DNA of 64,000 nt, from contig RQOL01000452.1 in NCBI GenBank assembly GCA_013076295.1, positions 124,001-188,000 of the forward strand, given 5' to 3'. Of this stretch, positions 1 through 64,000 are shown in pieces (position 1 is the stretch's first letter; each line of letters begins with the position of its first letter). The stretch is from Sanderia malayensis (lineage: Eukaryota; Cnidaria; Scyphozoa; Semaeostomeae; Pelagiidae). The translations under genes and the position numbers were made by a program. Below the pieces are notes generated by a model. The model did not search any database. It was not told the DNA's origin and was given only the letters and a program-made list of their open reading frames with translations.

Positions 1-1935
1 AAACACTTGATAATTCTAAAACATCTCAGGAAACTCAGTGAAACCAAACACCTTTAATAATAATAACACCTTTAATTACTTTGCACCGTAATTGCAAAAA
101 TCATAATTACGTGGTTGGTGGGATGATTGTGTTCGTCGTTGGATGGAAATAGGACCCATATCTTCCTTTCAAAATTGATTTCCGAGTCATGGGAAGCATC
201 TGCAATCATATTTCTGAGTTTTTTTGAGGCATTATTTCGTCTCTTCACAGAATCTTGAGTGATCTTTTAGTAATAAAAGATGGTATAAATACATGGATAC
301 GTTATTTTACAGCAATAATGATGAAAATAATAATTTGTGTGTTATGATTACAATGCACACATTTTGTAATTGTGTAATGGTTACAATGCGCAGGTGTAAA
401 AGGTTGTTACCTTAAAATCAGGAAACTTTACAATCTCTCGCATTAAAATTTGTGCTTTACAGCCAAATTTTATTGAGTCTTGCACTATATTCCTTGGCTT
501 CACTTGAATGTGATCTGTTGCCTGGTAGTCAATTTGAAATAAATAACTAAATGAAAATGAAGATCAAATATATACTGAATAAGAAGTTAGATAATTAATT
601 TAATGAAAGAAATAACACATCACTCAAAAAAGCAAAGGCAAAAAGTGAAGACCTTTTTTGACTGCATTTTTTTCTTCTGTGCAGTTTTTCGGTCAGCACC
701 ATGTTGACAGTCAAGGTCCTTCCTCGATAACACCATGTACGGAATACCATCATATATAATATGTTTGTCTTTCCACAAAACATCATGTTTTCCACCTTTA
801 ACTGCTAAAATTTAATTGGAAATTGAAATCACTGAGTGTTTCATGAATTAACTTTTGTAAACTTAGACTTTATCAAATATTATTTGTTGAATAAATTTTT
901 GTGGAAAGACTCAAAATTTAGAAACATTCTGCCTTTTATGATGAATTAGTTTTGGAGTTATGCAAATCCATCAAATTTTCCTTTTAAAGAGTCCTTGACA
1001 GGGAATTGTCAATCTAAAAATGTGTATTTTCACAAGTATACATGCATTGCTAGATATACTGTGATACTATGCATGTATATGTAGTATTTTTGATGATTTT
1101 TACAATTCACAGTTAATAACATTTTTAACTGGCATTGAAATGAATCTAGCAGCTAGTGAAACATTACATGGTAAGAAAGCCAGCTTGTAAAACCAAGCCT
1201 GGTTTTTATTCTTGACCTGTCTACACTTTTGTATTTACATAAATTATCTGGTATAGCAGCTTTCCATTTAGCATAAATTATATACTGTAAAAATAAATGT
1301 AAAATGTAATTTTTGTTTAACAAAGCCTTATTGTTTTAATATTTAAATAGAAAGAAATTGGGTAATAATTGCGACATTGCTAAGAAAGTTTCAGTACGCG
1401 GGTGGGGTCGTTCTGAACTGTCTTACAAAATAAAAAACGTGTACCTGTATTCCCAAAATTCTTCTCATGTCTGTACACTGCAAAAGTTGCAGTCTCTTTC
1501 TCTTGATACTGTTTTACAGCATTTGTGGCCAACTCAACGTTGTCAAAAAATTCAAAAACAGCCCCTTCTTCCATCACCCCTCTCACACCTTAGCCACAGA
1601 TGGGCACAAAAGGCCTAACTTTAATATAGTCTGTAGTGTAGCTCTTAAAATGATTAAAATTCCAGGAAAAATAAATAACTGATATTTATAGCAATAATAA
1701 AATTCTAAAAACCAAACATGAATTGAGAAAAACTGCAGCTGTCAACATGCATTTTTTAGTTCCCGCCAATTGTCAAAAATATTCCCGCCAAATTTTGAAT
1801 TTTTTATAGGTGAGGTCATAGCTCAGGCCGAATCCCCGAGAAAGAAATTGTCGGCCACGTCATGCCCGTCGGTTATCCGTCGGTAATCGACAGGAAATTT
1901 TCGTATTCGCTTTTTTCAATGACGTCACGAAGGTA
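1..1935. other. gene-free AT-rich flank
   Basis: No convincing coding stretch is visible on either strand. The open frames are short, lack family motifs, and overlap one another on opposite strands (for example around 1360-1680). The DNA is AT-rich with simple A/T runs and a few weak inverted repeats. I see no RNA gene. It may be intergenic or an old, unrecognisable repeat. Confidence 0.5.
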
Positions 1936-1939
1936 ATTC

Positions 1940-2260
1940 TGAGGGATGGCATGAAGTGGGCACCTTGTTTGTGGGGTTGAAAGGGGCATGAGCATAGGCG
2001 AATGCAGCGCACGAAGTGCGCCCTATCAGTCAATGTTTCTTGATAATAGATAGACAGGCGAGCGCAGCGAGCTAATCCATTTAACGTGGGGTTGAAAGGG
2101 GCATGAGCGTAAGCGAATGCAGCGCACAAAGTGCGCCAACCACAGGCGAGCGCAGCGAGCTAACCCATTGTACGTGGGGTTGAAAGGGGCATGAGCGTAG
2201 GCGAATGCAGCGCACGAAGTGCGCCCTATCAGTCAATGTTGTCAAATATGTTGTCAAATG
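1940..2260 (+). repeat. satellite array, copy 1 (GCGAGCGCAGCGAGC family)
   Basis: About three degenerate copies of a unit that recurs at 8.8-10.4, 22.6-23.0 and 34.8-35.7 kb. Each unit holds GCGAGCGCAGCGAGC, then TGGGGTTGAAAGGGGCATGAGCG, then a small hairpin with GCGCAC and GTGCGC stems around GAA. Some units add a spacer reading ATCAGTCAATG. Open frames through it come from the repeat and are not genes. Confidence 0.85.
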
Positions 2261-2710
2261 CTATCAGTCAAATAATTCTTATATTTTTTAAAGTTTTAAA
2301 GCATTCTCTTTTAAATGAGAGAGAATTTGCGTGGCTTTGATTGAAAGAAATTATAATTATTGGCGTTTTAATTACTCCACATCGATAAATTTTCGTAAAC
2401 ATTTTTTAAGGGACCTCTTTGTAGTTTTCTTTAAATATTATTATAAAACAATATGATATAGTTTAAATTATGTTTTCATTTGAAAATTTATGAAATTCTC
2501 AGTATATTTCTGCTAAAGAAATTCGCTATTGAAACCCGTTTGGTATTTATATATTTTTATGTAAATTTCCTTGCTTAGGCCTCGGGCCACTTTTAGACGC
2601 CATTTTTATCAGGCGTTGCAATACTTTTGGAACCCCAGTGTATAACCTCATCATTCTTATTGCATAATTTAATTTGTTGATTTATTGTTTGAATCAATCG
2701 TCGCTCAAAC
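2261..2710. other. AT-rich spacer, no feature seen
   Basis: AT-rich sequence between the satellite array and the 3' end of the minus-strand structural ORF. No coding, RNA or repeat feature could be supported. Confidence 0.4.
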
Positions 2711-2711
2711 A

Positions 2712-3474
2712 TTATACTTCACTTGTAATATATAAACAAATAATAATAGTCCCGTCTGGTTTTCTACGATTATGAGAAATAACTATCTTTCCTGATTCGT
2801 CTTGTTGTTCATCTGCTCGATTCGGGCTTATTCCTAGCCAAAATGTCTGGAAATCACGTAATTGAACTAATGAAAATGCCAATTGCTTAAATTCAAATAG
2901 TTGATTTTTATACGTTGTTTTATTATTCACTTTAAATTCAATAAATATATTTGCTAACGAACGAGCTGATATACCAGCTGCATAATTATATGGAATTAAA
3001 TCACAATTTAGTGAAAACGGTTCTGCATGCTTTAAGAGTAAATGCGAGGGAGCACTAACTGGGATTCCAAGTGTCTGACCTTTAAAAGCTGGAGCTGGAT
3101 ATCCTTCATTATACAGATCTATACTATTTTCATTATGTTTCAAATTCGTCCAAAACAAGATATCTAGATAATCTTTTTCGAAATATATATCATCTCCTTT
3201 TCTATAATTTCGATTTAATACATAATACGCATATCGCGTATTTGGAGCATGTTGTGTTATTTACTTTAGAAAATCATGTGGTGTGTTTCCATAGGTGGAA
3301 GCAAATTTGTTGTGGTATTCCGGAATCACTTCGGGAAAATAATCTGTTTTCCAATTATCAATTCCTAATATTTCCACTAACATTCTACTCATTCTACATG
3401 TCATGAATTGCTGTTTAGAATTAAATCCCATTCCACTTTCAATATTCATTCCTTTAAACCCAAAATGAAATGAA
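2712..3474 (-). pseudogene. Polinton-like penton/minor-capsid-like ORF, C-terminal part
   Basis: This is the downstream portion of a minus-strand ORF that starts at about 14073 and is interrupted by the insertion at 3475-13564. Reading continues from 3474 to a TAA at about 3259-3261, then on in the same frame to the stop near 2712. One in-frame stop is therefore the only lesion here. Across the insertion the two halves meet in frame. The product is not firmly identified. The half at 13.6-14.1 kb has the pattern of Polinton penton-like proteins (a strand, then L-x-L, then a tryptophan and hydrophobic residues), and its neighbours are a Polinton integrase and a Bcl-2 homologue. A structural role is an inference; another late protein of the element is possible. 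Confidence 0.5.
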
Positions 3475-3605
3475 CCCCTCCCAGCGGTTTTTAGGGAGCA
3501 AGGGAGATTGCTCAATTATTTTTAGGGAGACGGGGAGATCGCCAAATTATTTTCAGGGAGCTGGGAGTCTAGCTTTACATTTTAGGGATCAGGGAGACCC
3601 CGTTT
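3475..3605 (+). repeat. left subterminal AGGGAGCAAGGGAG repeats
   Basis: Four irregular copies of a ~30-35-bp unit built on TTTTAGGGAGCAAGGGAG. They lie just inside the left end of the 10.1-kb insertion. The matching block at the right end has the same orientation, so the subterminal repeats are direct, unlike the terminal 10 bp. Confidence 0.7.
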
Positions 3606-3844
3606 TTGACTCGCGGTGCGCATGCGCAAGTGAAGTCTATGCTGGTGGATGGAGAAAAATGCGTAGTTGTAGTAGTCAAACTTATCCTCGAAAAGAGGCT
3701 GGTGTGCTGGTGCCTCCGAGGGCTTCCACTTCCGCTTCCACTATCCGTTCATCATCATCATCATCACAAACGCGTATCATCTCCAAGGAAACATTGCGCT
3801 TCGCTAAGGTTACATAAGAAATTAATTTTAAAAAAAGTATCTAT

Positions 3845-5276
3845 TTATAGTTTTGTGATATTTCGCAACTTCACTCTGTCTGATGCGAGGGTGGTGAGGT
3901 TAGGCAGCTTAGGTTTCTGTATTGGTGTTTGGAGGGACTTGAGGTCTTTCTGAGTAAGCAACCACCATGTCATATGTGGCCGCCCGGGGTCTCTCTGTAC
4001 AGGATGGTGATATTCTGTGAGGGCTTTCCTTAATGGTGTGCTCTTAGGAAGTCGTAGTATGTGTCCTAGAAATCTTAATCTTCTCTGTTTGATGGTGATA
4101 CTCCATGGCGTAGTTTTAGTTCTGTTGTACAGATCAGTATTGGATACTCTGTCCGCTCTGGTTATCCCAAGACATTTTCTGAGAAAAACTCTCTGTAAGA
4201 CGTCAATCTTGTTTTCCAATTTTGCAGTGAGTGTCCATATTTCGGAGTTGTACAGGAAGATGGTTGAGAGGAAGGCTTCAAAGCGTCTGATTTTGTTTGA
4301 TAGTGAAGCTCTGGGGCTGGTTAGCCATCTTTTGATGTCATTGAAGGTACCATATGCTATTCCTGTTCTTCGCTTTATGTCTTTTTTGGTGTCAAAATGG
4401 GATCCTAGATATTTTGTGTTTTTCCAGGATTCATCTCCATTCTTTCTCACAGCATATTTCTCGGTTTTTCGGGGTTCGCGTTCAGTTTTCTCTTCTTCAG
4501 ATATTTGGGTACATTCTCTTCTATATCGCTGGCTGATCGTTTAGATGTTGTGCCCCAGCCGATGTCGTCTGTCTGCGTATTGTTGATCATGTTCATAAGT
4601 AGGCTCTAAGCTCTTGATTGAGTAATCGTGATCTTGAGCAGCTGGTGTTATAATAGCATTTTGTACACAGGAATCTTTATATTGGCTTAGGGTGACAGCT
4701 AGATAAAATATGAATAGGAATGCACTAGCTGAATCTCCTTGAGGTGATCCTATGTTGGTCTTGAAGATCTTTCCATTCTCATCATTCAATTTTACTTGTA
4801 ATTGTACATCTTTTAATAGTATATAGAACATGTGTAGTGCGTCCCTCTCTGACTGTGCTCAGGTCTTCCATTAGCATTGCTCTGTCGATTGTGTAAAATG
4901 CTTTAGACATGTCTAGAAGTCTGATTAATATCTCGTAGTCACTTGCATTGATGGCCTTTTTATCAACAGCTTCAAGGCTAATACATGTTCTGTTGTGCCT
5001 CTCCCAGCAATGTAGGCTGCCTATGAGGGACGAATTCTAGTCATCATTTTGTCAGCAGTTCTTCTTATCATGATTATTGCTAATATCTTATGTAGTGTTG
5101 ATAGTAATATTATTGGTCTACAGTTCTCAGGTGGGCCCCTTTTCTTTCCAGGTTTGGGTAAGGGTATCAGAAGTCCCTTCTTGATTTCACTTGGATATTC
5201 CCCAGTAACTGCTATCTTGTTGAGGAGGGTTGCTATTCCGCGGATGATGTCATCCGATCACTATCCATTCATTTAA
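3845..5276 (-). pseudogene. LINE (non-LTR retrotransposon) reverse-transcriptase remnant
   Basis: Minus-strand reading in several frames gives the C-terminal half of a non-LTR reverse transcriptase. About 4730-4760 encodes the GSPQGDSASAF motif. About 4560-4590 encodes the catalytic YADD box, broken by a tandem 4-nt duplication (AGAC) that shifts the frame. The frame at 3845-4450 encodes the conserved tail (KYLGSHFD, SEIWTL, LRKCLGI, RLRFLGHILRLP, GRPHMTWW). No endonuclease domain or 5' region is present, so this is a 5'-truncated dead copy. The clade is not assigned. It sits wholly inside the 10.1-kb insertion. Confidence 0.85.
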
Positions 5277-6050
5277 CGATATCTGAATGTGAACAGGACA
5301 GAACACCAAGGATTAATTTAAGGTGCAGTAATGACCAATTTGTGCAGTGATGAATCCAAAATGTGCAGTGATGAAACACGTTTTGTGCAGTGATGAAATA
5401 TTTCACTTTTTGATTTTTGCAGCCATAAAATACTTAAATTACTGTGTCAATTCCATCTAGGGCTTCGTATTTAAAATAACAATCACTGTCGTTTTCAAAA
5501 TACAATTGAAACTGCCCCATTTGCCTGTTGTACCAGGTGACACGGTTTCTTAGATTTGACGGAAATTACTACTATAGTTTCCAGGGCCTAATTTAGTGTG
5601 GTTTTTCCCACATTTTGTGGTCTTGGAATTCCAAAATGTCGTCTTGGAAATTAAAAAGTGTGGATGGGGTTTTGGGGGATCGCCAGGATCGTGGCAGCAA
5701 TGCCAGATTCCGCAGACGTTGAGCGCTTGATCAGTACTTGCAACAAATTTTCATCTGATACCATTCCCATTTCTACTCTATATTACTGTGCAGATAGAGA
5801 ATTTCACTTATGAATACTTTTCCCCCAAAGTTCCCAGAGATTACAATGTTCACGAAAGTTATGAAAAATTCATTTCAGTTCAATGCAGGTTTCTGTAAAA
5901 TCCCGTGAGTCACCTGAAGGGTTCTTTCATGTTTATTTCTTTGTTGTCACTGATTTGCCTGCAAAAACCGGTTGGTCTCCCTGTGCGCCCTCTGTCTCAT
6001 GAAATGCATTATGGGAAAGATTAATCACATGGCAAGGCATTCAATTCTCA
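5277..6050. other. non-coding stretch with short GTGCAGTGATGAA repeats
   Basis: No gene is seen before the exon at 6053. At about 5322-5395 the motif GTGCAGTGATGAA (first copy GTGCAGTAATGA) occurs four times at irregular ~20-25-bp spacing. The rest is AT-rich and featureless. Confidence 0.5.
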
Positions 6051-6052
6051 AC

Positions 6053-8568
6053 ATGGCGGCCGAGATTGGCATAAATAAGCCTGAGGTCAACGATGTCGCA
6101 CGAGAACCCATAACAATAGTGCCTGTTACGGCGGCCATTTACCACAACGGACAAGAAAAGCCTACAGAAAGATGGAGCTTTGAGTTGGGGCTAAGTGTAT
6201 CGGAAAATAAGCTGCTTTCTTCAATATTAAAGTGGCTGGAAAGAGGCCACGGTGTTAAAGACAAGGCCAGTGCTCTTGGTATAGCGAGATTCAAGATTCA
6301 ATTGTCGGTAAAAGACTTTACTCGGAAGCTTCCTGACTGGCCTAAGGGCAGGGTGTTTGCTGTTGATTACCAAGAGCAATGGGGGAACTGTTTTCCACAG
6401 GTTTTGGGTCTACAGCGAGAACTCATAGGTGAGTAATTCTGAGTTAATTCTTTATAAGTTTTTATTTAGGCTTTACATCAAGTGATGCAATTTGCCAAAT
6501 TTAATTACACACTTTTTCTATTGTAAGAATAATGTTTATAAGAATATTGAGGCTTGAAATTGCCAAAAAACAATGGAAATTTAAGAATAACAATGGAAAA
6601 GTTCAAGCCTTGGCAAAATTTTAGGTATTCTTATATAAAAAAAGCGTGTAAGTATATATACACTATATATACTTAATCTAATATTACTATTCTGCGATGT
6701 CACGTGACGGTGGCGAAACTCTGCCTAAAACAATAGATTCGACCCGAAACAATAGGTCGAACGCCTCAAAACAATGGGACGAAACGGCGAATCGGTGATC
6801 AATAAGGCTTTTTTCAATGGGGTCGCAAAAGGTTGGCACTTGCATGGAAAGGCTCCGTTTCTGGAGTAGGCAAAAGTTATCTATTTTTGGAAGCCTATTT
6901 TAAAAGAATTTTTTAGTTATTCTATTAATTACTCCACTAATTGTGCTATCACGAAAAAACGACGGTTTACGCTGGCGAAACTTCCAAATTCGCGTCCCCG
7001 ACTCCATTTTCGAAAAGAGTATTCGCTCTTCACGTGACCCGTTTCGCCTTTTCCTGCAATTCGATTGGCTCTTTCGCAGCTTCACGCGAACAGTGACGCG
7101 TTTTTCGTTATCATGCAAATTAGCCCTCGGGTTGAACAGCAGGTACTTTTGGAGAAGACGCGTGTTTTTGTTTTGTACACAAAAAGTGAGGTGGACGCCT
7201 TTCAAAGTGTTTTACCAGCTGAATTATCTTTGTAAAGAGCTCTTAATTGTTTGAAAGACCCCTGGAGAGTTGCAGGAAACAATAGAGAACACAGGTGATA
7301 GCTTTGTTTTGTTTTTTGAATAAAATAGTTGTGGGTTTTGTAGTAGGCGACCGCCATTGTTGCTTCGGCATGCTAACAACGTTTAGGCCATGGTCAAAGT
7401 TTTGAATTTTTCCGGCCCTATTTGCACGATTTTCCCCATTTAAATTTTTGACAAGTGTTGTCTGATAACACAACTAAAATAATGTGTTGTTATTTTTGTT
7501 TTTTTTTGGTTTTTTACGATTTCCAACAAAGTTGCTTTTCACTCGGGAAGGAGCAATTGTTCACGCAAGACGCGTTGTTTTTGGATTTGCGAAAATTCAA
7601 TTTCAGCCTGCCACAATTGATTATTTTTTACCCAAACACTTTCGATAATTGTTCCCCAACATATTACCTTCATGTTGGTGTTTTTTGAGTTCAACTGGGT
7701 CACTATTTGCCACGGTAAATACTATTTTTACTTGCTAAAGTGTGTTCAAAGGTTTTGCTCTTTGCACGGCTCCGAAATTTCATTCAAACCACTTCCACCA
7801 AATGGTCTCTAAGAATTCAGTACTACTTATTTAAGAGATGAGACTACTTGCAACGTGTTCGCTGTTTCCTTAGCTACAGTTTGATATAATTTTTATTACA
7901 GATTGAGTTTAAATTTTCCAGGATGGATTAAATTTTTGAAAGCACCTTTTTTTCAAACTTCACACTGAAGCTATCAACTTTCAGAAACAGCTTTCAGGGG
8001 GGCAGCGTGGACGCGGGGCGGTCGCTTGGCAGGGGGTAAGATTCGACCTCCCACCTTTACTTTCTTTAGAAATGTTGCGTCGTAATATGTATTGTAGGGT
8101 ATGTATTGTAGGGTATGTATTGTAGGGTATGTATTGTAGGGTATGTATTGTAGGGTTTGTATTGTAGGGTATGTATTGTAGGGTATGTATTGTAGGGTAT
8201 GTATTGTAGGGTATATATAGTAGGGTATGTATTGTAGGGTATGTATTGTAGGGTTTGTATTGTAGGGTATGTATTGTAGGGTATGTATTGTAGGGTATGT
8301 ATTGTAGGGTATGTATTGTAGGGTTTGTATTGTAGGGTAAGTATAGTAGGGTATGTTATGTAGGGTATGTATTGTAGGGTATGTATTGTAGGGTATGTAT
8401 TGTAGGGTTTGTATTGTAGGGTATGTATTGTAGGGTATGTACTGTAGGGTTTGTATTGTAGGGTAAGTATAGTAGGGTATGTTATGTAGGGTATGTATTG
8501 TAGGGTATGTATGTAGTATGTTTGTATGTATGTACGTATGCATGTATGTATGTATGTATGTATGTATG

Positions 8569-8602
<34 letters not shown>

Positions 8603-10891
8603 TGTATGTATGTATGTAGGTATGTATGTAGGTATGTATGTATGTATGTATGGGCATGAGCGAGAGCGAATGCAGCGCGCGAAGCGCGCCAACCAGATTA
8701 AGCATTGTTTACTTGACGGGCTCCGGGGAGGGAGCGAAGCGACCGAACCCGGCTCATGTATTTATGTATGTATGTATGTAGGTATGTATGTATGTATGTA
8801 TGTATGTGTGTATGTATGTATGTAACCCATTGTAAGTGGGGTTGAAAGGGGCATGAGCTTTAGCGAATGCAGCGCACGAAGTGCGCCAACCACAGGCTAG
8901 CGCAGCGTCACGCGTATTTCGTTATCATGCGTGTTATGACGCGTCAAACAAATTATGATAAGGGGTTATCAGGCGAGCGCATCGAGCTAACCCATTGTAA
9001 GTGGGGTTGAAAGGGGCATGAGCGTCAGCGAATGCAGCGCACGAAGTGCGCCCTATCAGTCAATGTTTCTTGATAATAGATAGACAGGCGAGCGCAGCGA
9101 GCTAACCCATTGTAAGGGGGGTTAAAAGGGGCATGAGCGTTAGCGAGTGCAGCGCACGAAGTGCGCCAACCATAGGCGAGCGCAGCGAGCTAACCCATTG
9201 TAAGTGGGGTTGAAAGGGGCATGAGCGTTAGCGAATGCAGCGCACCAAGTGCGCCCTATCAGTCAATGTTTCTTGATAATAGATAGACAGGCGAGCGCAG
9301 CGAGCTAACCCATTGTAAGTGGGGTTAAAAGGGGCATGAGCGTTAGCGAGTGCAGCGCACGAAGTGCGCCAACCATAGGCGAGCGCAGCGAGCTAACCCA
9401 TTGTAAGTGGGGTTGAAAGGGGCATGAGCGTCAGCGAATGCAGCGCAAGAAGTGCGCCCTATCAGTCAATGTTTCTTGATAATAGATAGACAGGCGAGCG
9501 CAGCGAGCTAACCCATTGTAAGTGGGGTTAAAAGGGGCATGAGCGTTAGCGAGTGCAGCGCACGAAGTGCGCCAACCATAGGCGAGCGCAGCGAGCTAAC
9601 CCATTGTAAGTGGGGTTGAAAGGGGCATGAGCGTTAGCGAATGCAGCGCACCAAGTGCGCCCTATCAGTCAATGTTTCTTGATAATAGATAGACAGGCGA
9701 GCGCAGCGAGCTAACCCATTGTAAGTGGGGTTAAAAGGGGCATGAGCGTTAGCGAGTGCAGCGCACGAAGTGCGCCAACCATAGGCGAGCGCAGCGAGCT
9801 AACCCATTGTAAGTGGGGTTGAAAGGGGCATGAGCGTTAGCGAATGCAGCGCACCAAGTGCGCCCTATCAGTCAATGTTTCTTGATAATAGATAGACAGG
9901 CGAGCGCAGCGAGCTAACCCATTGTAAGTGGGGTTAAAAGGGGCATGAGCGTTAGCGAGTGCAGCACACGAAGTGCGCCAACCATAGGCGAGCGCAGCGA
10001 GCTAACCCATTGTAAGTGGGGTTGAAAGGGGCATGAGCGTCAGCGAATGCAGCGCAAGAAGTGCGCCCTATCAGTCAATGTTTCTTGATAATAGATAGAC
10101 AGGCGAGCGCAGCGAGCTGACCCATTGTAAGTGGGGTTAAAAGGGGCATGAGTGTTAGCGAGTGCAGCGCACGAAGTGCGCCAACAATAGGCGAGCGCAG
10201 CGAGCTAACCCATTGTAGTGGGGTAGAAAGGGGCATGAGCGTGAGCGAATGCAGCGCACGAAGTGCGCCAACCATAGGCGAGCGCAGCGAGCTAAGCCAT
10301 TGTAAGTGGGGAGGAAAGGGGCATGAGCGTTAGCGTATGCAGCGCACGAAGTGCGCCAACCAGATTAAACCTTTTTTACTTGACGGGCTGGGGCGAACGA
10401 GCGAAGCGAGTGATGACCCCTAGTTGTTATACTATAATGGAGATTTGTGAATTGAGGCCAACTGTTGAGTTATAAAATATAAGATTATACATTATATTGC
10501 GTATCCATGCAGGGGCGTACCTGCTCGAGGGGGAGGGGAGGGGCACAGGGGCACAGGCCCCCCAATAATTGACAAATTATATTGTTCTTCTGTGAGAGGG
10601 CTATATTTATATTGTTTTAAAACAATAGGTGCCTTGTATTCCCTTAAATTGCCTGATTTCTACGTTTTTCCTGTCTTTTAAGATTTATTTTGACCGTCTT
10701 TTTTTGTATTTATTTCAGTGAAAATATTTGAGGTTGAAATCACCAAATTGCATGACATTCTAATGACACATAAAAACAACACCAGTGATCAGACACCCTC
10801 TGATAAAAGCAGTTCGAAGTCTGGCAAATCTGATGACTCTGATAAAACGGCAAAGAAAAAGTCGCCCAATCAAGACAAACAGGAAGAATGA
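6053..10891 (+). CDS. two-exon gene of unknown function, ~182 aa
   Basis: Exon 1 runs from an ATG in good context (CAACATGGCGGCC) at 6053 to 6428 and ends at a strong donor (G|GTGAGT). Exon 2 runs from 10719, after a pyrimidine-rich acceptor (TATTTCAG), to a TGA at 10889-10891. The phases match exactly: 376 nt plus 173 nt gives 183 codons including the stop. The first ~125 residues look globular, with aromatic-rich segments (RWSFELGLS, WPKGRVFAVDYQEQWG). The exon-2 tail is rich in Ser, Asp and Lys, and looks disordered. No family was recognised. The 4.3-kb intron holds a dispersed repeat and the satellite arrays. An in-frame ATG also lies upstream, at about 6029. The gene lies within the 10.1-kb insertion, so it may be element-borne or a captured host gene. 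Confidence 0.55.
6675..7457 (+). repeat. dispersed repeat C, copy 1
   Basis: About 780 bp, closely similar to 21152-21970. Both begin AATCTAATATTACTATTC, pass through TGTCACGTGA and ACAATAGATTCGACC, and end near TTTTCCCCATTTAAA. It lies inside the intron of the two-exon gene. No family-defining ends or coding capacity are seen, so it is probably a non-autonomous element or part of a larger duplicated cassette. Confidence 0.8.
7458..8084. other. no feature recognised
   Basis: AT-rich sequence between repeat C and the 15-bp minisatellite. Small open frames show no motif or splice support. Confidence 0.4.
8085..8520 (+). repeat. 15-bp minisatellite, GGGTATGTATTGTAG
   Basis: About 29 head-to-tail copies of a 15-bp unit (TATGTATTGTAGGG plus one base) with scattered substitutions. 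Variants such as GGGTTTGTATTGTAG and GGGTAAGTATAGTAG recur in blocks, suggesting local multi-unit duplications. Because 15 is a multiple of three, all frames stay open and yield long repetitive open frames without biological meaning. Confidence 0.95.
8521..8825 (+). repeat. TATG tetranucleotide arrays around a conserved ~110-bp block
   Basis: Tandem (TATG)n runs flank a non-simple block at about 8650-8755. That block contains GCGCGCGAAGCGCGCC and GGAGGGAGCGAAGCGACCG. The same arrangement recurs at 22340-22560, after the second copy of repeat C, so block and microsatellite travel as one cassette. Confidence 0.9.
8826..10420 (+). repeat. higher-order satellite array (88 + 115 bp dimer)
   Basis: Successive GGCGAGCGCAG starts fall at 9087, 9175, 9290 and 9378. 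Spacings therefore alternate 88, 115 and 88 bp, giving a dimeric higher-order repeat of about 203 bp. The longer half adds a spacer beginning CTATCAGTCAATG. Each half contains the hairpin-forming GCGCACGAAGTGCGC, or a near copy. The last units before 10420 are degenerate and end in a GAGCGAAGCGAGTGATGACC boundary. Copies within the array are very similar, suggesting recent amplification. Confidence 0.9.
10421..10718. other. end of long intron, no other feature
   Basis: AT-rich intronic sequence leading to the acceptor of exon 2 at 10719. It includes a G/C-rich patch (GGGGGAGGGGAGGGGCAC at about 10531). No independent gene is seen. Confidence 0.4.
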
Positions 10892-12230
10892 TGAGGAATT
10901 GTACAGGGTTTTGCGTAACAACCCAGAAGGAAAGGATGTTCACTGAACAGAGTTGTAGGTCAAAAAGTGGAACAAGTTCAAATCAGGTTAGTTGATGATC
11001 ATCATAAAATTAGATATGGCAACCAAGGAAAATAAATTTCTATATTGATATATACAACTAGAATAGGTAAGAATTTGATGGTTGACATTTTTTTCTTAGA
11101 AAACATTTTAATTCCTTCCTTTAATATTTCCTATTGGAACTATTCATAGTAACTGCTGACATGTTTCGTTCTTTTAAAACAAACTCTCTGTTCTTTTTTC
11201 ACACTCAAAATAATCTATTACCACTTTGTAAAATCTTATCTTCAGAAATCTTATCTTCAATCTGCTTAAGTGAAGCTGGACTTCTTGGAGTGGGTTATAA
11301 TCATATTTTTTATGAAATGTTATAAAATTATATGAGATATTACATGGTTGTAACTAGCAATGGGTCTCTCTTTCAGAGGTGCCAACTCTCCCGCATTTTG
11401 CAGGAGATATACGCATGTCAGCCTAGTCTCCCGCTTAATTTTTTCATAATTTTTCATACATTTACTGTATTTCTCTCGCATTTTGTTCATGGGCTTTTCT
11501 TATACATTTGTTGTATTTTTTCTAAAACTGAAGAGATTTTGCAATAAAAAACTGGGAACTAGTAGACCACTTCAGTCCAGTCAGCCATTTGGTTTCCTTG
11601 CTTTGTGTGGAGTTTCACTTGGCCACCTTCTTCTGTTGAACAAGTAAGTGTTTTGCTGTATAACAATGGTCCAGGACGCTTTTGACCTTTTCATAGTATG
11701 TATATCCTATGTATGTATATGTATATCTTCTTCTTGCTCTTTTAATCATGATAGGTGGACTTTGTGCTCAGTATTTCTAATTATTGTTTGTTATATTATT
11801 CTTAGGCCTCTATCATCGTTAACATTGTACAATAGGCCTAAATTTGGAAATTGAAAATACAGCACAATTTTACAAAACGAGGAGTCTTTCTTCAAAAACC
11901 TCCCGCATTTCTATTCAATTGGGTTGGCTGTTATGCTCTTTTCTGTTTTTGTAGATGTGCATGACAAATTTGGGGCTACAGCCTTGAGCGAAAGATATAT
12001 ACAGTGTGTATGTCAGAAGAAAGTTATGTAGAACAAACCTCGGGCAGCAAAGTAATTTGAAGCAAGTAAGTAGTCCTGAGACTTTATCCTCTGTAACAGG
12101 AAATGCTGTTTGTTGAATGTTAAATAATGGAGATACAATGTAGTCATTGTGTCTAGAGAGAATATCATCCTATCATGGCTATCATCCTTCATCATTCTTT
12201 ATCCATAGGGCACTGGAAATAGTGTTCTGA
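10892..12230. other. no gene recognised
   Basis: AT-rich region between the stop of the two-exon gene and the exon-like stretches at 12.2-13.3 kb. Two short segments resemble each other (CTCCCGCATTT near 11389 and 11900). No open frame has supporting motifs or splice signals. Confidence 0.4.
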
Positions 12231-12235
12231 GACGA

Positions 12236-13321
12236 GAAGAAAAGCATTGTCAACATCCAAACACACACAGTCGTCTATAACAGCATCTTTTGCAAAAAAG
12301 GCAAAAACAGGAAACAAAGAGCTGGAGCCTTCTGGTGAACCCGTGGCTGATTTGCTTGATGCTGATGATGGTTGATTCGACTTGGACAATCCATTTATTG
12401 AGATTGACAATGATTTGTAAGGTATTGTAATAGGTTTACAGTTATATATAGTTATGTATAATATACAGGGTGTTTCAGAAAAAAGAACCCGGTAAAGAAA
12501 CCTTTGCACAACATTCAAATTTTAATATTTGAGCATGAAATTTGGCACACATAATCTTGAAATGATAACAATTTTGCTGATATAATTTTACAATGATTTA
12601 TTTTATGGACAACAATACGGAGAAAGAAAGACTCTTTCTAAAATCATTTTTTGTCAGTAACACGGAAAATATGGCCAACTTACACTGAAAAAGTTCATGT
12701 TTTTTTTTTAATTACAGAAACTATTATTCTGATGATCTTTGTGATGGGATTGAGGTGGTCCATTCCACAGAAAATGATGAAATGTCAGAAATTGTGATTG
12801 ACTATACACCAAAGAGTGATGAAGATAGTTATGCATCATCATTTGATGATTCTCAAAGTGAATGTGAAAAGATGAGTTTTGGAATAAGCAAAGATATTTT
12901 AGCAAATGAATTAAGCCTGGATTCCAACAAGTGCATGTTGTACATGTCGACCCTGTTGCCGAGAAACTGTTCGTTACAGAAATGTCTTGTTCGTTATAGC
13001 CTCCCTTCAAGAGGATGCACTTGTTGGCGGAAAAACGGTGAGAGCTAGCATCTACAGCCAGGATCCCTTTAATCCATTATATTTACACAAAATGCAGACA
13101 AAAGTCTGTTGAAGTCAGTAGCATCTTGTGCGCTATAACTAATTGTCATTTAAAAATGGCACATTGAACTTGAGGAGGGAAATCTTATCCTCTTTCTTGA
13201 ACAACTACAAACTACAAACGGACTGATCACTGTCACGGAGGCAGCTGATTTGTCTGAAGAAGCAAACGCTGATAGTGAGCAACCGCGAACAAGGAGTTCA
13301 AGGGGAAGAAAGAGGGGATAA
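12236..13321 (+). pseudogene. remains of a spliced gene encoding an acidic, low-complexity protein
   Basis: Three plus-strand stretches look exonic. The first, about 12236-12415, reads KALSTSKHTQSSITAS... through ...PVADLLDADDG, has an in-frame TGA, and ends at a GTAAGG donor. The second, from 12717 after a TTACAG acceptor, continues in phase with an Asp/Glu/Ser-rich segment (YYSDDLCDGIEVV, SDEDSYASSFDD). The third, at about 13210-13321, encodes LITVTEAADLSEEANADSEQ and ends in a basic RSSRGRKRG tail. No domain was recognised. The in-frame stop and loss of frame after about 13040 suggest decay. It could be a nuclear protein gene fragment carried by the 10.1-kb insertion. Confidence 0.35.
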
Positions 13322-13379
13322 GACTTCTACTATTATGAAAACTTGTTTCTTACCCCAAAATAGAGGTGATTGTCAAGTA

Positions 13380-13564
13380 GCAAGGGTTTTTGGGAGCAAA
13401 GCAAAATATTTTTAGGGATCAAGGGAGCGAAGCGAAAATTTTGGGGATCACAGGAGCATAGAGGAAAAAGATTTTGGGGAGCATTCGAATTTATTTTTGG
13501 GGATCAAGGGAGAAAATGCAAAAACAAATAGGGATCAAGGGAGCATATACCCCTCTGGGAGGGG
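13380..13564 (+). repeat. right subterminal GGGATCAAGGGAG repeats
   Basis: Five or six irregular copies of TTTTTAGGGATCAAGGGAGCGAAG-like sequence adjoin the right inverted end of the 10.1-kb insertion. They match the left block (3475-3605) in the same orientation. Confidence 0.75.
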
Positions 13565-14073
13565 CTCTCAAATAGTGCTGTTCCGGGAATTGCCTGAAGA
13601 TAAATTATCGATTCTTGTGCCCATACACCTTTTCCATTTTTCCAACTAACGAAATCAAAATTTGTATTTATTGATCTATTTAGAAATGTATTCATCATTT
13701 CAAATGACCAATTCGTTCCTTGGTTATTCCATTCTAATGCTTTATCCCTTTCAATGTGAATGCGTGGAAGTTGATTACCGATCCAACCATTTCCAGTCCC
13801 GTCTGTATTAAACACCAGATTATACTTGTGCTTATTCTTAAGTGTATCCACATCAAATTTATTCTTAAATACATCACTTGTTGATTGAAATGGTGGGCTT
13901 ATTCGCTGCAACCAAATATGGCGAGGGTAATTGACTTGTTCATACCCTGGAAGCATACATTTAATGCAACATATTTTCCAATCCTTTGTTGCATCTAATG
14001 ACAATTTTTTATTTAACGATACACGAAATTTAATTCTTATCATTAGCTGACACAGCGGCTGATGAGATTGCAA
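13565..14073 (-). pseudogene. Polinton-like penton/minor-capsid-like ORF, N-terminal part
   Basis: Minus-strand ORF of about 170 residues that runs into the insertion boundary at 13564 and resumes at 3474. Its first ~50 residues show a beta-strand, L-x-L, W and hydrophobic pattern (FRVSLNKKLSLDATKDW), as at the start of Polinton and adintovirus penton-like proteins. No catalytic motif is seen. It lies directly downstream of the integrase, as expected within a Polinton gene cluster. Structural assignment is tentative. The upstream junction with the integrase frame (14075-14128) is degraded, so the true start is uncertain. Confidence 0.5.
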
Positions 14074-14128
14074 CTATTTTTTGAGGATTACTCGAATTTA
14101 TTAATCTTTGAATGGTGAATATCTTTTG

Positions 14129-14993
14129 TTAACACCCACACTGCCAATATAAAGGTATTGAAACTAATGACCATTGTTTTTCTTTTTTAACTATATCATA
14201 TATTTTCACAATTTCCGGAAACTTAACCTCTTGGAATTGATCTGTAAAAAATTTACCATCTACCGGTAAACCACCTAAAACCATCAATGAATATGTAAAT
14301 GGAGTGTATGTCAATCTACTTTATCAATAATAAATATTTCATATGTCCATTGCTTATGAAACCCTCTTTTAAACACTTTTTTCCTTTGAGCTATTCGAAC
14401 ATGGTCCCCTTCTTTATATTTTGATGTTGCTTGTTTTCTTTTTAACCCGTTTTTTCTTTTCCCTCTACTTTTAATGGTAATGGTTTATGCGAATCTGGTA
14501 TTTTGTCTTCTTGGTATTTCGAATACTTTTGTAAATTATTCCTCACTTCTTCGTAGTTATTTACATTTACTTCATTAGGTGCCATTCCGATTATTCTATG
14601 TTATGAATTATTCAAACTTTCTACAATTTCTTCCAACACATCTAAATAATTTTTTGAATTATTTGCTTGCATATACCATATTAATTTCAACTTTAATGTT
14701 CTGTTATATCTTTCTACTATAGCACATTTCGGATCATCATTCGCAAATTTTAATTTCACATTATTCTTTTTCATTAATGCTTTAAAGGAAGTGTTAATAA
14801 ATTCAGAACCTCTGTCAGCTCTTATCATTTTCGGTCTCCTTTCTGTAGCATCAAATATACTTTGCATAGCTAATACACTAGACGGGCCCGACCTATTACC
14901 CATTGACCTCAACCACGCGTGTTTATCAAATTGATCTACACAACAAAATAAATATTTGATTCCTTTAATTAAAGTCCAGATGAAATATAACAT
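14129..14993 (-). pseudogene. Polinton-type retrovirus-like integrase, N-truncated and frameshifted
   Basis: The frame at 14993-14601 holds the catalytic core: first Asp in VDQFDKHAW, second Asp in IRADRGSEF, Glu in KCAIVERYNR (33 residues between second Asp and Glu). Beyond a stop, about 14590-14340 encodes a KEGDHVRIAQRKKVF / FHKQWTYEIF segment, and 14314-14129 encodes YSLMVLGGLPVDGKFF. Together these match the C-terminal SH3/chromodomain-like tail of Polinton and 'F54H12.3-like' integrases. The N-terminal HHCC zinc domain is absent: only ~90 bp separate the core from the Bcl-2 ORF. The gene inserts element DNA into the host genome. This copy cannot work as it stands. Confidence 0.85.
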
Positions 14994-15080
14994 CTGGTTT
15001 GGTTAACATCACTGTGTGAATCAATATTATCACACAATGACTTTACACTTTTTCTTCGCTACTGAAATACACTTTTTATT

Positions 15081-15524
15081 TTACAACTTTAACAAAAAAT
15101 CTATCATTTTTCCAACAGCTTTGCTTACACTCCAACCTCCTTTATCAAATTTATTCATAAAGAATTCCCAATCTTGGTCTACTTTACGCATATAATCCGC
15201 CAAACAATCTCTAACCATATCTTTCTCATCCCATCTCTCTAATATTTCAAAACACAACACAAATACTACAATAACCCTTCCCCAATTTCTCTTCCCATCT
15301 ACATTAATTTTATTTATAATCGCATTTATCGATATCTTATCTATCATTTTTAACGATTCTAGCCCATTATATATTGATCTTACTAATTGTCCATGTCTTT
15401 CGTACATCTCATCTACCAATCTCAAAACAACTTTTGTTTTCTTGTCCGCTTTTTCTCTTTTCATCTCATGTCTGTTACATAAAATATACTCATCTATTAC
15501 CATTAACGATTCTTCAGACAACAT
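15081..15524 (-). CDS. Bcl-2-family apoptosis regulator homologue
   Basis: Intact 147-aa ORF. The BH1 region is unmistakable (GKRNWGRVIVVF, residues ~77-88). A BH2-like segment follows (WEFFMNKFDKGGWS, ~119-132). Residues ~33-48 (VLRLVDEMYERHGQLV) align by eye with BH3. No clear C-terminal membrane anchor is seen beyond a short hydrophobic end (MIDFLLKL). Bcl-2 proteins control mitochondrial outer-membrane permeabilisation, and viruses use homologues to delay host-cell death. The ORF lies between a coiled-coil ORF and the integrase, same strand and ~90 bp from the integrase, so it appears to be cargo of the Polinton-like element. A stop codon abuts its ATG upstream. Anti-apoptotic function is inferred from context only. 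Confidence 0.8.
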   Translation of the reverse strand: MLSEESLMVIDEYILCNRHEMKREKADKKTKVVLRLVDEMYERHGQLVRSIYNGLESLKMIDKISINAIINKINVDGKRNWGRVIVVFVLCFEILERWDEKDMVRDCLADYMRKVDQDWEFFMNKFDKGGWSVSKAVGKMIDFLLKL

Positions 15525-15532
15525 CTATCTGC

Positions 15533-16217
15533 TGGCATTAATTTCTCTCACTTCTTCTACAAATTTCTCCGCCAACCCGTGCAATTCTTGCGCCGATTCT
15601 TCCACTTCAAAAATTTCAATTCGTGCACTATTCTGTCGCACTATCTCTGCACATTCACCATCAAATGTATTCAATTCCTCTATCAATTGCCATTTCGAAT
15701 CTGAATCTTCATCAATTCATTATTCAATCTCTGCAATTCTACCACTCGCTTTAATCTTCTATTATTCATCTCTCTTCCTTCCATTTTACTTTTATTCTAT
15801 CTCACGTCTCATAATATCTTCCAAATCACTTCATTTATTTTATTTTTCCTTTTATTCATCTTTTTCTTCTACACAACACGCATTTACTTCTTTCAATTGC
15901 TTATCAAAATATTTCCTCGTTTCTACTACCATCATCATCTCATACTTGTGCTCTTTTAAATACTGAACTTCTGCAATATCCCTTTTTATTTCTTCTATCC
16001 TACCTCTTCTGTATTCAGGTACATTCATCAACTTTATTAATTCAGCACATTCTCTATATCTTAAAAACGCAAGTTTCAAATCGCATTCCAAAATATCAAC
16101 CCAATCCATTCTCATTAAATCTTCATAATCTCTTTCCATTTTTTCTTGCAACTCACTTGTCTTATTCTCCTCATCATCACTTTTTACACTTTGAACATCA
16201 CCTAATTCCCTCTCCAT
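15533..16217 (-). pseudogene. coiled-coil, Glu/Lys-rich ORF(s) of unknown function
   Basis: The frame 16217-15852 encodes ~121 residues rich in Glu, Lys and Arg with heptad-like spacing (EEIKRDIAEVQYLKEHKYEMM). Downstream, about 15735-15533 is open in the frame of the Bcl-2 ORF and again predicts coiled coil (ECAEIVRQNSARIEIFEVEESA). Several stops lie between (15740-15850). These may be one decayed gene or two small ones. No family recognised. Position suggests an accessory gene of the Polinton-like element. Confidence 0.45.
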
Positions 16218-16530
16218 CTTAAACCTTCAACTCAACTTTCAAATCCCTTCTACAATTTTCATCCTTTATCTTTTTATTACAACTTTTTTTAAATTTAATC
16301 ACAAATCTACTATCTTACACAATTTCAATCCATAATCCTTAAACATTTAACATCCAATCCCACCTTTCAAAACTATTCATTTATTTTCATTCAATTTTTT
16401 TTTCTTTACATCAATTTTCTCTTACACAATTTCAATCCGTATTCCTTAAACATTTAACATCCAATCCCAATCCATAATCCTTAAACATTTAAGCTCCAAT
16501 CCCAATATGACCTTTGAACCCGTAAACATT
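16218..16530 (+). repeat. short AT-rich repeats (CCTTAAACATTTAA)
   Basis: Motifs CAATTTCAATCC, CCTTAAACATTTAA and CATCCAATCCCA recur three times between 16316 and 16503. This may be an upstream regulatory region or degraded terminal repeat of the Polinton-like element. A TATATATA motif follows near 16555. Confidence 0.5.
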
Positions 16531-16794
16531 GAAAAGAAGCAGCTGCTCGTTAGCATATATATACTACTGGTGTAAAGTTAATCCTTAATTACTAAACTTT
16601 TTTCAGATATAGTAATATCTATCTTCACTTAAAGTACTATGTTACCCAAAAACATAGTACTATCTCCCCATTCTGTAAGACTTTGGTCTATCATTAATCA
16701 ACTGGTCTATCAAGTCTATCATTGTTGATTGCTGTCACATTACAATCGCAACCGCCACGTGACCAAGGTCGGCATGTGTTTCTTCTTCACACCA

Positions 16795-17012
16795 AATCTT
16801 TCTGGAGCTTCTGATCATTGCTGACAAAAATTGTGGAAACATTTTTGATCAACTGACAAGTTTGGTGGAAGTGGAAAGAACTACGCTGACCAGTCCAAAT
16901 GAACAACAAATCAATGTGGCACATGTTGGTGGGATGCAATCAGCAGAAGCTGCTCTGGCACAACTGTACCCCAGCATTAATGGCGGCAGAAGAGCTAGGC
17001 TGGTAGGATGAG
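16795..17012 (+). other. orphan coding-like stretch
   Basis: One plus-strand frame stays open for about 70 residues with coding-like composition (IADKNCGNIFDQL, NVAHVGGMQSAEAAL, LYPSINGGRRAR). It ends at a stop shortly after a possible donor (CTG|GTAGG). No initiation codon, partner exon or family was identified. It may be an exon fragment. Confidence 0.25.
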
Positions 17013-17259
17013 AGATTACGGACTGTGTGTTGTAGATACCTTTCTGTTTTGTCGTTTTCTGTATCTTCAATTCAACCTTCAATGCTCACGCTTACCTGTG
17101 ACATTTCTAGTGTAATAACACAACATTCATAACACCTTAAGTCAGGTGACATACTGATATAGTGTTATACAATATTTTTGTTAACTTTCATGAAACGTTA
17201 ACATTTACCGTGATGATGTTTTCACACGTTAAATTTTAACATGTGAAAATGTTCATGAC

Positions 17260-17990
17260 ACAGGTGACACAGGATGTTTTCACATAATAATAACGGTGAT
17301 GGCTATGAAGGTGTCAGACTGCAAGGCTTGAGCATTGCAATGAGTATTTACTATGAAATGGTCTCTCAATTGGGCAGGAAAAGTGGCATACATCTTTTCC
17401 CACCCTGCATTCAGCGAGAGCATGGTGCGAGTGTCTTACTTGATGGAGAAAAGGTGAAGCGTTCCCATGGTGATACAGACGCAAGAACATTCAAAGAAGA
17501 TTCCCCAGAATAACTATGATAGCAACAAAAATTTGTCATAGAGCCTGTGGCCCAAAACTCACAGTGAGGTGATGGTTATGAAGGTGTCCGATTGCATGGC
17601 TTGACTATTGCAATGAGTATTAAACATGGAAGTCCGGTCTTGCTAAGCTGCTCTCTCAATGGCACAGCAAAGTTGTGTACATGTTTTGGAGCCTGCTATC
17701 AGCAAAAGGAAGCCGGGATTGTCTCACTCTATTGAAAAATGGTCAAGGGTTCTTTTGGTGAGTCAGACGTCAAACAAGTTTGCACATAATAACAATTTCG
17801 GTGAGATACAATTATCAAAGACCGCATTGCTCAATATTAATAGTGAGGCGATGGTTGTGAAGGTGTCAGATGTGGAAGGAGGTTTATGGGATGGCCAAAC
17901 AAAGTCAAAAATTTCCCCATATAAATCCTTTTCAGACGATTTAAATAAGGAAACAGGTTTTAGCTTTTTTTCTACGATCTTCTGAGATTA
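17260..17990 (+). repeat. degenerate ~280-bp tandem repeat
   Basis: GGTGATGGCTATGAAGGTGTCAG at 17292 recurs diverged at 17569 and again near 17849. Downstream segments also match (TTGCAATGAGTATT; CTCTCAATTGGGCAGGAAAAG against CTCTCAATGGCACAGC). This gives about 2.5 copies of a ~280-bp unit. The open frames inside are not consistent between copies, so I do not call a gene. Confidence 0.65.
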
Positions 17991-18640
17991 ACTCCCTTTC
18001 TTCTACAGATTTGTTAATGCTACTTGTGTTAAACTCTATTTCTTCAAAGTCTCATTTTTTCATTATCAGCCCACCTTATAGACTTGTTTCTTTCAATAGA
18101 AAGTAGTTAGGGTTAGAGTTAGTGATATGTAACCGAATTCAAAACTTGATAGCCTGGTTTTCATGTTGTGGCATGGGAGTGTATAAATACAGACACCTGC
18201 TTCGTTTCATTCTTTCAGTTTGGAATTTTTTACCCTAAGGATAATAATTACGGGCCTATTCATATAGTTTTGTGTGCTTGATATTTATGAAAGGTAAGTC
18301 AAATTCAAACATATTTCACATGATAAAGTCTAATATTTCACAATTCCAATACAACAACCTCACTCCATGTTTTCCAGAGTTTTTTCTTCAATCACTTCCC
18401 AAAAAACTTTTTGCGGCCGTATGGAGTGGCAGAAAAGTTTCCAGAGATAAAAATTTGCAATGTCTTGTCTGCGGCCGGAAAGCTGTGAGTGGCTGAAATG
18501 GCTACATGTAGCCATATTCGAATTTGCCTCAACACTCCTGAAAAGAAATGTCTCAAGACAACACAATTCAAACCATGTACAATCGTTTAACTATAATTTC
18601 TAAGAATAAAGGTTGTAGAACTAAGTATTAATGAAATTTT
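17991..18640. other. no feature recognised
   Basis: AT-rich sequence between the degenerate tandem repeat and the foldback arm. Short open frames near 18272-18566 lie on both strands and lack support. Confidence 0.4.
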
Positions 18641-18699
18641 TGTATATACAGTTGCAGAATTGGGTAGAAATTTATGCGCGGAATATTCTTGTTTGTGGA

Positions 18700-19290
18700 T
18701 TGCAGCAGCTGGGAATAAAGTTATTGAAATAAACAAAGTAAAACGAAATAAAAATCAATGGGCAGGGCAACTGCCAAACTGCAAATACTGGAAAAATAAT
18801 AAGATGATTGTGATTTATGTGGTAGATAGTAAGTTATGTATATGCTTGGTGAAGACAATAGTAATGGAGAACCTCATTATGCAAGTAATATTGAACTGAA
18901 AGTACATACCGAAAATGTGTTAAATTAAATAAAAATCAAGGGGCAGGGCAACTGCCAAACTGCAAATACTGGGAAAAGAATAAGATAATTATGATTGAAA
19001 TGGTAAGTAGTAAGTTATACATACGCTTTATGAACATTATAGTAATGGAGAACTTCATTATCCAAGTAACATTGAACTGAAAGTACATTACATACCGAAA
19101 ATGTGCTAAACGAAATTAGATCAATAGGCAACTGCCAAACTGCAAATACTGGAAAAAGAATAAAATAATTGTGATTGAAATGGTAAGTATTACGCCATAC
19201 ATATACATATGGTTGGTGATCATAATAGTAAAGGAAAATCTCATTATTGTATTGAGTATTGAGCTGAAAGTACATACTGAAATTTTTTTT
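18700..19290 (-). repeat. ~180-bp tandem repeat, left arm
   Basis: Three units in inverted orientation relative to 23.94-24.97 kb. Each contains ACTGCCAAACTGCAAATACTGGAAAAA and, ~110 bp on, GAACTGAAAGTACATACCGAAA. Read on the minus strand, each unit has an acceptor-like TTTTTCCAG and a donor-like GGTATGTA about 60 bp apart. Confidence 0.8.
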
Positions 19291-20091
19291 CTTCAGTATT
19301 AGGAAGGTTCACCGAAAACAATTGAAAAACTAAACGAAGACTGGAAAAGGAATATCATCAGTGAAAATACATGGAAATTAAATATTAAATACATGGAAAA
19401 ATTAAATACATGGAAATAGTTGTGCATGTAATAAAAAATTCGGGTATTATTTGTAAATATCTTTATTGATATGTAAAAGTATAAATTATTAGTAATGAGT
19501 TAAAAACAATTTACCTGTTGACTTGTGGCTCTACTTTTGATAATGACGAACACGAACGGAAAATTTTTTGGCGCGTTGCGTTGTGAAGACAATTCTGAAT
19601 ATGAACACCATAGCAACAGATTGAAGATGGCCTCGTATAATAAAATATAGATAACTGAAATGGAGGCCTCCTGGAAATGTCACAGATTGCGTAAATATTG
19701 TTAGTATGTGGGTGGAAACACCCTGGTAGTGGCCTGATAGTCTGAAATTTAGTTATGAGAAATGACTACAGAAAATGAAAACTTTTCAAGAGAAGCATAT
19801 GTAATGTTGCACGCTTCACTGGTAAATTATATTCAGGTAGTACATTTATGTTGTAAGATACCTATACAGTTTTTGTTGCAACTATAAAATTTATAAGTTG
19901 AATTCATCTCCTTGCAAACTTTGTTGTGTGTTCTTAATATTCTATCATCAATCATGCATCTTCTTCACTCTCTGTGTATTTATCAATGAAGGGTACTACA
20001 AAGTATAAAAATATATTAACAATAGTTCTATACTACAAAGTATAGAAATGCATTAACAAATTGGAGAAGACATGATTGCCTACAAAGACTT

Positions 20092-21022
20092 AAACTAGCT
20101 GTTAACATTGTTAAAATGAGTGCTGCTGTGATGTAAAACGAATAATCAGGACTAAAGCATCAGCATTTGATTAAAACGATATGTTTTGAAATGAGTGCTT
20201 CAAAAAATATAGAGAGGGAATGTTTAGCGTGCTTGGAAGCCTAGATATCTATATTTGATGTGATTGAATGGTGTCACTTGTATTTGGCATTTGTTATTGG
20301 CATTTACGTTTCATAGCTAGATTTTGAAATTTCAGCAAATTATTCTTAATCAAGAGAAGAGACGGTGTACGCTCAGTTTGAAGATCAAAGATAAAATTCA
20401 AATCTTTGTTGATGTGACTTCACAATGAACACAAACAATACCGAGGAATATTGTAGAAAACCCCAGATTAAAAAGAAAACGAAATTAACTGTACATCAAC
20501 AATTTGAAATCTGAAGTCAGGACTTTCTGAACCGGGATTACTTTCAATATCCCCTGCTAAAAACAATAAAATACATAATGATGGTGCAAATGATGATACA
20601 ATGGTTTTGGGGGGCCTACTATACTTCCGCACAGCTTTTCTCTTCCACTTGCAGGCATTCATTTTTGTCAACTTATCCTTACGACAAGAAAGCAACTCCT
20701 GTGTTCTTTTTGAAATAAAAGAGGCCTCTTTGGGCCTTCTCGATTCTGGCCACGAATAAAAGTAATAACCAGCAGATAAGCCAACCAAATATCGTTTTCC
20801 CAATGTTTCTAAAACATCTCACTGCGCTGCGCAGCCATTGATATGAATTGATACAAAAGCAGCATGCGGCTAAACGGAGGAAGATTAGATTTGAGGCCAC
20901 GCGTAGGCGCATTGAATTGCATTGACACAAACACACAAACATCCAAACATCTGGAGATTTTTCTCGAGAAGGACTCGATTATATTCTGCTGCGCAGCCGC
21001 TTCACTTCGTTCCGCTACGCAG
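20092..21022 (-). repeat. repeat A with 2A-like coding segment
   Basis: About 930 bp, also present at 41990-42912 (copy B). Comparison with the right foldback arm shows that this copy interrupts the left arm. The arm reads GACTTAAA up to the repeat and resumes AAAACTGCTTGA after it. On the minus strand an ORF (20803-20468) encodes a basic N-terminus (MNACKWKRKAVRKY), a hydrophobic run (LCILLFLAG) and a 2A-like motif, here DIESNPGS at 20528-20554, with Ser replacing the final Pro. Such N-terminal 2A segments are known from some LINE-encoded proteins. The rest of any LINE is missing. Both copies end in the CGCTACGCAGCAGC block. Confidence 0.75.
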
Positions 21023-21151
21023 CAGCAAAAACTGCTTGAACATACTATTCAATGCAACATGAAAAATAAAATTATAAATACAATGCTGCATCATACCCAA
21101 AAATACTATACATGACCTGCAATACTATACTGTATGATACTAAATATATAC

Positions 21152-21970
21152 AATCTAATATTACTATTCTGCGATGTCACGTGATGACGCATTTTCCTTG
21201 CCAAAAACAATAGATTCGACCCGAAACAATAGGTCGAACGCCCAAAAACAATGGGCCGAAACGGCGAACCGTGTAATCACAAAGGCTTTTTTGTAAGTGG
21301 GTATATGGCAATGAAATTCACACTGAATGTTTAGTTTATTTATTTAACCAGGGTAATGGATTTTGTTTTTCGATTTTCTCCTGAAATTTTGAATTATTCC
21401 ACTAATTATTCTGCTAATTGTGCTATCACGAAAAAACTACGGTTTACGCTGGCGAAACTTCCAAATTCGCGTTGCAAACTCCATTTTCGAGCACAGTATT
21501 CGCTCTTCACGTGACCCGTTTCGCCTTTTCCTGCAATTTCATTGGCTCCTTTCGCGTGACCCACGTGGGTTGTCGATCAATTTTCGTTTCTCGCCCTCGG
21601 TTGCGGGCGATGCATGCGAATTTTCGGTCGTTTTTCGTTATTCGCCCTGGTTGCAGCAGGTACTTTTGGAGAAAGAAGACGCGTGTTTTTGTTTTGCACA
21701 CAAAGGGCGCCTTTCAAAGTGTTTTACGAGCTCAATTTTCTTTGTAAAGAGCTGCTAATTGTTTCAAAGACCCTAGAGAGTTGCAGGAAACAATTGGGAA
21801 CACAGGTGATAGCTTTGTTTAGTATTTTGAGTTGAAATAGTTGTAGTTTTTGTAGTAGGCGTTGCTTCGGCATGCTTGCAACGCTTAGGCCCAATGAAAA
21901 CAAAGTCAAAGTTAGAATTTTTCAGGCCCTATTTGCACGATTTTCCCCATTTAAACTTTCCACAAGTGTT
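21152..21970 (+). repeat. dispersed repeat C, copy 2
   Basis: About 820 bp matching 6675-7457 along its length, with small indels. Unlike copy 1 it contains an extra segment with CGTGACCCACGTGGGTTG. As at the first locus, it is followed by a microsatellite, the conserved ~110-bp block and a satellite array, so a larger cassette appears duplicated. Confidence 0.8.
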
Positions 21971-22560
21971 TGTATGTTTGTATGGTAGGTATAATAGGTA
22001 TAGTAGGTTTTTATAGTAGGTATAGTATGTATAATATGTTTTTATAGTATGTATAGTAGGTATAGTATGTATAGTATGTTTTTATAGTAGGTATAGTATG
22101 TTTTTATAGTAGGTATAGTAGGTATAGTATGTATAGTATCTTTTATAGTAGGTATAGTATGTTTTTATAGTATGTATAGTAGGTATAGTATGTATAGTAT
22201 GTTTTTATAGTAGGTATAGTAGGTATAGTATGTAAGTATAGTAGGTATAGTATGTTGGTATAGTATGTAGGTATAGTATGTAGGTATGGTATGTAGTATA
22301 GTATGATTTTATAGTAGGTATAGTATGTTGGTACAGTATGTATGTATGTATGTATGTATGTATGTATGGGCATGAGCGGGAGCAAATGCAGCGCGCAAAG
22401 CGCGCCAACCAGATTAAGCTTTGTTTGCTTCACAGGCTCCGGGGAGGGAGCGAAGCGACCGAACCCGGCTCATGTATGTATGTATGTATGTATGTATGTA
22501 TGTATGTATGTATGTATGTATGTATGTATGTATGTATGTATGTATGTATGTATGTATGGG
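21971..22560 (+). repeat. GGTATAGTATGTATAGTA microsatellite and TATG runs
   Basis: Irregular arrays of GTATAGTAGGTATAGTATG (to ~22337) are followed by (TATG)n around the conserved block at about 22360-22470 and a second (TATG)n run to 22558. Long repetitive open frames here are artefacts of the tetranucleotide. Confidence 0.9.
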
Positions 22561-22965
22561 CATGAGCGTCAGCGAATGCAGCGCACGAAGTGCGCCCTAT
22601 CAGTCAATGTTTCTTGATAATAGATAGACAGGCGAGCGCAGCGAGCTAACTTATTGTACCTGGGGTTGAAAGAGGCATGAGCGAAGCGAATGCAGTGCAC
22701 GAAGTGCGCCCTATCAGTCAATGTTTCTTGATAATAGATAGACAGGCGAGCGCAGCGAGCTAACTTATTGTACGTGGGGTTGAAGGAGGCATGAGCAAAG
22801 CGAATGCAGCGCACGAAGTGCGCCCTATCAATCAATGTTTCTTGATAATAGATAGACAGGCGAGCGCAGCGAGCTAACCCATTGTACGTGGGGTTGAAAG
22901 AGGCATGAGCGAAGCGAATGCAGCGCACGAAGTGCGCCCTATCAATCAATGTTTCTTGATAATAT
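22561..22965 (+). repeat. satellite array, copy 3 (~115-bp units)
   Basis: Between three and four copies of the long form of the satellite unit (GCGAGCGCAGCGAGC, then a CATGAGCGAAGCGAATGC-type core, then a CTATCAGTCAATG spacer). The 88-bp short form of the 8.8-10.4 kb array is absent, so the higher-order dimer is specific to that array. Confidence 0.9.
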
Positions 22966-23939
22966 ACAACATATATATTAGATGTAGTGTGATACAAGAT
23001 AGTATTGCATGATTGTATATATATATAGTATCATACAGTATAGTATTGCATGGTCATGTATAGTATTTGTGAGTATGATGTAGCATTGTATTTATGATTT
23101 TATTTTTCATGTTGCATTGAATAGTATGCTCAAGCAGTTTTTTAAGTCTTTGTAGGCAATCATATGTTCTCCAATTTGTTAATATATTTCTATACTTTGT
23201 AGTATAGAAATATTGTTAATATATTGTTATACTTTATACTTTGTAGTACTCTTCATTGATAAATACACAGAGAATGAAGAAGATGCATGATTGATGATAG
23301 AATATTAAGAACACACAACAAAGGTTGAAAGGAGGCCACGCATATCAGATGACTTCAACTTATAAATTTTATAGTTGCAACAAAAACTGTATAGGTATCT
23401 TACAACATAAATGTACTATTTACCTGAATATAATTTACCAGTGAAGCGTGCAACATTACATATGCTTCTCTTGAAAAGTCTTCATTTTCTGTAGTCATTT
23501 CTCATAACTAAATTTCACACTCTCAGGCCACTACCAGGGTATTTCCACCAGACATTCTAACAATATTTACGCATTCTGTGACATTTCCAGGAGGCCTCGA
23601 TTTCAGTTATCTATATTTTATTATACGAGGCCATCTTCAATCTGTTGCCATGGTGTTCATATTCAAAATTATCTTCACAACGCAACGCGCCAAAAATATT
23701 TTCCGTTCGTGTTCATCACTGTCAAAAGTAGAGCCACAAGTCAAGAGGTAAATTGTTTTTAACTCATTACTAATAATTTATACTTTTACATATTAATAAA
23801 GACATTTACAAATAATACCCAAATTTTTTATTACATGCACAACTATTTCCATGTATTTAATCACTGATGATATTCCTTTTCCAGTCTTCGTTTAATTTCT
23901 CAATTGTTTTCGGTGAACCTTCCTAATACTGAAGAAAAA

Positions 23940-24975
23940 AAACTTTCGGTATGTACTTTCAGTTCAATGTTACTTGGATAATGGATAATGAGTTTCTCCA
24001 TTACTATTGTCTTCACTAAGCATATGTATAACTTACTACTTACCATATAAATCACAGTCATCTTATTATTTTTCCAGTATTTGCAGTTTGGCAGTTGCCC
24101 TGCCCGATCTTTATTTCGTTTAGCACATTTTCGGTATGTACTTTCACTTCAATGTTACTTGGATAATGAGTTTCTCCATTACTATTGTCTTCACTAAGCA
24201 TATGTATAACTTACTACTTACCATATAAATCACAGTCATCTTATTATTTTTCCAGTATTTGCAGTTTGGCAGTTGCCCTGCTCGATTTTTATTTCGTTTA
24301 GCACATTTTCGGTATGTACTTTCACTTCAATGTTACTTGGATAATGAGTTTCTCCATTACTATTGTCTTCATTAAGCATATGTATAACTTACTACTTACC
24401 ATATAAATCACAATCATCTTATTATTTTTCCAGTATTTGCAGTTTGGCAGTTGCCCTGCTTGATTTTTATTCCGTTTATCACATTTTCGGTATGTACTTT
24501 CACTTCAATGTTACTTGGATAATGAGTTTCTCCATTACTATTGTCTTCACTAAGCATATGTATAACTTACTACTTACTATTTCAATCACAATTATCTTAT
24601 TCTTTTTCCAGTATTTACAGTTTGGTAGTTGGCCTTTTATCCTTTCATTTTTTACATTGTTCAGATTTCGGTATGTACTTTTCTTTCAATGTTACTCAGA
24701 TAATGAAAGTCTCCATTACTTTTATGTTCACCAACCATATGTACAACTTACTACTTAGCATTTAAATCACAATTCTCTTCTTCTTTTTCAGTATTTGCAG
24801 TTTAGCTGTTGACATCTCATTTTTTTTCAGATTTTTGGGTATGTACTTTTCTTTCAATATTATTTAGATAATGAAATTTTCCATTACTATTATGTTTACC
24901 AACCATATGTATAACTTACTACTTGCTAATTAAATCACTATTATGTTATTGCTTTTTCACTATTTGCAGTTTAGC
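23940..24975 (+). repeat. ~180-bp tandem repeat with splice-site-like borders, right arm
   Basis: About six units of ~180 bp, the last two diverged. Each unit has TTTTTCCAG, then ~55-60 bp starting TATTTGCAGTTTGGCAGTTG, then CGGTATGTACTTTC. That places consensus 3' and 5' splice-like sites around a micro-exon-sized segment. The segment has no consistent open frame. The three-exon gene at 25.09 kb lies just downstream on the same strand, so a role as repeated 5' leader exons is possible but unproven. Confidence 0.75.
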
Positions 24976-25089
24976 AGTTGTCCTTTGATTTTGTATCAGT
25001 ACAACTTCATGCAAACATGTTCTGTTTTTCACACACCAATTATCCTTATTAAAGAAAAACAACTATAATTTGTTTGCTTTAAGGTTATT

Positions 25090-25655
25090 ATGGCTTCAAG
25101 GTTTGCAAGTGCAACCAAAAAGCCTGAGCCACAAAAAAAAATGATCATCTGGCTTGGTGATGAAGCGAAAGTAATTATAGCAAATATATATTCATTCATA
25201 ATTAATCAGTTTTTTTGCACAATTCACAATAATTAATTCATATTTCATGGTTATTGTTTTCGTGGAAAATTATTTCATTGTTTGCTTTTGTATCCTAGGA
25301 AATAACGTACAAAGACATTTTCAGTCTGAAGAGGGAATTCTCCCTCCATGACAAGGAAGGGAGAAGACTCCCCGCCAAAGAAATAGTGTAAGTATACCTT
25401 CTGTATTTGAAGCTCAGTTGTTCAATTGATATCTTCCAAATATTGCATAATATCCTTTCACCAAAAAAACAACCTATAACATAATTGTGTATTCACAGAT
25501 CACAGAAGGAGGCCTTTGTCAGGATTGGCAAAGGCCGAAGAAAGGCCAAAAATGAGAAAAAGGGTGGGAAGGCCACCAAAGAATTCTCACGAACATTGAT
25601 GGTGGCCATGCCCACCCAAAGGGCCGCAAAAATTATGCAGGACATGTGTAAATGA
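25090..25655 (+). CDS. three-exon gene for a small basic protein (~108 aa)
   Basis: Exon 1 is 25090-25170 (donor GTAATT). Exon 2 is 25299-25387 (acceptor TATCCTAG, donor GTAAGT). Exon 3 is 25499-25655 (acceptor ATTCACAG, stop TGA). The lengths 81, 89 and 157 nt join without a stop into 109 codons. The product starts MASRFASATKKPEPQKK, has a central charged part (YKDIFSLKREFSLHDKEG) and a strongly basic segment (GKGRRKAKNEKKGGKATK), and ends KIMQDMCK. No family was recognised; the composition suggests nucleic-acid binding. A perfect 17-bp inverted repeat covers the last codons and 3' flank. It may be a host gene or the coding part of the adjacent foldback element. Confidence 0.65.
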
Positions 25656-25687
25656 ATAGTTTCCTAACTAATTTACACATGTCCTGC
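25637..25687. promoter_or_regulatory. perfect 17-bp hairpin spanning the stop codon
   Basis: The left stem, 25637-25653, begins GCAGGACATG. It is repeated exactly in inverse at 25671-25687, with a 17-nt loop. The left stem encodes the last residues of the small basic protein and touches the TGA. It could be an mRNA 3' stem-loop or the residue of an inverted-repeat insertion. Confidence 0.7.
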
Positions 25688-25689
25688 TT

Positions 25690-27530
25690 TTGACCATGCA
25701 TGAAAAAATAAAAACTTTTAAACCATCATAAAATTACAACTGCTGACATTAACACAAAATATTGACTAACATTATCTACTTTTCATATCCAAAATTTGAA
25801 AAACATTTCACATTTTTTTGTTCATGCATAGTCAAAGTTTTATTACTATACTATTTGTTCTCATTATATGTTCCAAATGTTCTTATTTTATATGTTCCAA
25901 ATGTTCCAAATTATATGTTCCAGTATTTTTAAAATTTAAATCATATTTCTAATAATTCAGAAAGCTTTATCAGTTATGAATGTTGACATGATTTCGTTGC
26001 AAAACCTTCACTTAATAACTTACCCAATGCATGGTATTCACTTTCATGAATGCGATGTTGCAGTTGCACCAGGTAACGGTGGTCATTTATTCACAGTATG
26101 ATTCTTTTTTAAGCGATTTTTGCAATCTAAACTCAGAAAATGAGACTGGAGGTAACACATTTTTAACAGTGAGTCAAAATACTTTATACATACTCTGCAC
26201 ATGGAAATGATTTAAGAAGATGCAGTTGGACTCTCACCATGCCTTTCCTCAATCTGCTATACTCACTGGCTATACTTGGCTGGCATGCTATCGCCGCCAT
26301 GATGTAATTCAATTTCACGTGCATTTTCTCTCTCCTACCTTTATAACAAATCTGACGGACGAAGGGGAATTCCCTTTTCACTAGCAAGTTTCCCGCCTTT
26401 TCTAACACGTGACGTGTATAAACCAATCATGGGACCTGTATGGTACAATAGAAATCCCGCCTCTAATTATTTGCACAATTAGATTTTGGCTAATTTAATT
26501 TAGTTGTTCAAATTATAAATAGGATATCATTATATGGAATTATTTATCGCTGAGTAAGTACTATGAATGTTGTTTTTTTCTAACAAGCTATCATTATAAG
26601 CTAACAAGCTTCTTTATCGCTATTTCGCTTAATAATGTCAATAATTTTTGCTCTTCTTTCCATGCTTTTCATGGAAAGAACAGGTTGTTATTCAGGCATC
26701 ATATTTTATTAAATATTTCAAGTTTATAACTATCCTAATTTCTCTTTCGCTTCTCACCATAGTTTTAAAAGACACAAGGCTCGGTAAGAAATGAATTAAT
26801 TCATTGCAGTTTTTCCTTCTCACTATTTTGTTCAGCTCTTTAATTAGTTGTTTACTTTATAAAAACAGGCCCACTTTGATCGATTTTGAAATAACGGACA
26901 CCTCTTTTTTACAAACTTCTTTCCATTACTGGTATCTGATTTTCATCAGATACCAGAACCAGAACATGATATTTTCGTTCTTAAATGATTTGTAAATGTA
27001 ACCTATGTGCAGCGAGTTACTCTTTACCATGGATAAAAACATCATTTTTGTTTTATGCATCTGGAATATATGAAAAAACATTTATGGCGCCGTTTTTAAC
27101 AAATTTACAACCAAATTTGTTGAATTCTTAACAACTGCACTGGATTCAACAAGTTAATTTTCATTGCGTACAGGTTTTAGGAGTCTCTTTTTATGATTCG
27201 TTTATTCATGTCAACAATAATTTTAATTTCAATTTACTCTCTTCCATTTTAGTGACTGTTTACATAACAGAAACGAGCACAGTTTAACGTAAGGGTTTTC
27301 ATAAAAATTACATCATATTACATAGCATTACTTTTATGATAATGATTTATTTACAACATTATACTTAACACTACCATACCTTTAAAATACATAATATTTA
27401 CTTCTTTGTGTCGCAGCTTTACACAGGGCTATAATTATTTCCATTGTTGTTGCTATTGAGGCCAAGCAATAACATTTACAATAATATTGCCTAATTTAAT
27501 TTGTCCCTGCTTCTTTTCCATATCACAACT
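25690..27530. other. AT-rich region 5' of the Helitron gene; no gene seen
   Basis: No supported coding region. It probably includes the 5' end of the Helitron, but I could not pick its TC terminus from sequence alone. A small inverted repeat, CTGGTATCTGATTTTCATCAGATACCAG, lies at about 26929-26956. Confidence 0.4.
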
Positions 27531-30500
27531 TGCACCATGCCGCGTAAGTCCAGGAAAAGTATAACGGGCGACAGACGTAGAAATCAAGTGCGGGAGAATG
27601 TGCAGCATAGGAGACAGATCAATCAACAGCTCCAACCTCAACAGACAGGAAATGCCGATAACGTACTTGCAGCAGTCAACGATCTTCAACAATTGCAGCT
27701 CGAAAACCGTCAGCTAGAAGCCCCTGAATATCAGCCATTTCCAGCACAGTATCCCATTCCACAGATACAGCCAATGGAGATGGACATGGAACCAGAGCTT
27801 CCCATTCAGAACCAAGAGCTTCCAGCAGCAGAACAGCCTGCAGACATCGAGATGCACGAAGCAGTTCCAGTACCCGATGAAAGTCAGATACCAGGACCCA
27901 TTGAAGATCAGCAAATGCAAGTTGACAACCCTGTCCCCGAGAACAATGAAGCTGAAAACCTCATCCCCTTCTCCCCATTACCACACCACTTGAATAAAAT
28001 GACCGGAACATGCATTCATTGTGGTGCAAAGTACTTCAAAGAAGAACTTAACTCCCGAAAACAATACAACAAGTGTTGTATGGGAGGTTTAATCACTCTG
28101 GATCAAATTGAACCACCTCCAAACAGTGTCATGCATTTGTACACTGGTGATACTGCCGAATCAAAGTATTTCTTAAAGCACTTCCGCCAATACAACTCAC
28201 TAATGGCCATGGCATCATGGAAGGCTAATATTGTACGTCATGCTAGAGCTGGACCACCAGTTATCACAATTCACGGAAAGGCATATCACATGACAGGTAA
28301 TTGATACAATATGATTCCAGTCATTATCAATATAACTTATTATTCATTTATGCTGGCTGCAGTTGAATTTCTATTTACATAACTTATGCTTTGCATCATT
28401 AACAGGTGTAACAGAGACAGACAGATCCAGAAAATACGCAGAACTTTACATCATGGATACGCAACAAGCATTGCAGGAACGGCAAAACACTGCAGGAGAA
28501 CAGCGTCTTGATTTGGACATTGTTGCACTTCTCCAGAATGAGTTAATGGCAGTCAATCGATTTGCACAACATTTTCGAAGCATGGGTGAAATATTGGAGG
28601 AACAGCGGCAGCAAGCTATTGCAAACAATCAGCCTGTTCCGACATTCAAAATGATCATAACAGGTCGCCCACAACAAGATCGCAGATACGATAATCCTAC
28701 TGCCAGAGAAATTGCAGCTATATACACAGTACAGAATGGAGGTGCACCGAATCCTGATGATAGAGAATTGCAGATACAAACAAGACGCGGAGATCTCATG
28801 AAGATTTACGCAACGAGTCCAATTGCCGATCCTCTCACGTATCCATTGATGTTCTTTCATGGTGACAGAGGTTACAGTTTGGACCTTCAACGATTGCCCA
28901 CAGCACACATAGCGGGTGAACACCACAACAATCGTAACCGTCGTACCAAACTAACCCTCTCCGAATACTATTTATACAGAATTCAGGTCAGGGATGCATT
29001 CTCAGCCATCCACATTGCATCACTTCTATTTCAACAGTATCTGGTAGATGCATATACGAAGATAGAAGGCAATAAACTGAGCTGGATTATGAACAATCAG
29101 CGTCAACTTCGCGTTGACACATACCGAGGCCTGATGGATCATCTAGGGCTAACAATCCGAATCAGCCCATACATATCAATGTTGGCCGTGTTATCATTCT
29201 ACCCTCAACATTTCCAGGCAGCCAAAGAAACATGTATCAACACTTTCAAGATGCAATGACAATCGTAAGGAAGTATGGCAAGCCAGACATGTTCCTCACA
29301 ATGACTGCCAATCCTAAATGGAAGGAGATAGAAGAAAACATTCATCCATATCAGGCGGCCAATGATCGACCGGACATTGTCACACGAGTATTTCAACTTA
29401 AACTCCAAGAACTACTCCAAGACATACTACACAACCACATTCTTGGACATGTCACAGCACATGTATATGTGATAGAATTTCAAAAGAGAGGACTACCACA
29501 CGCACACATGATCCTGTTTCTTTCACAAGCTGATAAACCACGAACACCACAACAGGTAATATCTACATACTTAGATAGAGAGATTGTAATAATTCTTACT
29601 CATATAATTATATTTAAAATCAAATGCAGAGTATGTCATGATGGACATGCGTTACAACTATTCTGTACATTATCTCAATAATAGTTGCTAATTATCATGT
29701 TCATTTTCAGGTAGATCAACTCATATCAGCAGAGATACCGGATCCACAGGATGCAAGATACCACAAGTTGGTCCTAAAACACATGACACATGGACCCTGT
29801 GGAAATTTAAATCCTCAGTCCGTGTGCATGGAAAATAACAAATGCAAAAAGCACTTTCCAAAGGAACCAGTTGCTGACACTCAAATCAATGTCAATGGCT
29901 ATCCTCTCTACAGACGGCGCTGTCGTCATCCAGTCAATGTGAATAATCGCATCTTGGATGATACTTGGGTAGTTCCACATAACAGACACCTACTCATCAA
30001 ATATCAGTGTCATATCAACGTGGAAATATGCAGTACAGTAAAAAGTGTCAAGTACATTTTCAAATATATTCACAAAGGACATGATATGGCACATGTTGAA
30101 ATTCTTGAAGAAAATCAACAGCAAGTACCTCAAGACATTGAACACGACGAGGTGCGCCAATACATCAACGCAAGATATATTGGACCACATGAAGCTGCCT
30201 ATCGGCTTATGCAGTTCCCCATGCACGACAAAAGCCACATAGTGAAACGGCTTTCTGTTCATCTACCATTTGAGCAACAAGTCATCTTTCATGACAATGA
30301 TGACGAACAAAGGCTCAACAACATTGGTGATAGAACAACACTTACAGCATGGTTTGAACTCAACCAGCAAGATCCAGCTGCACATCAGTACCTCTATCAT
30401 GAGGTACCAGAGCACTATGTCTTCCAGGAGCGTTCAAAAACATGGACTGCCAGACAAAGAAGAACAATGCCCATCATTGGTAGAATTAATCAAGTGCAGC

Positions 30501-33100
30501 CGAGACCTTGCGAGCAAAAGTTTGCACTCAGACTTTTGCTATTGCATACACGAGGAGCTACTTCATTTGAAGATCTTCGTACAGTGGAAGGTAATCTATG
30601 TGATTCCTTCAAAGATGCAGCATTAGCTCTAGGGCTACTAGAAGATGATGCCGAAGTCACACGTTGTCTTGAAGAAGCTGTCATCTTCAATATGCCTTCG
30701 CAACTCAGACAGTTTTTTGCATCATTGCTACTCTTTCAAACGCCATCAGACATCAGAACTCTCTTCAACGCCTTCAAAGAAGCAATGAGTGAAGACTTTG
30801 TCAGACGCGATCAACTCAACAATCCAGACATAACCTTCCAAGACAGACACATGTATCAATGTCTACATGATATTGACAACAATTTGAAAGTTCATGGTTT
30901 GTCCATCACGAACTACGATCATCTTCCTCAGCTACCGGCCGACTTTGTCATCCCAGAGCAAGGTGATTTACAACTTACCATGGTGATATTCACGGTAATA
31001 ACTTAGCCAATATATGATTCTATTTCTACCAAATTAACTATTGTTTATGTGTTCAGAGGAAGATCACATGGATGTTGAAAACGAAAGAGAGCAAGGAGAA
31101 CAAATGCGCGCTGCATTGAATCCAGAACAACAAGTGGTATACACAGCCATTATTCAAGCGATTGAAGCGCAATCAGAGCAGAGCTGTCACTTTCTCGACG
31201 GACCAGCCGGCACAGGGAAAACATTTCTCTACAACACGTTGGTTCGTAACCTTCATGCATCTGAGCACAAAGTTCAGTGTATGGCTTGGTCAGGAATTGC
31301 AGCTACACTGCTTATTGACGGCAGAACATCGCATTCACAATTCCAAATTCCAATACCATTGATGCTGGAATCAACATGCAATGTCAAGAGACAGAGCCGA
31401 AGAGCACAAGTGTTGCGTGAAACAACCCTGTTCATATGGGATGAAGCTTCAATGATACCAGCATTGGCATTACAAGCAGTTGACAGACTGCTTCGGGATA
31501 TCACAAGAGTTGAAAAGCCATTTGGTGGCAAATTCATGTTGCTTGGTGGCGATTTCAGACAAGTTCTACCTGTTGTCCCCAAAGCAGGAAGAGAGAAAAT
31601 CGTATCAGAGAGTCTTAAATCATATCAAATCAGTGATTTGTGGGCACAGTTTCAACAACATCGCCTGCACACAAACATGAGAGCTGTTCAAGATGAATCT
31701 TACAGAGAATTCTCAGAATGGCTCCTAAGACTCGGCAATAAACAAGAACCACATGATGCACTTGACAATATCACTTTGCCACATCAAATATGCACATCTT
31801 CGCAAGAGGAAATGCTCAACTTCATATATCCCCAGCCTAATACACCACAGTCGCGCCTGATGCTGGATCCGGTAACCATGTCAGAACGTTGTTGTCTTAC
31901 CCCAAAGAATGATTTCTCACATCAAATCAATGACATCATTCTGGAAAGACTACAAACTGCTGACAGAACATACTACAGCACAGACAGTGTAATAACAGAG
32001 AATCCAGATGAGGAGGCGGCATATCCAATTGAGTTTCTCAACAATCTAACTCCTAACGGAATGCCATTACATCGACTTAGACTCAAGGTATAATTTACCT
32101 ATATGTACTAATTATACATTAATTCTACACTTATTTTAAATATTGATAATGGTCCTCCGATGATACACATTGTAACCCCAAGCTTTCCTTATTTAAGGTT
32201 GGTGCAACAATCATTCTTCTGAGGAATCTAAATCCAAAGAAAGGTCTTTGTAACGGCACAAGACTCATTGTACGCCATCTCCGACGTAACGTGATCACAG
32301 CAGAGATCATCACGAAGGAACACAGAGGCCAACAGGTCATGATTCCCAGAATAACATTGTCAACACAGGACAGTGAGATGCCGTTCAACATCAAGCGACG
32401 GCAATTTCCTGTCAGACTAGCATACTGCCTTACTATCAACAAGGCACAGGGACAATCTGTCAGGTATGTTGGTTTGTATTTACCAGAGCCCGTGTTCACA
32501 CATGGTCAGTTATATGTGGCCATGTCAAGAGCAACATCATTTGACGGGCTCAAAGTATTCCTCCCAGAGGAAACACACAGGAAGACAAAAAACATTGTCT
32601 TCCAAGAAGTCCTGTAAAGGTCTTCACAAACGTTTGAGCATAAATTGCGTTGCTCACAGAGGGTGTCAGTCTACCAAAATGCACATACACAAAATACGGG
32701 GCTCAGATTGTGGTTCTAGCGGATCGGCATTGCACTACAGTGTGATGTTCCCTGTTGTGCTATCAGCACAACACTCAGAAAGCAAAGCCGTAAAAAGCTT
32801 TGAACATTGCTGGTTTGCCACGCCACTCCAGTCAATAAGATTCGCCAAGAACGATCCGGACACTTTCAAAACACTCCAGTGTCCGGGGGTGTTCGCCAAC
32901 AGCAACAACACGATCTGGGTCCTCGGTGGCACCCGTATCAGAAGAGATATGCTTTGCCATGCTCTCCGATATTGCCTATGGGAGTATGGCTTTCCTTTTC
33001 TCTGTGAAAACTGCAATCTCTCCATTAACGGTAGCTGTTTTAACAATAATTGGCATTGGATTACCCTCCTCTCAACCAATTAACTCATTTACTTATTCAT
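27000..33100 (+). mobile_element. Helitron (canonical Rep/Hel type)
   Basis: The element is defined by the Rep/helicase gene. Terminal TC and CTRR ends with a 3' hairpin were not located with confidence, so the limits given are only indicative. It lacks the OTU, endonuclease and RPA parts of the second rolling-circle element at 36-54 kb, and lies on the opposite strand. The two therefore belong to different lineages. Confidence 0.6.
27537..32617 (+). CDS. Helitron Rep/helicase transposase, intron-containing, one frameshift
   Basis: Likely exons are 27537-28296, 28406-29555, 29711-~30967, ~31053-32087 and 32198-32617, with GT-AG borders in matching phase. Order of parts: a low-complexity Gln/Pro/Glu N-terminus; a Cys pair region (CIHCGAKY); a Helitron-like N-terminal region; the HUH Rep domain (HUH as GLPHAHMILF, paired tyrosines as YIFKYIHKG); and a PIF1-type SF1B helicase (Walker A DGPAGTGKTFL, Walker B FIWDEASM, GGDFRQVLPVV, then TINKAQGQS and YVAMSRATS). 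It nicks element DNA and unwinds it for rolling-circle transposition. One lesion is clear: near 29130-29180 the frame must shift to reach GRVIILPSTFPGS. Otherwise it is complete at ~1,550 aa. The first start in good context is 27537. Confidence 0.93.
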
Positions 33101-34845
33101 TATAACAATATAGATGACCTGATATTATTTAGTGTTCCAAATTTAAATTGCAGTTTTCATGAACAAGGAAACCTCGAACAAAGGTTACCCCTTGAAGTTG
33201 GTGTTCGAGCTTTAAACTAATGTAACCGGCAATCTTCTTTTTTATTACTACCAAACTTAATGGTGAAAACGCATTAATGTGTGTCACGCGAGTATGAATT
33301 CCTATTGAACAATGCTGTCGACATGGCTGAACACTGCACATGATGAAGAAATCAATACTATTTACAGACGGGACAAATTATCTCTCATTCATGTTCACCA
33401 TTCGATTTATAAAACATGAACATTAAATGGACATCATAAGTATGTGTACATATTTATTCATGCATGTTAAAGCTCATGTTTACCTTTATGAAATTGTATG
33501 CCAAAAGTTTTTTATAGTTGTGTGTAGCACATAGTTTAAGCTATGATGAATGATACTTACATTTTACCGTTTATGTACTAATACATTATATGCAAAAGCA
33601 ATGCAGGATTAATCTACTCTCTCTTCAAAATTAATGAGCTTCGTCACTGTGCGTTCTTAATGAGATGCATTTCTGCTCTTCTTCTTCGCCAATAATAGTT
33701 CTTTATCCGCCATCGAAACGAGGTCGTTGAAAAACTTGGGCCTCTTTTCCATCAATTGTCAACGCTAACTTTTGAAATATGAATTTGAAACAGCTTGGCT
33801 TAGCATCAGAAAAAGATCATCCAACAGGACAACTTATAATTGAGAAACTGTTTCCAAGTTTAAAGGGGACATTTTCAATGTATGTTACAGGTAATACAGA
33901 TCTTATTTTTAACTCATTCCCAATTCAATTTCATCAAATTGTTAAACCATCTTAATTTTGGTTAGGCCATGAAAACTTTACTGATTGCAACGAAATCGAA
34001 AATTTTGATTACTTATTTAATACCTTTATGGTTTACTTGCTTCCAAAATAGATGTTTCATGCCCTGACTACATGTGCCTGCCAGTCTTAGCTTGGATTTA
34101 AAATAATTTTTGAAGTATTTACCAATTTATTGAATCCTTTTGTTCATTGGCTCCATGTATGTGTCACAAGAAAAATATATTGACATCCTCATCAAACTAT
34201 TGTTATTTTCAATACTGATGATGGATAAAGCATTCGTAGACCAGTGGAAAAATGATTTTCACTCAGTTTGCATTTCCAACATCTTTTTTCATCTAATCCA
34301 CAAGGGCTATTGATGAATATGGCTGCACAACTATCATGTTGTCCTATTATTCTATAACTATAATATTGTCATTTCATTGATTATTAATTCTTCCTTTTTC
34401 CTATATGATTCTTAGTGAAACAAATACTGAAGTGATTAACTGAAGCTGTCAATGTCACTAATACTTGCTATTCACACCATGCAAATGTCAAATGATTGAA
34501 ACAAACATTAACCACACTATGCATGAAAAGTCAATGGAATCCTTGAAAAACTCATGAAAGGAAAATTCTGTTTATGTAAGTTTCTATCACATTGTAATTT
34601 AATTAGCTTTTGTGTCATGTTATTGCCTCATACACTGATCTGGGACACAATAACAATGTATTACTTTTATCCTTGGGAGACAACTATCCTTCCTCAAATG
34701 GTAGAATAAATTTGAAGTTCATTGCTCTGCTAACCTACCGAAAGTTACAATTTACATTCATTCAAATTGTTACTATCCCTTCACCAAAGGTTTTGTGCTT
34801 TCAAAGGTCAATTGCCATCTTATGATCCAATGTTGCATGTCAATG
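32618..34845. other. region 3' of the Helitron gene; no gene established
   Basis: From 32620 to 33085 the DNA is less AT-rich and open on both strands (for example minus-strand 33079-32735). No motifs are seen; it could be Helitron 3' sequence or a captured fragment. From 33100 to 34845 it is ordinary AT-rich sequence without a supported feature. Confidence 0.4.
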
Positions 34846-34849
34846 CGAA

Positions 34850-35690
34850 AATGGACAGACAGATAGACAGGCGAGCCCAGTGAGCTAACCCATTGTACGT
34901 GGGGTTGAAAGAGGCATGAGCGAAGCGAGTGCAGCGCACGAAGTGCGCCCTATCAGTCAATGTTTCTTGATAATAGATAGACAGGCGAGCATAGCGAGCT
35001 AACCCATTGTATGTGGGGTTGAAAGAGGGATGAGCGAAGCGAATGCAGCGCACGAAGTGCGCCCTATCAGTCAATGTTTCTTGATAATAGATAGACAGGC
35101 GAGCGTAGCGAGCTAACCCATTGTACGTGGGGTTGGAAGAGGCATGAGCGAAGCGAATGCAGCGCACGAAGTGCGCCCTATCAGTCAATGTTTCTTGATA
35201 ATAGATAGACAGGCGAGCGCAGCGAGCTAACCCATTGTACGTGGGGTTGAAAGAGGCATGAGCGAAGCGAATGCAGCGCACGAAGTGCGCCCTATCACTC
35301 AATGTTTCTTGATAATAGAGAGACAGGCGAGCGTAGCGAGCTAACCCATGGTACGTGGGGTTGAAAGAGGCATGAGCGAAGCGAATGCAGCGCACGAGGT
35401 GCGCCCTATCAGTCAATGTTTCTTGATAATAGATAGACAGGCGAGCGCAGCGAGGTAACCCATTGTAAGTGGGGTTGAAAGAGGCATGAGCGAAGCGAAT
35501 GCAGTGCGCCAACCATAGGCGAGCGCAGCGAGCTCACGCATTGTAACTGGGGTTGAAAGGGGCATGAGCGTGAGCGAGTGCAGCGCACGAAGTGCGCCAA
35601 GTACAGGCGAGCGTAGCGAGCTAATCCATCGGAAGGGGGGTAGAAAGGGAGTAGGAGATGAAATAGGCGTCCTAGGACACCCATGCGCAG
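34850..35690 (+). repeat. satellite array, copy 4
   Basis: About seven units of the same family as at 1.9, 8.8 and 22.6 kb. Most have the CATGAGCGAAGCGAATGC core and the CTATCAGTCAATG spacer. The last units (35460-35690) switch to the short form without the spacer. The unit length keeps one minus-strand frame open for 230 codons, which I read as a by-product of periodicity. Confidence 0.9.
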
Positions 35691-35920
35691 TAGAATTTTT
35701 ATTTTATTTTAGTGTTAAGATCACGCATGCGCGAGAATCTTCGAGAATTGAAAAGAGCATGAACAGTGAAAAATAATCGAAAATGATAACCGGAAGGTTG
35801 TGGAAAGTTAGTTTGAAGTTGCAAAACATCGCCAAAGCTGATAAAATCAAAGGTGAACCTATGGGTGACTCGCGGAGACTGTATAAAGTTGTGCTAACAA
35901 TTGCCATTCGCTGAAGCAGC

Positions 35921-36040
35921 ATGTTTGATTATCGGCGTTTTCAGCCAGGTGATTTGAAACTAAATAATGTCGTTGTTTCTGTTCCTTTCAAAGAGTGGCT
36001 TAGCAAAATAAAGAGTTATTTCTTCCAGAACTTTGCAAAG
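35921..36040 (+). other. possible isolated first exon
   Basis: An ATG at 35921 opens a frame of 40 codons with coding-like composition (MFDYRRFQPGDLKLNNVVV, then KEWLSKIKSYFFQNFAK). It ends at a donor-like AAAG|GTATAC. No following exon was found before the oppositely oriented Helentron. It may be a host exon cut off by the insertion, or chance. Confidence 0.25.
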
Positions 36041-36078
36041 GTATACATTTATCAGATTGCTTCATCCCTTTAAATTTT

Positions 36079-36130
36079 CTTAACGGGTTGTGACGAAGAA
36101 GGCGGACAGCACCCCACCCGCAACCGTTAG
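36079..36130 (-). terminator. candidate 3' terminal hairpin of the Helentron
   Basis: TTAACGGGTTG at 36079-36089 is answered by CAACCGTTAG at 36121-36130, with one unpaired base. It lies ~230 bp past the RPA-like stop. Subterminal stem-loops mark the ends of rolling-circle elements, so this is a reasonable but unproven end. Confidence 0.25.
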
Positions 36131-36356
36131 GTACTTGCGATATGTTATCTATATCAGCAATAACAACATGTCAAAAGAATGAGCAGAAAAAATACAACAT
36201 CTTCTTGTAAACATCAACAAAACAGTACATTAAAATTTAGAAAGCGAAAAATACAAAACTAATTAGCTATGGCAATAACAAAACAAAAATCAACAGACTT
36301 GTGCATAGAAACAGTATATAGTTATATTAGCAGCAATTGCTGCCTCTTTGGTGGTT

Positions 36357-37802
36357 TCATTTCATCAATGCAAGTTTTGAATCTGTGTCACAACAGTCAG
36401 CTGGGAAAATCTGTGTCACAACTTTCTTGTTTTTGTTGTATGTGATCTGTGTATTTTGAACTTCCAACATGAAATCTTCAATGGAATCAATATCACTTGC
36501 GAGCGTAACTGTGGTTCCTAGTGATAACAGCTGTGAAAGTGGTTCTGTGAACAATGCAAGCCATATGAGGTTTCCATCACCATCCTGTATTTGTATCTGG
36601 CACGAGGCATCTCGTTTACAATCACGTGTACGTTGACTTGTGTTGCAATGCATGCATTTGACTTTGTGTTTGCTGTAATCTGTTATCTTCTTTCCACAAG
36701 TCTGGCATGCAAGGAAAATAGCCAGCTTTCTCACCAAATTAATTTCTTTTACAACAATTGAGCAGTTGGGATCTTGCAACAATGACTGCCCCTGCACCTC
36801 TTGAACCTGTTGTTCTTCTTCTTTGAATGTGGTATCTGTAGTGTTGCACAGGTGGAAAGTGCCTTTGAAGCACTTAACTGAGAGATCCGTAAAAAGATAC
36901 GTTTTTCCAGAGATCAGTTGATCGAATAGTGGCTCCCAAACATGGAACTCTGCAGTACCCGTCTTATCTTCTAATACTAAATCTTCTTTGATGTTGATTG
37001 TTTGTGAACTTGAACGGAGCTTAACTTCTTTTGGTTCCATGTTACCAAATGAGCATGTTGCAATTATATTAACGCGTTGGTTTGATGACTGCCCGTGGAT
37101 CATATCCAAGGTGATGGTTGTGGCAGGCTGGCGATGGTCTGAAGCAATAGGCAATGATGATGTTGTTGCATAATCGAAATCTATGTCGAACTTTGGTAAG
37201 AGCGACGCCAAGGATTCTTGGTTAAAGATGATGGCGCTTGTGTCATCATTGCTGTCATCGTACTTGAGATTCTTTAACATAACAGAACTTTTACATTCTT
37301 GGAGTTCTTTAAGCTGCTTATGCGCAGAGGTGTTATAACCTACTACACGTAGTACCTTTGAAGGGCTTGTTTGTAGTGAAAAGGTGTAAAAAGGGTAATC
37401 ACGCTTTGATCTCTTTATATCCCCAACAGAATGAACATACCATTTTTCTAAGAATGGAAATAAAACAATTATAAGTAGTTCGCATTGCAGAAATCTTCAA
37501 AAAACAGTGATTAAAATTGGAGATAAAAAACGTTTACATAAATAATTCCTCATGATAATTGAAACAGAAAACAACAGGAAAGTATGCTTGAATAAAATGC
37601 ATTGTTATAACTAGTTGTGAATTGCTGCCACTAAAATCAAAAATGAATTAGGCACACAAATTAATGACAGCCAGATGTAACACAACATTATAAGAGGTGA
37701 GCATAAACACATATTGGTGAGAAAACTTACCAATTGTATTTGCTGTTTTTTCTTCTGCCATAACATCAATGATGTTACTGTTACAACAGTAGGTGCACGC
37801 TG
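36357..37802 (-). CDS. RPA-like single-strand DNA-binding protein (Helentron)
   Basis: The long exon, 37447-36357, joins an upstream exon, 37802-37731 (donor GTAAGT, acceptor CATTCTTAG), in phase. It encodes OB-fold-like segments (WYVHSVGDIKRSKRDYPFY; EVKLRSSSQTINIKEDLVL) and a four-Cys zinc module (CQTCGKKI, then CMHC) followed by a C-terminal OB-like region, as in the large RPA subunit. RPA-like genes accompany rolling-circle elements and probably protect their single-stranded intermediates. An upstream start exon was not found; the protein may be spliced onto the preceding Rep/helicase/endonuclease polyprotein. Confidence 0.75.
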
Positions 37803-37910
37803 CTGTAAATAAAAATAATGGATATATAAAAATCTGTATTTAAACTTGCACACCACGAAGATAAAAATAACCTTTCATACAATATTACAGATTTATGAAT
37901 TAAAAATCGT

Positions 37911-38774
37911 TCATAAACATGTGAATATAGGCTTGTGATCAGAGAAATAGGATTCTAGTGCTCCCGAAATAATAGAGTTTTCAGCTATATTTGTATACAC
38001 ATGATCAAGTAAACTTTTGTAATCTGTAGTATAGTCTTCTATTATCTGGGAATATCCTCTATCGTGCATGAGTTGAAGTATTGTTCTTTTTTCATTGGAG
38101 TCTTTTAACAGATCAATATTGAAATCACCAAAGATGATGGAAGGATTTGTGGAAGTAATGTTGTCACAAATACTTTCCAATGCATCTGTCAACTGTTGAA
38201 AATGAATCCTTGAAGATCTATACAATGCAACTATACGCAGATTTTGACTTGGGTGATGGAGAACCAATGAAGTTACTTCTATTCCACTGATATTGAAGTT
38301 ATGAGGTGGTGTTAAGCATTTACTGATATAAGTATTTCTGATGTAAACTACTGTTCCATATGTGGAGCGCAAAGAATGCTCATCATCAAATCTGTATTGT
38401 GCAAAATTTTCAAGCTTGTAAGATTTCTTGTTATCGTTTCTCAAGGCAGTTTCAACAAATAGATTAATATGTGCAGCATTAACATTAATATCACAGGATA
38501 TATCAGCAAAATGATGCTTCAAAGACCTCACATTATGAAAAAGAATCTTTAGTGGCAAATTATTATCACATAGATATTTGATGTTTTCAGTCACTTTGCA
38601 GGAGGATCTTAAGCGTACCATTTCTGACTGCACTTTCGAACTGACTGCAATTTTTGATTCATTGAAATTGGTTATGTACAATTTTGATAAGTTTCTGACC
38701 CTACTCAAAGCAACATAATGTATGTGTTCCCTGGCAGTGCCTTTGAAATCAACAACCAATTCGTTTAAGGTATC
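37911..38774 (-). CDS. helicase C-terminus fused to EEP (AP-like) endonuclease
   Basis: The first ~25 residues (LNELVVDFKG, HIHYVALSRVRNLSKLYI) are the final PIF1-family helicase motif, cut off from the rest by the nested transposon at 38775. After a linker comes an exonuclease-endonuclease-phosphatase domain: ILFHNVRSLKHH, the catalytic Glu in LFVETALR, GDFNIDLL, SLLDHVYTN and the terminal YFSDHKPIF. All catalytic positions seem present. Helentrons carry such an endonuclease, thought to have come from a LINE. The domain ends at about 37911; the RPA-like exons follow on the same strand. Confidence 0.88.
   Translation of the reverse strand, partial: DTLNELVVDFKGTAREHIHYVALSRVRNLSKLYITNFNESKIAVSSKVQSEMVRLRSSCKVTENIKYLCDNNLPLKILFHNVRSLKHHFADISCDINVNAAHINLFVETALRNDNKKSYKLENFAQYRFDDEHSLRSTYGTVVYIRNTYISKCLTPPHNFNISGIEVTSLVLHHPSQNLRIVALYRSSRIHFQQLTDALESICDNITSTNPSIIFGDFNIDLLKDSNEKRTILQLMHDRGYSQIIEDYTTDYKSLLDHVYTNIAENSIISGALESYFSDHKPIFTCL
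38769..38774. other. left 6-bp target-site duplication, GGTATC
   Basis: GGTATC directly precedes the left inverted repeat (TATGGAATCACATGATG) and recurs at 45293-45298. Keeping a single copy makes the Helentron helicase continuous across the insertion point, in frame, through the motif AKTVHRCQGDT then LNELVV. Confidence 0.95.
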
Positions 38775-39195
38775 TATGGAATCACATGATGAACAAAATT
38801 ATAAGTCCACATTCATGTCATATTTCTCAATCCACGTCTCATGTTTTTGTCTTTTTCACGTCGATTTTTCCATGTTTCATGTCATTGTCCCCAGTTCACA
38901 GTGATTTCAAGTAATAATAATATGTGTTGTGATTATTGTGCCATCACATCTGTTGGTACGTATTGTTCCCTTTCATTTCACGTCGTCAATCATTTGCTGA
39001 TCCGACATTTCACGTCGTGAATCACTGGAAGCAATCAAAGAATCAAAACCATCTTACGATCATGGGTTGTGATTCATCTGGGGGTTAGGTAACAATATCT
39101 AATATGGCTGCACCAGAGGAAACTGCTCAGCAAACAAATCATATTCTCTGCTGTGATAAGGGATGTGACCACATGTGACTAAAAAACTTAGAGCA

Positions 39196-41815
39196 ATGGC
39201 TGAACAACGTCAACCGGAACCTGAAAACGCTGCAGCTTCTGTTGCAGAAATTCTTAGAACGGCTTTGAGAAGCATAGAAGGGATTGAACCTTCTTCAACT
39301 TCGGTTACCAATGGACTTAGTAGGTTTGTTGCAACGCCTAGACCAGATTTTGGACCAAGACCGCTTACAACAAACCGACAAATGCTGGATAACAATAGGC
39401 CTAGGCCTAGTACTGGACCATCATCATCAGAAGCAGCACGTCGTGACTTCAGGTACTTACTTATTTTCATAATTAATCATGCAAGAATTTTAAATCCAAC
39501 AATGAAATAACAAATAATAAATGCTGCACCTGATATATATTTCAAGAGAAGTGAAAAACTCCCAGGGTGGATTCCAAAGTTACCCACACCAGATAGGTAT
39601 CTGCTGTGGATAAGCAAAACATCTTTTGGAATATTTTGTGATATTCCACTCTGAACATGATAGATTTAAAATTAAATAGACCATTTCTTTTAAGGCATAT
39701 ATTCAAGTTTGTTGGCATAATTTGGCATGGGCATTCTTGCTAATCAATTTTTTTTTATGTTCAAAAATTTGTTCAGAATTTTGCTTTTATGTTCTTCACA
39801 GGAATGCTTTTCCAAGCCTGGCAGCTGGTGGTAAGAGACCAAGCAATCCTCTGGCCAAGAAGCAAAAACGAATGTTTATTCCTCCAAAGGAAATCTGGAC
39901 AAGAGATTTTGTTTGTCTTGCTAAAAGCTCAACATCTTTTGTTCCAACGTTTTTACAACTGACAGAGTTGAATGCTGCAGAACTGGGAAAGAGAAAAGTC
40001 AAGTTTCCATCACAAAATTTGGATCACAGCAAAGTAAAAGAAGTTCTTGAAGGTGTTTACCCTAAATTAGAAAGTCAGAATGGAGCTTTTGAGCTCCTAA
40101 GAGCTCAGCGGGGTGGAATGAATAGCCCCCTAGCTGTTATTCCCATGTCTGCTAAAGGGTATTCTTTGGAATACATCAAAGAAAATGTCTCGAACAACTC
40201 TGTAATTTATATAAGACCCATACAAAGTGATTTATCTATGTCTAAATGCAGCCCCAGTGATGAATTTGGATTGACCACTAACTGTCATCGATGCAGCACT
40301 GAGGTGGCCCTGAGCTCATTAAGAGAACATTTAATTAATTGCAGTCCAGGGGATGCATTGCTTGAGTGCAGCACAACACCAAAAAACTGCAGCTCTGTGT
40401 CAGCAGCCACCTCTTCAAAGAAAGAGCACATAAATGAGATTGAAAAAAATTGGAAACAGCAGCTGAAGTTGGTGTGTTCAAATGCATCTGATGAAACAAT
40501 AAATGATGTAATTTTGGTGTCTGATTCATTGGATGAAGCAGCTAACAGATTAATGGACAGAATTAGCCAGACCTCTGCCACCTCTGCCAGTTTACTTCCT
40601 TCATCAACATTTGCTGATGAAAAATCAGATACAGGTCTTACCAGCTCCATCTGGAGGCCATATAGTTTAAACTCATTCATCTGCCAGTATGCCACGGACA
40701 CACTGCAGAATGGCTACGAAGAAGTTAAAATAGACAGAGAGTCAATATGGTCTGATACATTGAAATTTTATAAATGCAGAATGTGTGATTCATCAGGATT
40801 GGCAAGAACCCTAGAAGTTACATTTGATGGAGAGGAAGGCATTGATGGTGGTGCTTTGCGTTCAGAATTTTTTCAACTTGCTTTGGCTGAGGCAACAAAC
40901 AGAGTTTTTGAAGGGGCTCCATGCAATCTTGTCCCCATAAAAGATGCCACAAAGTTCACGCTATTCCGCATAGTTGGCATGTTGATGGTTCATGTGATCA
41001 TTCAGCAGGGACCAGTGGATAGTATTCCAAGTTTAGCACCTAGTATTGTTGGTGTACTGCTGGATGATGACAAAGAGGATGTTTCCAAGCACTTGTCAAA
41101 ACACCACATTCCATTAAATGCACAAACCGAACATGTTCATGACTTTATTGAGAATTTGGATAATTGCAAATCAAATTCTGATGTGGAAAAACTACTCTAC
41201 GAGCATGAACAAAAAGATGTTTTTTGGCAAATAAATAACAATTCACATTGGCCAATGACACAGGTGATAAAAGCACACAACAAAAGTTTGCTGTTGCAAG
41301 AAATAATTTACAATGAAATTGTTGGAACTCGTTATGAAGAAATAAAGCAATTATCAGCTGGTTTGGAAACTGCAGGGTTTTTGAAATTTGGAAGGAAACA
41401 TCAAGCTTATTTTCGAAAACTAATGACCTTCGATAAGGAGGGTTATCAACCTTTCGGGTTGGAGGAGTTCAAGCAGCAGGTAAGCACTGATGCCAAATCC
41501 TATGCAGAGAAACAAGCCTTTGAATGGTTACTAGAATACGTGCAAATTACAGAGCAACAAGAAGAATTTTTTGGGGGTTCAAGGATGAGTGCACTTTTAA
41601 TGTTCTGTACTGGTAAGCAGAAGCCCCCAAAAGATGGGATTAACTCAAAAATCGAAGTGAAATATCTTCCTGATGATGATGAGCATGCTCTTCCAATAGC
41701 ACATGCCTGCTTGAAGATTATACAGATACCTACAGTACATTCCAAGAAATCAAAGTTCTTTCAGTCTGTGGATGCTGCTCTAAAGCATGGTGCTTTGGGA
41801 TTTGGTATACCGTAG
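39196..41815 (+). CDS. HECT-domain E3 ubiquitin ligase (transposon cargo, G2E3-like)
   Basis: Exon 1, 39196-39452 (donor GTACTT), joins exon 2, 39802-41815 (acceptor TTCTTCACAG), exactly in phase: 2,271 nt, ~756 aa. Parts: a disordered N-terminus; a Cys/His pair region (CHRCSTEVALSSLREHLINC); a CUE/UBA-like helix set (NASDETINDVILVSDSLDEAANRL) that may bind ubiquitin; and a C-terminal HECT domain starting near LEVTFDGEEGIDGGALRSEFF. Its active-site Cys is kept near the end (LPIAHACLKIIQIP). HECT ligases pass ubiquitin from E2 through this Cys to substrates. The gene shares an element with a transposase, so it may act on host factors controlling transposition; that role is inference. A short optional exon may lie at 39548-39594. 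Confidence 0.87.
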
Positions 41816-41989
41816 TGAAAAGTTTCTACAGTAAGTCATTCCTACCGGTGGTCAACAATTGCTTCTTTGGGTGCTTTGCTGGACTGTTTACAGGTTTAAA
41901 ATAACTTTCAATCAGTTTGTTCATGTTATGATTTCAATCAGTTTGTTTATGTTCTATCAGTTTGTTTATGTTAAGTTTTTATTACTAGC

Positions 41990-42912
41990 TGTTAACATTG
42001 TTAAAATGAGTGCTGCTGTGATGTGAAACGAATAATCAGGACTAAAGCATCTAGCATTTGATTAAGAGATATGTTTTGAAATGAGTGCCTGCAAAAAATA
42101 TGGACAGGGGGTGTTTAGCGTGCTTGGAAGCGCTGTCATGTGTATTGACAATTTGTTATTGACATTTACGTTTCGTAGCTGGATTTTGGAATTTCAGCAA
42201 TAATAGATTTTAGGAAATTATTCTATCAAGAGAAGGTGTGCGCTCAGTTTGAAGATCGAAGATAAAATTCAAATCTTTGTTGATATGACTTTACAATGTA
42301 AACAAAACAATACCAAAAACAGGGGAATAAATGTAGAAAACCCCAGATTAAAAAGAAAACTAAATTAAATGCACATCAACAATTTGAAATCTGAAGTCAG
42401 GATTTTCTGGACCGGGATTACTTTCAATATCTCCTGCTAAAAACAATAAAATACATAATGATGGTGAAAATGATGACACAATAGTTTTGGGAGCCTACTA
42501 TCTATACTTCCGCACAGCTTTTCTCTTCCACTTGCAGGCATTCATTTTTGTCAACTTATCCCCACGACAAGAAAGCAACTCCTGTGTTCTTGTCGAAATA
42601 AAATTGGCCTCTTTTGGGCCTTCTCGATTCTGGCTACGAATAAAAGTTAATAGCCAGCAGATAAGCCAACCAAATATCGTTTTCCCAATGTTTCTAAAAC
42701 GACTCGCTGCCCTGCAGCAAAAAGATGACCGCCATTGATGAATTGATAATAACCAGCATGCGGCTAAATGGAGGAGGATTTGAGGCCACGCGCAGGCTAA
42801 AATCCGACAAACAAACACACATATTCACAGACAGATTTTTTCTCGAGAAGGACTCGATTATATTCTGCTGCGCAGCCGCTTCACTTCGTTCCGCTACGCA
42901 GCAGCAATAAAA
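41990..42912 (-). repeat. repeat A/B, copy B, with canonical 2A-like motif
   Basis: About 920 bp matching 20092-21022 (both begin CTAGCTGTTAACATTG and end CGCTACGCAGCAGC). It lies between the HECT and transposase genes of the IS3EU-like element. The minus strand at 42408-42434 encodes GDIESNPGP, a full 2A ribosome-skipping consensus, preceded by a hydrophobic run as in copy A. The upstream basic segment (MNACKWKRKAVRKY) is in a different frame in this copy. Confidence 0.8.
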
Positions 42913-43460
42913 GATTTTGTTAATGTTAATGAGTTTGTAGTATTATCAGGTGAGCTTCAAATAATTTGAACAAGGTATACGATTTCATGCAGAGTACTAA
43001 TACATTTTTAGCAAGAAACTGTCTATAAGAAACCCCTATGAAACTTAATACTAGGATTTCTTGGAAATTCCATTCAATTATAATTTTGATTTCATCAACA
43101 TTATAATTAACATACAACATGATGTTTTGAAGTGACAGTGTGCCTTGTTATTTCATAATACAGCTTGCCTCGAAGCAAAGAAAAGCAACTAGATATATAA
43201 GCTAAATACCACTTTTTTTTAATATGGCAATCAGATTTTTGGTATTTTTATTGTTATGTTCGATAGTTCATACAGTATCTTGTAGCTATGTAACAAATTT
43301 GTTTTTTTTTTTTTGAAGGCAATTAACTAAGCCTGACGGTATTTAGCAAATACTTCTTCAGCGAAATAGAGGAATAGTGAAATAAAGAAATAGCGTGATA
43401 GACAAATAGAACAATGCTTAAAAAGGGGGAGTCGTAATAAGGGGGGGGGGGGGGGGTTCA
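42913..43460. other. intergenic region of the transposon with G-tract
   Basis: AT-rich spacer between repeat copy B and the transposase stop. It contains a T-run near 43300 and a 16-base G-run at about 43440-43456. Both genes of the element probably terminate here because they converge. Confidence 0.5.
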
Positions 43461-44963
43461 TCATACTGCGTTCATATCCAGTCTATGCACATATTCACGA
43501 ATACGGAGATACAGATCAATGCCATTAGAATTTGAATCTTCGAGGGGATCTACGACCATTTGAAATTCATGTTGCAGGTTTGCTGCAAAATGCCCGCTAA
43601 GACTGGGAATTTCGACAACTTCATCTTGAGAGTAAATGTTATTGTATCTTGCTGAAGGCAACGGTCCTTCCCAATCAACACCTAACAGGCTCAAGTTATC
43701 CACATACATATAATCCATTAGCTGGCTCCCTTGCATTCCTTGTACCCATAACTGAATAGGTGTCAAATTAGACTCACTCCGCAAAGGGTGGTTGTCATAA
43801 CCATCCCAAAATAACGAAAGATGTCTGTTTATTCTTGGCAGGAAAATGTATTCCAAACAGCAAAGATCAATTTCGCTATCAATTATAAGATGGCCATTTT
43901 CTTCCAAGAAAGAAAATATATGATAAAACAAGAACAAACATCCATGAAATAAATCCCTCCAGAAACGTTCTATCCTTTGGTTGTGGCAGCTTTTTCCAGA
44001 GATAAAGCTGCCCCGGGATGGTCCACGAAGTGGATGGTTAAACATAAAAGAGGCCACATCCACATTTTCAACGCCTTGGTCTCCACGTACCCTTGAGGGA
44101 AGCCCATACTTATTTGTAGCCTCAAGGAAACACTCTAAAACAGTGGAAGCTTTATTGTTTGTGGAGCATCGCAAGTACATAATCCTGCGCGAATAACCAT
44201 CCACACAGCCGTGAATGACAAATCTCCACCTGATCAATTTATGGTTGCCATCAATGTGCCACAACGCAAGACTACCAGGAACAGAATAACGGCGTCGGTG
44301 AACCACATTGATCTGCGTTGAACGTAAAAGTAGCCCATCCGGATCAACTGACCACATTGCATGGCGTACTCGTCTCCACTGCACTCGAAAACCCCGTGCC
44401 CCCAAGAAACCTTTCATTCTTCTAATACCACAGTTTGGAAAGTCTTTGAAAACATTTGCAACAATTTCATTCAGCTGCTCATCAGAAATTTCGGAATATT
44501 CCTTTCTTTCTCCCTCCAGGCCATACTGGAGAATTCTTCTCCGGACAGTTCTGGCACTTACCCCGAGCATTTCAGCAATTTGTGTGTTACTGAAAGCACA
44601 TCGAAGTAACATGCTTAAAGTTTCCTTTGGTACAGAAAAGGAGGGCCTACCCACACTTCCAGTTATAATAACCACAGGGGTATGGTGCTCCTGCTTATCA
44701 ATTTCATCTAATAAAATGTTGTATGCCAAAATCAAAGCTTGAACTGTTTCTTCTTGGATAAAATTGTCGTTAGGCCATATCTCCAAACACTGAGCACAAA
44801 GATGCACCAGCCGCTGCAGTTTGTAGGTGACATAATCAAATACATCAGAAACAGAAGATTCATTTGTCAATGCTTCATGTTCAAGCTTTCTAATTGTTTG
44901 CCTAAGTGAAGCACTAATGTGTTCTTTGAAATTTTGCTGAGCAGTTTCCTCTGGTGCAGCCAT
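43461..44963 (-). CDS. DDE/integrase-core transposase (IS3EU-like)
   Basis: Intact 500-aa ORF. A predicted helix-turn-helix lies at ~residues 120-150 ([21 protein letters not shown]). The integrase (rve) core follows: first Asp in [10 protein letters not shown], second Asp in RGDQGVENV, Glu in [11 protein letters not shown], with 36 residues between the second Asp and the Glu. The RIERFWRD and [10 protein letters not shown] signatures recur in invertebrate 'integrase core domain' transposases. The start codon lies inside the right inverted repeat, so the first ~10 residues are also encoded, in mirror orientation, at 39102 in the left repeat. It should cut at the inverted repeats and insert with 6-bp stagger. 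No stop or frameshift is seen. Confidence 0.88.
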
Positions 44964-45292
44964 ATTGGATATTGTTACCTAACCCCCAGATGAATCACAA
45001 CCCATGATCGTAAGATGGTTTTGATTCTTTGATTGCTTCCAGTGATTCACGACGTGAAATGTCGGATCAGCAAATGATTGACGACGTGAAATGAAAGGGA
45101 ACAATACGTACCAACAGATGTGATGGCACAATAATCACAACACATATTATTATTACTTGAAATCACTGTGAACTGGGGACAATGACATGAAACATGGAAA
45201 AATCGACGTGAAAAAGACAAAAACATGAGACGTGGATTGAGAAATATGACATGAATGTGGACTTGTAATTTTGTCCATCATGTGATTCCATA
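44933..45292. repeat. right 360-bp terminal inverted repeat
   Basis: Reverse complement of 38775-39134 with few differences. It contains paired CACGTCGT/ACGACGTG motifs (45046 and 45082 on this side), possible transposase or promoter sites, and the start of the transposase gene. The duplication GGTATC follows at 45293-45298. Confidence 0.93.
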
Positions 45293-45298
45293 GGTATC

Positions 45299-47375
45299 AC
45301 CCTGACAGCGGTGCACTGTCTTTGCAGAGGCCTGTCGCAATGGGAACTGTCTTCTTATAATCTTAACTTGAGAATTTTTTGATATTGCAAACTGGCGAGA
45401 AATTTCAATAATTGGTGTCCAATTATTTGCTGTTGCAGTTGTAAAAAGATGTTGGTATTTCCTTCTACATTCCCTGCCAATGTCTTTCTTCTGAAACTCA
45501 ACCCATACAATACTGGGTCTTGAAGATGTTACAATTCTGTAATCAATCTTGTGAACAACACATTCAGCTCAATTTGTCATCCCATCAGTAGTTGCAATGT
45601 TCCCTGTCAAATCATATTTACCTGCTTCAATTAATGGCAATAAAGAAAAAAGTCCCATTGTTTTCTTTGGATCAGTTGGAATTTTTTGTTTAATTTTTTG
45701 TTCCTCATCATCAGAGATACCTCCAATCACAATGTTGATTGCCTTAACAACAATCTTGTTGTATTTTGATGTTTCATAAACTGAATCATTATGGTTGTTT
45801 ACCATGGCATTTGTGAAGAATAAATGTGTTACATTATTCAAGTGATACATTGGTGGTAGCATTCTGGACTTAACAACATTTATATCACTCTGTGTATGGT
45901 GACCTTCCCTTAGACGGTTCAGAAGATTTGCAAATTGTGCATCTTCTTTTTGTCTCATGACTTCAGTTAGCTCATACATACAAAATTGATGCTGCCATTG
46001 GTTGGGAATAATAGGTGCATAAGGTATTTTACCAGTGTCAAAAATCCATCTGTCCATTACAGGTTGAAGTTGAAAAAGATCTCCAACAGCTATGATACTA
46101 ATACCTCCAAATGGTTGTTGGGATCCCATTATTTGCTGCAGTCGCATGTCAAGAAAGTTAAACATACCATTTCCTACCATTGATATTTCATCAATAAAAA
46201 CTAATTTTAGCGATCTAAATTTCATTCTCATAGTGTTAAGTGTGTCACTATTGAGAGGAATGTAATGAAATCCTTGACTTGCTGGAACAGCAAAAGCAGA
46301 ATGCACTGTATGTCCTTTGATATTGAATGCAGCCTTTCCTGTTGGTGCAACTTTCAAAACTTTTATGGTGTCAGGGTCTTCTCCAGCAAGACCATTTAAA
46401 TATTTGGACACTGCTTCATACATTGCATTTAGTAACCAACTTTTTCCAACACCTGCACCGCCACTTAAAAATAATGTCAGTGGCTGCTCACTAACTTTAA
46501 TGCTGTGGAGAACGTGGTAAAAAAATCGGATCTGCTCTGTGTTCAATGACTGCATAAGCTTTCTAAACTCGTTTTCATTCATTGAGTTAGATGTCAAAGC
46601 CTGTTCTTCACAACTTCTTGGAAATATTCCAATGTCATCTATGATATCATATTGGGAATGTGCACCTGACCCTGGAGAAAAACAGTCAAATGAGCCATGC
46701 TCCTGAAATAATTCATTGCTATCTGCACCATTTGAATGTTGTGAATTTGGAGCAACACTACCATGGCATTTATCAGTTTGTTGAATCATTTCCTCTGATA
46801 AACAATGAAGTATGGATGAATGTTTTTCATAATTTTTGCTATTTTCAATAACCAACACTTCTGCTTCATTATAGCGTTCTTCGTATGTGTGGCACCCAAG
46901 GATAATGTCATTTTCTTCATCTCTCCATGGCAAATATAACACCAACTGTTCTCTGTAAAAATTTTCTGAGTCAACTTTTTTGTTAAAGCGAACAGAACGA
47001 ATTATCCTTGGCGTCTTCCGTTTGAGTAGCTTTAGGTTCCCTTTAGTTGCAATGGAATAGTCAAGCTCTGTATCATCTTTAAATGAATCAAGATCATCTG
47101 CAGAGTCATCATCAATGCTAGTTTCTGGAAGAAAAGGTAATTTGACCTTGTTTCTATTTGCATTGATTCTTGTTTTGCTGTGTGGTTTGCAGGTATACCA
47201 TGCCACAAAATCAGCAAGACATGTATCCTCCAAAAAATGTGGCCTTCTTTGATATCTTTTCAGGAGGTTATCGGATTCAATATCCAATGAGTTGTCAGGC
47301 AATTCATTAAGTTTAATAGAAGACTTCAACAAAAAACATCGTTCACTTGGTTCTGAAGTATTTATAAACTGAACT
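45299..47375 (-). pseudogene. PIF1-type helicase domain of the Helentron
   Basis: The frame reads from about 47375 (QFINTSEPSERCFLL, reached by a frameshift from the Rep ORF) to 45569. It then continues after a single TGA without further stops to the transposon boundary at 45299. Motifs: Walker A (LSGGAGVGKSWLL), Walker B (KLVFIDEISMVG), motif III (IIAVGDLFQLQPV), an Arg-rich motif IV (TEVMRQKEDAQF), and at the end AKTVHRCQGDT, completed by LNELVV beyond the nested element. It would unwind DNA during rolling-circle transposition. The TGA at 45569-45571 and the insertion inactivate it. Confidence 0.9.
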
Positions 47376-48096
47376 GCCGAGAGGAGCGTTTTAATGGTAA
47401 TTGCAGCACATGATAAACAGCTTCCTGAGCACTGACTTCAACTGCATTGAGAAACTTATTGCCAATGTGTCTGACCTGATTAATAATTGTAGTATCTCCA
47501 CTTCTAGCCTGTTCACATGCTCGTTCAAGAAGCTTGCTCATGCCCCTTTGCCCCTTAGTAATATAGGCCAAGATATAAGCAGCACATGCGTATGGATCAA
47601 GAACATATTGTAAATCAAGATTTGCCATCCAAGCTTTTAAGATATTTGGATTATAGCTATTTATGCGTATTTCACTGGGTGTTCGCCTAAAACACAATGT
47701 TTCCCTCTTCAGCATAAATCTGACTGCTAGTATATATTGTGTGTCTGTGAAATTTAACAAATCCAAAAATTGTTGAAAAGAAATATTCAATCCATATTTC
47801 ATATCATTCAGAACTGATTGCAGCTTTGATGCATTTTCCTTAATTTTCTGGAGATCTTCATTGCTAAATTCTGAAACATCAATTGGTTTAAGCAAAACAG
47901 TTTCTTGCATTGGAGGTACAGGAAAACTAAAACGGCAAATGTCTTTCCCCTTCTTTCTACATGATTTTGCATGCCTATGGGTTTGCAAGTTCAAAAGATC
48001 TTCATCAATATTCTTGTCATTAGCACTGCAGGTTACATACTGATCAACAAAGCTGATGATATTTTTGCACAGGATCTTTGCCATATTCAGGTGCAT
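47362..48096 (-). pseudogene. Helentron Rep domain, second half (tyrosine motif)
   Basis: About 244 residues that follow the HUH ORF after a frameshift near 48085. Conserved features: CSANDKNIDEDLLNLQTHRHAKSCRKKG (His/Cys pattern) and PCAAYILAYITKG-like pairing, here DPYACAAYILAYITKGQRG with the Y-x3-Y-x2-K nuclease signature of HUH Reps. At the 3' end the frame is lost at about 47370 and the helicase continues in another frame. Confidence 0.85.
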
Positions 48097-49196
48097 CCTT
48101 TATCCACAGCAAAACATGTATATGAGGTGAACCACGTTGCTGAAACTCAACACGATAAAAATAATCTTGAATCTCTCCAAGAGGCATTTCCTTACTTTTT
48201 AAAAAATTGTTGAAAAACAACTGCACCATATGATCAAAATTCCTTGCACAGGATACTGGGTCTTTTTGGATCAAATCTGATTTTTCTTGCCATGTCATAT
48301 TTTCAACATCACTATCTGTGAGATCCTTGTTTTCTAAAAGTCTTCCCAAAATTTTCAGCAAATGTTTCCATCTTGTTTCTGCTGCAGAAAGAGAGCAAAA
48401 CCATGTTGGTTTTCCAAGCTGTCTGATCATTGCAAATAAGTCCTTTTTACATTTTTCAAAATATGGTGGTGAACCCCGTATGTTGCGTAGAACTCTAAAT
48501 CCTTCATTCAAGTGAATTATGCTATTTTGTGCACTCTGAGATTTTAGATCACCTGCTGTGTATTTCTTCCCTTTTGTCTTACATTTACGCAATGATAGTG
48601 CTGCAGTATCTTGAATCCTTTTTATTTGCAATTTTTTTAATTTGAAAAAAATGTTAGGAACACATTGAGCAACCCTCCTGTCTTTACTGCGAAGCTCCCA
48701 TTTACATATTGTACTATAATGTACTGCAACCATTCTTTCATGGTTTTCATACCTGCGCTGTCCACAAAATAAAGTTGGAAAAGATAAATATTCTGCATCT
48801 TTGTCAATAAATAATCCTAAAGGCTTACTTGCTTCGCCTGGTGCTAAATTTATGATATGGTCAGCAATCTGCAAAGGTTCAGGTGACTCTAACAATGTAT
48901 CCATATTTGCAGCAACTCTTTCTTCTGTCTCACACCACATATCATTTCCTTCATTTTCAAGAGTTTTGTTATCTGAATTGCAATGAGAAACCTTATTTTT
49001 ATGTCTTCTTCACCTTGCTCCATTCTTCCTTTATTTGTTCCTGAAAATCCTCACAAAGAAAACTTGACAAATCCGATTGAGGCAATGATGAGAAATTGTC
49101 TAACCAACCAGGGCATATTTGTACACCTTGAGATCTAAACAGCTCACTGGTTCTGGTAAGATATTCAGCTGCCATAAAAACCCTAGTTGATCTTAT
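48044..49196 (-). pseudogene. Helentron Rep domain, first half (HUH motif)
   Basis: After the ISL2EU-like insert the Helentron frame resumes at 49196 (IRSTRVFMAAEYLTRTSELF). It is lost by a single-base shift near 49008 and continues to 48044. The HUH motif is VEFQQRGSPHIHVLLW. Other conserved Rep patches are WCSLSAAETRW-like (PTWFCSLSAAETRWKHLL) and YLSFPTLFCGQ. The Rep nicks the element's end and forms a covalent DNA-tyrosine link. Frameshifts near 49008 and 48085 make this copy inactive. Confidence 0.88.
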
Positions 49197-49336
49197 TCTC
49201 CGATCCGAGTTGATGTCACGGGCGACCAATTTACGCATGCGCTTGTTGCTGCAGTGAAAACAACATTGTCGATTTAGGCCGTTTCACTGCAGGATCACAA
49301 ATCAGAAGAGAAAGCTGTCCACTTTGAACGTGTAAA

Positions 49337-50942
49337 ATGCCGCTTACCTGTGCTGCCTATGGATGTACTAATCATAACAAGATGGAAAATAAACCAGGAT
49401 TTTTTAGATTTCCAAATAATGACCCAGAGTTGCGACAAAAATGGATAAATGCCTGTAAAAGAAAGAACGTTGATGGCAGTCCATGGTGCCCCAAAGGAAA
49501 AAATGTATGCATCTGCGGACATCATTTTGTTACTGGTAAGTTATCAGGTTCGATTTCAAACATATTAATGATTCATATTAATGATGATATTTAGCAAAAC
49601 AGTTCTGCAGCCTATATAAAATGAGCAAATCTGTTTATTAACAGTACAATTTTTCACAGGTCAACCTAATCGGAAAGACCGAAGTCATCCAGACCATGTA
49701 CCATCTTTGTTCATATACGTTCAAAGTAATCCAGAAAACAGAAAGAAAAGTTGAACGTTTCAACTCAGCTCAGAAAAGAAGAAAAATCAACAATGAGAGC
49801 ATCGCTGCAAGGAGCCAATTACCACAGAAGCCATAGCTGAGAACTCTTCAGCTGAAAAGGTGGCAGAGGAAGACTTGCCAGTCAATGTGGCACCTGAAAG
49901 TTCACATGAAGTAGAAATATCTGAACTGATGTTTGAAATGAATAACTTGAGGAGGAGAGAGATAAGGCTCTAGCAATGATTCAAGATGCTAAAAAGAGAT
50001 TTCTGTCATATGACAGCTTGAAGTTAAGGTCTGAAGACAAGTTCACAGTATTACACAGGATTAACATCAGCAACACTTGATATTTTGTTCAGTTTCCTAG
50101 AACACTCATTACCTGACAAAAGTCGCAGCAAAATGCATTTCAAAGATCAGCTCTTGATGACATTGGTAAAACTTCGTTTAGACATTCAGTTTGAAAACCT
50201 GGGTGATCAATTTAATTGCCCAAAAAGCAGTGCCCATGATATTTTTAAGCGATGGATACACTTAATGTATTACAAACTGAAATTCTTGATTAAATCACCA
50301 GATCATGATGCTTCAAGAGAAACATTGCCACATGTATTTGCTCAGTACTTCCCCAGATTGACACATATAATTGACTGCACAGAAATTTTTATTGACAGAC
50401 CAAAAAATCTTAAAGCCCGCGCTCAAGTATACTCCAACTATAAGAAGCATTCAACAGTCAAATTCTTCATTGCTTGCACTCCTCTTGGGGCTATTTCTTT
50501 TATTTCAAAAGCATGGGGTGGAAGAGTTTCTGATGTGGAACTTGTAAAAAATAGTGGGTTCATCAGTTATAAGTACCACACTGTTGGTGATCAAGTTTTA
50601 GCAGACCGAGGGTTCACTCTTGTTGATGAGTTTGCCGCAGGGTGTGGAGTTGAACTAATCACTCCAAGTTTTACTAAAGGTAAAAAGCAGCTGTCAGCCA
50701 GAGAAGTGGAAACTTCGCGACAAATTGCATCCATTAGAATTCATATTGAAAGAGTGATTGGTTTGGTAAAGAACAGATATAGAATTTTGGATGGGACTCT
50801 TTCAACTACGCTGGTCAAGTCTTTATCAGATGAAGCAAATGAACTGGATGTTTCAGGAATAGATAGACTCTTTACAGTGTGTGCAGCTCTGTGTAATTTA
50901 AGTACTGGTATTGTGTACAATGAGGATAAAAATAAAGCATAA
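49337..50942 (+). pseudogene. THAP-DDE transposase (ISL2EU-like), frame-broken
   Basis: Exon 1 (49337-49533, donor GTAAGT) starts MPLTCAAYGCTNHNK and carries a THAP zinc finger (CAAYGC, RFPNNDPELRQKWINACKR, CGHHF). Exon 2, from about 49661 (acceptor TTCACAG), completes THAP with HPDHVPSLF. The frame then breaks at about 49752. The catalytic part, 50085-50942, is open: THIIDCTEIFIDRP (Asp), YHTVGDQVLADRGF (Asp) and RIHIERVIGLVKNRY (Glu), the DDE_Tnp_4 pattern. It binds transposon ends by THAP and cuts by DDE. Two or more frameshifts at 49.75-50.05 kb inactivate this copy unless extra introns exist. Confidence 0.88.
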
Positions 50943-50999
50943 AAATCAATTCTAAATTCAGGCTGTTTTACAATTTGTTATTTTTCATAGATTTCCTTC

Positions 51000-52781
51000 T
51001 CATTTCTTTTTTCTGCAGTCTGGACAGTACCAGGATTTCTTTGGAACTCTCTTCATTTTGACACAAGACAAATGGAACCATTCAAATTTACAATTGGCTG
51101 AATCACAGCCAATCCATTTTTCATTACTGTCACCCTCTTTCCTTTGGCAGTAACAATATAGTTTTTCATCAATAAGTTTGAAGCCAGTGTCACTAGAAGC
51201 CCTTTCACTTTCTCTGGTTAAAAGCTCAGGAACAACATATCTTCTATAAAACTTTGCCAATACAGGAACTGATGATTTTATGAATTCATCATCCACACAA
51301 ACTGTGGTCCAGAAACACCATTTGGGGGTCCATACAACAAAATCACATTCTTTTTCCTGACAAATGTGCAATTGCATTTGTACTTGTGTGTAGTACTTGT
51401 GCCCTGTTTTAAGTTTCTTATCTTCTGACAGGCAGAAAGAAGGATCTTGTAAAGCTTCCTCTACAGACTGTGTTTCTCTTTTTGAGTATGGGCATTTTAC
51501 TTCAATAAGTTTGGTAATGTTATGGCATTTGCATTTAAAAATACCATCAGGTGAAGCACCAATGAAAGGCATTTCTCTGCTAATGACAAAGCCAGATGGA
51601 CATATTTGGAAATTGTCATGCGAGGTGGCTAGGATCATTTCAAAATCTTTCAAGGCATTTTTTTCATTGATGGTCCCCCAATTTAGGGCTGGGACAGAAG
51701 TTGAGGTCATATTTGGTTCTTTACAAATACCTTTGATAATTGACTGTGCTGGCTTTTCAAAATTTGTGTGCAATACTAAGTGAGCTCCTGATGCAGTTAT
51801 TCGTCCAGTTCTCACTTGATGCCAAAATATGCTCTTTGACTGCCTTCTAGTTATACTTTCAACATATTCAATGTCAGCTTGAGTTACTTTCATTAATTTA
51901 ATTAACTCCACCCCAAAATGTTGCAGTTCAATGTCAGTCTTCTGAGCATTCTCTGCAGAATAAAATTCTCTGAGATATATGGGCATCTTGCCCCTTTTTG
52001 GAGGATGGAAAGTCGGTACAAAACTTTTGTAGTGCTCAGAAAATGTATGTAAGACGACTGGTTTGGATGCCTGTTGCTGTAGCCGGTGAAGAAATTCATG
52101 CTGCTCATTTTCTGTAGTTTCGATCATTATTCCAGGAAATGCTGTTGCAGACCTCTTATGGCTATTTGCATCATATCGGTCTACAGCTGCCTGTGAATAA
52201 AATTTCATTTTGGAAATCTCTGCAGGCTCAATTTTTTTAATAAAATCGACATTCCATTTGCATGCTTCCTCGGTACATGTTTTTCTGGTGAAACTAGAGC
52301 AAACAGCTGCCTCCACTTTAAAAAGTAAGGCCGCTATATGTGAACAAGATTCACCTAGGCCAGCCATACACGAACAATGGGCTGTAAGTACGGAAGCTTC
52401 ATTTATTAAAAGTGCAACCCATGCCTCGTGTGGTTCTTCATTCAACCTTTGGGATGGTGTTACTTCGGCTTTAAGCACCATGAACTGCGACTTCTCGTGC
52501 TTCTTGTAGGCATAAATTGTCCTAACCCAACCGCTGATGAACTGGTTATAAGCTTCCAAGCTTTTTCTGTTTTTCATTGCCTCTCTTGTAAAAACACCTG
52601 GGGTTTCAACAAGATAACTATACACTTCTGGCCACTCTAAAGGAGGCCAGCAAGTAGGGTCATTCATCCAAATATCTGCTGGTATCATGTACGGGCATAC
52701 ATCAATTTCGATCATCTTTAATTTACTCACATAACGCTGTTTTGCTTCTCCATCCAACGATTTGATGTTGTATGATGCCAT
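51000..52781 (-). CDS. YqaJ-type nuclease protein with SWIM and PHD fingers
   Basis: Intact 593-aa ORF. Residues ~135-160 form a SWIM zinc finger (CSCMAGLGESCSHIAALLF). Residues ~315-500 form a YqaJ/lambda-exonuclease-like domain: RTGRITASGAHL, NWGTINEKNAL, the catalytic Asp in FIGASPDGIF and the EVK triad in LIEVKCPYS, then QVQMQLHICQ. Residues ~545-590 are a PHD finger (CYCQRKEGD, WIGCDSANCKFEWFHLSCV, WYCPDC). It shares the ISL2EU-like element with the transposase on the opposite strand, and is thought to assist end processing or repair. SWIM and PHD could tether it to chromatin. No lesion seen. Confidence 0.9.
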   Translation of the reverse strand: MASYNIKSLDGEAKQRYVSKLKMIEIDVCPYMIPADIWMNDPTCWPPLEWPEVYSYLVETPGVFTREAMKNRKSLEAYNQFISGWVRTIYAYKKHEKSQFMVLKAEVTPSQRLNEEPHEAWVALLINEASVLTAHCSCMAGLGESCSHIAALLFKVEAAVCSSFTRKTCTEEACKWNVDFIKKIEPAEISKMKFYSQAAVDRYDANSHKRSATAFPGIMIETTENEQHEFLHRLQQQASKPVVLHTFSEHYKSFVPTFHPPKRGKMPIYLREFYSAENAQKTDIELQHFGVELIKLMKVTQADIEYVESITRRQSKSIFWHQVRTGRITASGAHLVLHTNFEKPAQSIIKGICKEPNMTSTSVPALNWGTINEKNALKDFEMILATSHDNFQICPSGFVISREMPFIGASPDGIFKCKCHNITKLIEVKCPYSKRETQSVEEALQDPSFCLSEDKKLKTGHKYYTQVQMQLHICQEKECDFVVWTPKWCFWTTVCVDDEFIKSSVPVLAKFYRRYVVPELLTRESERASSDTGFKLIDEKLYCYCQRKEGDSNEKWIGCDSANCKFEWFHLSCVKMKRVPKKSWYCPDCRKKK

Positions 52782-52962
52782 GATGAACGGAAATAAACTC
52801 GCTAATAAATATAGAATACCTTATAAACGTATTATAAACTGGATTAACCATGCTGTCTAATCTCGATACGTAGGCCATGCACAGAAAGTTCGGATTGTTT
52901 TCACTGCAGCTGTTGTTGCTGAGCAACAATGTGCGGCCTGGGCCCTATTCTCGGATCGGAGA

Positions 52963-53470
52963 ATACTTTGAAAACTGTAATGGTGTTTATATTCCATCCG
53001 ACGCTTCAGTTTCACAGCAATAGTTTCTGTATCTGGCAAACATCTTGGCAAAAGATTTACAGTTGTGTTTACATCTACTGGGACATTGACAACATTACCA
53101 TGGATGCTCAGTTGCCTTCCTCTTGGGAGTTCTCGAATTTGCATAAATGGAATACGTGGCGAAACAACCTTTCTTCAAGTGATGTTAGGTCAAGAATATC
53201 TCCTTTTTTTGGAAATTCCATTTTATTGGCTTTTGCACATGGTGGTATTTTCCCATTTAGAAGATATTTGTGACAAGTATGGCATATCCACTCATTTCCA
53301 TCAACACTCTTTGTGTTAGTGATACAACTTTTCAACACACTTTTATCAGTGAACCCTTTGTATGTCTCATCAAGGGAGCCCACAACACTACATCTAAACC
53401 ACAATTGATCACAACATGTACAGATATATTCTGGTCCTACTGCAATCATCATATGAAACTTGTCAATCAA
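52963..53470 (-). pseudogene. DUF6570-like zinc region of the Helentron
   Basis: The frame 53470-53165 has GPEYICTCCDQLWF and WICHTCHKYLLNGKIP, a zinc-binding region usual before the Rep of OTU-bearing rolling-circle elements. A one-base loss near 53163 then moves reading to FMQIRELPRGRQLSIHGNVVNV and further to HHYSFQS, where the ISL2EU-like insert begins. The upstream OTU ORF reaches this part by another frameshift near 53500. Function unknown. Confidence 0.8.
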
Positions 53471-54090
53471 ATCCTGGTAAATTCTACAAGTACTACCATT
53501 TTTTTCAGAAATGCATATTTTATATTTAAACTTTTTTGCTTCTGTATCAATGACATTGCTGCTCTTCCTTTTTTGCTTTTTGAGTTAAATTCCTTTATCT
53601 TGACTGCTTGTTTCAAAATAGAATTTAAGGTGCTTGAATTTGGTGCATTCTCCTGAGTATTATTTAAAGATGTTCTTTTTGATAATGTAGAAACATAATG
53701 ATATTCATCTAAGTGTCCAATGTAAAGAATTTTTGAAGTTGCATTTTCGTTGGAAGAATGAGGATTAATAATAGTGTTACCAGAAAAGCCTGGCATAGAT
53801 TCAACAATGTGGATAATACAATTTACCGTGTTTGGTACTGCTTGAATTATTACATGGTCACACCATGTACCAGGCTTTGCCATATTTTGTTTGTATGTTG
53901 CAAATGGTGTTGATATGCTTTCAATGAATTGCTCTGGAAATTTTGAAATATAATTAACACCAGCAGTTCTAACATGCAGATGATGATCAGGTGTGCCAAA
54001 AAGCTGATGAGAGATTGCTCGAAAAAAACAGTTCCCATCACCACCAACATCTTTTATCTCCATATTTAACTTGCTAAGTCTATCTTTCAA
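53467..54090 (-). CDS. OTU-family cysteine protease (Helentron accessory domain)
   Basis: 207-aa ORF. The OTU catalytic Asp and Cys lie in VGGDGNCFFRAIS (residues ~16-28), and the His is in HLDEYHYVST (~135). OTU proteins are deubiquitinases. OTU domains are recurrent N-terminal parts of Helentron and Polinton-associated polyproteins. The reading frame should continue into the zinc region downstream but is shifted near 53500. The likely first Met is at 54090 or 54060. Confidence 0.85.
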   Translation of the reverse strand: MKDRLSKLNMEIKDVGGDGNCFFRAISHQLFGTPDHHLHVRTAGVNYISKFPEQFIESISTPFATYKQNMAKPGTWCDHVIIQAVPNTVNCIIHIVESMPGFSGNTIINPHSSNENATSKILYIGHLDEYHYVSTLSKRTSLNNTQENAPNSSTLNSILKQAVKIKEFNSKSKKGRAAMSLIQKQKSLNIKYAFLKKMVVLVEFTRI

Positions 54091-54139
54091 AATTATGCTT
54101 TTTTACTTAATAATTGATTATTTTTAATTGATTATTCTT

Positions 54140-54904
54140 ATGTTTAGATGGAGTGAATACAGCAACAACTGCCCGCTGTGCAGGCTGACGCCGGCAGTAT
54201 ATGTACGGATTGAGGTAATTTTTAATATAATTTTTACTCATTCTAATACACATTTTAATGTAAAGATCTTCGCTTAAATCTTTTTTTTGTATTTTTAGTT
54301 ATTACAATCAACGCCTCAACTCAGAAGGACACTGCCACAAACACCGCCGCGGACACCATTGCGAGGAGTGCAGAGATCTCGCCAATCTCAGCGAAGAACA
54401 TCAACACCGTTGATGCGGACTCGCCTGTCCGTGAGATCATCACCCGCATCGAGAATATCTATATCTCGTCGGTCTCTCAGGGCAGCATCACCAACAACAC
54501 CACCATCATCACCAATAACAGTATCATCAGCATCATCGTCAGTAACGACGCTATCGCCGCCAATAATAGCACCATTGTCACCAGTAGCATTGGAAGAGCC
54601 CGTATAGGCAACACCAACAGCATTAGAAGAGCCATGGGTTCGATCAGGGGATACTGACTGGCAAGATCTCCCAAGCCCATGGCAGGACACAGTTAACGAA
54701 ATGGCCAGGATGGCATTTGATGGAGGCATCCCTCCAACAATGGTCATCAATCCCGGATACAGCCCGAGCATTGAAGACGAGGATGAGGAAGATGAGATTA
54801 ATAATCCAGAACAATTATTGGCTGTGATGAGATATGCTAATGCTAGCACAGAGAACTTAAACTTTTTATCAACAATGATTAATTTCAGAGAACAAGTTTT
54901 TTAA
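54140..54904 (+). pseudogene. Ser/Pro/Thr-rich spliced ORF, unknown
   Basis: A plus-strand frame opens with WSEYSNNCPLCRLTPAVYV (about 54150-54211). It can splice (GTAATT donor, TTTTTAG acceptor at about 54298) into a long Arg/Ser/Pro/Thr-rich segment, then a stop (TAG at 54610), and continues in the same frame through WQDLPSPWQDTV and INPGYSPSIEDEDEEDEI to a TAA at 54904. The stop falls where a short ALEEP segment appears twice. No family was found. It faces away from the Helentron. Opposite-strand open frames here are shadows. Confidence 0.35.
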
Positions 54905-55510
54905 TTGGCCAGAAACCGATGGACCTCCCCCCCCCCGGTATGGTCATTTTTAATAATTTGTTGTTGTTTAAAATGTTTTAAAGTGTTTTTAAAGTGTTTT
55001 AAATTGTCTATATGTTTATACAAATTATTTATGAGAAGGAAAAACAATTTCTTTTATATACTCTTCAAGCTCTAACGTGAAATAGTACGCAAAATAAATA
55101 CAGCATTTTTCAATTAAAATAATCATCATCTAAAAATATACAATTGTTCAAATATATGTAATGTTCTTTTAACTCTTTTAACGGATCATGAGACATTGCC
55201 TGGGGGGCCCGAACTCTTCAATGTTTTTCAAAGGCATATTAACCTGTTTGCAGATCGCCGTCATGAGAAATGAGAAAATTCTAGAATCTAGAATGATCTA
55301 GAAAGTTTTTACAATTTATATATTAGTAGGATTTAGAAAAATGAGCCATAAATTTCCATCATACTAACTTTATTTTATAACAATTTTAAACGTAACATAT
55401 GCAGTAAATTTTTCATCATACTAACTTTATTTTATAACAATTTTAAGCACAACATGTGCAGCATGCAGTATGTGTATATAGACATTTTGTCATCTTCTCA
55501 TATAGACGTT
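54905..55510. other. non-coding spacer with HSE-like patch
   Basis: Begins with a C-run (54927-54937). At 55278-55305 TTCTAGAATCTAGAATGATCTAGAAAG holds heat-shock-type GAA/TTC pentamers like those at 56.3 kb. A ~30-bp segment (CATCATACTAACTTTATTTTATAACAATTTTAA) is duplicated at about 55357 and 55414. No gene. Confidence 0.5.
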
Positions 55511-55512
55511 TT

Positions 55513-55707
55513 TCATCTTGGGAATCTTCTTCTTTTTTCTGATATAGGCATTTTTTCATCTTCTGATATAGACATTTTTTCATCTTCTGAATCTTCCGTC
55601 TCAGCATTTCGGAAAATTATGCCATAGCAATCACACTGGGCGAAACCATCCCATTCTCGACCACAATCACCACAGATCGTTAACGTAGGAATTTTATCAG
55701 TGTACAA
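55513..55707 (-). CDS. small Cys-rich acidic ORF, unknown
   Basis: About 64 residues with a compact zinc-ribbon-like CGDCGREWDGFAQCDCYG, followed by an acidic Ser/Glu repeat (SISEDEK and PISEKR) encoded by a short DNA repeat. It follows the 145-aa ORF on the same strand and probably belongs to the Polinton/adintovirus-like element. The frame may extend upstream, since the listed start is not clearly an ATG in good context. Confidence 0.4.
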   Translation of the reverse strand: MYTDKIPTLTICGDCGREWDGFAQCDCYGIIFRNAETEDSEDEKMSISEDEKMPISEKRRRFPR

Positions 55708-55747
55708 TCCAGAAGTATAGCATTATAAGGTGCATCTGTCCAAAATA

Positions 55748-56185
55748 TCATCTATCACCCCCATATAGATTGAAAATGATTTCTTTTTTTCCCTCATCTA
55801 GACTGAGAAGAACTGAAGATTTTTTAATCGTTAAAAATGGAGGATAGTAACCATATAACATATCCAACAAATTTTTAAACAGGTAGACAAGTGTTGATCC
55901 GGATTCAAAATTTGACGCATCTCCATCTATTTCATGCTTATCGGCATTCTCCCAGTGACCTTTTTGTTCTTTGCGAAACATACCCCACACACCATTCTTT
56001 AGAGGTTTTGCTGTATATGTACGTTGATCACCTCGGGTGAATTGAACTAATGCTTCATAATACATATTTGTATGATACATTGGGGAAAACGGTAAACCCT
56101 CACTATAAAATGGTGTAAAAAGAATTTCCACCTCATCAGTTTCTTCAATATCATCTAATGAGATTTTTGATTCAAAATGATACAT
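55748..56185 (-). CDS. 145-aa unknown protein of the Polinton-like element
   Basis: Intact ORF starting ATG at 56185, 67 bp downstream of a TATATAA box on the same strand. The protein looks globular, with alternating beta-like segments (VEILFTPFYSEGLPF, YYEALVQFTRGDQRTY, SVLLSLDEGKKEIIFNLYG). No family recognised. It diverges from the DNA polymerase gene across a shared promoter region, which suggests an early accessory gene. Confidence 0.6.
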   Translation of the reverse strand: MYHFESKISLDDIEETDEVEILFTPFYSEGLPFSPMYHTNMYYEALVQFTRGDQRTYTAKPLKNGVWGMFRKEQKGHWENADKHEIDGDASNFESGSTLVYLFKNLLDMLYGYYPPFLTIKKSSVLLSLDEGKKEIIFNLYGGDR

Positions 56186-56531
56186 CTTGACTAATTACTT
56201 CTTTCTTCTTCAACGATTTATAGTTAAATGAAATCTACTCAACTATCTTTTTATATAAGTCTAAAGATGTTCCAGAAGTTTCCAGAAGCAGAAGCTTCCA
56301 GAAGTTTCCAGGAGCTATCAACCGATCAGATCACAGGGACTTTTCAGAAGTTTCTAGAAGTAGGGAAAGTCCCTCGGAAGAGTTCTAGAAAGTTCTATGA
56401 TGTCATAAAGAAGTTTCCAGAAGTGAAAAGTTCTAGAAAATTTTAGAAGCAGAAATCTCTGCAATCTGATTGGTTGATTTATGTATATAAATCATCCTCA
56501 AAATAAAATCACTTCAAATAACGATCTAGTC
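56186..56531. promoter_or_regulatory. divergent promoter with clustered heat-shock elements
   Basis: Two TATA boxes face outward: TATATAA at 56252-56258 for the leftward 145-aa gene, and TATATAAA at 56484-56491 for the rightward polymerase gene, with an inverted CCAAT (ATTGG) at about 56469. Between them, 56270-56455 carries runs of alternating TTC and GAA pentamers: TTCCAGAAGTTTCCAGAAG at 56270-56288, a related run to 56322, then GTTTCTAGAAG, GTTCTAGAAAG, GTTTCCAGAAG and GTTCTAGAAA. This matches the heat-shock element consensus (nGAAn repeats) several times over. Heat-shock-factor control is inferred. Confidence 0.8.
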
Positions 56532-58970
56532 ATGAAGAGATCACACGAAGAAAGTGCAGCTGCTAATAATAGCAAGAAAAGAAAAATCTCTTGCTATCAA
56601 TGTAGGAAAGTATTCAATAGAATGGCGAATCTAATGGCGCACAAGCGAACAACTCATAATGTGCAATCACCACCCAAATTAGTTAGCGAAGGTAGGAAAA
56701 AGAAAAAGATAGATGATAAAGCATTTAAAATATATACTAAGGAAGAGGATATTGAAAATATGAAAAAGATCAAGCAGCACACCATTCGCGAACTTATGAG
56801 TGAGATATTTACACATAAGCAAGGGATAAAGTATTATATTGTTCTCAAAGTAGAATTTCATAAACCCATCGGGGATATCATATCAGATCCACCGCTAGTA
56901 TTCAGATCTGCTATCTATTCACTGCTGCGATCAGACATTGAAGATATCGAAGAGCTTGAAGACCAAATAGACAACGCCATTAGATAGTTAAAAAATGACA
57001 TAGATGAATTTACAGAAAATGGAAGCGGCTGGATATTTACAAAGTATATCAAACTGCTAGTGAAGATGTTCGACTATGAAGCAATCAAAGGTAAAAAATA
57101 TTTGCAGCTACCCGCCAACATCAAAAACAAAAAAGCAGTCATTAACATGCAAAACGATGCACGTTAATGATGCAAAATGATGCAATTCTATCTGCACTAC
57201 ATCCACAATCAAAAGATCCACAAAGAGTCGCAAAGTATCAACAGTGCTTGAACGAGCTTAACTGCGAGGGATTGAAATATCCAGTAAAAGTGCAAGATAA
57301 AAAGATGATTGATACATTTGAAATAAACAACAACATTTCAATCAATATCTATTTAAATAAAGATGATGAAATTATACCTGTAGGAATAGCGAAAAAAGAA
57401 CTTGGAAAGCATGTGGATTTGCTACTAATAATTAATGATGATGATGAGAATCACTACTGCTGGATTAAAAGTATGAGTCGTTTGTTGGGCGGACGTCCTG
57501 GGCATAAACATCATGGAAAGCGTTTTTACTGTCCGCTATGCCTGTCATCATGCACAAGTCAAGAAAATCTAGATAAACATAAAACATTATGTCAGAAAAT
57601 CAAAATCTTCCAAGGTGTTGAGTATCCCAAAGACCCAGAATTAAAGTTGGAACATTTTAAGAACCAATGCATGCTACCATTCATCATATATGCAGATACT
57701 GAATCTATTTTGGAAAGTTCAAACAAGGGAGCTGCTTATCAAGAACACAAACCAATCAGTTATTGTACTTACGTCACGTCAATCTATGATAGGTGGCAAC
57801 AAGCGTTGGAATGTTATACCGGAGAAGATTGCATGGAGGTGTTTATGAATAGTTTAGATAAGCTAAATGAAGAATTACGAACAGTATTCAAGAAAACCAT
57901 GCCAATGATTAGATTAACACCGGAAGAAAATGCTGAACATGCTGAGGCTCCGCATTGCTATTGTTGCAATCAACTATTCAATGATAATGATAGACAAAAA
58001 GTCAGAGATCATTGCCACATTACTGGAAAATACAGAGGTCCAGCTTGCAAGCATTGCAACTTCAAACATCTGGATATAGTAGCAAACTATCACACCATCC
58101 TGATCGTCTTTCACAGTCTAAAAGGATATGATATGCATCATATTCTGAACAATTTGAATGGCAGAAATGCAAAGATCATCGTCAATTCGAAAGAAAAGAT
58201 CATGACTGCACAGATTGATGGTCATTCTGAAGAAAATGAAGAAGGTAGAAATACCAATACTAATGGAATCAAATACATTGATTCATTTGCATTTTTAAGC
58301 ACCAGCTTGGCAACACTAGCCAACAACCTGCCGAAAGAAGATTTCATATTTATGAAAAAATACTTGCATGATAAGATCACCCAACAACAATATCCTGAGA
58401 TACCTAGAAATGAAGGAGAAAGAGTTACAGAATTGGAAAGAGAACTGTTCAACTATGCGACATCGATACTGATAGCTTCATCTATGACATACCAATGTCT
58501 CAAGATCAAGTTAACAGTGTATTGAACGATCATGAAGATCGATTCGATTTCAGCAACTATGATAAAGAACATCCAAATTACTCTGTAAGAAACAAGAAAG
58601 TTATTGGGAAAATGAAAGATGAGCTCAGTGGTGGGAAAATGATAGAATTCGCCGGATTGAGATCAAAGATGTATAGCCTCAGAATCGATGATGGACAAAC
58701 AATCAAAAGAGCGAAAGGAATTAAAAAAATGTGGTAAAGAAGCAAATAAAGCATAAAGATTACCTAGATTGCCTGAAGGAACAGCAAACCTATTCACACA
58801 GGCAGCGTAATATTGAATCACACAATCATACCATCTACACAACAGAAAGAACAAAGAAATCGCTGAGCTCTTTTGATGATAAGAGATACATTCTTGAAAA
58901 TGGCTTTAACACACTGCCATATGGGCATTGTTTGCAAGAAAATGCGCAAGCTGCTGAAGAAAGATACTGA
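56532..58970 (+). pseudogene. protein-primed type B DNA polymerase, internally deleted
   Basis: Starts ATG at 56532 with a C2H2 finger (CYQCRKVFNRMANLMAHKRTTH). A TAG at 56985 interrupts the N-terminal region; the frame shifts near 57165, then is open to about 58450. Seen: LHPQSKDPQRVAKY, a Cys/His zinc region, exonuclease motif I (YADTESIL), an endonuclease-VII-like zinc module (CYCCNQLF, then RDHCHITGKYRGPACKHC) and exo motif II (FHSLKGYDMHHI). At 58450-58465 the frame changes from a probable exo III site (ELFNYA) straight to palm motif C (DTDSF). Palm motifs A and B, and the region between, are absent. The C-terminus (GFNTLPYGH) is present. Such polymerases copy Polinton DNA; this copy cannot polymerise. 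Confidence 0.9.
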
Positions 58971-59025
58971 GAAAAAGACATTATTTGAACATTTCTAATC
59001 TAACTGAACATTTAAGTTTTCAACA

Positions 59026-59493
59026 TTATTTTAAACTATATCTTCTATTAACATAATTGTAAACATACAAATCATTACTTAACTTATCATTTACATTAAA
59101 ATATTTATTGATTAATGAGTTCATTGTAACGTTTTTTGTTCTATTAATGAGGAAGAACATGCAATGTTGTCCACAAGTCGCACTCTCATAGGATTGAACT
59201 TGAGTTTTATTGTAAGTGAGCTTGAACGGATGAATGAAGTTTTCAAATTCTTTCAGCATAGGAGGTTCACCAAACGAATCATAAAAATCCAAAACGCGAT
59301 CATCGCTAATATAGACGGCTACCCAGTGAGTTCCTTTACCAGTAAAATTATCGTCATTGAAAATGAATGAGCAGGGTAGTAAATGCACATCGATGTTTTT
59401 TATTTCATCTTTTTCAAATACACCATGGAAATAAGGTAGCTTTTCATGTTTCAGAAGTAAGTTATTGATTGTTATATCATCCATCATTACCAA
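59026..59493 (-). CDS. adenain-like maturation cysteine protease
   Basis: Intact 155-aa ORF. The catalytic triad and oxyanion residues of the adenovirus-type C5/Ulp1 fold are visible: His in GTHWVAVYI, Asp/Glu in RVLDFYDSFGEPP, Gln in QVQSYESATCG and Cys in TCGQHCMFF. In Polintons and adintoviruses this enzyme processes capsid proteins during particle maturation. It overlaps the major capsid ORF end by a few bases and converges with the polymerase gene. Confidence 0.9.
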   Translation of the reverse strand: MVMMDDITINNLLLKHEKLPYFHGVFEKDEIKNIDVHLLPCSFIFNDDNFTGKGTHWVAVYISDDRVLDFYDSFGEPPMLKEFENFIHPFKLTYNKTQVQSYESATCGQHCMFFLINRTKNVTMNSLINKYFNVNDKLSNDLYVYNYVNRRYSLK

Positions 59494-60799
59494 TCACGAA
59501 TGATGTTTTTATGACTATCAATTTTAATTGTTCTGTCAAATTCTCCGAGAACAACAATATTCATCAAACTTACAACAGCCGTTGCAAAATTGATGCTTAT
59601 TCTCAAGTTACCCTCTCTTTTAAGCAAGTATTGTTCATCTGCACAATTTCCCTTTGGTGTCAAGTCAAAACCATAAATTGCTGATCCTTGATTGAATCTA
59701 TCATAATCAACCAGACTAGCTGAATTGCCCAGAGTAGTCAACAGACGGCTATAGGCATCAAAATAGTCATTATCATCATAATCCAATCTTAGAGGGCGAG
59801 TGACCTCTTGATTGTTAACAGTCACTTGAACGCCAGAAACTGATCCATGTACAAAGTTGAATGGGTTTTGTTCTGAAGATCCATTAAATGCAGAATGATC
59901 CACAAGAGCAAAAAACAATCTGTTTGGTACTTTTCCATTAAACACATTGTCTTGAACCCAGCTCGTTGTTGCAGCGGGAACCAAATAGCTTGCCATATGG
60001 GGTTGACAGAGAGGATAATTTGCAGGAGTTTTCATCAAAGTTCTTTCAATTCCTTCCAATACTGCATCTTTAACGTGGATATGACGAAGTATCAATTTCA
60101 CTTCATAAATGAAAAGCTGTGGAGATGTTCCAGTTTTGCTCATTAAACAAAACAAATTACTGTTGGGACTCAATCGCCATTGAAGACGTACGCCAGGCAG
60201 TAAATATTTGCTTTGATTGCAAATGTTAACATGGGGTTTTGTTAACACTTTGACTTTCTCGCTGTCGTCAAATGCCGCAGATCTTGGGTTCAATCCTTGA
60301 TTTTTCGCTGATGCCATATTCGTTGGATAAGCAGCATTTTCCTTACCTAGTGTGTCACTGACCCAGTTTGTCATTTTCAAATAGTTTTCAGCTTTAGTTT
60401 CGTCAAACGACAACATTGTTTCCAAGAAGATTGGTATGCATACATCCCGTTTGCTTCTGTGACAGGGGTGTCATTCAAAGCCAGCTCTATCTGCTTCCGC
60501 ATAGATTGACCAATGTTACTTACTACTCCTACAAATTCTGCATTTGTTTTTCCAATATCAGCTCCATTTGCTTTCTTAATAGTAAGAGTTGAGACGAAAT
60601 AAGAATGATTCAAATCAATCATATGATCTGGCCGGGCAGGAATGTCAAACACAACAGTCTGCTTTGAGGAATTGAGAGCAGCAGTTTGTGGAAAATACTC
60701 AACATCTTTAAAATAATCAACATCGTTTTGAACTATTGGTGTACTGAATAAATCTAAACTCTCACTAGGGCACTCAGTATATTCTGTTTTTATACTCAT
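59487..60799 (-). pseudogene. hexon-like major capsid protein, one frameshift
   Basis: Two overlapping frames, 60799-60377 and 60425-59487, make one ~435-aa protein if a single-base shift near 60425 is ignored. It is rich in beta-strand-like segments and resembles the invertebrate 'F54H12.2-like' family, which I associate with the double jelly-roll major capsid of Polintons/adintoviruses. Recognisable stretches are FDIPARPDHMIDL near the N-terminus, LFIYEVKLILRHI in the middle and RPLRLDYDDNDYF near the C-terminus. Its place before the protease supports this. Identity rests on resemblance, not alignment. Confidence 0.65.
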
Positions 60800-61337
60800 T
60801 GTAACAATTTCTTGTTCAGCAGTTTCTTCAACAAATTTTTTCTTAAATCTGAACGCTTTGCTTTAGGCTTCTTTACCCTACGCTTCTTGCTCTTATTTGG
60901 CATGAAGATCCCTCTCATGGTGCTTTCTTTTATAGTTCTTTTAGGACGGCTCCTTGATTTCCTACCAGTGGCAGGTCGCTTCTTACTGGCAGAGCGCTTC
61001 TTGGCAGGTGGTTTTTTTGCTTTTTTTACAACATTTACAATTTCTTCAGCAGCTTTTCTTTTAATTCCTCTCATAGAAGATTGTGCGGTATCTTTCATAG
61101 CATTTTTAACATTTTCACCCGCTAACACTCGATCAACCGCCTTTTCTCCAAAATCTTTTAAAACAAGAAGTATAATATTTTCGTAGATTTTAGTCCTTGC
61201 TTTTTCAAAACTGGTATTGCAGCTTTAACAGCTCTTTTGAAAATAGACCCAGCTTTCTTGAAAATAGTATCTACTCCTCTCCCACGCTGGGAAGCATAGA
61301 AATATGGAGTTGATTTGTAAATTGGAAAATCATACAT
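60796..61337 (-). pseudogene. pX/pVI-like basic minor capsid protein, frameshifted
   Basis: Starts ATG at 61337 with YFYASQRGRGVDTIFKKAG and an amphipathic AVKAAIPVLKKQG helix. After a frame change near 61160 it continues as VLAGENVKNAMKDTAQSS, then a Lys/Arg-rich tail (KKRSASKKRPATGRKSRSR) to 60796. The glycine-rich start, amphipathic helix and basic tail match the membrane-active/core minor capsid proteins of Polintons, related to adenovirus pVI/pX. It follows the penton-like gene and precedes the major capsid gene. Confidence 0.7.
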
Positions 61338-62659
61338 GCTTTCTTCTAAAATGTAGCAAGAATGAATGAATGTCTGTTTTGTAAAATTGTATATCTTTTC
61401 CTAGCTCGTTGTAGACTTTTATAGTAAATTCGTTTATGTCGTTGTACAGCAACGGATAGTAGAACAGATTTTCAAATTCTACAAAATTCAGCACATGTTT
61501 GTTAATCTTCAATCAAATGAAACGTAACAATGGTGTGCTAATTTTTCCGACTACACGATAGTCAAGCATGGAGCAATATATAAACATATTCTTCCCTTCT
61601 GCGTTGACTTGGAAATCTTGATCACCAGTCACATCAGTTGTTCTTTCAATAGCCTTGAATGTATGATTTGATAGTAATCCAATAGGTGGATCTAGACTAC
61701 TTGTAAACGGGCAAGGTGTCCATCTCACATCTCTATAATAAACATTATTTATATTGCGACTATATTCCTGCACATCTTCAACAAAACCAAACAATTTACA
61801 TAAATCTTTTCCCATTGCAATTCTATTCGCATACTTTGGAAATGTTATCTTCACTTTTGAATCCACAATTGAAAACTCTTGTCCACCTTCATAAGATAAA
61901 CCTAAATCAGTTACATACTCTTTCAGTTCCCCCTCTTGTTTTTTTACGTTTTCATTGAAAATTGCAACAATTTCTCTCATTGTGAATTTTTTAATAGTAT
62001 CTCCACTCGAGATTACATCATAGAAGTCAGGATATTGTATCCATCTCTCTGGTTTATCTGCTGCTTGATTCCATTTTTTCGTATATTCATTACTTGACGC
62101 TACTCTCACATTTAACTCATCAAATCCAACCTTATCCAGTGCCAAGTTGCATCAATCTACACATTTTCCAACTATTATAAACACCATGTTTAAATTGAGC
62201 AGGATCAAATACAAGTCTATCACTCAGCTCATAGATCATTTCTACCAGCGTCACTTCCCATTTTCCATGTAAATGTAATTGTTCGTTAAGTTTTATTTTT
62301 CCATCGGAATCAGTAGGACATGTGAGGTAAAAATCATTAATCATCTTTAACGAATGATAAATCAATTTGACAATTTTCTTCAAATTTTTATCGAATGATT
62401 TTATGTTAGATCTTGTTATTCTATACGTTGCTCGATTTATAGTTGATCTGTGAATGGATTTTGAATCGTCAATAACTAGCCCCAATAGAGGAACAGCATC
62501 CTTACTTATAATGAAATCACAACAAACAGCAAACACTTTTTCACTCTCATCTTTTTCTTTTTTATTTAATGTACAAGCAATCATACTACATTTCCAATTA
62601 GTATCCACTGGAAGTGGGTTATGAAAATTTACATGTCTATTATTCAGTGTCACATTCAT
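61330..62659 (-). pseudogene. penton-like minor capsid protein, broken
   Basis: Frames 62659-62132, 62145-61513 and 61512-61330 follow each other. The middle one lacks an ATG start, and the last two are separated only by an in-frame TGA. Around 62360-62250 MINDFYLTCPTDS and HLHGKWEVTLVEMIYE match the typical beginning of Polinton penton-like proteins. FIYCSMLDYRVVGKISTPLL and the final LLHFRRK match their end. So the lower two thirds are probably one penton gene with a frameshift and a stop. The first ~100 residues upstream (MNVTLNNRHVNFHNPLP) may be a separate small ORF. Forms the capsid vertex. Confidence 0.6.
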
Positions 62660-63144
62660 ATTACTGGTCTAATTCGAACAGTCAGTGATGTTTCTCCAAT
62701 ATACTGCTTTGCAGAATAGAGAGATCTTAATTTTATAGGATTCCCATCATCATCTACCAATTTTATTGGAATTTGTTGGAACTGCAGCCTCTCCAGTGGT
62801 GTGTAAATTATATTCTTTGGAGCATAATATCTAACATATGTATCGAGGTCTGTATCGTAAAATGCTAGTTTTCTCAAAACTCTTCGTTTGTTAACACCTC
62901 CAAGATCACATTCTACATTTATGGAAGTATGTTCATTTAGATGAACACCATCCTTTATTCTGCTTAAGCAGTTTATCTTTCCTCCAGTCAGCGAGTCACC
63001 ATCTGCCTTCCTGTTGTAAACAATCAGTTTCATTGTTTGACTGGATGGTATACTATCAGAAATCTTATAGTGAAAGTATTTGACTATTGAGCCATTTGGT
63101 AAAGTGTGGGTGACCAGATCTTCTAAACCAAGAAAATGTGCCAA
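62656..63144 (-). CDS. unknown late/structural protein of the Polinton-like element
   Basis: Intact 162-aa ORF with beta-rich composition. The end, QQIPIKLVDDDGNPIKL, recalls the closing strand pair of penton-like capsid proteins. It overlaps the next ORF by 4 bp (ATGA-like), a compact arrangement typical of these elements. Function unknown; structural role inferred from position. Confidence 0.5.
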   Translation of the reverse strand: MAHFLGLEDLVTHTLPNGSIVKYFHYKISDSIPSSQTMKLIVYNRKADGDSLTGGKINCLSRIKDGVHLNEHTSINVECDLGGVNKRRVLRKLAFYDTDLDTYVRYYAPKNIIYTPLERLQFQQIPIKLVDDDGNPIKLRSLYSAKQYIGETSLTVRIRPVI

Positions 63145-63162
63145 AGGTCTTGAAAATGTTAT

Positions 63163-63408
63163 TTAAAGTGCACTAGTATATCTCCGTCTTTTACCTCCAT
63201 GAGTTGCAAAGCCTAATGTTTTCAAATCATCTTTCATTTCAAACTGTATCTTTCCATCAATTAATGATACCGATAACATGTTTTTTAATATGTATCCAAA
63301 TTCAGGGAAATCCAAGACTCTATCATTGAAAAGTCTTTTGAATTCATAATACATCAGAGTATTATCACCGGTTTCGATAGCAAGCCGCCATTCATAGCCC
63401 ATCAACAT
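63163..63408 (-). CDS. small ORF at the element's outer side, unknown
   Basis: About 81 residues (MLMGYEWRLAIETGDNT...). Its end is basic (GGKRRRYTSAL). It lies 18 bp upstream of the 162-aa ORF in the same direction. No homology recognised; it is the outermost ORF of the block. Confidence 0.4.
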   Translation of the reverse strand: MLMGYEWRLAIETGDNTLMYYEFKRLFNDRVLDFPEFGYILKNMLSVSLIDGKIQFEMKDDLKTLGFATHGGKRRRYTSAL

Positions 63409-63430
63409 ACCGGTGAGACCTGGGGGCCCA

Positions 63431-64000
63431 TTAGAACTGTCAGTCAGTCAGTCTCGTGCGGCTTGTTTTGACAAATGGCGCACATGCGCAGAAAGTATTT
63501 TAGACTACACCCTAAGGCATATAGTTGTGCGGTAAGCAGCCTATCCAATCATTATTTGCTGGAGCTCAGAGCAATAGCACAATGTCTTCATGTCTTGTTC
63601 TCTTGAATCTGACGAGAAGTTTTTTTTGGGAAGTGCGTTACTGCTGATGCCAATATGATGCCCAACTGGCCGATGTCTTCCATAGCTACCTTTCGGATTC
63701 ATATTTACAAGTTATCCCGTTGAGGTCGTTTCTTAATACTTTATAGTTGGGTATGAATTATTTACTGCACGTGCATCATTGCGCTTTGCTCAGCTTACTT
63801 TTCTGTCCGTCTAGTCAACATATCTGCGTGCGAATTTTCACCTTGCCTATTATTGTAAGGGTTGTAAGCGTAACCAACGTGGGAGGGCCTGTTTTTTCTT
63901 CCCTCCTGCTATCCATGGCCACTGGGTTGGTGTTGTTTTATCGCCTCCCTCCTGGTATCTCGCAACTCTGTACGCTTATTATTATAATGTTTCACTTAGC
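63431..64000. other. right flank, no feature recognised
   Basis: Starts with a CAGT microrepeat (63439-63452). No open frame with support. Base composition is less AT-rich than the left part of the window. It may be element terminal sequence or host DNA. Confidence 0.4.

Follow-up and report, generated by a model that had tools for sequence, protein, structure and literature searches.

Some DNA transposons carry genes other than that of the transposase. VANC transposons have an accessory gene that is reported to counter silencing and encodes a sequence-specific anti-silencing protein, Ulp1-type transposons encode a SUMO protease, and some elements, GingerRoot among them, capture gene fragments. 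The IS3EU/GingerRoot class has TA..TA ends, a target duplication that is usually 6 bp long and an integrase-type DDE transposase without an HHCC finger (PMC10045372). In fungal IS3EU elements bearing TET/JBP genes, an alpha-kinase gene lies opposite in orientation to the transposase (PMC12730594).

We analysed a 64,000-nucleotide stretch of contig RQOL01000452.1 from the jellyfish Sanderia malayensis (hereafter the window), which contains a complete DNA transposon (Table 1). Judged by its ends, duplication and transposase, this element is an IS3EU/GingerRoot transposon: like those of PMC10045372 it has TA..TA ends (TATGG..CCATA), a 6-bp duplication (GGTATC on either side) and an integrase-type DDE transposase from which the HHCC finger is absent. 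It also resembles the fungal elements of PMC12730594 in its TAYGG..CCRTA ends, its 6-bp duplication and, for the TET-bearing families, an oppositely oriented second enzyme gene. In the fungal elements the second enzyme is an alpha-kinase (plus a TET dioxygenase), whereas in the window element it is a predicted ubiquitin ligase; the word HECT has no occurrence in the text of PMC10045372, whereas each element examined here has such a gene. The literature searched yielded no report of HECT in IS3EU, Repbase (which may record one), the original GingerRoot paper and a 2013 HECT survey lying outside that search. The class is thus already known and its HECT partner gene is apparently new for it. VANC- and Ulp1-type transposons are like the window element in carrying a non-transposase gene, but neither accessory protein is an E3 ligase, unlike the HECT protein.

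Table 1. Features of the element and of the Helitron that hosts it (window coordinates)
Feature	Position	Strand	Remarks
Element, complete DNA transposon, 6,518 bp	38775-45292		starts TATGGAATCACATGAT, ends ATCATGTGATTCCATA
Left target-site duplication	38769..38774	.	GGTATC
Left terminal inverted repeat	38775..39134	+	first letters TATGGAATCACA
HECT gene exon 1, ATG 39196	39196..39452	+	splice sites; match to EukProt gene model P0001
HECT gene intron	39453..39801	+	349 bp, GT..AG
HECT gene exon 2	39802..41815	+	spliced product 756 aa, predicted
Ubiquitin-like (beta-grasp) domain, predicted	39893..40219	+	
Zinc finger C-x2-C-x11-H-x3-C	40283..40342	+	UBZ4-like spacing
Three-helix CUE/UBA-like region, predicted	40418..40591	+	structure prediction, block pLDDT 46-79
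HECT domain match	40952..41809	+	PF00632 E 1e-12; PDB profile and fold matches
HECT active-site Cys codon	41708..41710	+	TGC
DDE transposase, 500 aa	43461..44963	-	PF24764 rva_4 integrase core E 5.9e-78
Transposase catalytic codons	D 44250-44252, D 44079-44081, E 43968-43970	-	
Right terminal inverted repeat	44933..45292	-	overlaps first transposase codons
Right target-site duplication	45293..45298	.	GGTATC
Helitron endonuclease part	37911-38759	-	Helitron hosting element
Helitron PIF1	45569-47332	-	Helitron hosting element
Helitron_like_N	48044-48940	-	Helitron hosting element

A repeat search of the window returned arms of 364 nt (38771-39134 and 44933-45296) that are 99% complementary; the terminal inverted repeats of the element proper are about 360 bp long and 99% identical. 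The element interrupts a minus-strand Helitron. When the empty site is reconstructed by joining the flanks with one duplication kept, a Helitron frame of 377 aa runs open through the junction, where the two remaining frames are open for 21 aa only. Nesting of elements is also present at another locus of this genome, L016. The transposase and HECT genes are convergent, tail to tail, with 1.6 kb between the gene ends. Just upstream of the transposase core there are several helix-turn-helix matches, all below cut-off. In an alignment of 14 proteins D238, D295 and E332 are invariant, the last two separated by 36 residues, and no conserved His/Cys set that could form an HHCC finger was found upstream of the core. 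Aligned transposases share 34-56% identity with the window copy. The D, D, E triad is kept in all 22 aligned copies (21 loci plus the window, with the haplotig L031 dropped). The initial annotation had placed 360-bp inverted repeats, a 6-bp duplication, an intact DDE transposase and an intact HECT ligase with its active-site Cys in one 6.5-kb unit; this is confirmed, with exact bounds at the coordinates of Table 1, GGTATC on both sides, and the three catalytic transposase codons and the Cys codon all present.

The HECT domain is recognised by both sequence and fold, and the catalytic Cys of the C-lobe is present in the window gene; counting it, 20 of the same 22 copies have this residue. On this sequence and fold evidence the gene encodes a HECT E3 ubiquitin ligase. 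The HECT fold and catalytic Cys are common to it and the cellular ligases AREL1, UBE3A and SMURF2, but identity in structure alignments is about 12-17% and the N-terminal part differs. The predicted protein agrees with EukProt gene model P0001 over the first 393 of the model's 421 residues. The open reading frame 39722-41815 is unlikely to mark the start of the gene; the exon from ATG 39196 splices at 39452/39802. In the N-terminal part, the spacing of the zinc finger is one we take to be that of RAD18-type (UBZ4) fingers, and its Pfam match, zf_C2HC_14 (PF18574), has an E-value of 1.1e-4, below cut-off; we predict a UBZ4-type, putatively ubiquitin-binding finger. The exact spacing occurs in the window, L016, L018, L023, L025, L028, L029, L032, L034, L042 and P0002-P0004, and was not found in the other scanned sequences, including the long frames L017, L019-L021, L026, L036 and L046. 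Since the finger is missing from several long frames, the architecture of the ligase is not uniform. The three-helix region, for which we presume the family name CUE, has no domain-family match, and both it and the ubiquitin-like domain are weak predictions.

Both genes travel as one unit. Among 23 loci (22 fetched from the genome plus the window), 12 have both genes enclosed by a single pair of TATGG repeats whose 6-bp duplication is perfect; the duplication matches at 5 of 6 bases in 3 more, and no pair was detected in 8. The repeat at L022 is poor (25 of 40). Three pairs of loci are nearly identical (L020/L021, 99.4%; L016/L033, 97.6%; L028/L029, 99.5%), and because the match is confined to the element they represent separate insertions that brought HECT along: the HECT gene moves together with the element. 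It is hardly credible that HECT and transposase come instead from two distinct mobile elements which frequently insert side by side. The reading frames are indeed separate genes, and nesting does occur at L016, but that explanation is at odds with the single repeat pairs and duplications around both genes, and with near-identical copies at different sites that contain both.

Other copies of this particular element were to be sought by its 360-bp repeat. That search gave seven matches in the 184-Mb genome, but no second independent complete insertion, the only one being present on two haplotigs. Contig C850 is the only other one with both repeats; it is 99.6% identical to the window including the flanks, with the right tip missing, and is therefore the same insertion on another haplotig rather than an independent copy. 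Single pieces of the repeat are present on C734 and C731, and a truncated copy on C876. With one complete insertion only, the pairing with HECT was tested on the wider superfamily.

A search of the genome with rva_4 gave 150 scored transposase matches out of 572 candidates, and 28 regions were fetched: 20 chosen on transposase score only (the 21 best matches without the window), 2 picked for the absence of a nearby Pfam HECT, and all 6 still-unpaired matches whose open frame reached 450 aa or more and whose matched stretch was free of stops. A HECT frame lies 3' of the transposase, convergent on the opposite strand, in all 28. This includes the six loci with intact transposases that simple searches had left unpaired, each of which proved to have HECT once fetched. 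The regions are not all independent, since L031 is the C850 haplotig and L019 and L020 have a flank in common. When the element HECT profile was rebuilt without each divergent group in turn (L022/L027, L017, L030/L034, L026, L036/L037), every locus was recovered, with best E-values per locus from 5e-9 to 6e-74 among 2,385 frames. Pfam HECT scores above cut-off at L022, L024, L026, L027, L034, L042, L044, L046 and L047 and below it at L017, L030 and L043. There is no Pfam HECT match at L036 and L037, whose assignment rests on the profile of other elements, as does that of L025 (2.6e-49), which is not among the listed Pfam HECT matches; L045 was outside the Pfam HECT scan. Most other fetched loci belong to the genome's list of Pfam HECT matches. 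Several fetched copies have broken HECT frames.

Across the genome the same arrangement prevails. The Pfam HECT list alone places HECT within 4 kb of at least 40 of the 150 transposase matches, against 0.9 expected, and among the matches listed these neighbours are on the opposite strand in 40 of 40 cases and on the 3' side in 39 of 40. With two protein searches added, a convergent 3' HECT is found within 5.5 kb at no fewer than 59 of 150 (the window and its haplotig counted), where chance would give about 0.6 per arrangement. Among the matches listed, a same-strand 3' HECT occurs at none of the 150, HECT solely in another arrangement at 5, and no HECT at 86; 11 of these 86 were fetched and HECT was present in 11 of 11, leaving 75 without a HECT match.

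Divergence of the two genes is correlated (Mantel r 0.596 over 17 non-redundant families, P 1e-4, the smallest value the test could give), and groups common to both trees include window/L032/L023, L016/L033/L018/L024/L025 and L022/L027. The trees conflict at L030, whose transposase groups with L017 at 100 and whose HECT groups with L034 at 97. The nearest element HECT differs at 46-77% of positions; of the host HECT samples, all partial, three differ at 80-92% and the fourth, covering the C-lobe only, at 71-89%; an element HECT is nearer than any of these four partial samples in 17 of 17 families. These distances and the 28 fetched loci, none of which is a full copy lacking HECT, support the proposal of HECT as a regular cargo gene passed down together with the transposase. 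The deep branches of the HECT tree are poorly resolved, and element and host HECTs do not separate in it. Host sequences, on long branches, are interspersed with the element sequences at weak support; one pair is next to L022/L027 at 68. This, together with the conflict at L030, leaves room for exchange or repeated capture. Thus of the suggested single capture followed by descent with the transposase, the correlated distances bear out the descent, but the tree does not show a single capture; grouping with local host genes is not borne out by distance to the four partial host samples, but in the tree host rows are intermixed with element HECTs.

Substitution patterns indicate purifying selection on HECT. 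Among window, L032 and L023 its pS is 0.79-0.84 (saturated) and its pN 0.34-0.43, not far from the transposase pN of 0.30-0.33; in close pairs dN/dS is 0.3-0.6 for HECT and 0.7-1.15 for the transposase where defined, with few changes behind each value. A functionless passenger captured from host genes would accord with the capture of gene fragments by some elements, with the broken frames in several copies and with a tree that does not show a single capture; it is nonetheless very improbable, given that HECT accompanies transposases as diverged as those aligned here at every fetched locus, that its pN is far below pS, and that the catalytic Cys is so widely kept. The element is structurally complete, its two genes move together and diverge in a correlated way, HECT is under purifying selection, and the catalytic residues are conserved. 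Since such a partner gene recurs in the related elements examined, we suggest that HECT has a working role in the element.

We consider it probable that this is an IS3EU/GingerRoot lineage with a lasting gene pair, a DDE transposase and a convergent HECT ligase, in which the ligase acts on ubiquitin-marked host proteins and so aids transposition or escape from silencing; this confidence applies to the whole and lies mostly in its first part, the lasting pair. The ligase would be active and guided to its targets by its putative ubiquitin-binding parts. Its substrates would be host proteins of chromatin, repair or silencing that already bear ubiquitin, located on the element or close to where it excises or inserts, and their modification would aid transposition or escape from silencing. 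The predicted domains make it plausible that repair, silencing or protein turnover of the host is manipulated, and because of the predicted ubiquitin-binding modules action on host proteins is our leading idea, held tentatively and at slightly under even chances, ahead of control of the transposase or transpososome. In the latter case the ligase would target the element's own machinery, ubiquitinating the transposase and thereby limiting its dose or removing it from the strand-transfer complex, after which host repair could complete the insertion. The invariable pairing at fetched loci and the correlated divergence fit a partner obliged to recognise its own transposase, and both genes read inward from the element ends, so that co-expression may occur; the finger and CUE-like part suggest, against this, substrates already marked with ubiquitin, and we regard it as rather unlikely.

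We give even chances to a broader scheme in which both genes are obligatory in the IS3EU elements of animals, with HECT serving as a cofactor of transposition or of anti-silencing, and the superfamily's slot for a convergent second gene is filled by kingdom-specific regulatory enzymes (alpha-kinase in fungi, ubiquitin ligase here). If so, ubiquitin signalling would be a weapon built into a DNA transposon. A ubiquitin ligase under selection across deeply diverged families would clearly exemplify a transposon-encoded handle on host protein turnover, raising the testable question of which protein of host or element has to be ubiquitinated before a transposon of the integrase type can jump or stay expressed. 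Part of the HECT-like gene content in such genomes would moreover be transposon cargo, which bears on annotation and on reconstructions of HECT family evolution. As a lead only, HECT genes such as vertebrate G2E3, a family of late appearance according to PMC2837046, might descend from element HECTs.

Beyond this genome, four sponge-associated contigs come from metagenome-assembled genomes of sponge symbionts and are presumably sponge DNA. HECT was not found on three of them, all short, interrupted or cut; L038 has about 1.1 kb beyond the transposase and no HECT there. The remaining contig, L039 from an Iophon sample, has the transposase and a convergent HECT with an HTC motif. Relatives of the transposase are widespread, with at least 1,404 proteins among 7,993 candidates scored, and the names among the 120 relatives listed include corals, sea anemones, jellyfish, hydrozoans, sponges, a hemichordate and a fungus.

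The inverted repeats of the main transposon, an IS3EU/GingerRoot element, extend into the start of its transposase gene (window 39104-39134 and 44933-44963), such that the first ten transposase codons are duplicated in the left repeat, on the HECT side. Because the left repeat thus copies the transposase start next to the HECT gene, the sequence suggests that the two genes may each be under a copy of a single promoter. The PIF1 frame of the Helitron that hosts this transposon has an in-frame stop after 45569.

Two other IS3EU transposase loci of this genome, L016 and L027, also carry a convergent HECT gene. In L016 (990-8436 and 1355-6705), another TACGG-ended unit encloses the HECT-bearing element and also holds a second transposase fragment. 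The putative N-terminal frame of L027 looks to be separated from the remaining transposase by an intron or a break.

Further features are collected in the table; the motif GGCGAGCGCAGCGAGCTAAC...GGCATGAGCG..GCGAATGCAGCGCACGAAGTGCGCC is common to the three GC-rich tandem arrays listed there, which lie at separate places in the window.

Additional features of the window and of locus L027 (locus-internal coordinates)
Feature	Position	Strand	Details
GC-rich tandem array	8971-10269		period 203 bp
GC-rich tandem array	22559-22964		period 114 bp
GC-rich tandem array	34861-35504		period 114 bp
Second Helitron-like element	28363-32093	+	strand opposite to host Helitron; matches Helitron_like_N, PIF1 helicase
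Host Helitron region	36357-48940	-	endonuclease domain present
ORF adjoining host Helitron	36357-37280	-	weak RPA-C match, below cut-off
Transposase ORF	50085-50942	+	DDE_Tnp_4
Recombinase ORF	51000-52781	-	YqaJ-like; weak PHD finger
Endonuclease_7 ORF	57167-58525	+	
L027 frame	8569-9423	-	similar to the helix-turn-helix portion at the N-terminus of this locus's transposase
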